Shown here: piece by piece, positions 1 to 64,000 of the stretch | Layout: each line of letters opens with the position of its first letter | How positions within the stretch are numbered: the first letter of the stretch is position 1 | Assembly: GCA_013285465.1 (NCBI GenBank) | Contig: CP053449.1 | Coordinates: 929,540 to 993,539 of the forward strand | Direction: 5' to 3' | Origin: Pseudomonadota bacterium | Lineage (GTDB): Bacteria > Pseudomonadota > Alphaproteobacteria > Micavibrionales > CSBR16-224 | DNA: 64,000 nt | Position numbers and translations under genes: made by a program | Notes under the pieces: generated by a model | The model's input: the letters and a program-made list of their open reading frames with translations, nothing else | What the model was told of the DNA's origin: nothing | Databases searched by the model: none

Positions 1-636
1 ATACTGGTTCCACATCTGTACTTCTGTGATTTCTGTGGCAATCAGCCAATGCGGTGATCCTTCCAGCAAATAGGGCGTACTGGTGTCGATGGATTTCGGG
101 CGCAGATGAAAATGGAGAATGACGGCGCCACCCCGATCCTTATTAAAATAGGGCGCATTTGCCAGCCTGTCTTCCGGCATAGTAAACCATTGATAATTCA
201 TGATATCTGTCGGCACAACGGCGAAGTAACCGCCTTCATGCTTGAAGCTGAAAAATTTGTCTTTCTCCATGCCTTCAATCTGGAAACCGCCATGTTCCCG
301 ATCATAGGGCGGGACATAGGTTTTGACCTGCACAACAATCGGATCATCAACTTTCAGGCGCGCGTAATAATCGTGGTAAATATCGGTGCGCTCATTCATA
401 TAGGTCCGTTGCTGCTGTTTGGGCGTTTGTTTGTATTCTTTTGAATTTTCAATCCAGGTTTTAAAATCCGGCTGAAATCCCGCCATTTTGTGGAATAACA
501 TGGAAACATATAATGCATCGGTCTGCGGCGTTACTTGCAGGTTTTCCAGAAACTGCTGCTGCGCATAGGCGCGGGGGATACATAACACGAAAATAATGGC
601 CGCGACAGAAACGGCAAATATAAAACGGCGATACAA
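1..636 (-). CDS. Exported protein of unknown function, C-terminus beyond window edge
   Basis: An open frame of 212 codons runs from a TTG at 636 to the window edge without a stop, so the gene is incomplete here. The TTG was chosen because an AGGAG lies 9 bases upstream and no earlier in-frame ATG is available. Residues 1-25 form a signal peptide (LYRRF, then a hydrophobic stretch, then PRAYAQQQ, with probable cleavage after AYA). The mature part is soluble-looking and rich in Tyr, Lys and Gln (e.g. KQTPKQQQRTYMNERTD, PYDREHGGFQIEGMEKDKF). I do not recognise the family. It is divergent from recA and probably sits in the periplasm. The reading frame is secure but the function is unknown. Confidence 0.72.
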   Translation of the reverse strand, partial: MYRRFIFAVSVAAIIFVLCIPRAYAQQQFLENLQVTPQTDALYVSMLFHKMAGFQPDFKTWIENSKEYKQTPKQQQRTYMNERTDIYHDYYARLKVDDPIVVQVKTYVPPYDREHGGFQIEGMEKDKFFSFKHEGGYFAVVPTDIMNYQWFTMPEDRLANAPYFNKDRGGAVILHFHLRPKSIDTSTPYLLEGSPHWLIATEITEVQMWNQY

Positions 637-797
637 AATCAGGCTCTCCTCATCGTTCTTCCTTATATTATAATCCGACAGCCGTTAAAAAAAAGTGTAA
701 ATTGTAAAACAGATGACGGGTATTGACCGAAAAGATACTGTTGCGGCACAGCATGTTAACTCTTTTGTGCGTCACTATTTTCCCGCCGAGGTCGCGT

Positions 798-823
798 AAA
801 AAACAGCGAAAATCGCTGGTTTT
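798..823. terminator. Short hairpin with A/T flanks upstream of recA
   Basis: Stem CAGCGA (804-809), loop AAA, stem TCGCTG (813-818), flanked by six A on the left and GTTTT on the right. Read leftwards it has the layout of an intrinsic terminator, with a run of T after the stem. Read rightwards it would lie upstream of the likely recA promoter. It could insulate recA from the divergent exported-protein gene. Six base pairs is short for a terminator. Confidence 0.35.
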
Positions 824-847
824 CTTTGCTTCCCCGCAGATTCAGCC

Positions 848-875
848 TTGCAAAAAGCCGCGGCTGCTTTAGACT
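848..875 (+). promoter_or_regulatory. Possible recA promoter; no SOS box seen
   Basis: TTGCAA (848-853), 16 bases, TAGACT (870-875), about 60 bases before the recA start. In the 300-base gap 637-936 I looked for the alphaproteobacterial LexA pattern GTTC-N7-GTTC (and GAAC-N7-GAAC) and found none. The gap otherwise holds only the hairpin at 798-823 and the 5' region of the divergent gene. Confidence 0.35.
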
Positions 876-936
876 GAAACCTGTCAGAATACATCACTAT
901 TACCACAAGGGAATCAGGAAAAGGAGTGCCCGCACC

Positions 937-2085
937 ATGACCGTCACTAATCTGAAAACCAAAGAAAATAACGGCGAAAAGCAGAAAGCGCTCGACGCGG
1001 CTTTGCAACATATCGAAAAAGCCTTCGGTAAAGGCTCGATTATGAAGCTGGGCGCGGAAGGACAGCAGGTTCAAAATATCGAAGCCGTATCCACCGGATC
1101 GCTTGGTCTTGATATCGCTCTTGGAATCGGCGGCTTGCCGCGCGGTCGTATCACGGAAATTTACGGACCGGAAAGCTCCGGTAAAACAACATTGGCGCTG
1201 CATGTGGTTGCCGAAGCGCAAAAACAGGGCGGCACCTGTGCCGTTGTTGATGCCGAGCACGCGCTTGATCCCGCCTATGCCGCAAAACTCGGCTGTAACG
1301 TGCCCGAGCTGTTGATCTCCCAGCCCGATACGGGTGAACAGGCGCTTGAAATCGCCGATACGCTGGTACGTTCCGGCGCGATTGATGTTCTGGTCATCGA
1401 CTCCGTTGCGGCACTTGTGCCGAAAGCCGAGCTGGAAGGCGAAATGGGCGACACCCATGTCGGTCTGCAAGCCCGCCTGATGAGTCAGGCGCTGCGGAAG
1501 CTGACAGGCTCGATCTCCAAATCGAAAACCGTCGTGATCTTTATTAACCAGATCCGTATGAAAATCGGCGTCATGTTCGGCAGTCCCGAAACAACTGCCG
1601 GCGGTAACGCGCTGAAATTCTACGCCTCTGTCCGTCTTGATATTCGCCGCAGCAAGCAGATCAAAGACAAGGAAGAATCCGTCGGCTCCATCACCAATGT
1701 GAAAGTCGTGAAAAACAAAGTTGCGCCGCCTTTCCGCACCGTGTCTTTTGACATTATGTTCGGTCAGGGCATCTCGAAAGAGGGCGAAATCCTTGATCTG
1801 GGCGTTGACAGCAATGTTGTTGAAAAATCCGGTGCCTGGTTCTCCTATAAAGGGGAAAAAATCGGGCAGGGCCGTGAAAAAGCGAAAGAGTTTTTGAAAG
1901 AAAACCCGAAAATTTCGCATGCGATTGAAAGCGTTATCCGCAATAATGCCGGTCTGGTTGCTGAAACAATGCTGATGACCAGCGTGGAAGCCGCGGAATT
2001 CGAAAAAGACGCTGAAGAAGCCGCTGCGGTTGTTGCCGCTGAAAAAGCAAAAGACACAAAAGACGCAGAGAAAGCGGCTGAATAA
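937..2085 (+). CDS. recA: Recombinase RecA
   Basis: 382 residues, full length for the family. RecA binds single-stranded DNA, drives strand exchange and triggers LexA cleavage. The start is the ATG at 937: AGGAG lies 10 bases before it, and the residues encoded upstream do not belong to RecA. Walker A GPESSGKT is at residues 77-84, the Walker B-like LVIDSV follows at about 145, and the conserved loops [19 protein letters not shown] and [18 protein letters not shown] are intact. The C-terminus is an acidic and Ala/Lys-rich tail, as usual. The gene is followed by a strong intrinsic terminator, so it is probably monocistronic. No LexA operator could be seen upstream. Confidence 0.98.
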
Positions 2086-2117
2086 CAGCCGTTTTTCTGC
2101 AAAGATATGACGGAATG

Positions 2118-2150
2118 CCCCTTCGCCCTTGGTGAAGGGGTTTTCTTTTT
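2118..2150 (+). terminator. Intrinsic terminator of recA
   Basis: Stem CCCCTTC (2118-2124) pairs with GAAGGGG (2134-2140) around a 9-base loop and is followed by TTTTCTTTTT. Confidence 0.9.
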
Positions 2151-2168
2151 GCTGTTATGGCAATAAAA

Positions 2169-2197
2169 TTGACAAATATTATGTAATATGTTATATT
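2169..2197 (+). promoter_or_regulatory. Near-consensus sigma-70 promoter of the ankyrin gene at 2238
   Basis: TTGACA at 2169-2174, exactly 17 bases, TATATT at 2192-2197, leaving a leader of roughly 35 bases. The spacer carries TTATGTAATATGT (2179-2191), which recurs in the promoter of another ankyrin gene at 55898-55910 and could be an operator. Confidence 0.8.
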
Positions 2198-2237
2198 TTC
2201 GCCAGTTTTATCAATCATAAAGACAGATAGGAATATC

Positions 2238-3395
2238 ATGACGGCGGAACAGAAAACGGACGATCAGGCGCAGACGGCACAGAAAGCTGTTAAAGCAAAA
2301 AAGCCGAAAAAACCGAAGAAAACCAAGGAAGAAAAAGCCGCAGCCCGCAAGCAGTTCCGTGATTACTGGCAATGGCGCATTGCGCTGTCATTCAAAGGGG
2401 TGAATGGCTGGATCAGTGAAATGGAGAGTGCGGTCGAAAATGAAGACCGTAAAAAGCTGAACGCCATCCTGAATAACGGTGAATTTAAACGCAAACTCGG
2501 CGAACAAAAACAAAAAAACCTGATCGTTATGGCGTGGGAAACCGTTATCGCCAAAGAAAAAACGGAACTTTATGATTTCCTGCTGAACCATCCCTGCGAT
2601 CCCAGCGTTAAGGATAGAAGCTCCCGCTACGGCAATAAGTCAAAGCCGGGCGAATATATGACGGCCTATGCCGTGGCCTACCGCAATCGCCCGATTTTGG
2701 AGGCTATGCAGCAGGCCGGTGTGGATATGAATTTCGAATGGCATAATTACGACTGGCATATGCGCGATACGCGCGGCATTCCGCTGGATAATGCCGTGAA
2801 ACGCCATGACAGTGAATTTGTTTCTGTACTGCTGGACGGCGGCGCGAAAGCCGGTTATCGCCATGCGGCGGTGCTGGTCAATAATCTTGCCAAAGGGCGC
2901 GGCATAGAAAACGGCCATGAATGTCTTGATATGATTTTGGCGAAAAAGCCGAAACTTGATCTGGAAGACGGCGCATTACTGCGCACCGCGGCACAAGGCC
3001 GCGACAAAGTCACGTTTGAAAAACTTCTCGATGCTGGTGCTGATCTGGAATTGTCCTACCGCTATACACAGGGCGGCACGGCAGAGGCGGAATTTATGCG
3101 CGCCTATGTTGAAAAAAGCCGCACCGGCTGGCATCTGGCAGGTGAAGATGTTGTCATCAAAATCAGCTATGCCCCTGACAGCGACACACGCATCCGCGAG
3201 GTCTTTAATTTCGGCAGCGAAATCGTCTCGACCGAAATCAATGATAATGCCCCTGCGCAGCTGCCCTTTAATCAGGTGGCGCAAAAACAGATTCAAAAAG
3301 CAAAATCCGCACAGGCAAAACTGCTGAAAAAGCCGGAAGAACAGGTGCAGCAGACACCGCTGCCCGCATCTTCCAGTGCGAAAAAAACGCGGTAA
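2238..3395 (+). CDS. Ankyrin-type protein with C-terminal IFNF domain
   Basis: 385 residues. Residues 1-35 are a Lys/Ala-rich basic stretch. About 55-290 hold degenerate ankyrin repeats, recognisable by pieces such as PLDNAVKRHDSEFVSVLLDG and LLRTAAQGRDKVTFEKLLDAG. The C-terminal part, from about 297 on, begins GWHLAGEDVVIK, continues RIREVFNFG and ends in a Lys/Gln-rich tail. This segment matches the C-termini of the proteins at 6697-7728, 7855-8889 and 55101-55832. There is no signal peptide or membrane span, so it is probably cytoplasmic and protein-binding. It has its own promoter and a terminator, so it is monocistronic. The ankyrin call is good; the partner and role are unknown. Confidence 0.85.
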   Translation: MTAEQKTDDQAQTAQKAVKAKKPKKPKKTKEEKAAARKQFRDYWQWRIALSFKGVNGWISEMESAVENEDRKKLNAILNNGEFKRKLGEQKQKNLIVMAWETVIAKEKTELYDFLLNHPCDPSVKDRSSRYGNKSKPGEYMTAYAVAYRNRPILEAMQQAGVDMNFEWHNYDWHMRDTRGIPLDNAVKRHDSEFVSVLLDGGAKAGYRHAAVLVNNLAKGRGIENGHECLDMILAKKPKLDLEDGALLRTAAQGRDKVTFEKLLDAGADLELSYRYTQGGTAEAEFMRAYVEKSRTGWHLAGEDVVIKISYAPDSDTRIREVFNFGSEIVSTEINDNAPAQLPFNQVAQKQIQKAKSAQAKLLKKPEEQVQQTPLPASSSAKKTR

Positions 3396-3420
3396 TCTTT
3401 TACCTTAGAAGGCGGAATCA

Positions 3421-3451
3421 AAAAAGGCGTGCAAATCAAAGCACGCCTTTT
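3421..3451. terminator. Bidirectional intrinsic terminator
   Basis: AAAAGGCGTGC and GCACGCCTTTT form an 11-bp stem around AAATCAAA, with A and T runs on the two sides. It serves the ankyrin gene ending at 3395 and the convergent gene ending at 3475. Confidence 0.88.
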
Positions 3452-3474
3452 GAATATTGTATCGCCGTGACGAC

Positions 3475-4170
3475 TTAGCCGCGTGACTGTTTCGGCAGTC
3501 CGGCTTTGACCTTTATCTTGGCTTCTTCCAGCGACAAATCATGTGCAACACTATGGCCGATGCGCCGGTGTGTGCGGTAGTTGTTAAAGAAGGCTGTCAG
3601 CTTATTGCGGGATTTTTGCGTTTCTTTGGTATCCATGACGGTGTAAAGGCCGGTCTGCTCATTTTTCTCCGCGGAGAGATAGTTGAAGACACGCTCCAGA
3701 CCTTTTTCGGAAACAAGCTCTTTCTCGCCGGTGATGGTTTTGGGAGATTGGCGGCTTGTTGCCAGTATTTTCCGCAGCGCTGTGATATTTTCATCCGATA
3801 GCGGGTTCAGAATAGGGCGGTTTTTCTGCTTGCAGAGCAATTCACCGTCATAGGGTTCAATATGTCCTTTTTCCTGCTCTGCTTCCCATTTTTTTAGCAG
3901 TTTCACGGCTTTATCAAGGGAGATGTTATTCCAGCCGCTATACTGTTCCTCACGGAAGCTGTTCCCCTGTTGGCGACCATCGTTCCCAATACCGCAGGAA
4001 TAGGTGAAAATGCTGACATCCAGCTTGTTATCTTCATTGACAACGGCCTGCATGTGACTGTAATGCACTTCGCTGTCGCTATCGGGGTAAAAGGTTACGC
4101 CGCTAGTCGGGGCGAAGGGCTTTGTGTGTAAACCGGGAATGTTTTTATAAGGGGTGTTTTCTGTGGTCAT
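3475..4170 (-). CDS. Hypothetical protein, no family recognised
   Basis: 231 residues from the ATG at 4170. An ATG 30 bases upstream is less likely: it lacks a ribosome binding site and sits almost on the predicted transcription start, while the chosen ATG has AAGGA at good spacing. The protein is soluble, polar and Lys/Glu-rich with no signal peptide. Visible pieces include TFYPDSDSEVHYSHMQAVVN, GNSFREEQYSGWNNIS and FFNNYRTHRRIGHSVAHDLS. It is flanked by its own promoter and a terminator, so it is a single-gene unit. I cannot assign a function. Confidence 0.75.
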   Translation of the reverse strand: MTTENTPYKNIPGLHTKPFAPTSGVTFYPDSDSEVHYSHMQAVVNEDNKLDVSIFTYSCGIGNDGRQQGNSFREEQYSGWNNISLDKAVKLLKKWEAEQEKGHIEPYDGELLCKQKNRPILNPLSDENITALRKILATSRQSPKTITGEKELVSEKGLERVFNYLSAEKNEQTGLYTVMDTKETQKSRNKLTAFFNNYRTHRRIGHSVAHDLSLEEAKIKVKAGLPKQSRG

Positions 4171-4210
4171 GTTAGTAGTCTTCCTTACAGTCGTTTTCAT
4201 GTGATAGAGG

Positions 4211-4239
4211 ACTGTAGAAGCAGTTCAATAATATGTCAA
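4211..4239 (-). promoter_or_regulatory. Promoter of the gene at 3475-4170
   Basis: On the minus strand TTGACA (4234-4239), 17 bases, TACAGT (4211-4216). The expected start of transcription is near 4203, which supports the internal ATG at 4170 as the true start. Confidence 0.75.
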
Positions 4240-4317
4240 GTTATGGGGCGGAGGAATTCTACTAAGTCACTGGATTAAAACAATATAAAAATATTGTATT
4301 GGTATGATTTTTTATGC

Positions 4318-5154
4318 TCAGGCCGTCATCAAATCCAGCAATTCGCCTTGCCCTGACAACAGCCCGCAGGTGATCGGCAGGCTGTCCATTTCAGCCGTGG
4401 TACCATCCAGCGTCATTGTGACGCCGTTGACCTTCACGCCTTGCGCATTGGGGTCATAGCCGCGGATCACATAGGAAAACGGATCATAGGCGGTACGGAT
4501 GTCATTGAATTTTTTTCCCTTCCACCAGAAACTGTCCTGCTGCTGCGCAAGCGGTTTTTCAGGATCAATTCCCGCATGTACGAACAGCAGCGGCGTGTTG
4601 CCGGTCGTAAAGGCGGCGCGGCGCAGGGCGGCCATAAATTCGCTGTGACCGGGATGGCGGCGCAGATTTTGGCGCAGTGAATTGGTCCATTTCGTCAGGC
4701 TTAAAATACCTTCGCGGCAGACGCGGCGGGCTTCTTCTATATTGCCGCCGTAATCACACAGGCTTTGCGCAATGCCGTGTTCGATCATCCATTCAAAGAC
4801 GCCGGACGGGTCGCGGGCGAATTGCAGTTGCAAAAGCTTTTGCCAGATTTCCTCCTGCACACCGCGCAGATACACGATATCACCGCATTGCACACCTTCC
4901 TGTGCCAACAGATATTTGCGGAATCCCAGTAAGTCATCAATCGTCTGTACGGCGGAATGCGCGGCACTGCCATCCGCATCACCGCCGGTATAATTACCGA
5001 AATAGACAACACGGTCGCCGGGCTTGAAATTGCGGGCGATTTCTTCATGAATATCGGCAAGTTTTTCCCTGTCACCGTAAATGGCGGAAACAGTCCAGAT
5101 ACGGCGGGGATCTTTCAGATTTGCAAAACGCGGATCATCTGCAGGGGATGTCAT
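4318..5154 (-). CDS. Metallophosphoesterase-like protein with degenerate active site
   Basis: 278 residues. The layout follows the PPP/ApaH-type metallophosphatases: AIYGDRE at about 24-30 where GDxHG is expected, GDRVVYFGNYTGG at about 46-58 where GDxVDRG is expected, LRGVQEE at about 96-102 where RGNHE is expected, and VHAGID at about 192, which is well kept. Thus the metal-binding His of the first motif, the Asp of the second and the Asn-His of the third are changed. The fold seems retained but catalysis is doubtful. GAGG precedes the ATG, and a promoter lies at 5251-5280. The family call rests on motif order and spacing, so it is moderately sure. A pseudo-enzyme with binding or regulatory function is my inference. 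Confidence 0.68.
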   Translation of the reverse strand: MTSPADDPRFANLKDPRRIWTVSAIYGDREKLADIHEEIARNFKPGDRVVYFGNYTGGDADGSAAHSAVQTIDDLLGFRKYLLAQEGVQCGDIVYLRGVQEEIWQKLLQLQFARDPSGVFEWMIEHGIAQSLCDYGGNIEEARRVCREGILSLTKWTNSLRQNLRRHPGHSEFMAALRRAAFTTGNTPLLFVHAGIDPEKPLAQQQDSFWWKGKKFNDIRTAYDPFSYVIRGYDPNAQGVKVNGVTMTLDGTTAEMDSLPITCGLLSGQGELLDLMTA

Positions 5155-5250
5155 ATATGCCTCAAATCACCGTTTTTTAAGAATGTTATTGTGTTGTGAC
5201 GGTCATGATGTGACCGGAAGGCGGGCAGAGAAGAACATCTCTGTTCTTTC

Positions 5251-5280
5251 AGTATAGCACAGGTGATTCGAATCCGTAAA
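5251..5280 (-). promoter_or_regulatory. Likely promoter of the metallophosphatase-like gene
   Basis: On the minus strand TTTACG (5275-5280), 18 bases, TATACT (5251-5256). A small hairpin GAACA-GAGA-TGTTC falls in the early leader. Confidence 0.5.
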
Positions 5281-5301
5281 CAACTGATTCGTCAAGCTGA
5301 A

Positions 5302-6618
5302 TCATTCTTCCGTAAAGGCGATCGCCTGGCCTGACGGCGTACCGCTGATCTCGTCATCACGCATGGCGATCACGCCGCCCAGCACGGTCATCACAGGCCA
5401 GCCCGTGACTTCCATGCCGTCAAAAGGCGTCCAGCCACATTTGCTTTTGACCCAGTCATTGCTGATGGTGCGGCGGGCATTCATGTCGACGATTGTCAAA
5501 TCACCGTCATAACCGGTTTCAATCCGGCCCTTGCCTTTGATGCCGTAAATGCGCTGCGGATTGTGGCAGACCATATCGACAAAACGCTCCAGCGTCAGCC
5601 GGCCATGATTGACATGGTTCAGCATCAGCGGCACCAGCGTCTGCACACCCGGCATACCGCTGGGGCTTTCGGGATAGGGGCGGGCTTTTTCCTCATGCGT
5701 ATGCGGTGCGTGATCCGAGCCGATCAAATCGGCAACGCCTTTTTGCAAGCCTTTCCACAAGGCGGCGCGGTGGCGCTCTTCACGGATCGGCGGGTTCATC
5801 TGCGCGAGCGTGCCCAAGCGCTCGTAACAATCCGGCGCAAACAGCGTCAGATGCTGCGGCGTGACTTCCACCGTGGCAATATCCTTATTGGCCGCCAGCA
5901 GCTCCATTTCCTCCGCCGTCGTCACATGCAGAACATGGATGGGGCGGCCGGTTTTATGCGCCAGTCTGAGCAGTCGTTGCGTGGCTTTCAGCGCGGTTTC
6001 CACATCACGCCAATGCGGATGCAGTTTTACATCACCGCTGCCTGCAACCAGCGCCGCGCGCTCTTTTAAGCGGGCCTCATCCTCGGCATGTACGGCAACG
6101 CGGCGCGTACCGTGGGAGAGAATGCGCTCCAGCGTTTCATCATCTTCGGTTAAAAGATTGCCGGTACTGGAACCCATAAAGACTTTCACACCGCAGCAGC
6201 CGGGCAGACGTTCCAGAACGGGCAGTTCTGCGGCATTCTCGCCGGTGCCGCCGACAAAAAAGGCGTAATTGCACCATGCACGGCCTGCGGCGCGGTCCAG
6301 CTTGTCTTGCAGCGCTTCCGCCGTCGTGGTCAGCGGATCGGTATTGGGCATTTCAAACACAGCGGTCACACCGCCGGCCAGTGCGGCCAGTGTTCCCGTA
6401 TTCAAATCTTCCTTATGGGTGTTGCCGGGTTCACGAAAATGCACCTGCGTGTCAATCACGCCGGGCAGAATATGCAGGCCTTTACAGTCGATTTCTTCCG
6501 CCGCAGGCGCATCCGGCTTGCCGATTGCGGTAATTTTGCCGCCGGTAACGCCGATATCGGCCTGAATTGTGCCATCCGGTGTGACGATATGGCCGTTTTT
6601 GAAAAGAATGTCATACAT
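5302..6618 (-). CDS. pyrC: Dihydroorotase
   Basis: 438 residues, a class I dihydroorotase that cyclises N-carbamoyl-aspartate to dihydroorotate in pyrimidine synthesis. Metal ligands are visible: the DTQVHFREPG motif, the lysine in GVKVFMGSSTG (expected to be carboxylated), AVHAED, HVLHVTT and SDHAPH. The substrate loop ESPSGMPGVQT is present. The start has a perfect AGGAGG seven bases upstream, but that AGGAGG lies inside a hairpin (6622-6669), so translation may be controlled or the hairpin may be a terminator of the upstream gene. A weak dyad, TGATTC/GAATCA, overlaps the stop codon. Hydantoinase or allantoinase is a less likely alternative. Confidence 0.92.
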   Translation of the reverse strand: MYDILFKNGHIVTPDGTIQADIGVTGGKITAIGKPDAPAAEEIDCKGLHILPGVIDTQVHFREPGNTHKEDLNTGTLAALAGGVTAVFEMPNTDPLTTTAEALQDKLDRAAGRAWCNYAFFVGGTGENAAELPVLERLPGCCGVKVFMGSSTGNLLTEDDETLERILSHGTRRVAVHAEDEARLKERAALVAGSGDVKLHPHWRDVETALKATQRLLRLAHKTGRPIHVLHVTTAEEMELLAANKDIATVEVTPQHLTLFAPDCYERLGTLAQMNPPIREERHRAALWKGLQKGVADLIGSDHAPHTHEEKARPYPESPSGMPGVQTLVPLMLNHVNHGRLTLERFVDMVCHNPQRIYGIKGKGRIETGYDGDLTIVDMNARRTISNDWVKSKCGWTPFDGMEVTGWPVMTVLGGVIAMRDDEISGTPSGQAIAFTEE

Positions 6619-6621
6619 GAA

Positions 6622-6669
6622 AAAACCTCCTGAACCTTTCCGTGAAAATACACGGTTTCAGGAGGTTTT
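6622..6669 (-). promoter_or_regulatory. Hairpin that sequesters the pyrC ribosome binding site
   Basis: On the minus strand AAAACCTCCTGAA (6657-6669) pairs perfectly over 13 bp with TTCAGGAGGTTTT (6622-6634). An inner CCGTG/CACGG stem closes around a short loop. The right arm contains the AGGAGG of pyrC, and the T run ends two bases before the ATG. It has the form of an intrinsic terminator for the upstream ankyrin gene and of a translation-blocking leader for pyrC at once. Confidence 0.8.
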
Positions 6670-6696
6670 AAAAGTGCGAAAGCGGAAACATACCTC

Positions 6697-7728
6697 TTAA
6701 GAAGAAGGACGGTTGCCACGCGCCGAATAGGTATTGCTGCTCCGCGTATAGGTTTCAATGGCTTCGGGCGTACCGCCTTTTTCCAACAGCTTTGCATGAG
6801 CCTGTTTGATTTCCTCTTTATGCGCGACGTCGTCAAAGCTTTGCAGCGGGGAATGCGAAACATTTTTCACATCACCGTCGGCTTCCAGCATTTCCGTGAC
6901 TTTTTCAATCTCCTGCGACAGGAAGTTGAAAATCTTTGTCAGGCGCATTTTACCGGGCAGGGTCGATGTTTTGGCGATGGTAAAATCATCCAGCAATGCC
7001 CATTTGGAATTATGCTTGGCAGGTGAATTCAGATTGCGGACATCCGTGCCGTCATCCAGGTCTTCAAAACGGGCAACAAGATAGGCTTTGGTGGCGGGAT
7101 GATCCGCCGCCTCGAAATCTTCTTTGTAGAATTGTGCGCCGTTATTCAGCAGCAATTCCAGAATTTCCAGCTGGTCATTTTCGACGGCACCGCCGACGGG
7201 CGTATATTTACGTGTCTTTGTGCGATTCCAGCGCGGGGAGCCGCCAATTTCAAGATCGGCACCGTAAGACAGCAGCAAAGCCGCAAAATCCGTCCGGTCA
7301 TCTTCCAGTGTGGTGTGTCCCAATAATGTGTAATCATTATCTTTATCACCAAAGCCGTTGATGTCCAGAAACCCTTCCTGTTGCTGATTGACAGCCAGAA
7401 GGAATTGCAAGCGCCACAGATTACCGTCAATAATCGCCATTGATGCTTGCTTTAAACGCCAATCCGCATCTTCCGTAAAGCTCTCTTTCGCCCATTCAAT
7501 ATCGTCCTCATCAGGGGCGGGAATGGTGATGTCATAAACGTCACCATTGGGCAGTTTCAGCTTGCCGCGTTGCTCTTTGCGATGAATATGTTTTTCGACA
7601 TTATCCGCCGTAATTTCTACAGGTGCGGATTGCGGCTGCGAACGCGGCTTGATATGCGGCAGAATACGCGGTGTTTTTTTATCCTCATTGCGCGGCGTGT
7701 TCTCGGGGGGCTCGGGATGTTCTTCCAT
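6697..7728 (-). CDS. Ankyrin-type protein with C-terminal IFNF domain
   Basis: 343 residues. An N-terminal Pro/Arg-rich linker (1-35) is followed by a segment with LPNGDVYDITIPAPDEDDIEW (about 60-80), then two to three degenerate ankyrin repeats (YTLLGHTTLEDDRTDFAALL, TPVGGAVENDQLEILELLLN). The C-terminal domain starts KWALLDDFTIAK and contains MRLTKIFNF at about 257-265. The protein is a clear paralogue of its upstream neighbour at 7855-8889 (shared LPxGD...TIPAPD, LWR..FLL and the IFNF block), so the pair arose by tandem duplication. GAGGA precedes the ATG. No signal or membrane segment is seen; cellular role unknown. Confidence 0.85.
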   Translation of the reverse strand: MEEHPEPPENTPRNEDKKTPRILPHIKPRSQPQSAPVEITADNVEKHIHRKEQRGKLKLPNGDVYDITIPAPDEDDIEWAKESFTEDADWRLKQASMAIIDGNLWRLQFLLAVNQQQEGFLDINGFGDKDNDYTLLGHTTLEDDRTDFAALLLSYGADLEIGGSPRWNRTKTRKYTPVGGAVENDQLEILELLLNNGAQFYKEDFEAADHPATKAYLVARFEDLDDGTDVRNLNSPAKHNSKWALLDDFTIAKTSTLPGKMRLTKIFNFLSQEIEKVTEMLEADGDVKNVSHSPLQSFDDVAHKEEIKQAHAKLLEKGGTPEAIETYTRSSNTYSARGNRPSS

Positions 7729-7792
7729 CGGGTCCTCTTCTCATGAATATAGGGCGCAAAGCGCGGTTCTTGCGGGAATTAACAATAAAAAA

Positions 7793-7822
7793 ATGCTAGC
7801 ATGCGCAAATGCGCTATGTCAA
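7793..7822 (-). promoter_or_regulatory. Probable promoter of the ankyrin gene at 6697-7728
   Basis: On the minus strand TTGACA (7817-7822), 18 bases, TAGCAT (7793-7798). The spacer holds a dyad GCGCA-TT-TGCGC, and ATGCTAGCAT is palindromic over the -10 region, so an operator here is possible. Confidence 0.5.
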
Positions 7823-7854
7823 TAAATTAAATATATTCCGGGTTGCTGTTTTTT

Positions 7855-8889
7855 CTAAGGGTTTTTCTTCTGGATGCGGCGCGGCGCGGCACTGTTTGAA
7901 GCCGGACGCAGGCTTTCATCACCATTCTGTGCGAGGAATACGCGAAAGGCTTCATCAATCTCCGCACGGTTGCGGATGCGCTGGAAATCCTCTGCGGCGG
8001 ACGGGGCGCTGACGGCGATGGTTTGCCCCTTCAGATCGACGCTTTCGGTATAGCGCAGCACATGCTCGGCCTTGAAGTTGAAAACCGTATGAAGACGCAT
8101 GCCGCCGCCAAGATTAACGGATTTAACGATGCTGTCATCGCCGGCTTTGTTCCAGCCAATCACGGCATTTACGGCTTTGGCCTTTTGCTTTTTGTTCAGA
8201 TTGCCGTATTGGGCAACAGCGGGTGACAATTTGTGTCCGACGGTTTGCGCCAGATATTCTTTGATCTCCGGATGCGAGACTTTCTCGAATTCATCGGGAT
8301 AGAATTTCGCCTCTTGTCCGATCAGAAGTTTGACAATATCCAGCCGGTCATAATAGATGGCCTTCATCAGGGGCGTATCGCGGCGCGTGGTATATTTGGT
8401 ATCAATATCCGCACCATGCGACACCAGCAGGGTAGCCAGATCATGATAGCCGTTTATGGCGGCGATGTTTAAAGGCGATTGTGCGAAATATTCGCGAATT
8501 TCATGGGCACCGTCCAGCGCCCGTTTTTCCGGCGGTGTGTCTTTTTGTTGCTCCAGCAGGAAATAGACCCGCCACAGCCGGTTTTTGTAACAGCTTTCGC
8601 AAAGCTCATAGCCGCGCTCTTCCGGCGGTTTTTTTATCAGGCTTTTGGCCCAGCGCAGGTCTTTTTTGTCCGGCGCGGGAATCGTCAGGGTTTGCCGATC
8701 ACCTTTCGGCAGGGAAACCGCAATCTGCTTTTCTTCAGGATAATGCTCAAAGTAGAGCGATAGCGTATCGGCATTTTTGAAAACCGGGAGAGATCCTTCC
8801 GGTACACTGGCAGCGAGCGCCGCGGCAGCGCTTGCTTCGGCCTGTAATTGTTCAGGCGTTTTCGCAGGTTTTTTGAAAGGATTTATCAT
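7855..8889 (-). CDS. Ankyrin-type protein with C-terminal IFNF domain, probably leaderless mRNA
   Basis: 344 residues from the ATG at 8889. The frame could be extended to a TTG at 8925, but that TTG is part of the -35 box and cannot be transcribed. The protein has an Ala-rich N-terminus, the paralogous segment LPKGDRQTLTIPAPDKKDLRW, ankyrin repeats (SPLNIAAINGYHDLATLLVS, TPLMKAIYYDRLDIVKLLIG) and the C-terminal block GWNKAGDDSIVK ... MRLHTVFNF. It is a tandem paralogue of the downstream gene at 6697. The A of the ATG is only eight bases past the -10 hexamer, so the message should have no 5' leader. Function unknown; protein binding inferred. Confidence 0.85.
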   Translation of the reverse strand: MINPFKKPAKTPEQLQAEASAAAALAASVPEGSLPVFKNADTLSLYFEHYPEEKQIAVSLPKGDRQTLTIPAPDKKDLRWAKSLIKKPPEERGYELCESCYKNRLWRVYFLLEQQKDTPPEKRALDGAHEIREYFAQSPLNIAAINGYHDLATLLVSHGADIDTKYTTRRDTPLMKAIYYDRLDIVKLLIGQEAKFYPDEFEKVSHPEIKEYLAQTVGHKLSPAVAQYGNLNKKQKAKAVNAVIGWNKAGDDSIVKSVNLGGGMRLHTVFNFKAEHVLRYTESVDLKGQTIAVSAPSAAEDFQRIRNRAEIDEAFRVFLAQNGDESLRPASNSAAPRRIQKKNP

Positions 8890-8896
8890 CCCGCTG

Positions 8897-8925
8897 AATA
8901 TACAGAAAGAAAGTTGATATGTCAA
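8897..8925 (-). promoter_or_regulatory. Near-consensus promoter of the ankyrin gene at 7855-8889
   Basis: On the minus strand TTGACA (8920-8925), 17 bases, TATATT (8897-8902), then only seven bases before the ATG at 8889. This predicts transcription starting at or next to the start codon. Confidence 0.78.
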
Positions 8926-9317
8926 TATGAATGCATTCTATGATTCGGGCTGAATCGGGGCGTTTTGACATGTGTTTTTATCAGCTTTGTTTCACGGGCA
9001 CCGAAAAAATAAAAAGATTATCCGGCGCGGATCAATGCCGGAGCGGGGCGGTACAACGCAAGAAGAAAATGCCGCAAGATAAAAGGGGATTGAAAAATAA
9101 GGTAAAGATATCACTGTCTTCAAATAGGCTAAAATTTGCGGCAGTTTTGCCTTTAATTTAGCTTTTATATTATCATCTAATATATTGATTTGTATGTATT
9201 ATTTACGCTTCCTTAAGCGCGCGGTGCTATTCTGGAATTATGAGCCGATGAGTTGGAGCGGACTTGACGCTTGAAAACATTCAACTGAAGACAGCCTTAT
9301 AATTGGAGCAACCAAAA
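8926..9317 (+). other. Intergenic stretch between divergent ankyrin and flp genes
   Basis: 392 bases without a convincing gene. The left end holds the upstream part of the minus-strand ankyrin promoter. The remainder should contain the flp promoter, but I cannot pick one with confidence: the TATAAT at about 9297 is too close to the pilin start and overlaps its ribosome binding site. A small TTGAA-AACA-TTCAA dyad lies at about 9271-9284. A 76-codon frame at 8931-9161 looks random and is not called. Confidence 0.5.
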
Positions 9318-9509
9318 ATGCAAAAACTCTTGATAAAATTTCAAACATGGAAATCCTGCGAAGATGGTGCAACGGCAATTGAATACGGGCTGATCGCAGC
9401 CGGTATTGCGGTCGCCATCAGCGCGGTCGTATTTACCCTCGGCGACGAGCTGGCGAATTTGTTCACGACAATGTCGGATCAGATCGCGGGCGCGGGCGGA
9501 GGAGAATAA
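9318..9509 (+). CDS. flp: Flp-type prepilin
   Basis: 63 residues from the ATG at 9318, which has GGAG nine bases upstream; an in-frame TTG 15 bases earlier overlaps that site and is rejected. This is the type IVb pilus subunit assembled by the Tad machinery. The basic leader MQKLLIKFQTWKSCEDG is followed by the class-typical ATAIEYGLIAAGIAVAI, with cleavage expected after the Gly and Glu/Tyr at positions +5/+6. The C-terminus is a short Gly-rich tail. It stands apart from the tad operon on the opposite strand and has its own terminator. A second flp gene at 19766-19960 shares the core sequence exactly. Confidence 0.93.
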   Translation: MQKLLIKFQTWKSCEDGATAIEYGLIAAGIAVAISAVVFTLGDELANLFTTMSDQIAGAGGGE

Positions 9510-9570
9510 GAACTACCAGCCTAAGCCTTCCAACCCTCCTTGCGACTATATACACATGGCTATACCAAAG

Positions 9571-9601
9571 ACTCCGCCCGTTCCAGGGCGGAGTTTCTTT
9601 G
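9571..9601 (+). terminator. Intrinsic terminator of flp
   Basis: ACTCCGCCC (9571-9579) pairs with GGGCGGAGT (9586-9594), followed by TTCTTTG. Confidence 0.85.
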
Positions 9602-9716
9602 TCGGGTCCCATCTTTCCGATACGAGGTTGTTGCTACGTTGTGAAAAAGGGTGGTATTGACCAAAATGATATGGTAACTTTGCCGTTCTTTACAAAAAAC
9701 GGGACGGAAATTTTTC

Positions 9717-11009
9717 ATGTCACAGCTTCGCAACAGCTTTAACAAACGCAGCAGCCGTATGAGCGAATGGTCGGCCGTTGAATTTGAAGCGGGCTTACTG
9801 GAAACCGTGCGGGAAAACAAAAGCGGTGCAATCCGCCAATATATTACCGAAGTCAATGCGCGGCTGCGCAAATCCACCCAAAAGGAAAAACAGCATTACC
9901 GGATGATCCTGCGTGAAGGTGCCATGCTGGCCCAGTATCTGGGGCATGCCTATCTGTCACGCACGCTGGGGCAGGTTGCGGCGGCAAATGGCGCACGTGG
10001 CGGTCTGGTGCGTCCGAATGCGGGAAAATCGCTGAAAACGCTTTCCGGGATGTTGGGTGCCATTGAAACGGGCAATCTGCTGAAAACGCAGCAAAGCTAT
10101 CACAGTTTGCCGGCGATGGATCAACAGGACGCGGCGGATAAAGGGCTGGCACTGGCCTGCCGCTACGGGCAGAGTGCTGCCGTCAGCTTCTTTCTGGAGA
10201 AAGGCGCAAAGCTGCAATATGACCAGCAGGATATTCTGGCATGGACGGCGGGCGAGGGACGTATCGACCTGCTGAAAAAATTCGAGGACAAAGGCAAAGA
10301 CGCTTTCGATAAAAACGCGGCATTGCTGGCAACAATCACCGGCAGCGGTAACAAACAGGACCGTTTTGATGCCATGCGCTGGTTGGTGGAACAGGGCGCG
10401 GATATCCACACCCGCAGAGGTTTACCGCTGTTTCTGGCGGTGACGGGCGACCAAAAAGACATGGCGGATTATCTGCTGGCGCAGGGGGCTGACCTTGATA
10501 CCGCCTATGAAACGGGCTGGGCGGATGTGAAAAGAAGTTATGAGCGCGACAGTGCCGCGGCCAAATTCGCGCCCTATTGGGATGTTTATGCCCGTAAATA
10601 TCAGGAAGATTATGACCGTTTGGTTGGCGATAAGCCGGATATCGACGTGCTGCGCGGTTTTGTGGATGAAAAAAGCGGTATGACAGGTCTGGGGCTGGCA
10701 GTGCGTGCAGGAAAACTGGAACAGGTGCTGGAGCATTTATGCGAAACGGGGGCGAAGCTGGATGTGCATGATATTGACAGGATCGGCGGCGCCGCGCGAA
10801 ACGGTCTGAAATTACTGGAACGGCGCGATCAATTTGAAGCCGTCTTCAATGCAAAGCTGTGGATGCATAATCCGAAAGCCGTTGAAGAATTGCACGGCAA
10901 GCTGGAGGATGAATCGCAGGAACGGATTTCCGTCAAAGCATTGCAGGCGGAAATTCGCAACAGACATATGCGTAATTTCGTGCGCAACAGAAAAAAACCG
11001 TCACGGTAA
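9717..11009 (+). CDS. Ankyrin repeat protein without the IFNF domain
   Basis: 430 residues, soluble. Residues 1-115 are helical and basic, without clear repeats. About 130-270 contain ankyrin-like units (GLALACRYGQSAAVSFFLEKGA, FDAMRWLVEQGADIHTRRGLP, FLAVTGDQKDMADYLLAQGADL), with another near 335 (GLGLAVRAGKLEQVLEHLCETGA). The C-terminal 80 residues are charged and helical (NPKAVEELHGKL ... ISVKALQAEIRNRHMRNF). The domain plan differs from the four IFNF proteins. The stop codon lies within a small GTAACG/CGTTAC dyad shared with the convergent tadC stop. Function unknown. Confidence 0.82.
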   Translation: MSQLRNSFNKRSSRMSEWSAVEFEAGLLETVRENKSGAIRQYITEVNARLRKSTQKEKQHYRMILREGAMLAQYLGHAYLSRTLGQVAAANGARGGLVRPNAGKSLKTLSGMLGAIETGNLLKTQQSYHSLPAMDQQDAADKGLALACRYGQSAAVSFFLEKGAKLQYDQQDILAWTAGEGRIDLLKKFEDKGKDAFDKNAALLATITGSGNKQDRFDAMRWLVEQGADIHTRRGLPLFLAVTGDQKDMADYLLAQGADLDTAYETGWADVKRSYERDSAAAKFAPYWDVYARKYQEDYDRLVGDKPDIDVLRGFVDEKSGMTGLGLAVRAGKLEQVLEHLCETGAKLDVHDIDRIGGAARNGLKLLERRDQFEAVFNAKLWMHNPKAVEELHGKLEDESQERISVKALQAEIRNRHMRNFVRNRKKPSR

Positions 11010-11016
11010 CGCCGCG

Positions 11017-11970
11017 TTACGGAGCCGATAAAAAGGCCGGGCCCAGAATGGTCACAAACAGGGCGGGCAGGAAAAACAAAATCATCGGGACGGTCAGTTT
11101 CGGCGGCAGGGATGCCGCTTTTTGTTCGGCTGCCGCCATGCGCAATTCCCGCAGCTCATCCGACAATACACGCACAGCCTTGGAGACCGATGTCCCGTAT
11201 TGTTCTGCCTGCATCATGGCCGTGGCAAAAGACTTGGCGGAGCCGCTGCCGACCCGCGTCGCAAAACCTTTAAAAGCGGCTTTGCGGTCGCTCAGCAGTC
11301 CCAGTTCCGCACTCAGCAGCCCCATCTCTTCCGCCAGAACCTCTGACAGCGGAGCGACTTCCTCGGAAATCTTGCTGATGGCGCCTTCAATCCCGATACC
11401 GCCCTGCACGCAAATCAAAATCATATCCAGCGCATCGGGGAAGGTAATGGAGATTTCCTGCTGGCGCTTATCGGCCATGTTTTTGATCAGGATACGCGGC
11501 AGAAAGAATCCGAAAATTGCGAGGCCGAAAATAATAATGAATTGCAGGCTTTGCTTGATTTCCTTATCGGCGGCAGCCATAAAAAAAATGGCAAGACTGC
11601 TAAAGACGACCGGCAGCAGAATACGTGATACAAGATATTTCAGCGGTGCGGAAGGTGTGCGAATGCCCGCTTGCAAGAGCAGGTTACGCGCCTGCTGGCT
11701 GGCATTACCGGCCAATTGCTGTACGCGGTAAAAAGCCGCGATGCTTTGCGCGGCCGTATGATGGTCCAGCTTATTCCCTTTGCTGCTGGCCTGTTCGCGC
11801 ATCGTGTTATACAGGCTGCGGCGGCGCTGTTCGACAACATCTTGATAATGCTTTTTCTTTTCGGAATTTCTGAGCAGCGGCATGGCAATCGCCAAAAAAG
11901 TCAGAAACGCCCCCATCGCGCTGACGATGGTCAAAAGCAGGGTTTTATCAATCGGTATAAAATCAAACAT
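11017..11970 (-). CDS. tadC: Tad pilus inner-membrane platform protein TadC
   Basis: 317 residues, type II secretion F-domain family. With TadB it should form the inner-membrane platform of the Flp pilus machine. There is one N-terminal membrane span (about 10-30), two spans near 110-165, and a C-terminal span (about 290-312). The cytoplasmic F domain lies between them (FPDALDMILICVQGGIGIEGAISKIS, GTSVSKAVRVLSDELR). The start lies 11 bases after the tadB stop, so it is translated from the same operon. It is the last gene of the operon here; tadD, E, F and G are not in the window. Confidence 0.93.
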   Translation of the reverse strand: MFDFIPIDKTLLLTIVSAMGAFLTFLAIAMPLLRNSEKKKHYQDVVEQRRRSLYNTMREQASSKGNKLDHHTAAQSIAAFYRVQQLAGNASQQARNLLLQAGIRTPSAPLKYLVSRILLPVVFSSLAIFFMAAADKEIKQSLQFIIIFGLAIFGFFLPRILIKNMADKRQQEISITFPDALDMILICVQGGIGIEGAISKISEEVAPLSEVLAEEMGLLSAELGLLSDRKAAFKGFATRVGSGSAKSFATAMMQAEQYGTSVSKAVRVLSDELRELRMAAAEQKAASLPPKLTVPMILFFLPALFVTILGPAFLSAP

Positions 11971-11981
11971 TTGCGTGGCTT

Positions 11982-12965
11982 TTATATCTTAAAGTTGATC
12001 ATTTGTTTCATAATGAAGACACCGATGCTCATCCAGATACAAGCGCCTGTTACCATGATTTTCCCTTTGGGAATGGTGAACAGCTTCATAATATATTCCG
12101 GATTAACAAGGTAAAGACCGGTGGCGACAACCAGCGGCAGACAGCCGATAATCATTGCCGAGGCCTTGGCCTCGGATGACAGCGCCTGCACTTTCCGCTG
12201 CAGGCGGAACCGTGCACGGATGACGCCGGACAGATTGGTCAGAACCTCGCTGAGGCTGCTTCCCGTTTCACTCTGGATCTGGATGGCGGTGGCAAACATT
12301 TGCATTTCGGTCAGCGGCATACGCTCCGCGGCGCGGGAGGCGGCTTCTCCCATCGGAATACCGACCTTCTGGTCATCATACATATGGGACATTTCCAGCC
12401 CCAGCGGCCCGCCGAATTCCTTGGCAGCCATCGAAATGGCTTCACTGACGGGCATACCGGCCTGCAGCATACGGACAATGGCATCCAGCGCATCCGCAAA
12501 ATCCTCCAGAAATTGTTTCTGGCGGCGCTTGGCTTTGAATTTCAGGAAAAAGCGCGGCATACCGAAAAAGGCGGTGAACAACAGCAGCGATTTGACCAGC
12601 CCCGACCATGACGTCAGCGAAATCAACCCGTAGAAAGAGGCGGCAAAAATAAGCGAATACAGATAAAATTTCCAAAGCGGCGTGTCAAAACCCGCTTGCT
12701 GGATCAGGAATTTCAGCGAGCCTTCGCGCTTCTTTTTCTCTTTCAGGTTTTCTTCACTGGATTCTTTCAGCTTTTTGGCGATTTCCGCGCGCTGCTGTGC
12801 CAGTTTCTTGTCCTTGCTGTCGCGCGGCCCGGCACCGCCGCTGCGTCCCGTGACAATCGAATACATATGGCGCTTCTTGTCCTGAATGCGTCCGATGATG
12901 ACGGCAATCACGATACCGACAGTCATCACGAGTATCATTGCAAGAATGGCAGGGCTGATAACCAT
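11982..12965 (-). CDS. tadB: Tad pilus inner-membrane platform protein TadB
   Basis: 327 residues, type II secretion F-domain family, paralogue and partner of TadC. It has an N-terminal span (about 7-26), a charged cytoplasmic stretch rich in Lys/Glu (about 45-85), a hydrophobic pair near 100-135, the F domain (FADALDAIVRMLQAGMPVSEAISMAAKEF), and C-terminal spans at about 270-320. The ATG overlaps the tadA stop by one base (TAATG), which indicates translational coupling with the motor ATPase gene. Confidence 0.93.
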   Translation of the reverse strand: MVISPAILAMILVMTVGIVIAVIIGRIQDKKRHMYSIVTGRSGGAGPRDSKDKKLAQQRAEIAKKLKESSEENLKEKKKREGSLKFLIQQAGFDTPLWKFYLYSLIFAASFYGLISLTSWSGLVKSLLLFTAFFGMPRFFLKFKAKRRQKQFLEDFADALDAIVRMLQAGMPVSEAISMAAKEFGGPLGLEMSHMYDDQKVGIPMGEAASRAAERMPLTEMQMFATAIQIQSETGSSLSEVLTNLSGVIRARFRLQRKVQALSSEAKASAMIIGCLPLVVATGLYLVNPEYIMKLFTIPKGKIMVTGACIWMSIGVFIMKQMINFKI

Positions 12966-14629
12966 TATTGATAGGCCTCTTCCATGGCTTTCAGGACTTT
13001 TTCTTCCAGATTGAACTCGCGTGCGCGCTCATACATGATCGGACGCAATCCTGTTGATTTTTGCGTACCGATAATACGGCCGAATTCGTCATCGCCTTCA
13101 TACTGGAATTTGAACAGATCCTGCATGGTGATGACTTCGCCCTCCATGCCGGTAATCTCGCTGACATGGGTAACCTTCCGCGAACCGTCGCGCAGACGCT
13201 GCACCTGAATGATGACATTGACGGCAGAGGCAATCTGCTCCCGCACGGCAGCCTGCGGCAGGTTCAGCCCGCCCATGGCGATCATGTTCTCCATACGGGT
13301 GACGGCCTCGCGCGGGTTGTTGGCGTGCACCGTTCCCATTGAACCGTCGTGACCGGTATTCATGGCCTGCAACAGGTCAAAGGCTTCCGGGCCACGCACC
13401 TCACCGACGATAATACGGTCGGGGCGCATACGCAGACAGTTCCGGACAAGGTCACGCATCGTCACTTCACCCACACCCTCCAAGTTAGGCGGGCGGGTTT
13501 CAAGGCGCACGACATGGGGCTGCTGCAATTGCAGCTCCGCCGCATCCTCACAGGTGATGACGCGCTCATCCTTGCGGATATAATTGGTCAGACAGTTCAG
13601 CATGGTGGTTTTACCACTACCCGTACCGCCGGAAATCAGGATATTGGCACGGCATTCGCCGATCACCTTCAGCATTTCCGCGCAAGAAGGTGTCATGGCG
13701 CCGAAATCCAGCAGCTTGTCCAGCGTCAGCTTTTCTTTCGTAAATTTACGAATGGTCATAGAGGCGCCGTCAATGGCCAGCGGCGGGATAATGACGTTCA
13801 CACGCGAGCCGTCCGGCAGACGCGCATCACAAATCGGGCTGGATTCATCAACGCGGCGGCCGATAATGCCGACAACCCGCTGTGCGATGGTCAAAAGATG
13901 CTGGTCATCGCGGAATTCGATATTGGCGCGCTGGATTTTTCCGTTCAGCTCGATATAGATGACCTTCGGGCCGTTAATCATGATATCGGCAACGCCGTCC
14001 ATTTCCAGCAGTTCTTCCAGCGGGCCAAAGCCCAGCATATCATCGGCGGCTTCCTTGGCGATCTGTGCCAGCTCCGCCGGTGTCAGGTCAAGGGAGCGGA
14101 ACTGTCCGATCTCGTTCACGGCGGAGAGAATTTCCTCCCGCGCCGCTTCCGTATCCATGCGGGCGAGGGACTTCAGATCAATCCCGTCGCGCAAATCCGC
14201 CCAGATACGCTTATGCGCACGTTCAATACGCGGATTTGTCCGCACGGTCGACGTATGTTCATCCGGCTCGTCTGCGGCGGGGGCATTATCCCCTTTTTTC
14301 GGTAAGTCGCTTTTTTTCTTCGGCGGCGGCGCTTCGGTCTGTTTGGCCGGCGGTGCCTTTTTCGGTTGTTCTTCCGTCTTCGGCGGCGGCGCTGTTTCTG
14401 CGGCGCTATCTTCGGCGTTTTGCAGCGCCATAATCGTGTCTTCCAATGACGGCTGTTCTTCCGCAGCATCATCTTTTTCATCTGCAGGCGGTGAGGGCGG
14501 CGCCTCTTTCTTTACAGGCGGTGCCTCCGCTTCCTTTTTTTCGGCAGGTTTTTTCTCGTCCGTTTCCTTTTTCGGAGCGGCGTCCTTTTTCTTCTTATCC
14601 TTGTCCGACTTTTTTCCAAACATGGGCAA
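12965..14629 (-). CDS. cpaF: Tad pilus assembly ATPase CpaF/TadA with long charged N-terminal tail
   Basis: 554 residues, the secretion ATPase that powers Flp pilus assembly. The catalytic half holds Walker [13 protein letters not shown] (about 332-343), [26 protein letters not shown] (Asp and His boxes), [16 protein letters not shown] (Walker B) and [15 protein letters not shown]. An N-domain with [19 protein letters not shown] precedes it. The first 120 residues are a low-complexity tail of Lys, Ala, Pro and Glu and look disordered; this makes the protein about 80-100 residues longer than typical CpaF. It sits between cpaE and tadB in one operon. Confidence 0.95.
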
Positions 14630-14638
14630 TCCGTTCCG

Positions 14639-15868
14639 TTATGATTTCAAGATTTTGGACAGAAACCCTTCTTTTTTGCCCTTTTCGCCTTTTTCCGTAG
14701 AGGCTTTGGCATCAGGGACGAGCGTTTTTGCAAAATCAATAAACGGTTTCATAAGCTTTTCGGCGGCTTTGTCGCGGCTGATTTCTTTTTCCTGCGCCTC
14801 ATTGCCGATAAATAATTTCAGATCATGGGGCAGGGTGAGGCTGACATCATATTCCAGCAGATTTTTGATTTCTTTTGCGGGCACTTCCAGCCCTTTGGCG
14901 CAGCCTTCCATATTGACGACCAGAAGCGGTTTTTTTCCATCCTCGTCTTTTTGGTCACCGCGCAGCTCTTTTAACAGCGTGCGGCAGTTCCGCAAAGCCG
15001 GCAGCAGCGGCGTTGTCACGATAATGGTATGATGCGCCTTTTTCAGCGCCAGCCGCTGGATGTGATGTTCCGCCGCCGACAGATCAAGCACCACAACCGG
15101 ATAAGTCTTCATAAAATAATCGAGCATATTTTCGAAACCGGCCTCGTCGCAGGAGGTTTCAAAAAGCGGGTCGCCACCGGTGGGCAACAGGGTCAGCAAA
15201 TCAGAATTCTTGCTCAGCAGGCGTTTGATATCGTCTTCCGTACCGCCCTGCACCTGGCGCGCCGCCTCGGCAAGCGTGGTTGTCACTTCGGCACCGAAGG
15301 GAATAACAAGCGTTCCCCAGCCGCCGGAACCGTCCAAAAGCAGGGTTTTCTGTCCGAGTTTGTCAGCCAGAACCGATCCCAGCATATGGGCGACGGTTGT
15401 CGTACCGACACCGCCTTTACTGCCGATCACCGTAATCAGGCTGCTGTCGCTTAATCCTTTTTTATCCAGCAAAATCTGCGCCGTGACTTCGGCCAGCTCG
15501 TCTTTTTTGACGGGCGCGACCAGATAATCACGCACCCCCATGCTGACAAGGCGGCGGTAAAGCTCGACATCGTTTTTCGGGCCGATGATAATGGCTTCCG
15601 TGCCTTCGACGCAGTTTTCAGCCAAAGCCTCCAACTTGTCGATAAAGCCGTCGCCGATATCATCGGTTTCAATGATGACCAGATCGGGGGAGACATGCTG
15701 TTCGTAATCAGTGGTGGCATTATCAATGCCGCCCTCGACAACGCGCACGGCCACACGGGCATAGCGCCAGTCCTGCACCAGTGCATTGGCGGCATCAACC
15801 GTCTTCTTGTTCAACCCGTAAACATCTACACGTGCGGCGGGCAGTAAAACTGCGGTATGGTCGGACAT
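14639..15868 (-). CDS. cpaE: Tad pilus localisation ATPase CpaE/TadZ
   Basis: 409 residues, a MinD/ParA-like ATPase that places the pilus machine. Residues 1-135 form an atypical receiver-like domain (DLVIIETDDIGDGFIDKLEAL, AIIIGPKNDVELYRRLVSMG). The ATPase domain starts with the deviant Walker A GSKGGVGTTTVAHMLGSV at about 150, followed by LLLDGSGGWGT and VVLDLSAAE. The C-terminus is Lys-rich. It lies nine bases after cpaD and nine bases before cpaF. Confidence 0.92.
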   Translation of the reverse strand: MSDHTAVLLPAARVDVYGLNKKTVDAANALVQDWRYARVAVRVVEGGIDNATTDYEQHVSPDLVIIETDDIGDGFIDKLEALAENCVEGTEAIIIGPKNDVELYRRLVSMGVRDYLVAPVKKDELAEVTAQILLDKKGLSDSSLITVIGSKGGVGTTTVAHMLGSVLADKLGQKTLLLDGSGGWGTLVIPFGAEVTTTLAEAARQVQGGTEDDIKRLLSKNSDLLTLLPTGGDPLFETSCDEAGFENMLDYFMKTYPVVVLDLSAAEHHIQRLALKKAHHTIIVTTPLLPALRNCRTLLKELRGDQKDEDGKKPLLVVNMEGCAKGLEVPAKEIKNLLEYDVSLTLPHDLKLFIGNEAQEKEISRDKAAEKLMKPFIDFAKTLVPDAKASTEKGEKGKKEGFLSKILKS

Positions 15869-15877
15869 TCTTTCCTC

Positions 15878-16561
15878 TTAGTCTCCGATATCGCTTGAGC
15901 TAAGCCCTTCAAGCGGTTCGTTCGGTACACCTGTTCTGTAATTTTGCTGCATATCGCCTTCGCGGGCAGCATCGCCGCGCGGCAACCCGCTGCGTCCTTT
16001 CAGGTCGCGCGGATCGCTGATCATGCGGCTGAGATAGGTTTCGGTCTCGCAGCCGATTTTGTAATCCCGGATTTTGTCGCCGCCTTCCGCGCCGTAATAG
16101 CCGGGGATGCGTTCCGGCCCGCAACCATCGGGAGCGGAAAGTTTCCACGCATTGTAATTCACAACAAGGTCAGCGGTCTTTTTGCCGTGATTGGGCAGGG
16201 GAACCATTTCAACCCGCGTATTCTCAATACCGTATTTCTCGAACAGGTAAAGATAATCTTCACCGGCATGGCGCGCCTGATGCGCCAGCTTTTTATCGCC
16301 TTCCTGATAACGCATTTGCAGGGTAATACCGCCTTCGCCGCGTTTGGCGTAATCGGCAGCCACGGCGCGGACAATATTTTCATCTGCCGGCATTTCGGTC
16401 GAGATAACGGTATTACGCGCATGTTGCTGCATGCGCATTTTTACAGGATAAATCTGGGTTTCAACAACAGGCTCGTAGAATTGACAGCCCGACAAAGCCA
16501 GTGCGGACAGCATCATGCCGCTTAACACGGGCAAAAGGCGCAGTTTTCGTTTTCCTGTCAT
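15878..16561 (-). CDS. cpaD: Pilus assembly lipoprotein CpaD
   Basis: 227 residues. Signal peptide with lipobox LALSGC, so the mature lipoprotein starts at Cys26. CpaD lipoproteins assist the outer-membrane secretin of the Tad pilus. Family features are seen at NTVISTEMPADENIVRAVAADY, RVEMVPLP and CETETYLSRMISDPRDL (the conserved Cys and NP/DP-DL region). It lies between cpaC and cpaE with short gaps. Confidence 0.88.
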   Translation of the reverse strand: MTGKRKLRLLPVLSGMMLSALALSGCQFYEPVVETQIYPVKMRMQQHARNTVISTEMPADENIVRAVAADYAKRGEGGITLQMRYQEGDKKLAHQARHAGEDYLYLFEKYGIENTRVEMVPLPNHGKKTADLVVNYNAWKLSAPDGCGPERIPGYYGAEGGDKIRDYKIGCETETYLSRMISDPRDLKGRSGLPRGDAAREGDMQQNYRTGVPNEPLEGLSSSDIGD

Positions 16562-16573
16562 GGCGTATCCCCT

Positions 16574-18001
16574 TTAATCAATCATATATCCGAAACGCTG
16601 TCCCGCAAGCATCTTTTCGGGCACGCTTTCCTTACCGTAGGTGCGGCGCAGATCAAACAGCAGCGCTTTTTCCAGCGGTGTTTCCTGATCGGCGGGCGCT
16701 TCGTGAATATCGGCCTGTTTTTCTGCGAAAGGCTCAACCAAAATCGGCGAGATCACGATCAACAGCTCTGTTTCACTGCGCTGGAAGGCGCGTGATTTAA
16801 ACAGCTCGCCCAGTACCGGAATATTGCCGATACCCGGCATCTGGTTTAAGGCATTGGTGGTGTCGGACTGGATCAATCCGGCAATCATCAGACTGCCGCC
16901 GCTGCCCATTTCAACAGTTGTCTGTGCGCGGCGCACCTGAAAGCCGGGGATTTCAATCCCTGCCAGAGACAATCCTTCCTGCGGCGCCAATGTCGAAACT
17001 TCCGTGGACAGCAGCAGGCTGATGCGGTCATTGGACATCACTGTCGGGCGGAAGTTCAGCGAGACACCGAAGGGGTGGAATTCAATCACAAGGTTGCCGT
17101 TCTGGTCGCGGGAAACGGGGACGGGAAATTCACCGCCGGCAAGGAAACCGGCCTCTTCACCGGAAATGGCCGTCAGGTTCGGCTCGGCCAGCGTATTGGC
17201 AAAGCCGTCACGTTCCAGCGCACGCAGGGTCAGGTTCAAAGGACCAAAGCCGAGGCCGTCGGACAGGAACAGCGTCCCGACACCGAAAGGCGCGGTGGCG
17301 GATTCCGGCAGACCGATGCCGCTGGTGCCGTTCAGGTTCAATATATTTCCGGCGGCGTTGTTGACCAGCCCGTTATCCAATGCGGCGGCATTCAGGCTGT
17401 AATCCGTTTCAACACCCAGTTCGCGCAGGGCGGTGCGGTTGACTTCGACGATTTTGACACGCAACAGAACCTGTCTTTCGCCTTCAATCACCATCATATC
17501 GACCAGCGCCTGATTACGGTCCAGACGGAAACGTCCGGCCAGATCACGCACCTGTGCCGCGGTATTGGCGTTTGAAACGCTGCCGCCCAGCACGATGTCG
17601 GTACCGACGGTACGGACGCTGATTTTCTCATTGGGGAAGAATTCCGTAATGGTTTCCTGCAATGTTTCCTGATTAACGCGGACATGAACCTGAATTTCCG
17701 CCAGCAGATTGCCGTTTTCGTCAAAGGTCAGAATATTGGTGTCACCAATGCTTTGCCCGACGATATACAGGCGGTTGGTGCGCAAAACGCCGACATCCGC
17801 AACAGAGGGGTTGGCAACCAGCACATCGGCGATATCATAAGGAAGATTGACGGTTTTGGCCTTGCCGATTTCAAGATGAACCGATTGGCGCGTCAAACTG
17901 CGCGCCGTTTCTGCGGAGAACATGATTGCGGCGGCCAAGGCGCATATCAGCACGATGGACACAGAGCGTATGCCCCAAGATCGTTTCAGTCCTGCCTTCA
18001 T
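16574..18001 (-). CDS. cpaC: Outer-membrane secretin CpaC/RcpA
   Basis: 475 residues from the ATG at 18001, chosen because GGGGGA lies just upstream; an ATG 33 bases earlier has no such site. It forms the outer-membrane pore of the Flp pilus. A signal peptide (about 1-35) is followed by a BON-like/N1 region (VNLPYDIADVLVANPSVADVGVL), N-domain (VLLRVKIVEVNRTALRELGV) and the secretin core (PNLTAISGEEAGFLAGGEFPVPV, GIEIPGFQVRRAQTTVEMGSGGSLMIAGL, MPGIGNIPVLGELFKSRAF). The C-terminus extends about 50 residues past the core. Confidence 0.95.
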   Translation of the reverse strand: MKAGLKRSWGIRSVSIVLICALAAAIMFSAETARSLTRQSVHLEIGKAKTVNLPYDIADVLVANPSVADVGVLRTNRLYIVGQSIGDTNILTFDENGNLLAEIQVHVRVNQETLQETITEFFPNEKISVRTVGTDIVLGGSVSNANTAAQVRDLAGRFRLDRNQALVDMMVIEGERQVLLRVKIVEVNRTALRELGVETDYSLNAAALDNGLVNNAAGNILNLNGTSGIGLPESATAPFGVGTLFLSDGLGFGPLNLTLRALERDGFANTLAEPNLTAISGEEAGFLAGGEFPVPVSRDQNGNLVIEFHPFGVSLNFRPTVMSNDRISLLLSTEVSTLAPQEGLSLAGIEIPGFQVRRAQTTVEMGSGGSLMIAGLIQSDTTNALNQMPGIGNIPVLGELFKSRAFQRSETELLIVISPILVEPFAEKQADIHEAPADQETPLEKALLFDLRRTYGKESVPEKMLAGQRFGYMID

Positions 18002-18070
18002 TTTTTCCCCCACTTTCCATGTTTTCTGTAACACGGCATTTTATCCTGTTCAGCAGTTTTCATTCTTCGG

Positions 18071-18958
18071 TTACGGTCCTGTTCTGACAGGAACATCCCG
18101 CACGTCGCGGCCATTATAAACACGAATGGTTCCCGTTTGCACAGATTGTCTTTGCCAAATTTTGACCAGCTCCTGCGCCAGATTACTGATACCGACATCG
18201 GTAATCAGCTTTTGTTTTTCTTCCGGAGAGGCCAGCGTGGTATCACCCAGCTTGCGCAGCGCCAGACTAAGATCGCCCATTTTATCGGCCAGCGCCAGCA
18301 CTTCCGCACCTTCGCGCGTCACTTCCAGCGTCACGGTTTTGCCGGGCTTCGAGGCTTTGTCGCTATCGGCTTTTTCTTCGGTGCGCTGGTCAACGGCCAG
18401 AACGCGAATATTCTCCAAAACCGTCTGGCTGGCGTCGCGCAGGACGGTACCTTCCGCGGCATCTTCAATTTCGCCGCGCAGGCGGATGCCATAGGTCACG
18501 ATCACATCAACGAAATCACCAGGACGGACAAGACCGCCGACAGAGCTTTCCGCGCGGACGCGGATGCTGTAGGCGCGCATATTTTCTTCCAGAGAGGCCG
18601 CAACAAAACTGCCTGACTGGGACTCTTCAAGGATGGCGTTCTGTGTGACCGGCTCGCCTTTTTCAATGACGCGGCGGACGATCTGGCCGTAAACATCAAT
18701 ATCCTGATCTTCCTTTTCCGGGTCTTTTTCAATCGCGCCGGTGAAAACGCCGTCTTTCGGCCATTTTTTCCATTCCGTGTCTTCCTCGGACAAGCGCTTG
18801 CCAATGGCGATATGCTTGTTGGCGACAAGGATACGCGTCATGTCGATGGGGGCGGCTGTGCCGCTGTCGTCCTTTTTCATGCCTGATTGTACAACCAGAG
18901 CAACGATAACGGAGGCGAACACGGCGCCAAGAATAATCAAAACGACATTTTTATTCAT
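18071..18958 (-). CDS. cpaB: Flp pilus assembly protein CpaB/RcpC
   Basis: 295 residues. One N-terminal membrane anchor (about 5-25) is followed by a SAF/beta-clip region (ILVANKHIAIGKRLSEEDTEW, RRVIEKGEPVTQNAIL) and the RcpC domain (RAYSIRVRAESSVGGLVRPGDFVDVIVTY). It is a periplasmic accessory of the secretin. A KRK-free Glu/Asp/Lys-rich insertion (about 195-210) is unremarkable. It lies between cpaA and cpaC in the operon. Confidence 0.92.
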   Translation of the reverse strand: MNKNVVLIILGAVFASVIVALVVQSGMKKDDSGTAAPIDMTRILVANKHIAIGKRLSEEDTEWKKWPKDGVFTGAIEKDPEKEDQDIDVYGQIVRRVIEKGEPVTQNAILEESQSGSFVAASLEENMRAYSIRVRAESSVGGLVRPGDFVDVIVTYGIRLRGEIEDAAEGTVLRDASQTVLENIRVLAVDQRTEEKADSDKASKPGKTVTLEVTREGAEVLALADKMGDLSLALRKLGDTTLASPEEKQKLITDVGISNLAQELVKIWQRQSVQTGTIRVYNGRDVRDVPVRTGP

Positions 18959-19071
18959 TTTAAAGCACCCGGGGTCATAAAGACGAAAAAGTGAATATTT
19001 TCAATTGTAAGGCGGGAAGACTTAATAGTCCTTCTATCCATTCTGCCACAAACGCGTCAAAGGGTCAAAAC

Positions 19072-19647
19072 CTAATTAACAGGCGCAAAAGGCGTGATGA
19101 AGACGGCAGTCAGCAATCCCGTCTGTAAAAATGCGGCAACGGCACCCAGAAAAATCGCAACGCCATAGGGCAGGGCGTTTTTTCCGGCCGCCAATGCGGC
19201 AACCCAGCTTTTTTCACCGCAGCGCGGGGCAAGTGCTTTCGCGATACGGCTGTTGCGTCCGGCAATGGCGATAAAGGCCAGAATACCGCCGGCAAAACTC
19301 ATCACCAGTAAAAAGGCCGGCAATCCGCCAAGCCCCGTCCATAAGGCCAGAGACGAGGCCAGTTTGGAATCTCCGCCGCCGATCACGCCTGCGCCGGTCA
19401 GGATAAAGGTAATGACCAGCATCAGAATTCCGGCAAGCGGGGCATGCCACCATGTGCCGAACAGGGCCGCTTCGCGCAAAAAGATCAAATCAACCAGAAA
19501 GGCGAAGGCAAAACTGCCGGTGATAATCAGTGACAGCAAATTGGCAATCCGCATGCCGCGCAAATCCGATAAAGCTGCCAGAGCCGCACAAAAAAGCGTG
19601 GCGGTAAAAGCCGCTGCCGTCAAAACAGAGAAAATCGTGGTAACCAT
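19072..19647 (-). CDS. cpaA: Prepilin peptidase CpaA/TadV
   Basis: 191 residues, an A24-type aspartic membrane protease that trims the Flp prepilins. It has about six membrane spans. The two catalytic Asp are expected in ALSDLRGMRIANLLSL (about 28) and in GGGDSKLASSLALWTG (about 93), the latter being the GxGD signature. Being without the N-methylase domain fits the short CpaA/TadV class. It is the first gene of the cpaA-F run after the flp terminator, so some transcription may pass through or start in the gap 19648-19765. Confidence 0.92.
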   Translation of the reverse strand: MVTTIFSVLTAAAFTATLFCAALAALSDLRGMRIANLLSLIITGSFAFAFLVDLIFLREAALFGTWWHAPLAGILMLVITFILTGAGVIGGGDSKLASSLALWTGLGGLPAFLLVMSFAGGILAFIAIAGRNSRIAKALAPRCGEKSWVAALAAGKNALPYGVAIFLGAVAAFLQTGLLTAVFITPFAPVN

Positions 19648-19683
19648 GTTGATGAAACCGCCGGATTAAAAAGCCTTGGGATT

Positions 19684-19730
19684 TAACAAGAAACCCGCCT
19701 TACATGCTTTGCGAAGCAAAATAAGGCGGG
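19684..19730 (-). terminator. Terminator after the operon-head flp gene
   Basis: CCCGCCTTA and TAAGGCGGG (19694-19702 and 19722-19730) pair around an inner TTGC/GCAA stem, and the minus strand continues TTTCTTGTT. It probably sets a high pilin to machine ratio by partial termination before cpaA. Confidence 0.8.
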
Positions 19731-19765
19731 CGTCCTGTTATACTGTTTCAGTACGGGTGGGGGGC

Positions 19766-19960
19766 TTATTCGCCGCCGCCGCCTGCGCCGGAAAGCGTAT
19801 CCGTCAGACCTTCAAACAGGCCGACAAGTTCTTCACCGAAGGCAAAGACCACCGCGGCGATGGCAACAGCAATACCTGCTGCGATCAGGCCGTACTCAAT
19901 AGCCGTTGCGCCGTCTTCGTCCACTTTCCATGTTTTCATTTTTGTCCAAAGTTTAAGCAT
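19766..19960 (-). CDS. flp: Flp-type prepilin at the head of the tad operon
   Basis: 64 residues from the ATG at 19960, which has AGGAG at about 8-base spacing; a start 27 bases earlier is possible but would put the Shine-Dalgarno inside the gene. Leader MLKLWTKMKTWKVDEDG, then ATAIEYGLIAAGIAVAI identical to the flp at 9318, then a diverged tail ending in GAGGGGE. It is the pilin partner of the cpaA-F/tadBC machine, separated from cpaA by a terminator. Confidence 0.94.
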   Translation of the reverse strand: MLKLWTKMKTWKVDEDGATAIEYGLIAAGIAVAIAAVVFAFGEELVGLFEGLTDTLSGAGGGGE

Positions 19961-20307
19961 ATTCCTCACTCCTTCTTCTTCACTCAAGTCATTGATACGA
20001 TTGCTACGTTACTCTTCAGTTTGTGTTGAGGGAACCAGCCGATTGTCTTTATCAGAAGCATGACCCTCTATTATCAGAATACATGTTTTAGATTAATGCA
20101 AGGTTAAAAATAGATACAATCCAAGAGGTTATCTCCTATCCCTTTCTCTGTAAAAGAAAAAACATTCAGAAACGGGGCTTTGCGGGCATCCGTTTTTCGT
20201 GCGGATTAATTGCGAAACAGCTGGAAAAGGTGCTATAATAGAGTTATATATGTAACTGATTTGAGCATTATGCACGTCTTGTGACTTTAAAAAGGAGAAT
20301 ACAAAAG
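19961..20307. other. Divergent promoter region between flp and the Bax-inhibitor gene
   Basis: 347 bases without a gene. The right half holds the promoter at 20210-20239. Near the flp side the octamer TATCAGAA occurs twice (20050-20057 and 20072-20079), 22 bases apart, i.e. about two helical turns, which would suit a regulator of flp. No clear -35 for flp could be chosen, although GATAAT motifs occur on that strand. Confidence 0.5.
20210..20239 (+). promoter_or_regulatory. Promoter of the Bax-inhibitor-1 family gene
   Basis: TTGCGA (20210-20215), 18 bases, TATAAT (20234-20239), giving a leader of about 60 bases. Confidence 0.7.
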
Positions 20308-21036
20308 ATGAGTATTGAACCGAAAAAACATGCGCAGAGCGCCTATGACAGCAGAAGCGGCGACGTCGTTTTTGATGCCGGTCTGCAAAATCATATGCGC
20401 AGTGTTTACAATGTGATGATGTTCGGACTGGTTGTCACGGGCCTTGCCGCCTATGCCGTGGCGAATATCGAACCGCTTTACAAGGCGGTATTTGAAACGC
20501 CGTTGCGTATGGTGGCGCTGTTCGGTCCGCTGCTGTTTATTATGTTCGGCTTTACGCCTGCCCGTATTTCCCGCATGACGGTTTCGGCTGTCCGCATGAC
20601 TTTTTATATTTTTTCTGCGGCTTTCGGCGTCAGCATGGCCTATATCTTCCATTATTTCTCGGGCGACAGCATTGCACGCGTGTTCTTTATTACATCGGCA
20701 ATGTTCGCGGGGATCAGCATTTACGGCTATACGACCAAAAAAGACCTGACCCGCATGGGCAGTTTTCTGATAATGGGCGTCTTCGGCTTGATTGCGGCCT
20801 CGGTCGTCAATCTGTTCCTGCATTCCCCTGCGGTTCATTTTGCCGTGTCCTTCCTTGGTGTTTTTGTCTTTACCGGATTAACGGCATTTGAAACGCAGCG
20901 TATCAAGGAAAGCTATCACAGCGCTTATGCAGAAGATGAGAATGCGAAAATGGCTGTGGTCGGGGCTTTCAGCCTTTACCTGAATTTCGTGATTTTGTTC
21001 CAGCATATGCTGCATTTGTTCGGCGGACGTGATTAA
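20308..21036 (+). CDS. Bax inhibitor-1/YccA family membrane protein
   Basis: 242 residues from the ATG at 20308, ten bases after AAGGAG. It is an integral inner-membrane protein with seven predicted spans. Family features are FMFGFTPARISRM, SIYGYTTKKDLTRMGSFLIMG, FVFTGLTAFETQRIK, and the final span FSLYLNFVILFQHMLHLFG with its typical end. Bacterial members (YccA, YbhL) act on membrane protein quality control or as pH-sensitive channels. It is monocistronic, between its own promoter and a strong terminator. Confidence 0.92.
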   Translation: MSIEPKKHAQSAYDSRSGDVVFDAGLQNHMRSVYNVMMFGLVVTGLAAYAVANIEPLYKAVFETPLRMVALFGPLLFIMFGFTPARISRMTVSAVRMTFYIFSAAFGVSMAYIFHYFSGDSIARVFFITSAMFAGISIYGYTTKKDLTRMGSFLIMGVFGLIAASVVNLFLHSPAVHFAVSFLGVFVFTGLTAFETQRIKESYHSAYAEDENAKMAVVGAFSLYLNFVILFQHMLHLFGGRD

Positions 21037-21061
21037 TCCCCGCCGGATAACGGATTAAAAG

Positions 21062-21092
21062 AAAAACCCGCGCCAAAAGCGCGGGTTTTTTG
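21062..21092. terminator. Bidirectional intrinsic terminator
   Basis: AAAAACCCGCGC and GCGCGGGTTTTTT pair around CAAAA between two convergent genes (Bax-inhibitor family and FHA-like). Confidence 0.92.
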
Positions 21093-21111
21093 CTGGGACG
21101 TTTCCGTGCCG

Positions 21112-24100
21112 TCACTTCCGTTTATGCTGTTTCTTACTGTGCTTGCCTTTATTATCCTTATGGCTGCCATATTTGCCGCCATGCTGTTTGGTCTTGCCGT
21201 GATACGCATGTTTCTGCGGGGCGTGATGTGCGGGCGCGGCATGGTGCATTTTATGGAAGAACACATGCAGCACTTGCGCGACCGCCTGATGAATGGCTTT
21301 GATCTGCTCATGGCTGATGACCGGCGGCTGATTGTGGGGAGTGTTTCCGGCATTGCCGTTATTGTTACCGCCATTTCCTGCATGACCGTTTCCGGGGTCG
21401 GGCGTATTGTTACCGGCATTTCCATTATTATTGCCGTTATTGCCGTTGCCGGGCTGGTTGTTGTGATGATCTTCCAACTTGGCGAAAATTTTCTCCAGCA
21501 GGGAAATCACTTTCAACAGGACGGATTTCACACGTTTGTGTTTGTCTTTATGATGGCCATATCCGTGCCCGTTGCCGTGGTCATTATGCCCTTTACCTTT
21601 GCCGTGGTTATGGTTGTCATTGTTGCAGGTGTCACCATCGTCGCCGCCATCGCCGCCATCGCCGCCATCGCCGCCATCGCCGCCATCGCCGCTATCGCCG
21701 CCGTCACCACCATCGCCGCCGTCACCACCATCTGTCGGCGGCACAGGCAAGTTATTCTCGAAAGTGATATTGGTGCTGTCTGCGGACATCAGGTAATTTT
21801 CCTGTCCGGCACCATCGCCGCCGTTCAGCGCTTCCACTTCGTTATTGGTTACACTGATATTGTCGCTGCCATCAACACGGACACCGTCCTGCGCCGCGCC
21901 AAAACTGCCTGCACCGTCACCGGAAATCAGATTGTTGTCGATCACGGAATTGGTGACATTGACGAAAACAATACCGCTGCCCATGCTGCCCGCACCGCCG
22001 TTTTCACCAAAGATGGCATTATCCTGCACCGTCACATTATTGCTGTTCTGCACATAAACGGCATCCAGTCCGGTACCGAAAGCGCCCGATCCATCGGCAA
22101 AGAAAGTGTTATTGTCAACGCTTGCACCATCCACCCCGTCCAGCGCGACGCCATAGCCGCCGGTATTGGTAAAGCTGTTGCCGGAAACGCTATGATTGCT
22201 GCCGCCCGTGACGGAAAGCCCCGTAGCGCTGAAACCTTCAAAATAGCTGTTTGTCACGGAAAGCCCGTTAAAGCCGCTTGAAATCACACCTGATGCGCTG
22301 CCCGTTCCGTCAAAATGGAAGCCGGTAATCGTCACATTATCGGCATCGACGGTAAAGATCGTGCCACCTGCCGCTATGCCGGACAGGATCGGCGTATCAA
22401 CGCCGTTGATGGTGGCGGATTTATGAATGACCAGATTTTCGGCATAAACCCCTGCGGCGACATTGACCGTCACCGGCGCATCACCCGTCATATCCAGGCC
22501 CTGCTGGATGCTGGCCGTATCGCCCATGACATTGACGGTCGAGGGGGAGAGTGAAATGGCGTTAAATCCGGCAGTATTGCGCAGCGCACCGCCTGCCTCA
22601 TAGATTTTCCCTGCCAGATTAAGTTCATTTGCCTCAACACCGAACCAGCCTGTTCCCATCGTTATATCATTATTGATATTAACGGTCGGCGCCACCAGCG
22701 TCAGATTACCCGTTGTTGTCCCAAAGGCGCTGCTGGACAGATCAACGGCTTCGATAATGCCGATTTCGGTATCCGCCAGCAGACGCACGGAGGCAAGGCT
22801 GAGCTGCAGCGCCAGAGACCCCGCATTCAGATAATTGGTATTATCGACGGTGGAGCTGGCGCCGTTATGCACGTAAAGGATCTCGGGATCAATCAGGAAG
22901 GTACCCATCGCACCATTTGCCGCGGTCGCGTCGCCGTAACCGTTCAGCAGCAGGCCTTTCTGACCGGAAACCTCGATAAAGCCGCCATTGCCGCTCTCCG
23001 CGCCGCCGCGTGCTGCGGCATGGCCGGAAAATTCGGTATAGGTATCAGACCACAGCACGACTGTACCGCCGTCGCCGCTGCGATAGGCATTGCTGCGGAT
23101 TTCCGCACCGGCTTCCAGCGTGACGCTGTTTGCGCCGCTGATCGTACCGCCCGGTCCCATCACATCGCCGCCGACCAGAACCTTGCCGCCGCCCGTATCG
23201 CCGGAGGCATCCAGCACGGTACCGCTCTTGATTGTGATATTCTTGCCGTCAAGGGTGATATCGCCGCCCTTTGTGCCTGCGGCCTGTCCCGTTGCATCCA
23301 GATTACCGCCGATAGTCATCGTGCCGCCTGACAGGATAATCTTGCCGCCCGCCGTGCCGACGCTTTGCGCCTGTACAAAACCGTTCATATTGATGACGCT
23401 GTCCACCAGACTGCCCGCCGCGCGTGCCGTCATGGCCACGCGTCCGCCATCGGCATTGATTTGGCCGTTATTTTCCACCAATGCGCTTGCCACCGTACCG
23501 CCGACGGCGATTTCCACCAGCCTGTCGCCAAACAGGTCAATGGTGACCTGATCGCCTGCGACCATTTCCACGCGTCCCAGCCGTGCCTGAATAACGCCGT
23601 TATTGACGCTATTGGGTGCGACCAATGCAACCAGTCCGCCTTCGCGGGCGGTGATGGTACCGTTATTGATGACGCGTCCGCCGGTATCGACATTCTGCAA
23701 TGTCAGTGTTTGCGATCCGCTCATAACATCGGCGGTGGAAACGCTGCCGGTCGAGGCAACCAGCCCGCCGACATCGACAATGGCACCATTGCCGACGATC
23801 ACACCATTGGGATCAAGCACCATGACACGGCCATTGGCTTTCAGCGTTCCGAGAATCTGCGTCGGGTCGGCACTGCCGCCTGTGACGCGGTTGACGGCAA
23901 GGGAATTCGCATCGGGCTGGAAGAATTCCGTTGTGGCATCCGCGCCGATATTAAAACTGTTCCATTCAATGACGGCGCGGCTGCTGTCCTGCTGAATATT
24001 CAGCTGTCCCGCGCCGGGGCTGCTGATTGTGGCGCTGCCGCCGACGACTGTTCCGCCCGTCGGCGTGTCCAGATTGCCGACGGATTGTGCCGAAGCTGTG

Positions 24101-24210
24101 GTGGCAAAGGCAAACAGCGAAAAGGCGGAGCCGAAAAATCCCGCAACGGCAAAGCGCGAAGCGCTTGTCCAGATACCGTTCAGGGATGTTTTTTTGTCCG
24201 TTTTCCGCAT
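21112..24210 (-). CDS. FHA/TpsA-like secreted protein with parallel beta-helix and Gly-Asp repeat tail
   Basis: 1032 residues. A long signal peptide ends in TTASAQS (about 41). Then comes a two-partner secretion (filamentous haemagglutinin N-terminal) domain, with IEWNSFNIG, NRVTGGSADPTQILGTLKANG and DPNGVIVGNGA, followed by FHA-type coils (DQVTIDLFGDRLVEIAVGG, NNGQINADGGRVAMTARAAG). About 600-830 look like NosD-type right-handed helix repeats (NNVTVQDNAIFGENGG, NSVIDNNLISGDG). The tail has about ten GGD units, then a His/Lys/Asn/Gly-rich end. A surface adhesin is likely. No TpsB transporter gene is present in the window, so the export route is open. Confidence 0.88.
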   Translation of the reverse strand: MRKTDKKTSLNGIWTSASRFAVAGFFGSAFSLFAFATTASAQSVGNLDTPTGGTVVGGSATISSPGAGQLNIQQDSSRAVIEWNSFNIGADATTEFFQPDANSLAVNRVTGGSADPTQILGTLKANGRVMVLDPNGVIVGNGAIVDVGGLVASTGSVSTADVMSGSQTLTLQNVDTGGRVINNGTITAREGGLVALVAPNSVNNGVIQARLGRVEMVAGDQVTIDLFGDRLVEIAVGGTVASALVENNGQINADGGRVAMTARAAGSLVDSVINMNGFVQAQSVGTAGGKIILSGGTMTIGGNLDATGQAAGTKGGDITLDGKNITIKSGTVLDASGDTGGGKVLVGGDVMGPGGTISGANSVTLEAGAEIRSNAYRSGDGGTVVLWSDTYTEFSGHAAARGGAESGNGGFIEVSGQKGLLLNGYGDATAANGAMGTFLIDPEILYVHNGASSTVDNTNYLNAGSLALQLSLASVRLLADTEIGIIEAVDLSSSAFGTTTGNLTLVAPTVNINNDITMGTGWFGVEANELNLAGKIYEAGGALRNTAGFNAISLSPSTVNVMGDTASIQQGLDMTGDAPVTVNVAAGVYAENLVIHKSATINGVDTPILSGIAAGGTIFTVDADNVTITGFHFDGTGSASGVISSGFNGLSVTNSYFEGFSATGLSVTGGSNHSVSGNSFTNTGGYGVALDGVDGASVDNNTFFADGSGAFGTGLDAVYVQNSNNVTVQDNAIFGENGGAGSMGSGIVFVNVTNSVIDNNLISGDGAGSFGAAQDGVRVDGSDNISVTNNEVEALNGGDGAGQENYLMSADSTNITFENNLPVPPTDGGDGGDGGDGGDSGDGGDGGDGGDGGDGGDDGDTCNNDNHNHGKGKGHNDHGNGHGYGHHKDKHKRVKSVLLKVISLLEKIFAKLEDHHNNQPGNGNNGNNNGNAGNNTPDPGNGHAGNGGNNNGNAGNTPHNQPPVISHEQIKAIHQAVAQVLHVFFHKMHHAAPAHHAPQKHAYHGKTKQHGGKYGSHKDNKGKHSKKQHKRK
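21642..21731 (-). repeat. 9-bp tandem repeat coding for Gly-Gly-Asp
   Basis: About ten in-frame copies of the unit GCCGCCATC (as read on the plus strand), with a few variants, encode GGD/SGD. The unit length keeps the frame, so slippage would change length, not switch the gene off. Asp-Gly stretches of this type may bind calcium. Confidence 0.88.
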
Positions 24211-24410
24211 TTCGGAAGCCTTCCGCCCTGTTGTTTTTTCTTTTTTATGGCTTTTGATTCGCCCGCAAAAAATGAGAGAGGCGGTTTTTCACGCATCTCT
24301 GCACAATTTCCATAATATCAAAACTGCATTAATATAAAGAAAAATTTGGTGATAATTTGTGTAAAATTTTATCTATTCATATAGGGGAGCAGGGCGGGAT
24401 GTGAGAGTAA

Positions 24411-25085
24411 TTAATGTTCCGCCGTCATGGCGGGATCTTCCGCAGTAAAGATGATGTGTCCGTCAATGACATGAATATCTTTGCCGACGCTGACGCCGTT
24501 CATATTGATGGAATTATCCATGATCATTCCGGCGGATTGCACGGTAATCGGTGCGTTTTTATCCTGCGGCGGTGTTGCGGGCAGATCAACGGTGACTTCG
24601 AACAAGCCGTCGCCGAACAGATCAACCGTCATCATTTGCCGCTCGTCAGGGGTGGCAATACTGTTAAAATTCACATAGATGATGCCGTTTTCGATATAGG
24701 CGGGAACGACCATGGCCGCCATGCCGCCTTGCTGGACGGTCGGTAAAAAGGGAGAGGCTTCCTCGCCGGCGGCCAGATGTTGCCAATGCGCGGGCGCAAC
24801 GGATGATCCGGCGGGGGCGGAAAGGACGCGGTTGATATCAACTGTCGGCGCGGGTGCAACAGGTGCGGGAGGAGGTGCGCCACCACCGCCACCTCCGCCT
24901 CCGCCTCCGCCTCCGCCTCCGCCGCCGCCACCGACGGCAACGGCTTTAAAAACTTTCGCGGATGCGGGAGAGACGGCAAAGACAAAACCGGCAATCATCA
25001 GACAGGCGGCAAGCGCAAGGCTGCGCAGTTTTATTTCTGCGTAGCGCATGGATGTCGGCGCATGCTTCTGTGTCTGATCTGTCAT
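24411..25085 (-). CDS. Small exported poly-glycine protein with one FHA-like fragment
   Basis: 224 residues. A signal-like hydrophobic stretch (about 22-43, ending SPASA) follows a rather long basic N-terminus. Residues 52-69 are 18 consecutive glycines, then APPPAPVAPAP. The C-terminal 80 residues include MTVDLFGDGLFEVTVD and DNSINMNGVSVGKDIHV, which match two successive pieces of the neighbouring FHA-like protein (VTIDLFGDRLVEIAV and VDSVINMNGFVQAQSV). It is thus probably a shrunken relative or fragment of a TpsA protein, under its own start and possibly secreted to the periplasm or surface. Function unknown. Confidence 0.75.
   Translation of the reverse strand: MTDQTQKHAPTSMRYAEIKLRSLALAACLMIAGFVFAVSPASAKVFKAVAVGGGGGGGGGGGGGGGGGGAPPPAPVAPAPTVDINRVLSAPAGSSVAPAHWQHLAAGEEASPFLPTVQQGGMAAMVVPAYIENGIIYVNFNSIATPDERQMMTVDLFGDGLFEVTVDLPATPPQDKNAPITVQSAGMIMDNSINMNGVSVGKDIHVIDGHIIFTAEDPAMTAEH
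24879..24932 (-). repeat. Trinucleotide tract coding for 18 glycines
   Basis: Eighteen GGN codons (GGC/GGA alternating in the middle), codons 52-69 of the gene at 24411-25085. The alternating GGC-GGA hexamer suggests expansion by slippage. Confidence 0.9.
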
Positions 25086-25199
25086 GTGTTTTCAACCCTC
25101 TATCTTACTATTGTACGCAATTTTATTTTACGTAATGTAAAAAATGCATAAAATTTTAGATAAATTTTATGGGTCGGAAATGCAGGGAAACCGGGTTTT

Positions 25200-28100
25200 C
25201 TACTGTTCTTCAAACAGGATCATGCGCAGAATGCCGGGGGCCAGCGTGGCAAGCGGATTGACGGTCACTGCAACATTATCCTTCGGGCCGCGCATCGTAT
25301 AGGTTGCGGCGAAAACGGCATTGGAGCCGCCGGTCAGAATGGCGCCGATGATGGGAATGCCGCCGACGATCTTGTTTAAGATGGCGGCGGGAACGATCGT
25401 GCCGTTGATATCCATTTCGCCGGTGCTACGGTTGATATCGCCTTCAAATGTCAGCCCCAGCGATGCGCCCGATGTGCGTCCGTTCTTGATACGGATATTC
25501 TCGATGGGCTTGGACAGCGGTGTCGGGCCGGGGCGTTTCGTCCAGACGAAATAGGCGCGCATCCGTGAAAAGGAGATACCGTCACCGGTCAATAGCTCCT
25601 GCAGGCCAAGCGGAGAGAATGCGTTCAAGAGCCGAGCCAGCGCAGGCAAATCGACAACCGTAAAGTTTTTCAATTCGGCATTTCCGGCAATATCATATTT
25701 GCCGCCGCCCTGAACCGGCACGCCGCGGATAATCAGATGGCCGCCGCGCACCGATTGCGTCACACCCAGCGCCGCCAGTGCCGCTCCTGCATTATGGGCT
25801 TCAAAGGTTAGACCGTGCCCGCCATCCTGTTCAAACAACCGGTAATAAATGCGGCCTTCTCCGGCGATCCCGTCAATCTCCATCTGTTCCGTTTCGCCAT
25901 CCGTGCCTTTGCGCACATACATCTGCACTTCGTCGATATGCTTTTCGGGCGTCAGGGACAGGCGCGCCGCATCAATCCGCATTTCGTAAGGTTGTTTCTT
26001 GCCGGGTTTGGGGGCTGCTTTCTGTGCGGCTTTTTCCTTTTCTGTCGGCAGGAAACTAGCGGCATTGATATAAGGGCCCTTAATCTGGATACGGGGCAGG
26101 GCGCTATCCGCCTGGCGGATTTCGGCAAGGAACTGTGTCTCTCCCATTTTGAAATTTTTGATATCGGCATCGCTGATACCTGTGCTGCCATCGGCTTTGT
26201 TGACCAGCGTCACATTTCCTTCGGCACGCAGCCCCGGCAAAGCAACAACAAGGCTGGTAATGCTTTGCGGTTTCCGGTTGCCGTCCATATGGATGAACAT
26301 GCTGACATTGCCGGGTTTGTCGCGGGATTTTTTATAGCGCAGTGCCGGAATGGCGATTTCCGCGGCGGTCATATCAGCCGCCAGCGACAGGGTCGATGTG
26401 CTTTTGCTGCCGGTTTCCTTCAGCCGTGTGAAAATAAAATCCATCGGCAAGGCGGAAAAGAACAGCTCCAGATGTTCCGGCGGAATATGAAAGAAGCTTT
26501 GCAGCATCGGCGCGGGAACGGCGATTTTCCCCTGAATGCGGTGCTGGAAATCTCCGCCTGAAAAATGGTTTTTCCAGACGAATGTCATCGGCGCTTTGCC
26601 CAATGCGCCTTTGCCGTCAACCGTCATGCTTTTGTTATCAACGCTTAAATTAAAATCGCCGCCTGTCAGTCCGAATTCGTTCAGGAAGGCGGGGATGGCG
26701 ACATCGGCAAGCTTTGCCTTGGCCGTCACTTTCACATCACTGATTTTCAGCCCTTTTTTCAGCGGGAAGGCAAGCGTCAGATCAACAGCGGCTTTGCCCG
26801 CGGATTTTTCCATGTCAAAGGCGAACATGCGCGTGAATTGCAGCGGCTTTTGAGACAGGGCATAAAAGGCGGTTTTCAAAGGCCCTGCCACATCGGTGGC
26901 GATATCAATGCGAACCTTCTTTGTGCCGATATCTGAAATCAGGATTTTGCCGGCTTTGATCTGCATGTCGCGCATCTTGCCGCCGCTGGTGTTGATATCG
27001 AAACTGTCTTTGGTATAGGCGGCGCGGCCTTTCACACCGCTGACGGCGGGCAGGTCGGGCAGGTAATCGACGGTCACATCGCTGAAATCAATGATACCGT
27101 CCAGCCTGTCGATACTGTGCAGCACGGGGGTATTGTCTTCGCCCAAAGCCAGCGTTCCGGCAAGGTTAAGTGTCGCCTGTTCCGCCATGCCTTTGGATAA
27201 ATGCTGTGTTACCCACTCATGCGCAGGCGTTCCCAAAGAGGGCGGCCAGTAACTGCGGATTTGATCAACGGGCAGACGGTTCAGGACGGCATTGGCGGAA
27301 AAGCCGCTTTCGGGGTTTTCTTCCGTGGGCAGAGACAACACGCCTTCAGCCTCGACCGTGCTGTGTTCATCGAACAGAAAGAACAGTTTCTCAATTTCCG
27401 CCCTGCGCAGACTGTGATCATAGCTCAGCATGGCCTTCACATCGCGCAGCAGTTTCGGTTCTTTGTAAAATTGGTCAAGACGAATGGAGGCTTCCTGCGC
27501 ATACAGCTCGGCCTTTGCCGTGACGGGGGTAAATTCACCGTCCAGTATCAAATCCAGCTTGCCGTCCAGCAGGACATCCGCCATGGACAGTGCGGGATAA
27601 TCGGAAAACTGCCCCGCGAAGGATGTCGGGTTCAGCCCCTTGAAAAACAGGTTAAGCCCCAGCGTGTTTTCGGCCAGATCATAGCGGAAATTCAGATTAA
27701 GGGCGGTCGGCGCACTGTCTTCATTATTGTGCAGCGTCAGTGCGGATTTGATACTGCCCGTTAATGTCCCCTGTCCGCGTACCAGAAATACGTCAACGCC
27801 GCTGCCGCGCCAATGCTCATCACTTTTCTGGTCGTGAAAGCCGATATCGGTATTTTTCAGGCTGAGGGTTTTCAGCTTTTCGAAAATCCCCAGTTTTTGG
27901 GCATCGAATGCGCCGTTTTTGCCGGTGTCCCGGGGCAAGGTATAGGAATAATCCGTCGCGGCAGGGGCGCCGTCGGCGGCGGCTTCCTCCGCCTCTTTTT
28001 CATGGAAGGAAAGCCGCACATCTCCTTCTGCCGTGCGGGTAATATTCAGCGCCAGATCTTCCAGCGTCAGTCTTTTGATTTTAATCCGCGCCAGCGGCAA

Positions 28101-28541
28101 TTCGCGTTTGTAAATTTCAACATCCGCTTTTGACAGCGCCATCAGCGGCGTGTGATTGGCATCATACAGCCGCAAATCATGTGCGCGCAGAATAACCGCA
28201 GCATCGCGCGGCATCCATAACAGGGATGTTTTGCCGACCTCGATCGACATATCGGGGAAATGATCGTTAAAGGCCTGTTCCAGATGCGGGGTGGCAAAAT
28301 CCAGCGGAACCGGCCCTTGTGACAGCTTCCAGCTGACAAAACCGATGACCAGAACGGAGAGGGCGGCGGCAACCACCAAAGCCTCACGCACAAACCACCA
28401 GGTGCTGCGCACGACATGATGGGGGATGCTGCGTTTCCGCGCGGCGGATTTCTTGGCCTTCTTGCGCGCCTTCTTGTGTTTTGCGGCGGGCGGATCGTGA
28501 GGCTCTTTATGCTGCGGTTTTTCCGTGTCGTCTTCAGTCAT
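25200..28541 (-). CDS. AsmA/YhdP-like envelope protein (DUF3971 type)
   Basis: 1113 residues. A basic Lys-rich cytoplasmic head (about 1-42), one membrane span (about 50-70), and a very long beta-rich periplasmic part typical of AsmA/YhdP-type proteins, which bridge inner and outer membranes and are linked to lipid transport. Family-type pieces are PDMSIEVGKTSLLWMPRDAAVILRAHDLRLYD near the start and NAELKNFTVVDLPALARLLNAFSPLGLQELLTGDGISF with GRTSGASLGLTFEGDINRSTGEMDINGTIVPA near the end. It lies 70 bases after oxyR on the same strand. Family call is good; the exact substrate is not visible. Confidence 0.85.
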   Translation of the reverse strand: MTEDDTEKPQHKEPHDPPAAKHKKARKKAKKSAARKRSIPHHVVRSTWWFVREALVVAAALSVLVIGFVSWKLSQGPVPLDFATPHLEQAFNDHFPDMSIEVGKTSLLWMPRDAAVILRAHDLRLYDANHTPLMALSKADVEIYKRELPLARIKIKRLTLEDLALNITRTAEGDVRLSFHEKEAEEAAADGAPAATDYSYTLPRDTGKNGAFDAQKLGIFEKLKTLSLKNTDIGFHDQKSDEHWRGSGVDVFLVRGQGTLTGSIKSALTLHNNEDSAPTALNLNFRYDLAENTLGLNLFFKGLNPTSFAGQFSDYPALSMADVLLDGKLDLILDGEFTPVTAKAELYAQEASIRLDQFYKEPKLLRDVKAMLSYDHSLRRAEIEKLFFLFDEHSTVEAEGVLSLPTEENPESGFSANAVLNRLPVDQIRSYWPPSLGTPAHEWVTQHLSKGMAEQATLNLAGTLALGEDNTPVLHSIDRLDGIIDFSDVTVDYLPDLPAVSGVKGRAAYTKDSFDINTSGGKMRDMQIKAGKILISDIGTKKVRIDIATDVAGPLKTAFYALSQKPLQFTRMFAFDMEKSAGKAAVDLTLAFPLKKGLKISDVKVTAKAKLADVAIPAFLNEFGLTGGDFNLSVDNKSMTVDGKGALGKAPMTFVWKNHFSGGDFQHRIQGKIAVPAPMLQSFFHIPPEHLELFFSALPMDFIFTRLKETGSKSTSTLSLAADMTAAEIAIPALRYKKSRDKPGNVSMFIHMDGNRKPQSITSLVVALPGLRAEGNVTLVNKADGSTGISDADIKNFKMGETQFLAEIRQADSALPRIQIKGPYINAASFLPTEKEKAAQKAAPKPGKKQPYEMRIDAARLSLTPEKHIDEVQMYVRKGTDGETEQMEIDGIAGEGRIYYRLFEQDGGHGLTFEAHNAGAALAALGVTQSVRGGHLIIRGVPVQGGGKYDIAGNAELKNFTVVDLPALARLLNAFSPLGLQELLTGDGISFSRMRAYFVWTKRPGPTPLSKPIENIRIKNGRTSGASLGLTFEGDINRSTGEMDINGTIVPAAILNKIVGGIPIIGAILTGGSNAVFAATYTMRGPKDNVAVTVNPLATLAPGILRMILFEEQ

Positions 28542-28610
28542 GTCCGCGCCGTTTTGTTTCGCTGGCAGATTGTTTTTCTAATCCTTATTATTATGACGCT
28601 GCAGGAAGAA

Positions 28611-29522
28611 TCAGGAAAGTGTTTTCTCGCGCATGGCCGTTTTTACGGCCGTACTGATTTCGGCGGCGATTGCCGTGTAAAGCGCTTGAAAAGGCGTTGT
28701 TTTCCGCCAGAACAGTCCGATTGTCCGCTCGGGAACCGGTGTGTTGCTGATCGGGCGGTAGACAATGTCGTTTTGCTGCTGCGCGGGAACGGCCAGTTCC
28801 GGCACCAGCGTCACTCCCAGACCGGCACCGACCATCTGTCGCAACGTTTCCATGCTGGTGGCGCGGAAAGTATTGAATTTCTGTGCGCCGACCCATGCGC
28901 AGACTTCCATGGTCTGTTCCGACAGGCAATGTCCGTCTTCCAGCAATAGTAAATCTTCATGCGCCAGCTCTTGCAGGGGAATGCTGTCCAGCTTTGCCAG
29001 ATGGTGGTCGGCGGGCAGGGCGGCATAAAAGGGCTCGGTAAACAGCGCGGCATGTTCAAGACTGTCCTCCTTGACGGGCAGCGCCAGCAAAGCCGCATCA
29101 ATCTCGCCATCTTTCAACAGCCGGATCAGATTTTCGGTTTTCTCTTCGGTCAGGAAAATCTGCATTTTCGGGAAAACGCGGCGCAAACAGGGAACCGCCA
29201 GCGGAAACAGAAAAGGCGCCAGCGTCGGAAAGGCGCCCAGCGTCAAAGGCCGCTGTTCGGGTGCCTGCATATTACGCGCCATATCTTTCAGATTATCGGC
29301 GGCATCCACTATTTCCCGTGCTTTTTCAACAATATTGCGCCCCTGCGCAGTGACCATCACATGTTTATTATCGCGTTCGAAAATTTTAACGCCCAGATAA
29401 TCCTCCAGCTTTTTCACCTGCGCGCTCAAAGTCGGCTGTGACACATGACACAAGGCCGAGGCCTTGCCGAAATGGCGGGTTTTGTCGAGGGCGACAATAT
29501 ATTCCAGATCACGCAGGTTCAT
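28611..29522 (-). CDS. oxyR: Peroxide-sensing LysR-type regulator OxyR
   Basis: 303 residues. An N-terminal winged helix (NLRDLEYIVALDKTRHFGKAS, SQPTLSAQVKKLEDYLG) is followed by a LysR effector domain. The redox pair is visible as Cys199 and Cys208 in GHCLSEQTMEVCAWVG, the same numbers and spacing as in the Escherichia coli protein. It is divergent from ahpC, and an OxyR-type operator lies between them, so it should activate ahpC-ahpD and probably regulate itself. Confidence 0.94.
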   Translation of the reverse strand: MNLRDLEYIVALDKTRHFGKASALCHVSQPTLSAQVKKLEDYLGVKIFERDNKHVMVTAQGRNIVEKAREIVDAADNLKDMARNMQAPEQRPLTLGAFPTLAPFLFPLAVPCLRRVFPKMQIFLTEEKTENLIRLLKDGEIDAALLALPVKEDSLEHAALFTEPFYAALPADHHLAKLDSIPLQELAHEDLLLLEDGHCLSEQTMEVCAWVGAQKFNTFRATSMETLRQMVGAGLGVTLVPELAVPAQQQNDIVYRPISNTPVPERTIGLFWRKTTPFQALYTAIAAEISTAVKTAMREKTLS

Positions 29523-29543
29523 ATTTACAGTATATCATCGTTA

Positions 29544-29580
29544 ATAGCTTTTATCTATCGTTTATATACAAACAATCAAT
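29544..29580. promoter_or_regulatory. OxyR operator between oxyR and ahpC
   Basis: Four tetranucleotides spaced by exactly seven bases: ATAG (29544-29547), CTAT (29555-29558), ATAC (29566-29569), CAAT (29577-29580). The established OxyR pattern is ATAG-N7-CTAT-N7-ATAG-N7-CTAT, so 14 of 16 positions agree. It lies just upstream of oxyR and about 80 bases before ahpC, whose -10 may be the TATAAG near 29623. Confidence 0.85.
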
Positions 29581-29660
29581 TTTAACTATTGCGTTAACCA
29601 TGTTAATTTAAAAATATAAGATGAAATTCTACAATAACCAACTCGAATAAGGAGAATATA

Positions 29661-30200
29661 ATGCTTGGTGTTGGAAAAAAACTGCCTGAATTCAAACTGA
29701 AAGCGGCTGTCTCGACTGATCTCAGCACGGCTTTTGAAGATATCACGGATAAAAGCTATGAAGGCAAATGGCTTGTGCTGTTCGCATGGCCGAAAGACTT
29801 CACCTTTGTCTGCCCGACGGAAATTGCCGAATTCGGCCGCAAAAACAGCGATTTTGCTGATCGCGACGCGCAGGTTCTGGGGATGAGCACGGATTCGGAA
29901 TTCGTCCATTACGCATGGCGTAAAGACCACGAAGATCTGCACGATCTGCCTTTCCCGATGCTGGCGGATATCAAACGCGAATTATCCGATGCGCTCGGTA
30001 TTCTCGACCCCGAAGAAGGCGTTGCCCAGCGTGCGACCTATATCATTGATCCCGACGGCATCATCCGTTTTGTGATGGTGACTGATCTCAGCGTCGGTCG
30101 TAATGTTGACGAGGTTCTGCGTGTTCTGGATGCCCTGCAAACGGACGAGCTGTGCCCCTGCAACTGGAATAAGGGCGAAGACACGATCAAAGTCGCCTAG
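29661..30200 (+). CDS. ahpC: Alkyl hydroperoxide reductase, peroxiredoxin AhpC
   Basis: 179 residues. It reduces hydrogen peroxide and organic peroxides. Peroxidatic Cys51 is in FTFVCPTE; Cys165 and Cys167 in ELCPCNW provide the resolving thiols, as in the AhpD-linked (mycobacterial-type) AhpC. AAGGAG lies upstream of the ATG. The gene is divergent from oxyR and is followed by ahpD, its expected reductant, after a gap that carries a palindromic repeat. Confidence 0.95.
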   Translation: MLGVGKKLPEFKLKAAVSTDLSTAFEDITDKSYEGKWLVLFAWPKDFTFVCPTEIAEFGRKNSDFADRDAQVLGMSTDSEFVHYAWRKDHEDLHDLPFPMLADIKRELSDALGILDPEEGVAQRATYIIDPDGIIRFVMVTDLSVGRNVDEVLRVLDALQTDELCPCNWNKGEDTIKVA

Positions 30201-30210
30201 AGTACCCATC

Positions 30211-30289
30211 GTTCAAGATGGGCCGCGTTGCTGCGTCGCTCATGTACTTGGTCGTACACGTCGCTCCTTGCGCCTATCCCATCTTGAAC
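30211..30289. repeat. Palindromic dispersed repeat, copy 1
   Basis: 79 bases. Outer arms GTTCAAGATGGG and CCCATCTTGAAC pair over 12 bp; an inner TGTAC/GTACA stem sits in the centre. The conserved body includes GCGTTGC, CGTCGCTCATGTA and TCGCTCCTTGCGCCTA. Copy 2 is at 53394-53473. It lies between ahpC and ahpD and is followed by a smaller hairpin (GCACTC/GAGTGC, about 30295-30315). It could terminate, stabilise the ahpC message or bind a protein. Confidence 0.88.
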
Positions 30290-30359
30290 GCTGTGCACTC
30301 TCACTTGGGAGTGCAATAAAAACAGATTAATCCTCAACGGATTGAAAAAGGAGAAAAAT

Positions 30360-30920
30360 ATGTCAGCCCTGCAAGCCGAAAATTTACAGGCGGTCGAAAA
30401 CCTTGAGGGATTAAAATCCCTTATTCCCGATACGGCCAAGGACATTCGTTTGAACCTGTCTTCTGTTCTGCGTACTGCGCCGGGGACCGGTCTGTCCGAG
30501 AACCAGATATGGGGTGTGGCGCTGGCCTCGGCCTATGCGACGCGTCATCCGGCGGTCATTGCCGCTGTGAAAGGCGAAGCCGCCGCGGTGCTGAGCGATG
30601 CTGAAAAATCCGCAGCGGAATCTGCCGCGGCCGTGATGGCAATGAACAATATCTATTACCGCTTTGTGCATCTCTCCGGTGATGAGCAATACAGCCAGAT
30701 GCCTGCGGGGCTGCGGATGAATGCTCTTGGCAGTCCGGGGATTGAAAAGGCTGATTTCGAGCTTTATTCGCTGGCTGTCTCTGCCTTGAACGGTTGCGGC
30801 ATGTGTATCGAGGCGCATATCCGTCAGGTCGAACATGGCGGCATCACGCGGGAAGGCGTGCAGCACGCGGTCAAGATTGCAGCAGTCCTTAATGCGGCGG
30901 CACAATCGTTGATTTTTTAA
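30360..30920 (+). CDS. ahpD: Alkylhydroperoxidase AhpD
   Basis: 186 residues from the ATG at 30360, six bases after AAGGAG; an upstream in-frame TTG overlaps that site. AhpD re-reduces AhpC using a thiol pair: Cys146 and Cys149 in NGCGMCIEAH, with the proton-relay Glu/His around them. The helical fold pieces (ENQIWGVALASAYATRHP, ALGSPGIEKADFELYSLAVSA) match full-length AhpD. It is co-directional with ahpC and likely in the OxyR regulon. Confidence 0.95.
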   Translation: MSALQAENLQAVENLEGLKSLIPDTAKDIRLNLSSVLRTAPGTGLSENQIWGVALASAYATRHPAVIAAVKGEAAAVLSDAEKSAAESAAAVMAMNNIYYRFVHLSGDEQYSQMPAGLRMNALGSPGIEKADFELYSLAVSALNGCGMCIEAHIRQVEHGGITREGVQHAVKIAAVLNAAAQSLIF

Positions 30921-31033
30921 CGGTTTTCGCCGCATAGGAATTGCATTAGGATGTCCCTATCCCTGTCCGGCGGGTTCGCCCGTCGGATAGCGGGAACAGG
31001 AAAAAACGCATAGAAATCCAAAGGAGAAACAAC

Positions 31034-31501
31034 ATGTCAAACCAAGCGCAATTACAGCCGACACCGCAGCCTGATGTGGTGCAAGCGCTCTCCGTCCTGC
31101 TTGCGGACAGCTACGGGCTTTATCTGAAAACACAGAATTATCACTGGAATGTGACAGGTCCGATGTTTCAAAGCCTGCACACGCTGTTTCAGACGCAATA
31201 TGAAGAGCTGACGCTGATCGTGGATGAAATTGCCGAGCGTATCCGCGCACTGGGTGCAAAAGCACCGGGTAGCTATTCCGCCTTTGCAAAGCTGGGCAGT
31301 ATCAAGGAAGAAAACGGCAATCCAACGGCGGCGGAGATGATCGAAAACCTCGCTGCCGACCAGAATTTGCTGATTGCCACAGCACAGACGCTTCTTGCGG
31401 CTGCGCAGGCAGTCGGTGATGAAGCGACGGCCGATCTTGCCATCGGGCGTATCACGCTGCACGAGAAAAACCGCTGGATGCTTCTGGCGCATCAGGAATA
31501 A
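31034..31501 (+). CDS. dps: DNA-protecting ferritin-like protein Dps
   Basis: 155 residues, Dps/ferritin family: a dodecameric shell that oxidises and stores iron with peroxide. Ferroxidase residues fall in YHWNVTGPMFQSLHTLFQTQYEEL and VDEIAERIRALG. AAGGAG lies upstream. It follows ahpC-ahpD and ends in a strong terminator, so the cluster forms a peroxide-defence unit. The gap before it (30921-31033) holds a GC-rich hairpin (GGCGGG/GCCCGTC) without a T run. Confidence 0.93.
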   Translation: MSNQAQLQPTPQPDVVQALSVLLADSYGLYLKTQNYHWNVTGPMFQSLHTLFQTQYEELTLIVDEIAERIRALGAKAPGSYSAFAKLGSIKEENGNPTAAEMIENLAADQNLLIATAQTLLAAAQAVGDEATADLAIGRITLHEKNRWMLLAHQE

Positions 31502-31528
31502 AAACAATAAAAAGGCAATAACAAAACT

Positions 31529-31560
31529 TAAAAAGGGGCTTTCAGTGAAAGCCCCTTTTA
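31529..31560. terminator. Bidirectional intrinsic terminator
   Basis: AAAAGGGGCTTTC and GAAAGCCCCTTTT form a 13-bp stem between convergent dps and lpxC. Confidence 0.93.
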
Positions 31561-31585
31561 TTCTGTATCCGGATTGCGCCTGTTT

Positions 31586-32569
31586 TTAATAAACGGCGGC
31601 ATGTTCGCCAGCCTGTTTGCCGAGGACGACAAAAGTACCGGATTTTTTCATGTTGGCGCGTGCTTTTTCCGTTGCCGTCAAAGCGCGGTACTGCGTTTCC
31701 GTCAATTCGACGAATTCCCATGCGTCTTTGGTGGCAAAAAGCTTGCGCAGAATCTCATTATTCATATGGTGTCCGGCTTTGATGCCTTCATATTGTCCGA
31801 TGATTTGCGCACCGCACAGCAGCAGATCGCCCAAAGCATCCAGAATTTTGTGACGGACGAATTCGTCTTCGTAACGCAGCCCGTCCTCGTTCAGGATTGT
31901 GTCTCCGTCGATGACGATGGCATTATCCAGTGATCCGCCGCGGGCCAGCCCCATTTTACGCAGGGCTTCCACTTCGTGCAGAAAACCGAATGTCCGCGCA
32001 GCGGCAATCTCGACGCCGTAGGAGGCTTCGCTGAAGGCAAAATCGTAATGCTGGCGTCCGACAGCCTTGCTGTCAAAATCAATTTCAAAAGCAAATGACT
32101 GCGAGACCGAAGGGCGCAGTGCGGCTTTTTTACCGTCCAGCTCAAAGGATACGGCGGATTTAATCATCAGGAATTTACGGCGCGCATTTTGCGGCGCGAT
32201 GCTTGCGCGGTGAATCATTTTCACGAAATCTGCGGCGCTGCCGTCCATAATCGGTACTTCCGGCCCGCTGACTTCAATAATAGCGTTATCAATGCCGCAA
32301 CCCCAAAGGGCGGACAGAACATGTTCGACCGTGCTGATTTTGACATCATCGGTGTTGCGCAGAACCGTGCAAAGCTGCGTATCGCTGACCATATCCCATT
32401 GTGCGGGGATGCGGTTGTCTTTATCCGTCACATCGGTGCGGACAAAAGTAAAGCCGCTGTTTTCCGGTGCGGGTTTCAAGGTCAGGGTCGTGGCCAGTCC
32501 GGAATGGACGCCGACGCCCTCGCAAGAGACGGCGCGCATGATGGTGTTCTGCGTGATGTAGGATGTCAT
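31586..32569 (-). CDS. lpxC: UDP-3-O-acyl-N-acetylglucosamine deacetylase LpxC
   Basis: 327 residues. It catalyses the committed step of lipid A synthesis, showing that the cell has a lipopolysaccharide outer membrane. Zinc ligands are in STVEHVLSALWG, and in the pair GHHMNN / RHKILDALGD. The substrate loop with AARTFGFLHEVEALRKMGLARGGSLDNAIV is intact. About 20 residues extend beyond the usual C-terminus. It is monocistronic, apart from the divergent TPR gene. Confidence 0.95.
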   Translation of the reverse strand: MTSYITQNTIMRAVSCEGVGVHSGLATTLTLKPAPENSGFTFVRTDVTDKDNRIPAQWDMVSDTQLCTVLRNTDDVKISTVEHVLSALWGCGIDNAIIEVSGPEVPIMDGSAADFVKMIHRASIAPQNARRKFLMIKSAVSFELDGKKAALRPSVSQSFAFEIDFDSKAVGRQHYDFAFSEASYGVEIAAARTFGFLHEVEALRKMGLARGGSLDNAIVIDGDTILNEDGLRYEDEFVRHKILDALGDLLLCGAQIIGQYEGIKAGHHMNNEILRKLFATKDAWEFVELTETQYRALTATEKARANMKKSGTFVVLGKQAGEHAAVY

Positions 32570-32861
32570 GTGATTTGTGCTTCTTCTTTGTTATAAGTGC
32601 TTCGTCTTATTGCAGTTTCTTGTTTTTGTCTTATCTCCTGATTTTGACTATATCAATGCCGTCCCGCCAGGACAAATCACTCTTTGTTACGCTTTGTTAC
32701 AATTCCGGTTCCTGTGCTTTGCCTGTCGCGTTTTGATGAAAATAATAGACTGCCCCCATGGTAAAAATTGTGTATGCTTAAATAAGGGGCTTTTGTTCAC
32801 GCATCTTTCGTGACGTGAGGGCAGACCCTTTGACAGAACAATAAATACCGATATTCCGTTG
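32570..32861. other. Divergent region between lpxC and the large TPR protein gene
   Basis: 292 bases. It holds a direct repeat CTTTGTTAC (about 32682-32700) and a hairpin TCACG/CGTGA (about 32798-32814). A TTGACA at 32830-32835 with TATTCC 16 bases later is a possible promoter for the rightward gene, but it would leave almost no leader. The lpxC promoter could not be fixed. Confidence 0.4.
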
Positions 32862-35800
32862 ATGCGATTTGCAAAGAAAATGGCAGAATTTGAACAGCGC
32901 GGCAAAAGCTTGATGCTTTTGGCGGCGGGTTTGTTTGCACTCGCCCTGCTGGCGGTTGTGCCGATCAGCACGGCTCTGGCGGAAAAAAAGCTGCCGGAAG
33001 TCAGGGCGGGCGAACATGAAAATTACAGTCGTCTGGTCTTTGACTGGGGGCGCATGGTCGGCTATCGCGCGGAGCGTAACGGCAATGTGATTGATGTGAT
33101 TTTTGCCGCGCAATCCGACGCGATGATCCCCGAAGCGCAATTCCGTGCAAAAGCCCTGCGCGGCATCAGTGCGGCGCGGCAGGTGCCGACCGCGCCGGAA
33201 AAAGCTGCGCTCACGCATTTCCGCATCGCCGTTCCCGATGGTGTCAAACACCGTGATTTCAGGATCGGACAGGATCTGGTGGTCTTCGATTTTTACAGCG
33301 ATAAACCGATGAAAGTGATTGCACCGCCGAAAAAAACGGCGGCAAAACCGGCAAAGATAATGGAAAAACCGGCGAAAAAGCCGCCCCAGCCAACAGAGGA
33401 AACAGAGGCAGGCGCCGTGACAGCAGTGACGGAAGCGCCTCCCGCCATGCCGCAGCAGGTGCCGGAACAAACAGCTGTGACAGGGAACGCTGCTGCAACG
33501 GAAGCGCAGCAGGAGACCGTGGCGGAAGACATGCCCGCACCGTCCTTTACCGCATCGGTATCTGCCGCGCCGCCCGCTGCCGCAGTTCCTGCAACAGCTG
33601 TGGAAACGCAGATATTGCCGGAGCAGGGGACGGTCATTACCCTGTCGACCATCGAGCCCTCCGCATTGGCTGTTTTCGAGCGTTTTGGCGGGTTATGGCT
33701 GGTACTGGACAGGATGTCGGGCAATATTCCGCCGCAACTCTCGGGGCCGCTGGCGGCGGTTTTGGGCGCGCCGCAGGAATTCAGCCTGCCCGAAGGCACG
33801 GCTTACCGTTTTGATATGCCGCCGGAAACGGCGGTGGCGGAGATCAACAAGATGAATCTCTCCTGGCTGATATCCCTGCATCCGAAACGGAAGGACGGGA
33901 TGGAACTGCAATCGGGACAGGTACGCCGCGCTTTGCGCGCCGGACGTAAACCGCGCGCCGAAATTTTTCTGCCGGGGCTGGAAAAAGTCATTGCTCTGAC
34001 CATGCCGGATAGCGGTGAGAAACTTTATGTCGTTACGGCAAAACAGCCCGGCGCGAAAGTCTCGTTGCCGGCGCGTTATCCGCAATTTGCGGTTATCCCC
34101 GCGGCGCAGGGCGTGGTGGTAAAGGCGTATGATGATGATTTACAGGTCACATTGCGGCCAAGCTATGTGGAGATTGACACGCAAAAAGGCGGTCTGGTGC
34201 TGACGCAGGACATCGTCGAACTTCCTGTGCCGGATATGGGCGGGATTGATGCGGCGGCACAGCAGGAGGAAACGGCGGCAGCCGATGACAGCGAGGCCAG
34301 CCGCTTGTTTGACTTTTACAGCTGGCAGCGCGGCGGTCTGCCTTATCTGCGTGAAAACCAGCGCCTGATCGAGGCAAAACTGGCCAATACCGATAAAGGG
34401 ACTGAATCCGCAGCGGTTTTTCTGGAGATGGCGCTACTGTATCTGGCCAACGGTTTCGGGCATGAGGCCTATGGCGCCCTGAGAGCGGCATTGCATGAAA
34501 ATCCCGATCTGGATAAAAATCCCGGATTTCTGGCTGTCAGGGGCGGTGCCTCAGTGCTGGCGGGGTTTTATCAGGAGGCCATCCGCGATCTTTCCGTGCC
34601 GGGGCTGAAAGACCATCCCGAGGCGCGGATGTGGCGCGGTTATGCGGCAGCGGCGTCCGAACAATGGCTGCTGGCGGGGGAAATGTTCCCGAATAACAAT
34701 AAAATCGTGGCGCGTTATCCGCCGGAATTTGCCGTGCCTTTTATGCTGTATATGGCGGAATCGTCACTGCGGCTTGGCGATACGACGCGTGCGCGTGGCT
34801 TGCTGAATGCGCTGGAGCCGCTGCTGGCTGATATGCAGCCGCATCATTACGCGGCAATGCAGTATCTGGCGGGCGAGGAATACCGTCAGGAAGGCGAACC
34901 GGTGAAGGCGCTGCAAACATGGTTCAAGGTCGCGGGTGGGCGCAACCGTCTGTATCATGCCAAATCCAGCCTGTCGATTGTCCAGCTGCTGCGGCAGATC
35001 GGGCGCATTACGGATGAGGATGCGCTGGATCGTCTGGAGACCCTGCGTTACGCATGGCGCGGCGACGGGCTGGAAATCCAGCTGTTGCACGCGATTGCCA
35101 GCCTGCATCTGGATAAGCAACGCTATATCGAAGGATTGCGGGAACTGCGCCGCGCGGTCGATCTCTCCGAAGAAATCCTGTATGACAGCGGGTTGCTGAT
35201 CGACGACATGACAAAAATTTACAGCAAGCTTTATGTTGACGGCGAGGCATCTAAACTGCCCGCTTTCGAGGCGGTGGCGCTCTATAACGGCTTTAAGGAA
35301 TTGATGCCCGCCGGTTCCGCCAGTATCGTGGCCGAGCAGAATTATGCCGATTATCTGGTACGCATGGATCTGCTGGAAGATGCCGCGAAGATTTTTGAAA
35401 AACAGATCGCAAAGGATTTGCAGGACCCGCTCAAAATCGCGGAAACAGGGACACGGCTTGCCACGGTTTATCTGCGCGACAATAAGGCGAAAGAGGCATT
35501 GTCGGCCATTCAGCGCAGTGGCCGCAAGGATATGCCGCAGGATCTGGTCAGACGGCGTGAATTACTGCGTGCAAGAGCCCTGTCGGATTTGGGCATGACC
35601 GCGGAGGCGATCAAAGTCCTCTCCGGCATTCCGACGGATGATGCCAAACAGCTGATTGCCGATATTCACTGGCGCCAGCGTGACTGGGCGAAAGCGGCGG
35701 CCACGCTGCAAAACATTCTGCCGTCACCGGCGGCACTGAAAATCTCCGGCGATGACGGCAAAAGCAATCTGGTTTTGAATACCGCCGTGGCTTATAAGAT

Positions 35801-36011
35801 GGCGGATGATCAGGCCGCTTTGGCACAGCTGCGCAGCCGTTATATGGAGGCGATGAAAAATGCGCATGAAGGTGCGGCTTTCGCCGTCGTCACGCGCCCT
35901 GTCGAAGGAACGGTCACATTGCAGGACCGCGAGACCATTTTGAAAATGGCGGCAGAGGTTGATCTGTTCAAAAGCTTCCTCGATAATTACCGCATGGAAC
36001 GCAATAACTAA
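32862..36011 (+). CDS. Large exported TPR protein with AMIN-like N-terminus
   Basis: 1049 residues from the ATG at 32862; a TTG directly before it is an alternative and the ribosome binding site is weak. A signal peptide or anchor (about 18-42, ending STALAEK) leads to YSRLVFDWGRMVGYRAERNG..VIDVIF, which resembles an AMIN-type beta module. A Pro/Ala/Lys/Glu-rich linker (about 150-250) follows. After about 490 come helical repeats of the TPR/SEL kind (SAAVFLEMALLYLANGFGHEAYGALRAAL, EQNYADYLVRMDLLEDAAKIFEKQI, MAEAIKVL-type units). A periplasmic scaffold role is likely. The next gene starts 14 bases later. Confidence 0.75.
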   Translation: MRFAKKMAEFEQRGKSLMLLAAGLFALALLAVVPISTALAEKKLPEVRAGEHENYSRLVFDWGRMVGYRAERNGNVIDVIFAAQSDAMIPEAQFRAKALRGISAARQVPTAPEKAALTHFRIAVPDGVKHRDFRIGQDLVVFDFYSDKPMKVIAPPKKTAAKPAKIMEKPAKKPPQPTEETEAGAVTAVTEAPPAMPQQVPEQTAVTGNAAATEAQQETVAEDMPAPSFTASVSAAPPAAAVPATAVETQILPEQGTVITLSTIEPSALAVFERFGGLWLVLDRMSGNIPPQLSGPLAAVLGAPQEFSLPEGTAYRFDMPPETAVAEINKMNLSWLISLHPKRKDGMELQSGQVRRALRAGRKPRAEIFLPGLEKVIALTMPDSGEKLYVVTAKQPGAKVSLPARYPQFAVIPAAQGVVVKAYDDDLQVTLRPSYVEIDTQKGGLVLTQDIVELPVPDMGGIDAAAQQEETAAADDSEASRLFDFYSWQRGGLPYLRENQRLIEAKLANTDKGTESAAVFLEMALLYLANGFGHEAYGALRAALHENPDLDKNPGFLAVRGGASVLAGFYQEAIRDLSVPGLKDHPEARMWRGYAAAASEQWLLAGEMFPNNNKIVARYPPEFAVPFMLYMAESSLRLGDTTRARGLLNALEPLLADMQPHHYAAMQYLAGEEYRQEGEPVKALQTWFKVAGGRNRLYHAKSSLSIVQLLRQIGRITDEDALDRLETLRYAWRGDGLEIQLLHAIASLHLDKQRYIEGLRELRRAVDLSEEILYDSGLLIDDMTKIYSKLYVDGEASKLPAFEAVALYNGFKELMPAGSASIVAEQNYADYLVRMDLLEDAAKIFEKQIAKDLQDPLKIAETGTRLATVYLRDNKAKEALSAIQRSGRKDMPQDLVRRRELLRARALSDLGMTAEAIKVLSGIPTDDAKQLIADIHWRQRDWAKAAATLQNILPSPAALKISGDDGKSNLVLNTAVAYKMADDQAALAQLRSRYMEAMKNAHEGAAFAVVTRPVEGTVTLQDRETILKMAAEVDLFKSFLDNYRMERNN

Positions 36012-36025
36012 GGTTTTAAAAGACT

Positions 36026-37183
36026 ATGCTTGTTAATCACGCGATCGGCAAAACGCTTGTGCTGTTTGATCCGCAGCTCCCTGCGGCGCGGGCGGGGCAG
36101 ATCGTCGGCGTGCTGAACGGCGATGAGACTCCTCCGGTGCGGGAGGAGGTAAGCGCGGAAAAACATCAGGAAATCTGGACGCGCAATCAGGGTTTTGCCG
36201 AAAAATTGCAGCAGAAGATACCGGGGCTGGTCATGGCGGACCGCGACCGTGATGCCTATCTGCAATATGCGTCGGAAAAACGGGGATTGCCGCTGCAGGA
36301 GGCGGAACACCGCTTCGCACGGGAATCCGCGCTGCAACTGATGGCGGAGGATGGCAGCTACAGCGTCATCATCCTGCTGGAGGACGACATTCTGTGGCTT
36401 CATTACGTGATCCGCGAAATCCGGCAGCCGGAGCAAATTGACGCGGTGGTGGCGGCTTTCCGCGATATATTGGACAATGCCTGTAAAATCACCGGCTTTA
36501 AACCCTATGATATCGGGGCCAAGCGTTTTCTGGACAAAGCGGAGTATCTGGAGGAATTTTTCAGCCAGTCCGCACAGGCGGCAGGCGAGGTCATGCTGCT
36601 GTGCAAACGCTATAATGCGCGTATGCGTTTTTTGCGCAGTCTGTTCCATTTCCTGAATGTGACGGTGCTGTTTGTGGCGGCGCTGCTGGTAGCCTTATCG
36701 GTTTACTTTGCGGAGATTGTCAAGGATGTCATTCCTGCGGAAACTGTGAATTTCCGCATCAGCGGCAAACAACCTGCCGAAGACTCCGGTATCTTCCCCG
36801 ATTATCAACTGTTCGGCACATTGAATGAAACAGCGGAAGAAACCTCCCTGACCGTCCCGAAAAGCGTCTATGATGCTGCAGAACCGGAACAGACAATCCG
36901 CCTCTACGAAACCGGAAAACCGCAAAAACCTCTGATCACCAAAGAAGAATATGATCGCCATATGCCCGTCTATCATTTGGGCTTTGCCACAGTTACTCTA
37001 CTGGGTTTTTTCGCGCTACCGCTGATACTCATCATCGGAATTATTTATGCGCGCTGGCTACGCCGCCCTGCGGGAGACCGGCGTGACAACGAAGTCGTGC
37101 GTGCCGTGCAGGGCTATATCTGGGTCAGCCTCGCCGTGTTGCTGGGCGCGGGATACGGTATTGTGCGGATGTTTCTGCTTTAA
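36026..37183 (+). CDS. Membrane protein of unknown function, partner of the TPR gene
   Basis: 385 residues. A soluble N-terminal half (about 1-205) rich in Glu/Gln/Arg is followed by a membrane span (about 208-230), an extracytoplasmic loop of about 80 residues (ETVNFRISGKQPAEDSGIFPD), and two C-terminal spans (about 315-340 and 365-382). No family recognised. It lies 14 bases after the TPR gene, so the two are probably one transcript and may form one envelope complex. Confidence 0.72.
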   Translation: MLVNHAIGKTLVLFDPQLPAARAGQIVGVLNGDETPPVREEVSAEKHQEIWTRNQGFAEKLQQKIPGLVMADRDRDAYLQYASEKRGLPLQEAEHRFARESALQLMAEDGSYSVIILLEDDILWLHYVIREIRQPEQIDAVVAAFRDILDNACKITGFKPYDIGAKRFLDKAEYLEEFFSQSAQAAGEVMLLCKRYNARMRFLRSLFHFLNVTVLFVAALLVALSVYFAEIVKDVIPAETVNFRISGKQPAEDSGIFPDYQLFGTLNETAEETSLTVPKSVYDAAEPEQTIRLYETGKPQKPLITKEEYDRHMPVYHLGFATVTLLGFFALPLILIIGIIYARWLRRPAGDRRDNEVVRAVQGYIWVSLAVLLGAGYGIVRMFLL

Positions 37184-37187
37184 AGGA

Positions 37188-37457
37188 TTATTTGCCGTTT
37201 GAGGCGCGTTTGGCGCTGTAGCGGCGCTGGGCGCTTGGTTTCGTTTCCGGCACGAATTGCGGATTGCCTTCCTCAAGATGACGCTGGCGCCTTACCTCTA
37301 AAATAGCATGGCTCAGCTCGGCTGCAATACGCCGGAATTCTTTCCGGTTGTCGATATTGGTGTTGTCGTTATAAACACTGGCATTGCCACGGAACATCTC
37401 CGTCAGCGTTTCTTCCATATCCTGTAGCGATGCCGTATCGGGTTTTTCTTCAGCCAT
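37188..37457 (-). CDS. Small protein of a tandem trio, third member
   Basis: 89 residues, soluble. It shares with the two genes upstream an N-terminal acidic helix (DMEETLTEMF) and a central EVRRQRHLEEGNPQFVP, and ends in a basic tail (RRYSAKRASNGK). No known domain. It follows the middle member by five bases in the same direction and is convergent with the membrane-protein gene ending at 37183. Confidence 0.72.
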   Translation of the reverse strand: MAEEKPDTASLQDMEETLTEMFRGNASVYNDNTNIDNRKEFRRIAAELSHAILEVRRQRHLEEGNPQFVPETKPSAQRRYSAKRASNGK

Positions 37458-37462
37458 AATCT

Positions 37463-37717
37463 TTACTTCTTCTTTTGCTGGACATAGCGGCGTAATGTCC
37501 GCGGGTTATTGTTTTGCGGCACCAGATGCCCGTTGCCGTCTTCCAGATGTTTTTGCTGACGTATTCTTAAAATCATATCGGCGCAATCAGCCGCAGCCAT
37601 CGCATGCATGGCGTATTTTTCGTGATAGCCGTCATAATCGCCCTTTTTGCCGAATTTCTGCCGGGCATTAAACATTTCCATCAACTTATCTTCCAGATCG
37701 TCCAGATCAGCCGCCAT
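37463..37717 (-). CDS. Small protein of a tandem trio, second member
   Basis: 84 residues. The acidic helix DLEDKLMEMF and RIRQQKHLEDGNGHLVP match its neighbours; the tail is RRYVQQKKK. The start overlaps the end of the first member by 11 bases, and AGAGGAA precedes it, so the trio is translated from one message. A Met/Ala-rich middle (KYAMHAMAAADCADMIL) is specific to this copy. Function unknown. Confidence 0.72.
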   Translation of the reverse strand: MAADLDDLEDKLMEMFNARQKFGKKGDYDGYHEKYAMHAMAAADCADMILRIRQQKHLEDGNGHLVPQNNNPRTLRRYVQQKKK

Positions 37718-37985
37718 TGCCGTTTCCTCTTTTGCTTACAACACGCCCTTGCGGAATATTGATATTGTGACGGGTATTGTACATTTCGCCGCGTCCTTCT
37801 TCGATATGGCGCTGGCGGCGTACTTCGACAATGGCTTTTGCAATATTGCCGATGCTTTGCAACGGCCCGGCTCCGCCCTGATATTGATAATCCTTGTTGC
37901 GATAGGCCTGATCGAAAGCCTCATTCAGCTTGTTTTCAATATCGACAAGATCGGTTTTTGTTTCGCTGTCGCGGTTCTCAGCCAT
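37707..37985 (-). CDS. Small protein of a tandem trio, first member
   Basis: 92 residues. DIENKLNEAF and AIVEVRRQRHIEEGRGEM define the shared family, the tail is NIPQGRVVSKRGNGNGG. CGGAG precedes the ATG, and TATAAT lies about 40 bases upstream on the minus strand, though without a good -35. It is the promoter-proximal gene of the trio. No family recognised; a lineage-specific small-protein family is likely. Confidence 0.72.
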   Translation of the reverse strand: MAENRDSETKTDLVDIENKLNEAFDQAYRNKDYQYQGGAGPLQSIGNIAKAIVEVRRQRHIEEGRGEMYNTRHNINIPQGRVVSKRGNGNGG

Positions 37986-38051
37986 AATGGGGCTCCGATT
38001 GTTAAAAATGAAGTATTATACATAACACATCAATCTCAAAAAATCAAGTCC

Positions 38052-38618
38052 TCAAGCACCGATCGGCCAGCCGCGGATTTGGCAGTAAATATCCAGACAG
38101 GTAAACAGATTGCCGCGCGCCCAGCCGTTGCGGCATTTGCGGGCGCGGTCAACTTCGCGGCAGCTTTTGCCAAAGGCGAGAATATCCATCGCCGCACTGT
38201 GATGGCAGTTTTGCTCTTTGCATTTTTTGACCCATTGGCTGTAAACGGCGATTTTTTCGGCATCGCGGTCGGTTTCCTTGAAATGGGTCTTGCCGGTATT
38301 GAGCTTGTGCGGCGCGGAAATACGGTATCCCAGCCCGCGGCTCAGCAAATAACAAGCCTGTTCCAACGCCATGGCGGCATTTTGCTGAAAGGGTGACATC
38401 GCATCCCACAGTCGCGCATCAACGATACGGCGGCGGTGCTGTACGGTGCTGCGTCCGCCGCCCAGATTTTGCCGGACGGGCAGGGTCGGTGACAGTTTTT
38501 CCTGAAAATCATGCGGCGTTTGGCAGCGTTTTTCCTGTCCTTTGCGGCGTTTCTTTTCTTTGACCGGAATTGTCCAGTCGGGTTTCCATTCTGTCCAGTC
38601 TTCAAAACCTTCTGTCAT
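38052..38618 (-). CDS. Unknown protein divergent from an S24-like repressor
   Basis: 188 residues from the ATG at 38618, six bases after AAGGAG; an upstream in-frame start lacks a site. The N-terminus is polar and basic (WTIPVKEKKRRKGQEKR), the middle has RRRIVDARLWDAMSPFQQNAAMALEQACYLLSRGLGYR, and the end has CREVDRARKCRNGWARGNLFTCLDIYCQIRGW. The layout (conserved start of a helix, Ser/Arg-rich, ending in GW) is faintly like phage-type or DUF6456-like regulators, but I cannot assign it. The divergent repressor gene suggests that it is a regulated target. Confidence 0.65.
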   Translation of the reverse strand: MTEGFEDWTEWKPDWTIPVKEKKRRKGQEKRCQTPHDFQEKLSPTLPVRQNLGGGRSTVQHRRRIVDARLWDAMSPFQQNAAMALEQACYLLSRGLGYRISAPHKLNTGKTHFKETDRDAEKIAVYSQWVKKCKEQNCHHSAAMDILAFGKSCREVDRARKCRNGWARGNLFTCLDIYCQIRGWPIGA

Positions 38619-38644
38619 TGCGCGCTCCTTTTTTCTTGTTGGCG

Positions 38645-38679
38645 GCCATATCATGGCTATAAAATTAACAAAATGTCAA
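38645..38679 (-). promoter_or_regulatory. Possible promoter and dyad operator of the gene at 38052-38618
   Basis: On the minus strand TTGACA (38674-38679), 18 bases, CATGAT (38650-38655). The -10 region is covered by the dyad GCCAT-ATC-ATGGC (38645-38657), where the divergent HTH protein could bind. Confidence 0.45.
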
Positions 38680-38747
38680 TATTTATGATTATTTTATTTA
38701 TATTTTGTAAATAATATGGCGATATAATATATTTATTTGCATTTCTA

Positions 38748-38776
38748 TTTACGTTATACGCAAGCAATGCTAATAT
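38748..38776 (+). promoter_or_regulatory. Promoter of the S24-like repressor gene
   Basis: TTTACG (38748-38753), 17 bases, TAATAT (38771-38776). The surrounding 38655-38825 is very AT-rich and has the loose inverted repeat ACAAAAT/ATTTTGT about 35 bases apart. Confidence 0.55.
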
Positions 38777-38825
38777 TTTTTTGCAAAACAGGAATAAACA
38801 CGACAGATATATTGAGAGATTCGCA

Positions 38826-39434
38826 ATGAAACTGTATGAGTGGATCAGAGACACGATCAAAACCACGCCGGGCCTAACGCAAAAAGGCCTTGCCGAAGCG
38901 GTCGGGATGAACCCGGCCACCGTGAACCGCATGCTGTATGGCCGTCGCCATATCCGTGCGGAGGAAGTGCCCTTGATCGAAAATTATCTCGGCGCAAAAT
39001 ACGGCATGCCGGCGGAACATGACGGAGATGTTGCGCAAATTCAGGATAGCGGTTTTACTGCGCAGAGCGCGCCGACGGTGCCGCAAAATCTTATTCCGGT
39101 TTATCACGGAGCAACGGGTGAGGGCGATATTGTCGATTGGGTGGAGCGGCACCCGATGCAGAAAAGCTGTAAAGATGCCTATGCGTTTTACGTTGTCTCC
39201 GGCGCTTATGAACCGCGCTATTACAGTGGCGAGCTTGTTTATATCCATCCCGGAAAACCGCCGGCGATGGCACAGGACTGCCTTGTCAGACGTGCGGACG
39301 GGACGGAGTCTCTGTACCGTTATATGGGACAGTCAGTGCAGGAGGTCATGCTGTCTAACCTTCAGAATGGTGCGGCTGTGACATTTCCGCATACGGAGAT
39401 CCGTGCGCTATCCGCAGTCGTCGGGAGAGGTTGA
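38826..39434 (+). CDS. HTH regulator with inactive S24-like C-terminal domain
   Basis: 202 residues from the ATG at 38826 (GAGAG nearby; an upstream TTG-type extension is unlikely since it would begin just after the -10). A Cro/C1-type helix-turn-helix lies at about 14-50 (GLTQKGLAEAVGMNPATVNRMLYGRRHI). The C-terminal half follows the S24/LexA fold (AYAFYVVSGAYEPRYYSGELVYIHPGKPP). However the nucleophile Ser of the GDSMEP motif is Ala (SGAYEP) and the catalytic Lys region reads SLYRYMG, so self-cleavage is not expected. It probably represses the divergent gene. The origin may be an old prophage regulator. Confidence 0.82.
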   Translation: MKLYEWIRDTIKTTPGLTQKGLAEAVGMNPATVNRMLYGRRHIRAEEVPLIENYLGAKYGMPAEHDGDVAQIQDSGFTAQSAPTVPQNLIPVYHGATGEGDIVDWVERHPMQKSCKDAYAFYVVSGAYEPRYYSGELVYIHPGKPPAMAQDCLVRRADGTESLYRYMGQSVQEVMLSNLQNGAAVTFPHTEIRALSAVVGRG

Positions 39435-39440
39435 TTTGTC

Positions 39441-40292
39441 TTACTGCACGCCTGCCAGATGCGCGATAACGGCACCATAGCTGCTGGAAATTTCCATCCG
39501 TACGGGAACGACAGGCCCGCCTTCTTTCAGGCGTGACAGCCAGACCGTCGGCATTTTCTTGCGTTCTTTGGTATGGTTCTGAATGGCAAGCCAGCCGCGT
39601 TTTTGGTCGCGTTTGCTGAAACCGGCAACGGGCTCGACCTCGATAATGCATTTCAATGCCTCGCCGTGAAACAGCGAATAGCGGCTTTCATAAATCGTGC
39701 CTTGTCCGGCATCTTTGAAATGCAGATTATAGCGGCGTTTGCCGTCAAAAACGGGAACCGTACCTTCACAGCTGTCTTCGCCATTGGTCTGTTGCAGCAG
39801 CGTGACGGCACCGGTCAGCATATCCACCGCATCTTTGGCCAGATCGGCCTCGATATCGGTTTTGCTGTCGGGATGCCCCGTTTCGGTTTCATAGCGCGTT
39901 TTCAGCAAGCCGTTTTTGAATTCAAGACGGGTCTGTTTTTCCTCGTCCTTCCAAATGCTTGTGGATTCATACTCTGCGGGTTTCAGCGTATCTTGCTGCT
40001 TGGTGCCCGATGTTTCATATTTACCGGCCCAGGGGAAGAGTTTGCCGATAAAACCTTCGGTTTTGGCATTCAGCCCGACTTTGTATTCTTTCTGCTCCAT
40101 ATCCAGCGCAAGCGAGGCGCGCAACGCGCGGAAACCGCCGGCATAGACGTTATAGCTCAGTGACATGCCGTCTTCCTGTCCCTTCGTCAATGTCGCGGCA
40201 CGCGCTTCGCGCGCATGGGCCGGAACAGAGGCGGGAAGGGCTGAAAACAGGGCGAAAACAGTTAAAACGGCGATAGTGTGGCGCATATGCAT
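39441..40292 (-). CDS. Exported DUF3108-type protein
   Basis: 283 residues. Signal peptide MHMRHTIAVLTVFALFSALPASVPAHA. The mature part has the DUF3108 look: LSYNVYAGGFRALRASLALD near the start, TSIWKDEEKQTRLEFKNG, PVFDGKRRYNLHFKDAGQG, and FSKRDQKRGWLAIQNHTKERKKMPTVWLS with ending VPVRMEI. These proteins are periplasmic; their function is not established. TAGGAAA precedes the ATG. It is convergent with the repressor gene, whose stop is six bases away. Confidence 0.82.
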   Translation of the reverse strand: MHMRHTIAVLTVFALFSALPASVPAHAREARAATLTKGQEDGMSLSYNVYAGGFRALRASLALDMEQKEYKVGLNAKTEGFIGKLFPWAGKYETSGTKQQDTLKPAEYESTSIWKDEEKQTRLEFKNGLLKTRYETETGHPDSKTDIEADLAKDAVDMLTGAVTLLQQTNGEDSCEGTVPVFDGKRRYNLHFKDAGQGTIYESRYSLFHGEALKCIIEVEPVAGFSKRDQKRGWLAIQNHTKERKKMPTVWLSRLKEGGPVVPVRMEISSSYGAVIAHLAGVQ

Positions 40293-40389
40293 TTTCCTAT
40301 ATTTCCGTTATCATTTGTGTTAAGGTCACGCGCAAACGAGCACATTCCGGCAACATACATAACTTATGACAAAAAGTCAAGAGAAATCC

Positions 40390-41493
40390 ATGTCCAACTC
40401 CGCTGAAACCCACAAGCACAAAGGGCCGTCCTGCTGCCCGCCGGAGCCTGTAGACCAGTGCGGAACAGATGGTCACCATCATCATACACCAAAATGGGAT
40501 TGGATGCTGTGGATTTGCGGCATCATTGTGACGCTTTCCGTCGGGGCGCATTTGCTGTTTTCCCTGCCGCCGGAAAGTGCGGCCGGGCATTTCACCCATT
40601 CAGTCACCGAAATGATCTCCAAAATGTGGTGGGGTGTGCTGGCGGGTATTTTCTTTATTGGCGTGATGGGGCAGGTGCCGCAAGGTATCGTGATGCGGCT
40701 GCTCGGAACAGGAACCGGCTTCCGTGGCATCTGGCGTGCAACGATTGCGGGGTTTTTATTCGATCTGTGCAGCCACGGTATTCTGATGGTCGGGATGAAG
40801 CTGTATGAGCGTGGCGCTAGTCTGGGGCAGGTGATGGCCTTCCTGATTGCCAGCCCGTGGAACTCCTTTTCGCTGACGCTGATTTTATGGGGCTTGATCG
40901 GTTTTAAATGGATGCTGGCCTTCCTGCTGCTGTCGATCGGTATCGGTCTGGTCAGCGGTGTCATCTTTGACAAGCTGGTGGCACGCGGTATTCTGCCCGG
41001 CAACCATCACCGTCAGGATGAGGAAGCGGAAGGAACGCCGCAAACGCTGAAAATCTGGTGGCAGCAGACAAAGATTAATTTTCCCCTGATCAAGAATATT
41101 GTCGCAGACGGCATGGAAAGCGGACGCATTGTCGTGCGTTGGATGCTGCTGGGCGTTGTACTCGCCGCCGCGATCCGCGTCTTTATGCCGCTGGAAAGCT
41201 TCCAGAACTGGTTCGGCCCGACTATGCTGGGCCTGCTGGCGACGATGATTGCCGCAACGGTGATCGAAGTCTGCTCCGAAGGGGCAACGCCGATTGCCGC
41301 CGATATTCTGACCCGCGCCGCCGCGCCGGGGAACAGCTTTGCCTTCCTGATGTCGGGTGTGGCGACGGATTATACCGAGGTGATGGTTTTGAAAGACACA
41401 ACAAAGTCCTGGAAAATCGCGCTTTTCCTGCCGCTGGTTGTTGTGCCGCAAGTCGCAATCATTGCCATTCTGATGAATATTCTGCCTATCTGA
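40390..41493 (+). CDS. Permease of the SO_0444/ArsP-like (DUF318) family
   Basis: 367 residues from the ATG at 40390 (AAGAG upstream; the ATG 24 bases earlier has none). The N-terminus is a metal-binding-looking tail with THKHKGPSCCPP, DQCGTDG and HHHH. Then about eight to ten membrane spans in two halves, with GIFFIGVMGQVPQGIVMRLLG, FLFDLCSHGILMVGMKLYERGASLGQVMAFLIASPWNS, and a second half CSEGATPIAADILTRAAAPGNSFAFLMSGVATDYTEVMVLKD. Members of this group are linked to copper/zinc or organoarsenical efflux. The His/Cys tail favours a metal. Confidence 0.82.
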   Translation: MSNSAETHKHKGPSCCPPEPVDQCGTDGHHHHTPKWDWMLWICGIIVTLSVGAHLLFSLPPESAAGHFTHSVTEMISKMWWGVLAGIFFIGVMGQVPQGIVMRLLGTGTGFRGIWRATIAGFLFDLCSHGILMVGMKLYERGASLGQVMAFLIASPWNSFSLTLILWGLIGFKWMLAFLLLSIGIGLVSGVIFDKLVARGILPGNHHRQDEEAEGTPQTLKIWWQQTKINFPLIKNIVADGMESGRIVVRWMLLGVVLAAAIRVFMPLESFQNWFGPTMLGLLATMIAATVIEVCSEGATPIAADILTRAAAPGNSFAFLMSGVATDYTEVMVLKDTTKSWKIALFLPLVVVPQVAIIAILMNILPI

Positions 41494-41509
41494 AACGGAG
41501 TTTAAAGAC

Positions 41510-42577
41510 ATGTCCGATAACCATTTGAAAGATATGGATTACGGCACTTATCTCGGACTTGACCGTATTCTCGACGCCCAGCACATGATCAGCGCGGCAG
41601 ACCCGAAGCGCAAGGGCGAACCCGCCCATGATGAAATGCTGTTTATTATCGTGCATCAGGCTTATGAGCTGTGGTTCAAACTGATTCTGTTTGAAATGTC
41701 GCGGGTGCAGGATATTTTCTCCGAAATTCCGGTCGCTGACCGCGATCTGCGCCCCGTCGTCGCCAGTATGGAACGGATTGTCGAAACATTGAAACTGCTG
41801 GTACAGCAGCTGGATGTGCTGGAAACCATGACACCGCTGGATTTCCTTGAATTCCGTCATGTCTTCCGCTCCGCCTCCGGCTTCCAGAGTGCGCAATTCC
41901 GCGAGCTGGAAATCCGTCTTGGCCTGCGCCGTGATGAAAGAATGTGCTATGGCGGTCATGCCTATGATGTTGTGCTGCCGCAAGAGACAAAAGATGCGCT
42001 GGAAGCTTGGGAAAACAAACCTTCGCTGTTTGAGCAATTTGAAAACTGGCTGTCGCGCACGCCTTTTGTCGATACGGGCAGTTATAAGTTCTGGGACAGC
42101 TACCGCGCGGCGGTCTATCAGATGCTGGACGAGGATTTGCAGAACAGCCCTGACGAGGACCGCAGCAAAATCGAAAAAACACGGGCAAGCTTTGACGAAT
42201 TGTTTGCCAGTGACGAGCCCGCAGGCTGGCGTTTTTCCGCCAAAGCGCTGCAAGCAGCCTTGTTCATCAATATGTATCGCGACCAGCCCGTCTTGCACCA
42301 GCCTTACCGTATTCTGCATCTGGCAATGGATATTGACGAGCTGCTGACGGTCTGGCGTTACCGCCACGCGCTGATGGTACAGCGGATGATCGGTATGAAA
42401 TCGGGTAGCGGCGGTTCAAGCGGGCATCGTTATCTGATTGAAACGGCGGAACGTCACCGCGTTTTCTCCGATCTGTTCGGCTTATCGACCTTCCTGATCC
42501 CGCGCTCGGCACGTCCCGAACTGCCGGAAGATGTACAGAAACAAATGGCCTTCGTCTATGAGGGCGCGGCGGCCTGA
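41510..42577 (+). CDS. kynA: Tryptophan 2,3-dioxygenase family protein
   Basis: 355 residues, somewhat longer than the usual bacterial enzyme. Heme enzyme that opens the indole ring of tryptophan to N-formylkynurenine. Typical motifs are YGTYLGLDRIL, HDEMLFIIVHQAYELWFKLILFE, FRHVFRSASGFQSAQFRELE and RHALMVQRMIGMKSGSGGSSG with the heme His. ACGGAG precedes the ATG. Its stop overlaps the photolyase start. No other kynurenine genes are near, so a catabolic route is not shown here. Confidence 0.88.
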   Translation: MSDNHLKDMDYGTYLGLDRILDAQHMISAADPKRKGEPAHDEMLFIIVHQAYELWFKLILFEMSRVQDIFSEIPVADRDLRPVVASMERIVETLKLLVQQLDVLETMTPLDFLEFRHVFRSASGFQSAQFRELEIRLGLRRDERMCYGGHAYDVVLPQETKDALEAWENKPSLFEQFENWLSRTPFVDTGSYKFWDSYRAAVYQMLDEDLQNSPDEDRSKIEKTRASFDELFASDEPAGWRFSAKALQAALFINMYRDQPVLHQPYRILHLAMDIDELLTVWRYRHALMVQRMIGMKSGSGGSSGHRYLIETAERHRVFSDLFGLSTFLIPRSARPELPEDVQKQMAFVYEGAAA

Positions 42578-44031
42578 TGCAAAAACATACGCTTCTCTGG
42601 TTTCGACAGGATCTGCGCCTTGCCGATCATCCGGCATTGCAGGCCGCCTTGCAGACGGAATGTCCCATATTACCAATCTTTATTCTGGATGACGACGATG
42701 CGGAAACACGCCGCATCGGCGGCGCGGCGCGCTGGTGGCTGCATGAAAGCCTGACGGCGCTGGATGCGGATTTGCGCGTGCGCGGCAGCCGTCTTTTATG
42801 CTTTCGCGGCAAGGCGGGCGACATTCTGCAAAAACTCTGCAATCAATATCATGTCGAATCCGTGTTCTGGAACCGCAGCTATGTGCCGCAGGTGCAAAAA
42901 CGCGATGCGGCGGTCAAAGCCGCATTAAAACAGCACAATATTACAGCGCAGTCTTTTGCCTCTTATCTGCTGTTTGAACCGTGGCAGATCAAAACAGGTG
43001 CGGGGAAGCCCTACCGTGTCTTCACACCTTTTTCCAAAGCCTGTATGGCGGCGGAATGGACAGGTGCGGGACAGCTTTTTGCTGCGCCTGAAGCCGTCCC
43101 TGCGCCGCAACAATTCCCCGCAGGCACGACAATCGCAGAGCTCGATCTGCTACCGCCCAAAGACTGGTATAAGGAAATGGCGCAGCTCTGGCAGCCCGGT
43201 GAGAATGGAGCGCAGAGCAGCTGGCGGGGTTTTCTAAACGGCGGCATCGCCGCTTATCAGGAGCAGCGCGATTTTCCAAATACGGAGGGTGTTTCGCGTC
43301 TGTCACCGCATCTGCATTGGGGCGAAATCGCGCCGGCACGGCTACGCGTCGATATGGCTGCGGCAACGGAAAAATATCCGGACAGGCAGGCACGGCATTA
43401 CGCCTTTCTGCGGCAAGTATTGTGGCGGGAATTTTCCTATCATCTGCTGGATCAGCTGCCTGATATGGCGGAAAAGCCGTTGAACGAAAATTTCACCCGT
43501 ATGAAATGGGAGAATGATTCGGCCCTGCTCACGGCATGGCAGCAGGGAAAAACAGGCTATCCGCTTGTCGATGCGGGAATGCGGCAGCTGTGGCGCACGG
43601 GCTGGATGCATAACCGCGTACGCATGATCGCGGCATCTTTCCTGATCAAAGATCTGTTCATTGATTGGCGCATCGGCGAAAAATACTTCTGGGACACATT
43701 GCTGGATGCCGATCCCGCCAATAATGCCGCAGGCTGGCAATGGGTGGCGGGCTGCGGCGCGGATGCCGCACCGTATTTCCGCATTTTCAATCCGGTACTG
43801 CAAAGTAAAAAATTCGATGCGGCGGGCGGTTATATCCGCGCCTTTGTGCCGGAACTGGCCAATCTGCCGGATAAATATCTCCATGCCCCGTGGGAGGCGC
43901 CGGATAATGTGCTGGAACAGGCGGGGCTTGTTCTGGGCAAAGACTACCCTTATCCTGTGGTGGATCACGCGGCGGCGCGGGACAAGGCGCTTGCCATTTA
44001 TAAACATGACATCAAACAGGAAACCGCATGA
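42577..44031 (+). CDS. phrB: Deoxyribodipyrimidine photolyase
   Basis: 484 residues, class I CPD photolyase. It repairs pyrimidine dimers with light. N-terminal antenna domain (HTLLWFRQDLRLADHPAL) and C-terminal FAD domain (VSRLSPHLHWGEIAPARL, WREFSYHLL, GYPLVDAGMRQLWRTGWMHNRVRM, FIDWRIGEKYFWDTLLDADPANNAAGWQWVAG, YFRIFNPVLQSKKFD). The ATG overlaps the kynA stop (TGATG) and its own stop overlaps ygfZ (ATGA), so the three genes are coupled. Confidence 0.95.
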   Translation: MQKHTLLWFRQDLRLADHPALQAALQTECPILPIFILDDDDAETRRIGGAARWWLHESLTALDADLRVRGSRLLCFRGKAGDILQKLCNQYHVESVFWNRSYVPQVQKRDAAVKAALKQHNITAQSFASYLLFEPWQIKTGAGKPYRVFTPFSKACMAAEWTGAGQLFAAPEAVPAPQQFPAGTTIAELDLLPPKDWYKEMAQLWQPGENGAQSSWRGFLNGGIAAYQEQRDFPNTEGVSRLSPHLHWGEIAPARLRVDMAAATEKYPDRQARHYAFLRQVLWREFSYHLLDQLPDMAEKPLNENFTRMKWENDSALLTAWQQGKTGYPLVDAGMRQLWRTGWMHNRVRMIAASFLIKDLFIDWRIGEKYFWDTLLDADPANNAAGWQWVAGCGADAAPYFRIFNPVLQSKKFDAAGGYIRAFVPELANLPDKYLHAPWEAPDNVLEQAGLVLGKDYPYPVVDHAAARDKALAIYKHDIKQETA

Positions 44032-44864
44032 CCTCTCTCTCAAATATCAGCAATCGCGGCATTGTGACTGTGGCGGGGGATGAGGCGCAGGACTGGCTGC
44101 AGGATTTGGTCACGGGTGATTTAAAGCAGCTCGCGCCGGGGCAGGCGGTCTATTCCTGTCTTTTGACGCCGCAGGGGAAATTCCTGCATGATTTCCTGAT
44201 CACGCAGAGGGAAAACACGCTGTTTCTCGAATGTGAAGCGGCGCGGGCGGGGGATCTTGCGCGGCTTTTAAAGATGTATGCGCTGCGCGCAAAAGTCACG
44301 ATTGCCGATGCGGTATCCGAATACCGTATCTATGCCGCATGGGGGTATGATAATACCGTTCAATTGCCGTTTTCCGATGCGTGGTATCGCGATCCGCGCC
44401 ATGAAAAACTCGGTTTTCGCGCCGTGCTGCCGCAGGACAAAGACATCGAAACCGGTGCCGCTTTCGATGATTACGATCTGCACCGCATCCGCCTCGGAAT
44501 CCCCGATGGCAGCTGCGATCTGGCGGTTAAGCTCAGTACGATACTGGATTATAATATCGATCTTCTGCACGGCGTGTCATGGAAAAAAGGCTGCTATGTC
44601 GGGCAGGAAGTCACGGCACGCATGCATTACCGCGGTCTCTTAAAAAAACGCCTTTTCCCCGTAAAATCCGCAAATAACACACCGCTGCCTCCTGCCGGCA
44701 CGGCGGTAACAGTGGAGGAGGATGGAAAAAAGGCAGGGGAAATCCGCTCATCCTGCGGCGCGGAAGGGCTGGCGCTGTTGAAACTTGCCGTATTGGAACA
44801 GGGACTTGTGGCGGATGGGGTGTCTTTGACGCTGTCAGTGCCGGAATATCTGAAAAGATTGTAG
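44028..44864 (+). CDS. ygfZ: Folate-binding iron-sulfur cluster protein YgfZ
   Basis: 278 residues. YgfZ/IBA57 proteins use folate to help mature or repair Fe-S clusters. The signature KKGCYVGQEVTARMHYRG is intact, with the functional Cys; the GcvT-like N-terminus (GIVTVAGDEAQDWLQDLVTGDLKQL) is also typical. It begins inside the last codons of phrB. Confidence 0.93.
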   Translation: MTSLSNISNRGIVTVAGDEAQDWLQDLVTGDLKQLAPGQAVYSCLLTPQGKFLHDFLITQRENTLFLECEAARAGDLARLLKMYALRAKVTIADAVSEYRIYAAWGYDNTVQLPFSDAWYRDPRHEKLGFRAVLPQDKDIETGAAFDDYDLHRIRLGIPDGSCDLAVKLSTILDYNIDLLHGVSWKKGCYVGQEVTARMHYRGLLKKRLFPVKSANNTPLPPAGTAVTVEEDGKKAGEIRSSCGAEGLALLKLAVLEQGLVADGVSLTLSVPEYLKRL

Positions 44865-44883
44865 AATAATGCCCCAACTGTGC

Positions 44884-44912
44884 TTGCGTGCGGGGGGCGG
44901 TTATGCTACATA
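44884..44912 (+). promoter_or_regulatory. Possible promoter of the atp operon
   Basis: TTGCGT (44884-44889), 17 bases, TACATA (44907-44912), 57 bases before atpH. The -10 matches only partly. Confidence 0.35.
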
Positions 44913-44968
44913 GCAGGTGAAAAACTGTGAATCTGCATTCGTGACATCGACTAACAAGGGAACAGATA

Positions 44969-45565
44969 GTGTCATCAAACGCTGAAACAACACGTATCGC
45001 AAAACGCTACGCGCGGGCGGGCTTTTTGTGGGCGGAAGAAAATAAAAAACTTCCCGCGCTGGAAAAAGACATAGCCGTTTTTGCGGAAATTCTGGAAACA
45101 GTGCCTGAAATGGCTGTTGTGCTGGGAACGCCGCTGATGAGCCGCGCAGAGCAGGGCGGGGTTATGGCGGAACTGTGTAAAAAAGCCAAAATTTCCGATG
45201 TGCTGGCGCGTATTATCGGCATCGCCGCCGAAAACCGCCGCCTGAATTGCATGCCGTCCATCATCGCCGCTTTGCGGGGCATGATTGCCGAATATAAGGG
45301 TGAATTGACAATTGAGGTTGTCTCCGCGGCAGAACTGACGGCACAGCAAACGAAAAAAATCAGCGAAATCCTGAAAAAGCAGTTTGGCCGCGCGGTCGAG
45401 TTGCGCGTAACGCAGGATCCGGAATTGATCGGCGGGCTTGTTATCCGTGCCGGTTCTCTGATGATTGACGGGTCCGTGCGCACCCAGCTTGATAAACTGG
45501 CGCGCGTCCTGAAAAACAGTGATGTTGTCTATGAACAAGAAAAAACTATGAAAGAGGTAGCGTAA
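44969..45565 (+). CDS. atpH: ATP synthase F1 subunit delta
   Basis: 198 residues with a GTG start; AAGGGA lies seven bases upstream and no ATG fits. Peripheral-stalk subunit linking F1 to F0. Typical N-terminal helices ([19 protein letters not shown]) and the C-terminal motif [28 protein letters not shown] are seen. First gene of atpHAGDC; next gene begins five bases later. Confidence 0.95.
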
Positions 45566-45569
45566 GATC

Positions 45570-47120
45570 ATGCAAATCCGTGCAGCAGAAATTTCATCCG
45601 TATTGAAAAAGCAAATGAACGACTTCGGCGTTGAAGCCGATGTTGCCGAAATCGGAACCGTTCTGTCCGTTGGTGACGGTGTGGCTCGCGTTCACGGTCT
45701 GGATAATGTCAAAGCCGGTGAGATGGTCGAATTTCCCGGCGGTATTCAGGGGATGGCGCTGAACCTTGAGGAAGACAATGTCGGTATCGTTATTTTCGGT
45801 GATGACCGTGACATTAAAGAAGGTGACACAGTCCGTCAGACCGGTGAGATCGTCTCTGTTCCGGTCGGGAAAGAGCTTCTGGGTCGCGTTGTTGACGGTC
45901 TGGGCAATCCGATTGACGGCAAAGGTCCGATTAAATCAAAGAAAACGGCGCTGGTGGAAAGCAAAGCACCGGGTATTATCCCGCGGAAATCGGTTCATGA
46001 GCCGATGCAGACCGGTTTGAAAGCGCTCGATTCTCTGGTTCCCGTCGGCCGCGGTCAGCGTGAGCTGATTATCGGTGACCGTCAGACAGGTAAAACCGCG
46101 GTTGCCATTGATGCGATCCTGAACCAGAAAACAGTCAATGCCACCGATGATGAAAGTAAAAAACTCTATTGCGTTTATGTGGCCATCGGTCAAAAACGCT
46201 CGACTGTTGCACAGCTGGTGAAAACGCTGGAAGAAAACGGCGCGATGGAATATTCCGTTGTTGTCGCTGCCACCGCGTCCGAGCCTGCACCGTTGCAGTT
46301 CCTTGCGCCTTATACGGGCTGCACGATCGGGGAATATTTCCGCGATAACGGTATGCACGCACTGATCGTTTATGATGATCTGTCCAAACAGGCTGTTGCT
46401 TACCGCCAGATGTCGCTGTTGCTGCGTCGTCCGCCGGGACGTGAAGCTTATCCGGGTGACGTTTTCTATCTGCACTCCCGTCTGCTGGAACGCGCTGCGA
46501 AACTGAGCGATGAAAACGGCGCGGGCTCGCTGACGGCACTGCCGATCATTGAAACACAGGCCGGTGACGTTTCCGCATATATTCCGACGAATGTGATTTC
46601 GATCACGGATGGTCAGATCTTCCTGGAAACAAGCCTGTTCTATAAAGGTGTCCGCCCGGCCATTAACGTCGGTCTGTCGGTTTCCCGTGTCGGTTCCGCC
46701 GCACAGATCAAAGCCATGAAACAGGTTGCCGGTACAATTAAGCTGGAGCTGGCGCAGTTCCGTGAAATGGAAGCCTTCGCACAGTTCGCCTCCGATCTGG
46801 ATGCGTCTACGCAGCGCTTGCTGGCACGCGGTGCGCGCCTGACCGAGCTGCTGAAACAGGGACAGTACAGCCCGATGCCGGTTGAAGAACAGGTTGTCTC
46901 GATTTATGCCGGTGTGAAAGGCTATCTTGATAAAGTCGAGATTTCGCTGATTACGGTTTTCGAGGAAGAGTATCTGGCGGAAATCCGCAGCAAAGGTAAG
47001 GCCATTCTGTCGGCGATCCGCAAGGAAGAGAAAATCTCGGACGATACCGAAGCCAAGCTGAAAGACTTCCTGACGGATTTCATGGAGAAATTCACGAAGC
47101 GTTACGCAAAGGCGGCCTAA
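45570..47120 (+). CDS. atpA: ATP synthase F1 subunit alpha
   Basis: 516 residues, full length. Non-catalytic nucleotide-binding subunit of F1. Walker [10 protein letters not shown] at about 170, [67 protein letters not shown] and the signature around [20 protein letters not shown] are all present. Confidence 0.98.
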
Positions 47121-47148
47121 CTTTAAGAAAACGGGGATTTGACAAGCC

Positions 47149-48051
47149 ATGCCAAGTTTGAAGGACCTTCGGGACCGTATCTCGAGCGTGAAATCAACAC
47201 GGAAAATCACCTCGGCCATGAAAATGGTCGCGGCCAGTAAGTTGAAGCGCGCCCAGTCGCAGGCCGAGGCTAGCCAGCCTTATGCCCGCCATATGGGTGA
47301 TATGCTGGAACGTCTGGTTTCAAATATCACAATCAATGACACCACCCCCGCATTGTTGCGCGGCACGGGAAGCGACCAGACGCATCTGCTGGTCGTGATT
47401 ACCTCGGATCGCGGCTTATGCGGCGGTTTTAACGCCTTTATTACGCGTGAAGTACGCAAAAAGGCGAAAGAACTGCTGGCGCAAGGCAAAGAGGTCAAAT
47501 TCATCTGTGTCGGCCGCAAAGGGCGTGATGCGCTGAAGCGCGAATTCGGCAAACGCATCCTCGGATTTTTTGAAGGTCCGGGTAAAAAAGGCCTGTCCTT
47601 TTCCGATGCGCACCGGATCGGTGAAGATGTGTTACTCCGTTTTGAGGCGGGTGAATTTGATATTTGCCATGTTTTCTACAATGTCTTTAAATCGGTGATT
47701 GCACAAATCCCGACCGCGCAGCAGCTCATTCCCTTTGCCGCAGAAGAAGGGAAAGGCGCGGGCGCGGAAACACCGGCAGAGAGCGGCGGGGCGAAACCGA
47801 TTTATGAATTCGAGCCTTCCGAGGACGGCATTCTGCAAAATCTGTTGCCGCAAAATATCAGTGTGCAGATTTTCCGTTCCATGCTGGACAGCGCCGCGGG
47901 CGAGCAGGCCGCACGTATGACGGCAATGGATAACGCGACACGCAATGCCGGCGACCGTATTGCCGAACTGACGCTGAATTATAACCGGGCGCGTCAGGCT
48001 TATATTACGAAAGAGTTGATTGAGATCATTTCCGGAGCCGAAGCGGTTTAA
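47149..48051 (+). CDS. atpG: ATP synthase F1 subunit gamma
   Basis: 300 residues. Central rotor shaft of F1. The N-terminal helix [36 protein letters not shown] and the C-terminal [47 protein letters not shown] are nearly canonical; [10 protein letters not shown] is conserved. A short Gly/Ala/Glu insertion (about 205-220) is typical of alphaproteobacteria. Confidence 0.97.
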
Positions 48052-48073
48052 CGGAATAAACAACATTTTTTGA

Positions 48074-49621
<1,548 letters not shown>

Positions 49622-49649
49622 ATAACTTTAACGGGAAAGAAGGCGCATC

Positions 49650-50087
49650 ATGTCATCAGCCACTATGACGACGGAAAACACCTTTAAATTCGCACTGGTT
49701 TCACCGGAACGCATCCTGATGTCCGAAGATATCAAGATGGTAACGGTGCCGGGCGATGACGGTGATTTCGGTGTTCTGCCCAATCACGCACCGCTGCTCT
49801 CTTCACTCAGAGACGGTATTGCCGTGATCCTGCGCGCAGACGGTACGGAAGAAAAAGTCTTTGTATCCGGCGGTTTTGCCGATGTGAATGACAATGTCTG
49901 CACCATTCTGGCCGAAGATGCGGCGGCGCTGTCCGATCTGGACCGTGCGGCGCTTGAGGCAGAGCGCGAGAAAACCTCCGAACATCTGAAAATGGTGGAT
50001 GAGGAAGAGCATGATGATCTGATCAAACGCACGCGTCTGGTGCGCAAGCTGGAGCGGATCGAAACCAAGCTGGCGTTGATCGCTTAA
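49650..50087 (+). CDS. atpC: ATP synthase F1 subunit epsilon
   Basis: 145 residues. F1 stalk subunit that regulates ATPase activity. FKFALVSPERILMSEDIKMVTVPGDDGDFGVLPNHAPLLSSLRDG is the typical N-terminal beta sandwich; a helical C-terminus follows. It is the last gene of the operon and is followed by a terminator; the F0 genes are elsewhere, as usual in alphaproteobacteria. Confidence 0.95.
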   Translation: MSSATMTTENTFKFALVSPERILMSEDIKMVTVPGDDGDFGVLPNHAPLLSSLRDGIAVILRADGTEEKVFVSGGFADVNDNVCTILAEDAAALSDLDRAALEAEREKTSEHLKMVDEEEHDDLIKRTRLVRKLERIETKLALIA

Positions 50088-50120
50088 ATACGGGCTTATC
50101 AGGCTTCAGAACGGAATAAC

Positions 50121-50155
50121 AAAAGCATGGAAAGAGATTTCCGTGCTTTTTCTTT
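50121..50155. terminator. Terminator of the atp operon
   Basis: AAAAGCATGGAAA and TTTCCGTGCTTTT pair (one G-T pair) around GAGA, followed by T-rich sequence. It also faces the convergent gene ending at 50172. Confidence 0.85.
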
Positions 50156-50171
50156 GAACTGTTTCTAAGTC

Positions 50172-50627
50172 TTATGCGGCGCCGGGGCCTTTCGAGGCGC
50201 CGTCATTTTTGCGGTCAGGATTGATGATTTTGATAACGTTTTCGTCCGTTTTCTTGGCTTTGCTACCGCGGAAAGCATTGGACAGCTTGTTCATCAGGCC
50301 GTTTTTGGGCTTTTTCTGTTGATCAAAGGATTTTGCCGGAGCGGCGGTGCGCTTTACGCGGCGGATCGCCGGGTTTTCGCGGCGGCGCTTGATACCGTAA
50401 TAAGTGTCGGAAATTTTGTCATGGATTTTCATGCCCATGGGGAAACCTGCGATAAAGCCCATAACGCTGGCAACCGTGGATGTAAATCCGATCACGGATG
50501 CGGATGCGGCGGTTGCGGGCAGAACGGCGGCAAGGCCGAGGCCGACAACGGTTGATGCAATCATGCTGAACGCAACGGCGGTCACAGCAACGGCAGCGAG
50601 TTGGGTAAAGGAATAATTTCCGAACAT
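50172..50627 (-). CDS. Small membrane protein, unknown function
   Basis: 151 residues. Two hydrophobic segments (about 8-38 and 44-66, the second rich in Ser/Thr/Val/Gly) are followed by a basic cytoplasmic tail (YYGIKRRRENPAIRRVKRTAAP, DQQKKPKNGLMNKLSNAFRG). No family recognised. AGAGAG lies before the ATG, and a promoter at 50677-50705. Confidence 0.7.
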   Translation of the reverse strand: MFGNYSFTQLAAVAVTAVAFSMIASTVVGLGLAAVLPATAASASVIGFTSTVASVMGFIAGFPMGMKIHDKISDTYYGIKRRRENPAIRRVKRTAAPAKSFDQQKKPKNGLMNKLSNAFRGSKAKKTDENVIKIINPDRKNDGASKGPGAA

Positions 50628-50676
50628 GTGTTTTTATCTCTCTTCAAATTGTGAGTGGGGTGTTAATTTCCTTGCC

Positions 50677-50705
50677 AGACTAGCGGTTTCGCCTGCACGA
50701 GTCAA
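50677..50705 (-). promoter_or_regulatory. Promoter of the small membrane protein gene
   Basis: On the minus strand TTGACT (50700-50705), 17 bases, TAGTCT (50677-50682). Confidence 0.6.
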
Positions 50706-50810
50706 GAATTATGATAATCGTGTGTCAAGTATTATTGAAAAAAATAAGGCTTGTCTTCAAGGGGAATTAGTGTTACAAAATCGTCACGCATTTTTTCAAG
50801 ATTATGATAA
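50702..50810 (+). repeat. Direct repeat TCAAGA(A)TTATGATAA upstream of an ankyrin gene
   Basis: TCAAGAATTATGATAA at 50702-50717 and TCAAGATTATGATAA at 50796-50810, 93 bases apart, in the divergent region 50628-50831. The inner TTATGATAA is a near-palindrome. The first copy touches the -35 of the leftward gene, the second lies just before the ankyrin gene, so a common regulator is conceivable. Confidence 0.6.
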
Positions 50811-50831
50811 CTTATTAGGCGCCAAATTGCC

Positions 50832-52259
50832 ATGTCAGAAAAAGAACCCAAGAAAAAGAAGAACTTATTCGACTCTCTGAAAGACACGTTCAACAGCTTT
50901 GTCGATGAAAAGAATCTTGAGCAAGGGCTTGAACAAAGCGGGTTTTTCCGCGCCGTCCGTCTGGGGCGGATTGACGAGGTTGTCCAGTATCTGCGCGACG
51001 GGCAGGATATTAATGCCTATGGCTTAAGCCGCCAGACAGCGCTGCATACCGCCGTCTCTAAAAATAATCTTGAAATGTTCGAAACACTCCTCAAAAACAA
51101 TGCTGATCCTTTTTTACCTGCCGATGATACCTATGGCACGACGGTGATTGACCGCATTATCTCGCGCGATGCGCATGAAATGCTGGCAAAACTGCGGAAA
51201 TACGGCGTTGATTTAAGCAAAACCGACCAGCGCGGTGAAACGGCGCTTTACAAAGCTGTTGAGCAAAACAAGCCCGAAATTGTGCGTGAGCTGCTGTCAT
51301 GGGGCGCAGACCCGCTGTGGACCGGCAAGGGACAGATGACGCCGGTGATGCTGGCGATGAGCCGCGGCTATGTCGAAGTTGTCGAGGAATTGCTGCAGCA
51401 TAAGGCTGTGCAGGCGAATTTGAACCATCCGGAAGCTTTTGGCATGACAAAAGAGCCGTTGATGCATCAAATTCTGGAATTCGGCTCGGAAGAGCTGGCA
51501 CCGGTGCTGTTGAAATACGGCATCGATTTTAACGTCTATAATGATGACGGTTTAACGCCGCTGCAAAACGGTATTTCGCGCGGCGAGATGAAATATGTTT
51601 CGCTGTTGGCGGAAAAGGGCGCGGATATGAATGCGATGCCGAGCGCGGGCGAGGGATATCTGCCGCTGCATTTTGCCTGTGATCCCTGGCGCTGGAAAAA
51701 CGTCAATACAACGGATGTGCTGCGCGTGCTGCTGTTTACGGGGGCTGATCCGAATATTCTTGATAAAAAAGACAATGCGACGCCGCTTTCGATCCTGCTG
51801 CGCAAGGATAATGTGGCGGATATCAGCGGTTGCGTTGACGTGCTGCTGACATTTGATGCTGTGACCAATGTTTACGATAATCACGGCAAAACGCCGCTGC
51901 TTTACGCGATGGACCTTGATCGCCAGAAAATGGAAGGGATCGTTGAAAAGCTGCTGGAAGCCGGTGCAAGCCCGAATTTCCCTGAAAAAGATACCGGCAA
52001 AACGCCGCTGCATTATGCCGTGCTGCGCGGGGATGACTGGCTGGTGGAAAAATTGATGGAATATGGCGGAAAACCGCTGCAAAAAGACAAAAACGGTGAT
52101 ACGCCTTTATCGCTTGCGAAAAAACAGACGCCGGCTCCGGCTTATCTCGCCGCTCTGCAAGGGCAGCCGCGTGTTGCGGGAAACGCACCGGCTGATGCGG
52201 GTGTGCAACAGGCGCAAGCGCGGACAAAGCGCAACAAGGGCGGCAACCGTCCGCGCTGA
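50832..52259 (+). CDS. Ankyrin repeat protein with about ten regular repeats
   Basis: 475 residues. A Lys-rich start and short N-terminal helix (FDSLKDTFNSFVDEKN) lead into a long run of good ankyrin repeats (about 40-450): GLSRQTALHTAVSKNNLEMFETLLKN, GETALYKAVEQNKPEIVRELLSWGAD, GKTPLHYAVLRGDDWLVEKLMEYGG and others. The tail is Gln/Ala/Arg-rich (QAQARTKRNKGGNRPR). It lacks the IFNF domain and is the most classical ankyrin protein here. Cytoplasmic by sequence; a protein-binding scaffold is likely, the target is unknown. Confidence 0.93.
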   Translation: MSEKEPKKKKNLFDSLKDTFNSFVDEKNLEQGLEQSGFFRAVRLGRIDEVVQYLRDGQDINAYGLSRQTALHTAVSKNNLEMFETLLKNNADPFLPADDTYGTTVIDRIISRDAHEMLAKLRKYGVDLSKTDQRGETALYKAVEQNKPEIVRELLSWGADPLWTGKGQMTPVMLAMSRGYVEVVEELLQHKAVQANLNHPEAFGMTKEPLMHQILEFGSEELAPVLLKYGIDFNVYNDDGLTPLQNGISRGEMKYVSLLAEKGADMNAMPSAGEGYLPLHFACDPWRWKNVNTTDVLRVLLFTGADPNILDKKDNATPLSILLRKDNVADISGCVDVLLTFDAVTNVYDNHGKTPLLYAMDLDRQKMEGIVEKLLEAGASPNFPEKDTGKTPLHYAVLRGDDWLVEKLMEYGGKPLQKDKNGDTPLSLAKKQTPAPAYLAALQGQPRVAGNAPADAGVQQAQARTKRNKGGNRPR

Positions 52260-52283
52260 TTTTTCTTCTTTTTTTGATGATGT

Positions 52284-52760
52284 TTAAGAGGCAGGTTTAT
52301 TTTTAAACCAGACTTCCTGAATAATGCTTTGTTTGATGCGTTCCTGCGCGGCCTCGTCAATATTGAAATGGCGCGCTGCGAAATCCGCAAGCCCCTGTTC
52401 ATAAGGGTGAATTTTGCCGTCGGCAACCAGAATACGCCATAAATCCTCGTAGAATTGCAGGGTTTCGGGCGGGCGCAGGTTTTTTTTCAGTGTTTTGATG
52501 AATTTTTCCATTTGCAGCTCGTGCCCTTCGGTCAGCTGCGCATTGATGATGAGGTTTTCCAGCACAAAATCGTCAAAGCCGAAACGGCGGCGGGTCAGGT
52601 CGCGGATAACCCCGATTTCTCTCTCATCCATTTTATAATCGGCAAAGGCGGCATAAACCAGCAGGGCGGCGACGGTCATTTCCAGATTGGCACCCATGGC
52701 AAAATCAGCGTAGCAAAGCTCCGGATTGTTAATCAGCGCCGTTAAATCATTCCATAGCAT
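52284..52760 (-). CDS. TerB-like domain protein
   Basis: 158 residues, all-helical. It holds one TerB-like (tellurite resistance/DUF533-like) unit: DLTALINNPELCYADFAMG, VAALLVYAAFADYKMDEREIGVIRDLTRRRFG, then WRILVADGKIHPYEQGLADFAARHFNI. The paired DGKI.P.EQ and FADY..DE acid patches are the hallmark. It is the last of three co-directional TerB genes. Members elsewhere bind metal ions or join membrane-linked defence complexes; the role here is unknown. Confidence 0.75.
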   Translation of the reverse strand: MLWNDLTALINNPELCYADFAMGANLEMTVAALLVYAAFADYKMDEREIGVIRDLTRRRFGFDDFVLENLIINAQLTEGHELQMEKFIKTLKKNLRPPETLQFYEDLWRILVADGKIHPYEQGLADFAARHFNIDEAAQERIKQSIIQEVWFKNKPAS

Positions 52761-52801
52761 GGCTATACCTTAGGTGAGGGGTGAAAATTCCCTCCGTGTT
52801 T

Positions 52802-53296
52802 TTAAGAGTCGTCGATTATTTTCTGCACGGTGGTTTTAAAGGACGATCCGCTGCTCATCAAGACTTCACGTTTGATCTCTTCATGTTCCATCGGGCCGAT
52901 ATTGAACCGTGCCGCGAGAATATTCGCGATCCGTTGTTCCAACGGGTCAATTTTACCATCCGCCATGATGATATGCCAGATGGTTTTAAAAAATTCCCGT
53001 ATTTCCTGATCATTGAAGTTGTTTTTGATCGTATCAATGAATTCGTGAATATCGACATATTCATCACCGGTCACGCCGGCGCTGATAATCAGATCATCGA
53101 TAATGGCATCATTATAGCCGAAACGGTCTTTCAGCAATGTGCGAATCATATCGACTTCATCCTGATGGAAGCTTTTATCGGCAAAGGCCGTATGTACCAA
53201 AAGCGTGGCAACCGCGACATTCACGGTATCCTGCACGTAAAAATCCGCATAACGCAGGTCATGATTGTGTACCAGTGTGTTGAGTTCCTGCCACAT
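52802..53296 (-). CDS. TerB-like domain protein
   Basis: 164 residues from the ATG at 53296, preceded by AAGGGAG and matching the N-termini of the neighbours (MWQELNTLVHNHDLRYADF). One TerB-like unit: VATLLVHTAFADKSFHQDEVDMIRTLLKDRFGY and IIMADGKIDPLEQRIANILAARFNIG. It is a paralogue of the genes at 52284 and 53491. Confidence 0.77.
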   Translation of the reverse strand: MWQELNTLVHNHDLRYADFYVQDTVNVAVATLLVHTAFADKSFHQDEVDMIRTLLKDRFGYNDAIIDDLIISAGVTGDEYVDIHEFIDTIKNNFNDQEIREFFKTIWHIIMADGKIDPLEQRIANILAARFNIGPMEHEEIKREVLMSSGSSFKTTVQKIIDDS

Positions 53297-53393
53297 GAGC
53301 CTGTCTCCCTTCAACATTCTTTATTTTATCAGCGACATTTATACATTTAATAGTTTAGCACAGGAGAGTTAATGATTGTTTTATATCATCCAT

Positions 53394-53473
53394 CATTCCC
53401 TATGGGCTGCGTTGCTTCGTCGCTCATGTATTATTCATACACATCGCTCCTTGCGCCTAACCCATGGGGAATG
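53394..53473. repeat. Palindromic dispersed repeat, copy 2
   Basis: 80 bases. Outer arms CATTCCCTATGGG and CCCATGGGGAATG pair over 13 positions with one G-T pair, and an inner TGTAT/ATACA stem. It shares about 50 conserved bases with copy 1 (30211-30289), but its arms differ in sequence while keeping the pairing. It lies between two co-directional TerB-like genes. Confidence 0.88.
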
Positions 53474-53490
53474 CTGTTCGATCTAGTCGT

Positions 53491-54465
53491 TTAGTTTGTG
53501 CCGCTTTCTTCCAGCAGTTTTTGAATACCGCTTTTATGGCGCGATGCTTTGCCGAGAACCTCGTTTTTGATCTCCGCATGTTCCATCGGGCCGATATTGA
53601 AACGCGGCGCAAGCAGATTGGCCAGTTTCTGTTCGAAGGGGTGGATTTTGCCGTCGGCGATAATCACCTCCCAGATCATGGCGAAAAATCCGCGCAGTTC
53701 CTCTGCGCTGAACCTGGCGCGGATAATATCGATAAATTCATCAATATCAAGGATTTCGTTGCGGGTGCGGTCGGCATGGGTGATGAGATGTTCGATCAGC
53801 TCTTCGCTATAGCCAAAGCGGTTTTGGATCATTTCCTTGATGCGCTCGAATTCGGTTTCATGGAATTCCTTATCGGCCAGCGCGGCATGGATAAATAATG
53901 CGGCGGCGGAAATATGCAGATTCTGCTCCTGCGAAAAATCGGAATAGGCGATATCTTCATTGTGGAAGAAAGCGACGATCTGGTCCCACATGCGCATATC
54001 ATAGACTTCTTCCTTTAAAATCACGCTGTCATGCCAGACAACGCCCAGCAAATGACAGATTTTGCGCATCAGCTGGTCTTCCTTATGTTTGATATTGCCG
54101 TCGGCAAAGACAACGCGCCATAGCATGCGCACGACATCCAGCCGTCCTTCCTGATCGAAATTGCGGTTGATAACGCGGATAAAACCGTAAAAATCGATGG
54201 CATCATCGGTCTGTTTTTTTGCCTCGTCCATCATGCGGGTGATCATTTCATAGGGGATATCCAGCTCGTTCAGCAGGATGGCGCGGATGGTGCGCTGCTC
54301 GTTTTCATCATATTCTTCATCCGCAGCGGCAATATGGACAAGAAGGGCGGCGATGCTGAGATTAAGATTGTCATCCTGCCGCAGATCGGCAGCACTTAAA
54401 TTCTCGCGCGCCAGCAGTCCCGTCAGCCTGTCCCAGAGATTTTGGTTTTTATTGTCGCGCATCAT
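53491..54465 (-). CDS. Double TerB-like domain protein
   Basis: 324 residues with two TerB-like units in tandem. The first (about 8-155): LSIAALLVHIAAADEEYDENEQRTIRAIL and WRVVFADGNIKHKEDQLMRKICHLLGV. The second (about 160-305): AAALFIHAALADKEFHETEFERIKEMIQNRFGY and WEVIIADGKIHPFEQKLANLLAPRFNIG. The C-terminus is short and basic. It is the first of three co-directional TerB genes and appears to be a fusion of two copies like the downstream ones. Confidence 0.8.
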   Translation of the reverse strand: MMRDNKNQNLWDRLTGLLARENLSAADLRQDDNLNLSIAALLVHIAAADEEYDENEQRTIRAILLNELDIPYEMITRMMDEAKKQTDDAIDFYGFIRVINRNFDQEGRLDVVRMLWRVVFADGNIKHKEDQLMRKICHLLGVVWHDSVILKEEVYDMRMWDQIVAFFHNEDIAYSDFSQEQNLHISAAALFIHAALADKEFHETEFERIKEMIQNRFGYSEELIEHLITHADRTRNEILDIDEFIDIIRARFSAEELRGFFAMIWEVIIADGKIHPFEQKLANLLAPRFNIGPMEHAEIKNEVLGKASRHKSGIQKLLEESGTN

Positions 54466-54557
54466 GGCTGTTCCGATCAGAGAGAAGGTGCAAGTTTTTC
54501 AACTCTGTCAGCTTAGCGAAAAAATACTGGAAGCAAAAGGCGAAAGCACAGTCTGTG

Positions 54558-55043
54558 TCAGCTGTTCGGTTTGCTGCGGAAAAAGAGCAGGACAAGATAG
54601 GCGGGGATGGCAAGTGCGCCGGCAACGAGGAAAAAGAGGTAACTCATTTCCAGCGGCAGGGTCATGAGTTTGCCGATTTTTTTCTCCAGCCTGTGAAAAG
54701 AGGGGCTGATATTCAGGCAATATAAACCGCCAATGGCGAGGATGAATGACAGACGGGTCAGACGCGGCCAGCGTAAATCCTTGCGGAACGGTCCGGCAAA
54801 AAAGCGAAACAGCAGAATAAACGGGAAGAGGAGAATAAAGGCGATACCGACCATGCCCTTATCCCAGAGCTTTTCACCCAGCCCATCGGCTTTGGACGGA
54901 TCAACCTCGAAGCGGGTTTTATTATCCATCCCCATCCGTTCGCGCCATTCCTGCCCCATCCGGTCACCGAGGGGGTTGTAATTCGAGGATAGCTTTCCGA
55001 AAAGGAAACTGTCGAAAAAAGAGTTTTTATTATTGTCGCTCAT
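54558..55043 (-). CDS. Small membrane protein, unknown function
   Basis: 161 residues. A polar N-terminus (about 1-60) is followed by three hydrophobic segments (about 64-84, 98-114, 133-155). No family recognised. It lies between the ankyrin gene and the TerB cluster in the same direction and may be in their transcript; TerB proteins often work with membrane proteins, but a link is speculative. Confidence 0.65.
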   Translation of the reverse strand: MSDNNKNSFFDSFLFGKLSSNYNPLGDRMGQEWRERMGMDNKTRFEVDPSKADGLGEKLWDKGMVGIAFILLFPFILLFRFFAGPFRKDLRWPRLTRLSFILAIGGLYCLNISPSFHRLEKKIGKLMTLPLEMSYLFFLVAGALAIPAYLVLLFFRSKPNS

Positions 55044-55100
55044 GGTTATGAAGCCTAACAGTGATGAGGGTAAAAAGCCATCATAAATCCCGCCTGTGCG

Positions 55101-55832
55101 CTATATAGAGGGATTACGGCGGCGGAGGACGCGGCGGTAATGCATATGGGCTTGGCCGGGCGTGCCGCCTTCGGTGACAAGGGTATTATAAGCCTGCCTT
55201 AGCGATTGTGTGCCTTCGAGTTCGGAGAAGTTGCGGATGATTGTGGTTAAGGCACCGGTGCGGATATCCTGCGTGTGGCGGCTGTGTTCGCGGTCGGCGA
55301 AATTGAAGATATCGGTGATGCGGAGGCCGCCGTCCTGACGGTAATAGACATGTTCGACCTCGGCATCGCCGGTTTTACGCCAAATATCACTTTCTTCAAC
55401 GGCTGGGGCATCGTCATTTAAAGCTGCTATGCCTATTTGTCGAAACTGTTTAATCAATTTGGAAATGTCAGGATTATTGCCGCTATTGGCCCAGCTGCTA
55501 ATTCCTTTCGGATTTGTACCGTCACTACCGATAACGAGGGCATCTGCGCCGCGGCGCAGCAGCAGTTTTGTCATTTTCATGTGTCCATGATAGGCGGCAT
55601 GGATCAGCGGCGTATTGCCTTTGCTGTTGCGGGTGTCGATATTGGCACCTTTGGAAATCAGATAATCGGCGATGCTGCATTGACCGGCAATAGCGGCGCG
55701 GGCGAGGGCGGTTTCCGTTCCGTCCAGAACATCGACAGGGACGCTTTCTTCCTCGATCAAATGGCGTACCGTCGCAAGGTCGCCGTTTTTAACGGCGCTC
55801 ATCAATGTATTGATCTGGTCTTTGCTGGCCAT
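55101..55832 (-). CDS. Ankyrin protein with C-terminal IFNF domain
   Basis: 243 residues. N-terminal ankyrin repeats (NTLMSAVKNGDLATVRHLIEEESVP, TALARAAIAGQCSIADYLISKGANID, NTPLIHAAYHGHMKMTKLLLRRGAD) are followed by the C-terminal block IWRKTGDAEVEHVYYRQDGGLRITDIFNFADREH (about 147-181) and LRQAYNTLVTEGGTP. It is the shortest of the four IFNF proteins. A near-consensus promoter lies at 55891-55919, sharing a 13-bp element with the gene at 2238. The leader contains a TGCGG/CCGCA hairpin. Confidence 0.9.
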   Translation of the reverse strand: MASKDQINTLMSAVKNGDLATVRHLIEEESVPVDVLDGTETALARAAIAGQCSIADYLISKGANIDTRNSKGNTPLIHAAYHGHMKMTKLLLRRGADALVIGSDGTNPKGISSWANSGNNPDISKLIKQFRQIGIAALNDDAPAVEESDIWRKTGDAEVEHVYYRQDGGLRITDIFNFADREHSRHTQDIRTGALTTIIRNFSELEGTQSLRQAYNTLVTEGGTPGQAHMHYRRVLRRRNPSI

Positions 55833-55890
55833 GTCTTAGATGCTTTCTGTCTTTTTTGCTGCGGCAAAACCGCATCGCAGGGCAGGGAAT

Positions 55891-55919
55891 ACTATAGTTA
55901 TGTAATATGTTTTTGTCAA
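55891..55919 (-). promoter_or_regulatory. Near-consensus promoter of the ankyrin gene at 55101-55832
   Basis: On the minus strand TTGACA (55914-55919), 17 bases, TATAGT (55891-55896). The spacer contains the 13-mer TTATGTAATATGT on the plus strand (55898-55910), identical to that in the spacer at 2179-2191 but in the opposite orientation relative to the promoter. Confidence 0.8.
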
Positions 55920-55960
55920 TATGATTTTCCTGTAGATTACGGTGATTTTGTGTAGAATAG

Positions 55961-55978
55961 GGCATCTTTTTGGATGCC
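55961..55978 (+). promoter_or_regulatory. Leader hairpin before kbl
   Basis: GGCATC and GATGCC pair around TTTTTG, about 22 bases before the kbl start. A TAGAAT (about 55953) may be the -10. The role of the hairpin is unknown. Confidence 0.35.
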
Positions 55979-56000
55979 GCCATAGGACAGGAGAGAGTTT

Positions 56001-57185
56001 ATGCCGCATAATCTGCTGACACATCTTTCGGATGAAACCCGCGCCTTGCATGATAGCGGGCTGTATAAAAAAGAGCGTATCATCACCTCGCCGCAGGATG
56101 CGGAAATCACCAATGACAATAGACATGTGATTAATCTTTGCGCCAATAACTATCTGGGGCTGGCGGATAATGCGGAACTGATTGATGCCGCGAAAAAGGC
56201 ACTGGATACGCATGGTCTGGGTATGGCCTCGGTGCGCTTTATCTGCGGTACGCAGGATTTGCACAAAAAACTGGAAGATACGGTCAGCGGCTTTCTAGGG
56301 ACGGAAGACACGATCCTTTATTCCTCCTGCTTTGATGCCAATACGGGGCTGTTTGAAACCATTCTGACGGAAGAAGATGCGATCATCAGTGATGCGCTGA
56401 ACCATGCCAGCATTATCGACGGTGTGCGGCTGTGCAAGGCCAAGCGGTTGCGTTATGCCAATAATGACATGGCTGATCTGGAGGAAAAGCTGAAAGAGGC
56501 CAAGGATTGCCGTTTTCGTCTGATTGCCACAGATGGTGTTTTTTCGATGGATGGTATTATCGCGAATTTGCCCGCCATTTGCGATCTGGCGGATAAATAT
56601 GATGCGATGGTGATGGTCGATGACTCTCACGCCATCGGCTTTGTCGGGCCGGGCGGGCGCGGCACACCGGAACATTGGGGTGTGCAGGATCGTATCGATA
56701 TCATGACAGGCACTTTCGGCAAGGCGCTGGGCGGTGCCTCGGGCGGCTTTACCTCCGGCAAGAAAGAAATTATCGACTGGCTGCGCCAGCGCTCGCGCCC
56801 TTATCTGTTTTCCAACACCATGGCACCGCCGATTGTCGCAGCGGCAATCAAGGCGCTGGAAATGGTGACGGAAGGAACGGAGCTGTTGGCAAAGCTGCGC
56901 GGCAATGCGGAATATTTCCGCGAGAAAATGACGGCGCTGGGCTTTGAGCTGGTACCGGGGGAACATGCAATTATCCCCGTGATGATCGGCGATGCGAAAA
57001 TCGCTTCGGAAATGGCGGATAAACTGCTGAAGGAAGGGCTGTATGTGATCGCCTTTTCCTATCCCGTTGTGCCGCAGGGCAAAGCCCGTATCCGCACGCA
57101 GATGTCGGCGGCGCATGGGCGCGAACATCTGGATAAAGCCATTGCCGCCTTTGAAAAAGTCGGTAAAGAAATGGGCATGATTTAG
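56001..57185 (+). CDS. kbl: 2-amino-3-ketobutyrate coenzyme A ligase
   Basis: 394 residues, PLP-dependent alpha-oxoamine synthase family. With Tdh it turns threonine into glycine and acetyl-CoA. [46 protein letters not shown] and the PLP lysine in [14 protein letters not shown] are intact. AGGAG precedes the ATG. It is followed 14 bases later by tdh, which confirms the identity. Confidence 0.96.
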
Positions 57186-57199
57186 GAGTGTCTTGAAAC

Positions 57200-58231
57200 A
57201 TGAAAGCATTGGTCAAAAAAGAGGCAAAAACCGGACTTTGGATGGTGGAGGATTCCCCGCTGCCGGAATGCGGTGTCAATGACGTCTTGATCAAAATCCG
57301 CAAAACCGCAATTTGCGGTACGGATATTCACATTTATCAATGGGATGACTGGGCGGCGAAAACCATTCCCGTGCCGATGGTTGTCGGGCATGAATATGTC
57401 GGGGAAATCGCCGATTTCGGATCAGGCGTGCGCGGCTTTGAAAAAGGTATGCGCGTTTCGGGCGAGGGCCATCTGACCTGCGGTCATTGCCGCAACTGCC
57501 GCGCCGGAAAACGGCATCTGTGCCGCAATACCGTCGGGGTCGGTGTCAACCGTCCCGGCGCCTTTGCCGAATATCTGGTTATTCCGGCGGAAAACGTCTT
57601 CCCTATTCCCGATAATATTCCCGATGATATGGCGGCGATTTTTGATCCGCTGGGGAATGCCGTGCATACGGCGCTGTCTTTTGATCTGGTCGGCGAAGAT
57701 GTGCTGATTACGGGCGCAGGGCCGATCGGCGTGATGGCGGCAGCGGTTGCGCGTCATGTCGGGGCGCGTCATGTCGTGATTACCGATGTGAATGATTACC
57801 GTCTTGATCTGGCGAAAAAACTGGGCGTCAGCCGTGCGGTGAATGTCGCTAAAGAAGATCTGGGCGCGGTGATGAAAGAACTGGGCATGACGGAAGGTTT
57901 TGATGTCGGGCTGGAAATGTCGGGCAATGAAGCGGCTTTTAACCAGATGATTGATGTGATGAATCATGGCGGACGTATCGCCGTGCTGGGTATTCCGCCC
58001 AAGGAAATGGCGGTCGACTGGACGAAAATTGTCTTCAAGGGTTTGTTTATTAAAGGTATTTACGGGCGTGAAATGTATGAGACATGGTATAAGATGACCA
58101 CCATGCTGCAAAGCGGGCTTGATTTGACGCCGATCATCACGCATCATTTCGGTATCAACGAATTTGAAAAAGGTTTTGAAATTATGGGCTCGGGCAAGTC
58201 AGGGAAAGTTATTCTCGACTGGGCGGCCTGA
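57200..58231 (+). CDS. tdh: L-threonine 3-dehydrogenase
   Basis: 343 residues, zinc-dependent medium-chain dehydrogenase that oxidises threonine to 2-amino-3-ketobutyrate. Catalytic zinc site in [17 protein letters not shown] and GHEYVGE; structural zinc cysteines in [18 protein letters not shown]-binding [22 protein letters not shown]; typical end GKVILDWA. It forms a unit with kbl. Confidence 0.97.
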
Positions 58232-58255
58232 ACAAAAGAGAGAAAGGAAAAAGCT

Positions 58256-59812
58256 ATGGCAGACGCAGCAATCGCAATCAAACAGGGAGAACAGGACATG
58301 CAGAAAGATACGGCAGAGCTGATGGAACGTTTCGGTGTGGATGCGGCGCGTTACACGGGCGGCACACTGAAAGTTTACTCTCCGATTGACGGCAGCGAAA
58401 TCGGCGCGGTGCATGAAGACAGCGTTGCGGAAGCCGAAGGCAAAATCGCGGCGGCGCATCAGGCATTTCAGGCATGGCGCAAAATTCCCGCGCCGAAACG
58501 CGGTGAGCTGGTCCGTATTTACGGCGATATTCTGCGCGCTTATAAAGAGCCGCTGGGCCGCCTTGTCACGCTGGAATGCGGCAAAATTCTCTCCGAAGGT
58601 CTGGGGGAAGTGCAGGAAATGATCGATATTTGCGATTTTTCCGTCGGCTTGTCGCGCCAGCTTTACGGCTTGACAATTGCCTCGGAACGCCCCGGCCACA
58701 AGATGCAGGAAAACTGGCATCCGCTGGGGGCAATCGGCGTGATCAGCGCCTTTAACTTTCCCGTTGCTGTCTGGTGCTGGAATGCGGCGCTGGGTTTTGT
58801 CTGCGGTGATCCGGTTGTCTGGAAACCGTCGGAGAAAACACCGCTGACGGCGCTGGCCTGTGAAGCATTATTTGCCAAGGCCGTGAAGCAATATGGTGAT
58901 GATGTGCCTGAAGGTCTGCTGTCTGTCGTTATCGGCGGGCGTGAGCTGGGCGAGCTGCTGGTGGATGATAAACGTCTGCCGCTGATCAGCGCCACAGGCT
59001 CGACCCGTATGGGGCGCGAAGTTGCGCCGCGCGTTGCAGCGCGTTTCGGGCGCAGCATTCTGGAACTTGGCGGCAATAATGCGATGATTTTGACGCCGAG
59101 TGCCAATCTTGATCTGGCGCTGGGCGCAACGGTCTTTGGAGCGGTCGGCACTGCCGGACAGCGCTGCACAACACAGCGCCGCTTGATTGCGCATAAAGAT
59201 GTGCTGGAAGGCTTTATTTCCCGCGTCAAAAAAGCCTATGAAACCGTCAGCATCGGCAGCCCGCTGGAAGCTGACACGCTGATGGGCCCCTTGATTGATA
59301 AACAGTCTTTTGACGCAATGCAGGAATCGCTGGAGAAGGCGCGTAAAGCGGGCGCGAAAGTCTTTGGCGGCGAACGCGTGTTGGCGGAGCAATATCCGGA
59401 AGCTTATTACGTGACGCCTGCCGTGGTCGAGATGGAGGAACAGACGGAGCTGATGCATCACGAAACCTTTGCGCCGATCCTTTATGTCGTGCCTTACGAG
59501 GATTTCGATACGGCCATCGAGATGCAGAATGCCGTACCGCAAGGCCTGTCATCCTGCGTGTTCACCAATGATGTGCGTGAAGCCGAGCAGTTTACCGGCG
59601 CATGGGGTAGCGATTGCGGCATTGCCAATGTCAATCTGGGCACCAGCGGTGCGGAAATCGGCGGTGCGTTCGGCGGTGAAAAGGAAACCGGCGGCGGACG
59701 CGAAAGCGGTTCCGACAGCTGGAAGGCCTATATGCGCCGCAGCACCAATACGGTGAATTTCTCTGCCGATCTGCCGTTGGCGCAGGGCGTTTCCTTCGAT
59801 ATCGTCGGGTAA
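58256..59812 (+). CDS. amaB: Aldehyde dehydrogenase of the aminoadipic semialdehyde type
   Basis: 518 residues. NAD-dependent aldehyde dehydrogenase; the closest pattern is the AmaB/ALDH7 group (aminoadipic semialdehyde or piperideine-6-carboxylate dehydrogenase of lysine breakdown). GVISAFNFPVAVWCWN, the Glu in ILELGGNNA, the catalytic Cys in GTAGQRCTTQRRL, and GAFGGEKETGGGRESGSDSWKAYMRR are seen. The ATG has AAAGGA upstream. It lies 24 bases after tdh, so it may be co-transcribed, though the pathways differ. Symbol moderately sure. Confidence 0.9.
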   Translation: MADAAIAIKQGEQDMQKDTAELMERFGVDAARYTGGTLKVYSPIDGSEIGAVHEDSVAEAEGKIAAAHQAFQAWRKIPAPKRGELVRIYGDILRAYKEPLGRLVTLECGKILSEGLGEVQEMIDICDFSVGLSRQLYGLTIASERPGHKMQENWHPLGAIGVISAFNFPVAVWCWNAALGFVCGDPVVWKPSEKTPLTALACEALFAKAVKQYGDDVPEGLLSVVIGGRELGELLVDDKRLPLISATGSTRMGREVAPRVAARFGRSILELGGNNAMILTPSANLDLALGATVFGAVGTAGQRCTTQRRLIAHKDVLEGFISRVKKAYETVSIGSPLEADTLMGPLIDKQSFDAMQESLEKARKAGAKVFGGERVLAEQYPEAYYVTPAVVEMEEQTELMHHETFAPILYVVPYEDFDTAIEMQNAVPQGLSSCVFTNDVREAEQFTGAWGSDCGIANVNLGTSGAEIGGAFGGEKETGGGRESGSDSWKAYMRRSTNTVNFSADLPLAQGVSFDIVG

Positions 59813-59820
59813 GTCTGATA

Positions 59821-60315
59821 ATGGGTATGGAAAAAAGCCGCGACCCGACGATGCAGGCGCTTTTGGAGGAGTCGTCGGGGCAGGCACCGCAGGATTTACC
59901 GCCCACCGCACCGGTGAAGCTGTATTCCACAACGCAGGTGGGGGTCGGAACGTTTTTATGCGGGCCGCTGGCGGCGATGTTTTATCTGCGGCATAATTTC
60001 AACGCGCTGGAACGCCGGAATATGGCGCAGAAGATTGTTGCGGGCAGTCTGCTTTATACCTTTGTTCTGGCGGTTGTGATTTATTTCCTGCCGGAGGACT
60101 TTCCCAGTTCGGTTATCCCTGCCGTGAATTTGGCGGTGGTGCTGTCGATTATGCATAGCAATGGTATGAAAAAAGAGGATTTGCTGGCGGCAGGGCACGG
60201 GGTGCAGCATTGGGGCAGGGCTTTGGCTGTCGGGCTGGGAGGATTCCTCTTGTTTCTTGCCATTTTGCTGGGCGTGCTGATCTCGATGGATCAAATTCTG
60301 GGCGTAGCGGGTTAA
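59821..60315 (+). CDS. Small membrane protein, unknown function
   Basis: 164 residues. A polar N-terminus (about 1-35) and four hydrophobic segments (about 40-58, 72-92, 96-110, 135-158), with RHNFNALERRNMAQKI between the first two. No family recognised. It follows the aldehyde dehydrogenase gene by eight bases, and the ribosome binding site is weak, so it is probably translated from the same message. Confidence 0.65.
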   Translation: MGMEKSRDPTMQALLEESSGQAPQDLPPTAPVKLYSTTQVGVGTFLCGPLAAMFYLRHNFNALERRNMAQKIVAGSLLYTFVLAVVIYFLPEDFPSSVIPAVNLAVVLSIMHSNGMKKEDLLAAGHGVQHWGRALAVGLGGFLLFLAILLGVLISMDQILGVAG

Positions 60316-60357
60316 AGCAAGATGGGCGTTTTGGTGCGGCCGGTATTTTGTGCGGCG

Positions 60358-60888
60358 CTATCCGATGTCAATAAAGTTATCTGATAGCAGATCAAGTGCT
60401 TTATTGACTGTTGCCAGACGCACGGCGCGGCGGTCGCCATCAAAAATATGTTTCTCCGTTGTGATGTGCGGCGTCTTGTTGCCAGGTTCCAATACAGCGA
60501 GTCCGAACCAGACCGTGCCGACAGGCTTCTCCGCAGAACCGCCACCCGGCCCCGCCACGCCTGTCACGGCAATGGCGAGATAGCGGCTGTTCGCCGTTTC
60601 GCGCGGGTGATGCAGCAAAGCGCCTGCCGCCATTTCCGCCGCCGTTTCGCTGCTGACCGCGCCATGTTGTTTTAACGTGTCGCTTTGAACGCCCAGCAAG
60701 ACGGTCTTGGCATGGTTGGAATAGACGATATGCCCGCGCTCGAACACATCGGAGGATCCGGCGATTTCCGTCAGGATGCCGCCGATCAGACCGCCTGTGC
60801 AGGATTCGGCGGTGGCCAGCTTTGCGCCGTTTTCACGGCATATTTGCAAAAGCCGTTCTGATTTTTGTAAAAGTGTCTGAGGAAACAT
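60358..60888 (-). CDS. pncC: Nicotinamide-nucleotide amidase (CinA C-terminal family)
   Basis: 176 residues, consisting of the CinA C-terminal domain alone. It hydrolyses nicotinamide mononucleotide to nicotinate mononucleotide for NAD recycling. LATAESCTGGLIGGILTEIAGSS, FERGHIVYSNHAKTVLLGV and AVTGVAGPGGGSAEKPVGTVWFGLA are canonical. It is the last gene of ispD-ispF-pgpA-pncC. Confidence 0.93.
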   Translation of the reverse strand: MFPQTLLQKSERLLQICRENGAKLATAESCTGGLIGGILTEIAGSSDVFERGHIVYSNHAKTVLLGVQSDTLKQHGAVSSETAAEMAAGALLHHPRETANSRYLAIAVTGVAGPGGGSAEKPVGTVWFGLAVLEPGNKTPHITTEKHIFDGDRRAVRLATVNKALDLLSDNFIDIG

Positions 60889-60906
60889 TGGTCAAAACGA
60901 ATGTGA

Positions 60907-61401
60907 TTAAAACAGCATCAGCGCACCGATACAGGTGCCGAGCAAAGCGTAAATACCTGCGAAGAGATCATCCATCATCACCGCCCAGGCACCTTTGCGC
61001 TTTTTATCGTAAAAGGAGCAGGGCCAGGGTTTCTTGATATCGAAAAGGCGGAAGAGGGCGAAAGCCAACAGCCAGAGCTGCCAATGCGTTGCGGCGGGAA
61101 TGGCGGCGATCCACAGGCCGAGAGTTTCATCAATCACGACTTCGGGCGGGTCTTCCTTTCCGGTCTGGTGCATGTAGTAATGCACGGCATCGGTGCCGAT
61201 CCAGATACATAATCCGATCCCGACCAGCAATCCGGGGATACCGAAAAAATATTGCAGCAGGAAACCCAGCGGGATTGATGCAAGGCTACCCATTGTGCCG
61301 GGGGCTTTTTTTGCAAGCCCGCTGCCGCCCCATGTGGCAAGGAAGACTTTCCAGTCTCTTAGGGATAAATCTCCAGGAAGTTCAATGAAATGCTTGCTCA
61401 T
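60907..61401 (-). CDS. pgpA: Phosphatidylglycerophosphatase A
   Basis: 164 residues, integral membrane enzyme that makes phosphatidylglycerol from its phosphate. GSGLAKKAPGTMGSLASIPLG, PPEVVIDETLGLWIA and FRLFDIKKPWPCSFYDKKRKGAWAVMMDDLFAGIYA carry the conserved acidic residues. It lies 22 bases after ispF and 18 bases before pncC. Confidence 0.95.
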   Translation of the reverse strand: MSKHFIELPGDLSLRDWKVFLATWGGSGLAKKAPGTMGSLASIPLGFLLQYFFGIPGLLVGIGLCIWIGTDAVHYYMHQTGKEDPPEVVIDETLGLWIAAIPAATHWQLWLLAFALFRLFDIKKPWPCSFYDKKRKGAWAVMMDDLFAGIYALLGTCIGALMLF

Positions 61402-61423
61402 ACTTAAAGCTTTTTATTACCTT

Positions 61424-61918
61424 TTAATTTTGCACGAATACGGTCGCAATCGCATAGGCGGCCAGCCCTTCTTTGCGCCCCGTAAAGCCGAGCTTTTCGG
61501 TTGTCGTCGCCTTGACGCTGACTTTACTTTCCGGCAAATCCAGAATTTTTGCAAGGCGGTTTCGCATTTTTTCGCGATGCGGGCCGATTTTCGGCATTTC
61601 GCAAACCAGTGTGACATCGACATGGTTCAGATGCCCGCCTGCTTGTTTTACCAGTTTCAGCGCGTGGTTGAGGAAGACATCGCTGTCCGCGCCTTTCCAT
61701 TGCGGATCGGATGGCGGGAAATGCTGCCCGATATCGCCTGCGGCAATGGTGCCCAGCAAGGCATCTGTCAGGGCGTGCAGTGCGGCATCGGCATCGGAAT
61801 GGCCGGAAAGGGAAAAGCCGCAATCGATATCCACGCCGCATAGCCGCATCGTGTCGCCTGCCGTAAAACGGTGGACGTCATAGCCGAAACCGGTTCTGAT
61901 ATCGGGAAACTCAGCCAT
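61424..61918 (-). CDS. ispF: 2-C-methyl-D-erythritol 2,4-cyclodiphosphate synthase
   Basis: 164 residues, full length. Non-mevalonate isoprenoid pathway. The metal site is in [10 protein letters not shown] and the partner His in [41 protein letters not shown] and [21 protein letters not shown] are typical. It overlaps the ispD stop by eight bases (ATGGCTGA), so the two enzymes are translated in a coupled manner but not fused. Confidence 0.96.
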
Positions 61919-62675
61919 AGTGTTTCTGCGCGATTTCGTTGTTTTCCGCAGGGTGGCGCTGCTGCAGCAATGCTTCGGCCAGCAGAAAGTCTTCCTGTGT
62001 GGTCAGTTTGAAATTATGCGGATGGCCCTGCACGATTTTGGCGTTGATACCGTTGTTTTCGACAAGCGCGATATCGTCTGTTGCCGTTTGTCCGGCGGCG
62101 TTGCAATGCGCGGCGTAAACCGTGTTGAAATCAAATCCCTGCGGTGTCTGCGCCTGCCACAGCGCGGTACGGTCAACTGTCTCCAGCACCGTATCGGTCG
62201 CGGTGCAAACCCGTTTCAGCGTATCGGCAACGGCTGTCGCGGGCAAAACAGCGCCGTGGCTGTCCAGCGCATCGCAGACGGCATCAATCGTTGCGGCGGA
62301 AAGCAGCGGTCGCGCGGCATCATGGATCAGCACGCGGGCGGGGTTGCGGGCAGCAAGAGCCTCCAGCCCGCAGAAGACGGAGCTTTGCCGTGTATCGCCG
62401 CCCCGTATGGCGGGGAGTATCTTGTCTTTTTGCGGGTGGCCGGCGAAAGTGCCTGCACAGGCGGCATAAAGCGCCTCATGCCCTGTGCCGTGGACGACGA
62501 GGATATGGTCGATGCTCTCATGTTCCAGAAAAGCCTTCAGGCTGTGGCACAGTACGGGCATCGCGTCCAGCAGCCAGTATTGCTTGGGCATCTCGCTACC
62601 GAAGCGCGCACCTGTTCCGCCCGCAACAATCAGTGCAGCGGTGACGGGTGTTTCAGAGGCTCTCCGGTTCGTCAT
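61911..62675 (-). CDS. ispD: 2-C-methyl-D-erythritol 4-phosphate cytidylyltransferase
   Basis: 254 residues. Non-mevalonate isoprenoid pathway. The nucleotide site [24 protein letters not shown] is intact, [24 protein letters not shown] and [15 protein letters not shown] follow. The N-terminus is slightly long; an internal start is possible. First gene of the ispD-ispF-pgpA-pncC cluster, divergent from ntrY. A dyad ATGTT-ATA-AACAT (62734-62746) lies in the shared 120-base promoter gap. Confidence 0.94.
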
Positions 62676-62795
62676 AGGCTTCCAAATCCAATGAGAAACA
62701 ACGCGTTAAACTGTTTCGTATTGTTTCCGTTTTATGTTATAAACATCCGATATTAATCTTTGATGCCGCCAAGTTTAGGACATTTGTTGGGTAAT

Positions 62796-64000
62796 ATGAA
62801 AGAACAATTTTTACCGGCCTTGCTGGAACGCGGACAAGCCGTTTTGCGTTCCCGCCGTTTTGCGTTGCTGATCGCCCTTGCGGCGATCGCGTCGGTGATG
62901 GCGACCTATATCACGGTGACGCAACGCGGCGGCGATGTTGAAATCGTCTATCTGCTGCTGAATCTGGATATCGTCTTGCTGCTGCTGCTCGGGACGATTG
63001 TTGCCCGCCGCCTTGTTGTGCTGTGGAGCCGTAGAAAAGCAGGTGTTGCGGGAGCAAGGCTGCATGCGCGTTTTGTCTTTATTTTCGGCCTGCTGGCGGC
63101 GGTCCCGGCGATTTTGATGGCGGTTTTTTCCGCTGTTTTCTTCTATTTCGGCGTACAGGCATGGTTTAACGACCGTGTAAAAACGGCGGTGAATGAATCC
63201 TTGCAGGTGGCGCAGGCTTATCTTAGCGAGCACCAGCAGGTGATGCGCGCCGATATTCTGGCGATGGCCAATGATATGACGCGCGAGGCGCTGGTGCTGA
63301 ATGATAACCAGCGGGCGATGGATCAGATGGTACGGACACAGTCCTATATCCGTAATCTGCCGGAAGTGGTGGTTTTTACCTCGGTGGGCAAGGTGCTGGC
63401 GCGCTCGCATTTGTCATTTTTGCCGTCTTCACTGTTTATTTCCGATGATAATCTGGACAAGGCCAAAAGCGGCGAGGTGGTTATGATCACCGATCCGGAG
63501 GATGATGAAAATCCTGTGGATGATAACCGCTTGCGGGCGCTGGTGAAGCTGAACGGTTTTGTCGATACCTATCTGTTTGTCGGGCGGCAGGTGGACGGGC
63601 AGGTGCTGGAACATATGGAGACCGTTGAAAAGGCTGTTGCGGAATATACGGCATTGGACGGGCGGCGGTCACAGGTGCAGATGTCGATGACTTTGCTGTT
63701 TATGGCGGTGTCTTTCCTGCTGCTTTTGGCGGCGATCTGGGCAGGTTTCTTTCTGGCGGAGGGGATGACGCAGCCGATTGCCGCGCTGATCCGCGGTGCG
63801 GAAAAGGTACGGAAAGGCGATTTGTCCGTCCGTATTTCCGAAACCGGACGCGAGGATGAAATGGATGTGCTGGCGCGGGCCTTTAACCGCATGACGCATC
63901 AAATTCAAAGCCAGCGTGACGAGCTGATCAGTACCAACCGTATTCTGGATGAACGCCGCCGCTTTACCGAGGCAGTGCTGGCGGGCGCGTCATCGGGGGT
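62796..64000 (+). CDS. ntrY: Nitrogen-type sensor histidine kinase NtrY, C-terminus beyond window edge
   Basis: 401 complete codons, open at the window edge. ATG at 62796 with TTAGGA upstream. Three N-terminal spans (about 22-40, 48-66, 92-115) are followed by a long periplasmic sensor part, a fourth span (about 295-318) and a HAMP domain (TQPIAALIRGAEKVRKGDLSVRI); the PAS domain begins (NRILDERRRFTEAVLAGASSG). The kinase domain is cut off. The N-terminal pattern ARLHARFVFIFGLLAAVPAILMAVFSAVFFYFGVQAWF fits NtrY. The usual ntrBC genes are not directly upstream; ispD is. Confidence 0.9.
   Translation, partial: MKEQFLPALLERGQAVLRSRRFALLIALAAIASVMATYITVTQRGGDVEIVYLLLNLDIVLLLLLGTIVARRLVVLWSRRKAGVAGARLHARFVFIFGLLAAVPAILMAVFSAVFFYFGVQAWFNDRVKTAVNESLQVAQAYLSEHQQVMRADILAMANDMTREALVLNDNQRAMDQMVRTQSYIRNLPEVVVFTSVGKVLARSHLSFLPSSLFISDDNLDKAKSGEVVMITDPEDDENPVDDNRLRALVKLNGFVDTYLFVGRQVDGQVLEHMETVEKAVAEYTALDGRRSQVQMSMTLLFMAVSFLLLLAAIWAGFFLAEGMTQPIAALIRGAEKVRKGDLSVRISETGREDEMDVLARAFNRMTHQIQSQRDELISTNRILDERRRFTEAVLAGASSG

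Follow-up and report, generated by a model that had tools for sequence, protein, structure and literature searches.

The enteric pyrC gene, which encodes a dihydroorotase, carries a hairpin over its Shine-Dalgarno (SD) sequence, and a CTP-dependent choice of the transcription start reportedly decides whether that hairpin forms, as the alternative starts include or exclude its left arm. In Escherichia coli, the rph-pyrE intercistronic attenuator, a hairpin resembling a terminator, separates a pyr gene from an unrelated gene ahead of it; the SD lies outside the terminator, and the upstream stop codon is near enough for ribosome coupling. A read-through lock, by which the SD is hidden in long transcripts only, is already known from a few other genes. 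In Bacillus subtilis, a large hairpin prevents sigG from being translated when the RNA has read through from spoIIG, whereas transcripts that start at the sigG promoter are unable to form it (PMC5942855). Phage T4 gene e and I-TevI have late promoters in the 5′ strand of an inhibitory hairpin (PMC3014915, PMC2988022).

Here we describe a hairpin that buries the SD of an alphaproteobacterial pyrC gene. With a probability of about one half, we read it as a read-through lock, doubling in this species as the intrinsic terminator of an upstream ankyrin-type gene; most likely it adds a member to the known class, here joined with a terminator. Like sigG, pyrC lies downstream of another operon, and its hairpin would hide the ribosome binding site in read-through transcripts only, and the native mRNA would be unable to form it. 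The locus differs from sigG in that the hairpin is also terminator-shaped, the gene encodes a biosynthetic enzyme, and its own promoter is predicted only. As at T4 gene e, soc, and I-TevI, the SD would be sequestered in long transcripts, and translation would come from short ones whose promoter lies within the hairpin, whereas the T4 cases involve phage timing, an alternative sigma factor, and no terminator role.

The window, which is the whole 64,000-nt stretch of DNA analyzed (G000:C1:929540-993539), comes from a 2.67-Mb genome (G000) whose congeners are Alphaproteobacteria MAGs. Two ankyrin-type genes in tandem (8925-7855 and 7728-6697) are followed by pyrC (6618-5302), all on the minus strand, and 78 nt separate the stop codon of the second ankyrin-type gene from the pyrC ATG. 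The genes and the upstream promoter are as follows.

7793-7822, minus strand: promoter of the ankyrin-type ORF, TTGACA-18-TAGCAT, from a promoter-matrix scan, with hexamers identical in congener G001
6697-7728, minus strand: upstream ankyrin-type ORF, from the ORF listing; Pfam Ank_2 at E 2.8e-4, below the curated cut-off, and homologous to its tandem neighbor
5302-6618, minus strand: pyrC, dihydroorotase, 438 aa, from the ORF listing and NCBIfam (PRK09060 / TIGR00857 class)

Profile searches place the pyrC product among class I-type dihydroorotases (NCBIfam PRK09060, 739.7 bits vs. a cut-off of 482); it is above the cut-off for TIGR00857 and reaches 27 bits for TIGR00856, for which the cut-off is 293. 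No other dihydroorotase-class match in the genome exceeded its cut-off, and pyrC appears by this measure to be the sole dihydroorotase gene. A paralogue at 735468 falls below the dihydroorotase cut-off, and its sequence resembles that of a dihydropyrimidinase. At L138:9452-11925, a dihydropyrimidinase-like gene adjoins a nitrilase-family (beta-ureidopropionase-like) ORF, both identified from sequence reading only, and the pair suggests reductive pyrimidine breakdown. Throughout the family of this pyrC (5302-6618), the dihydroorotase metal motif reads QVHFR rather than HxH (91 of about 107 motif matches), the first metal-ligand histidine being replaced in nearly all members found.

Read 5′ to 3′ on the minus strand, the sequence ahead of pyrC is AAAACCTCCTGAA-A-CCGTG-TATTTT-CACGG-AAAGG-TTCAGGAGGTTTT-TTC-ATG, with the ATG at 6618. 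The outer stem is perfect over 13 bp (6669-6657 with 6634-6622) and bears an inner 5-bp stem, offset by a 1x5 internal loop. An earlier note on this DNA had described a perfect 13-bp stem over the AGGAGG of pyrC, which is what we find; it had the T run end two bases before the start codon, and the distance is one base (C6619). The parts of the hairpin are given below.

6657-6669, minus strand: left arm (anti-SD), AAAACCTCCTGAA, from sequence and folds
6640-6655, minus strand: inner stem CCGTG/CACGG (6655-6651 / 6644-6640) with loop TATTTT, from the fold
6622-6634, minus strand: right arm, TTCAGGAGGTTTT, which holds the SD, from sequence and folds
6626-6631, minus strand: pyrC SD, AGGAGG, 7 nt before the ATG and wholly within the right arm, from sequence and folds
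6620-6625, minus strand: T6 run in the form of an intrinsic-terminator U tract, adjoining the GC part of the stem; G001 has T5 here and G002 no T run

The local strand folds at -26.4 kcal/mol, whereas its shuffled versions average -14.7 (z -3.95, 0 of 200 shuffles), and for the hairpin alone none of 2000 dinucleotide shuffles was equally stable (z -5.4). Fold prediction gives the SD an unpaired probability of 0.00 in a long transcript. As a genome control, ORFs were called in 864 kb (the window plus forty 20-kb stretches, about a third of the genome). Among the 432 ORFs with an SD, for which gene calls and starts are crude, pyrC has the highest cost of SD exposure (15.5 kcal/mol; median 2.7, 99th percentile 10.2). 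Burial this deep is clearly exceptional, despite the crude gene calls. We also considered that the hairpin belongs to a repeated element and rejected this, as the four genomic occurrences of the pattern CCTCCT...AGGAGG are no excess over a control pattern.

The earlier note had proposed a comparison of related leaders for conserved pairing, and such pairing is found in the three genomes of the genus that have the arrangement (G000, G001, and G002), where the covariation amounts to one or two events. The pyrC of G001 is 91% identical to that of G000; its arms are AAAACCCTCTTGA and TCAGGAGGGTTTT, in which a C gained on the left and a G gained on the right preserve 13 pairs, and the T run is retained (T5). 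The loop plus inner stem, CGTGTATTTTCACGG, is the same in both genomes. G002 is more divergent, with a pyrC identity of 81% and an identity at 4-fold sites of 0.54 to G000, which is near-saturated at neutral sites. It likewise has an ankyrin gene upstream of pyrC. Its intergenic sequence differs, and a MAFFT alignment of the three leaders misplaces it; TTCTTTTTTCTCC pairs with GGAGGAAAAAGAA across the SD (z -4.6, 1 of 2000 shuffles), although pairing between a pyrimidine tract and a purine-rich SD could arise more readily than the shuffle control implies. The cost of SD exposure in G002 is 12.5 kcal/mol, a value reached by 1 of the 431 non-pyrC genes in the G000 sample. No T run follows the SD-burying stem of G002, and a weak terminator-like stem (-5.2 kcal/mol) lies just upstream, with a pyrimidine tract that is itself the left arm.

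The hairpin is absent from the pyrC genes compared outside the genus. Sister genus g2 (G003, G006) has pyrC without it. When 50 SD-bearing pyrC homologues from public genomes are ordered by the cost of SD exposure, the two congeners come out on top (13.0 and 12.5 kcal/mol), the next value being 8.5 and the median 2.9; the more distant pyrC genes of this set have no such hairpin. On the evidence of one divergent genome, then, SD burial is a genus-level trait that outlasts the terminator form. Because G002 buries the SD with a different sequence and no T run, burial looks selected within the genus, beyond what a by-product of termination would give.

As the earlier note suggested, the hairpin is shaped and placed as a terminator of the ankyrin-type gene would be. 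It has an A4-stem-T6 form in G000 and begins 27 nt after the ankyrin-type stop codon (23-27 nt across all three genomes of the genus), and a GC-rich stem directly followed by a U run, as in intrinsic terminators, is present in G000 (T6) and G001 (T5) and absent from G002. The 1x5 internal loop makes it a less canonical terminator. It was missing from the output of a simple terminator scan, probably because that scan accepted no loops outside 3-8 and the 1x5 loop displaces the inner stem. At positions 1-20000 of the window we counted 56 terminator-like sites, a twofold excess over the 27.9 expected from shuffles, and 29 promoter-like sites, compared to 16.8 expected.

It is possible, if rather unlikely, that the structure is simply an intrinsic terminator for the ankyrin-type gene, that its right arm happens to supply the pyrC SD in a compact gap, that the burial itself is unselected, and that pyrC is served by its own promoter. 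The form and position just described, the retention of hairpin and T run in G001, and the ankyrin gene having a conserved promoter of its own all agree with such an account. It does not explain why the SD is buried at this position in G002 too, where the T run is missing, and SD burial of this kind is rare in the sampled genome.

The earlier note had raised the possibility that the hairpin contains a promoter, and the top-scoring candidate promoter for pyrC in a matrix scan is indeed located within it. We scanned 300 nt upstream of pyrC with a sigma-70-type matrix refined on this genome, using a training set without strongly buried SDs. In both G000 and G001 the top site was TTTTAA-17-TATTTT, with a score of 9.2 that shuffled sequence reaches in about 5% of trials (p about 0.05). 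An earlier matrix, with pyrC in its training set, gave TTTAAA-16-TATTTT at a slightly better rank. The predicted elements are as follows.

6668-6673, minus strand: candidate -35 TTTTAA at the start of the left arm, 17-bp spacer, from the matrix scan (alternative TTTAAA at 6672-6667, 16-bp spacer)
6645-6650, minus strand: candidate -10 TATTTT in the hairpin loop, from the matrix scan
6637-6639, minus strand: predicted start region of pyrC mRNA, about 7 nt past the -10, between inner stem and SD, placed from the matrix scan

The spacing between -35 and -10 is the same in G001, although indels fall between the two elements; the corresponding site in G002 is weak (TTGCTT-17-TATCAC, score 5.7). Before the left arm, the 300 nt contain only weaker promoter-like sites inside coding sequence, with none in the intergenic gap. 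A TATGTT promoter upstream of the hairpin was rejected, since it is deleted in G001. The predicted start region reads CACGGAAAGG, and if the predicted promoter is correct, initiation would be expected at A. Transcripts from the predicted starts have an SD unpaired probability of 0.28 (20-nt leader), 0.32, or 0.75, vs. 0.00 in long transcripts. Evidence for the pyrC promoter, drawn from these scans, is modest. The earlier note took a pyrC transcript starting downstream of 6657 under all conditions, so that the left arm is never transcribed with pyrC, as grounds to give up its proposal of leader control; if the predicted start is right, this holds for the transcript from pyrC's own promoter.

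In the read-through lock that we favor, polymerase from the ankyrin promoter (7822-7793) would transcribe the entire hairpin, and most of these transcripts would stop at the T6 run. RNA that reads through would carry pyrC with its SD buried and would go untranslated. Expression of pyrC would come from its own promoter, with a predicted -35 that overlaps the beginning of the left arm and a predicted -10, TATTTT, that is the loop. The resulting mRNA would begin in the right half of the hairpin, at about 6638, without the left arm, leaving the SD accessible behind a leader of about 20 nt.

One could instead suppose, in the manner of E. coli rph-pyrE, that pyrC lacks a separate promoter and relies on transcription from the ankyrin operon, with either the read-through or the opening of the SD under regulation. 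No strong stand-alone promoter score was obtained upstream of pyrC, the stem follows the upstream stop codon by 23-27 nt in each of the three genomes, and some expression is needed of the only dihydroorotase found. We nevertheless regard such conditional attenuation as quite unlikely. The E. coli attenuator has its SD outside the terminator and a stop codon close enough for ribosome coupling; here the stem, 27 nt further on, would be out of reach of a ribosome positioned at the stop codon, and the SD would stay locked even in anti-terminated RNA. We recognized no antiterminator fold, no leader peptide, and no pause tract, an Rfam search of 6400-7900 returned no family match up to E 1, and a promoter-like site lies within the hairpin in two genomes.

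The earlier note also thought that a principle like that of enteric pyrC may have arisen here, with the pyrimidine-dependent start choice setting whether the left arm is transcribed. The two genes share a name, a dihydroorotase function, and a general device, the hairpin over the SD; our results speak against the rest, and we consider such control very unlikely. No promoter-like site is positioned for starts at or before the left arm, and the predicted start, CACGGAAAGG, lacks a C/G run and gives no C/G choice able to alter the hairpin. The enzyme is also of another class than E. coli PyrC (TIGR00857, not TIGR00856). The hairpin is absent from the sister genera and from other pyrC genes, and the pyrE-like, pyrB, and pyrD leaders have no hairpin over the SD, by which a shared pyrimidine-regulon leader is rejected. 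A 12-bp hairpin, GTTTTTTCTGGTCTGACATCAGGAAAAAC, is found about 70-42 nt upstream of pyrD (L180, L179) in both G000 and G001, clear of the SD.

If the read-through lock joined with a terminator is correct, transcriptional and translational insulation would be combined in one short element ahead of what is apparently the only dihydroorotase gene. It would also caution against taking every SD-covering hairpin for a regulator of the gene it precedes, as the left arm may never enter that gene's mRNA, and it would allow compact alphaproteobacterial genomes to be tested, from sequence, for promoter-in-hairpin insulation.

Tentatively, a single 50-bp element might act as upstream terminator, as translational lock on read-through RNA, and as downstream promoter (-35 at the left arm, -10 in the loop), and such promoter-bearing SD hairpins might recur in this genome and insulate neighboring genes. 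Promoter scores near buried SDs are higher than for other intergenic-like genes (median 8.2 vs. 6.7, p 0.009, n = 11), while sites scoring at least 9 occur at 5 of 11 buried-SD genes vs. 58 of 198 others, a difference that is not significant (p 0.21).

The second most buried SD of the 432 (14.1 kcal/mol) belongs to another ankyrin gene, at L143:17307. A perfect 14-bp palindrome at L143:17271-17302 (G000:C1:1467271-1467302) covers its -10 and SD, and the gene starts directly after. The promoter of this gene, TTGACA-17-TATACT, is of consensus type, and its -10 falls within the left palindrome arm; the palindrome arms are identical in G001 while the flanks have changed. The L143 palindrome might be an operator or a read-through lock. 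By analogy with this conserved palindrome, the pyrC hairpin could, at the level of DNA, be a repressor-binding operator that overlaps the promoter. That is highly improbable, since its arms are changed in G001, and completely so in G002, with the pairing kept, as expected of RNA pairing and not of a fixed protein-binding sequence. Good promoters with the -10 in or beside the left arm of an SD-covering stem were also seen at L156:6115(-), L166:1441(+), and L168:7904(-).
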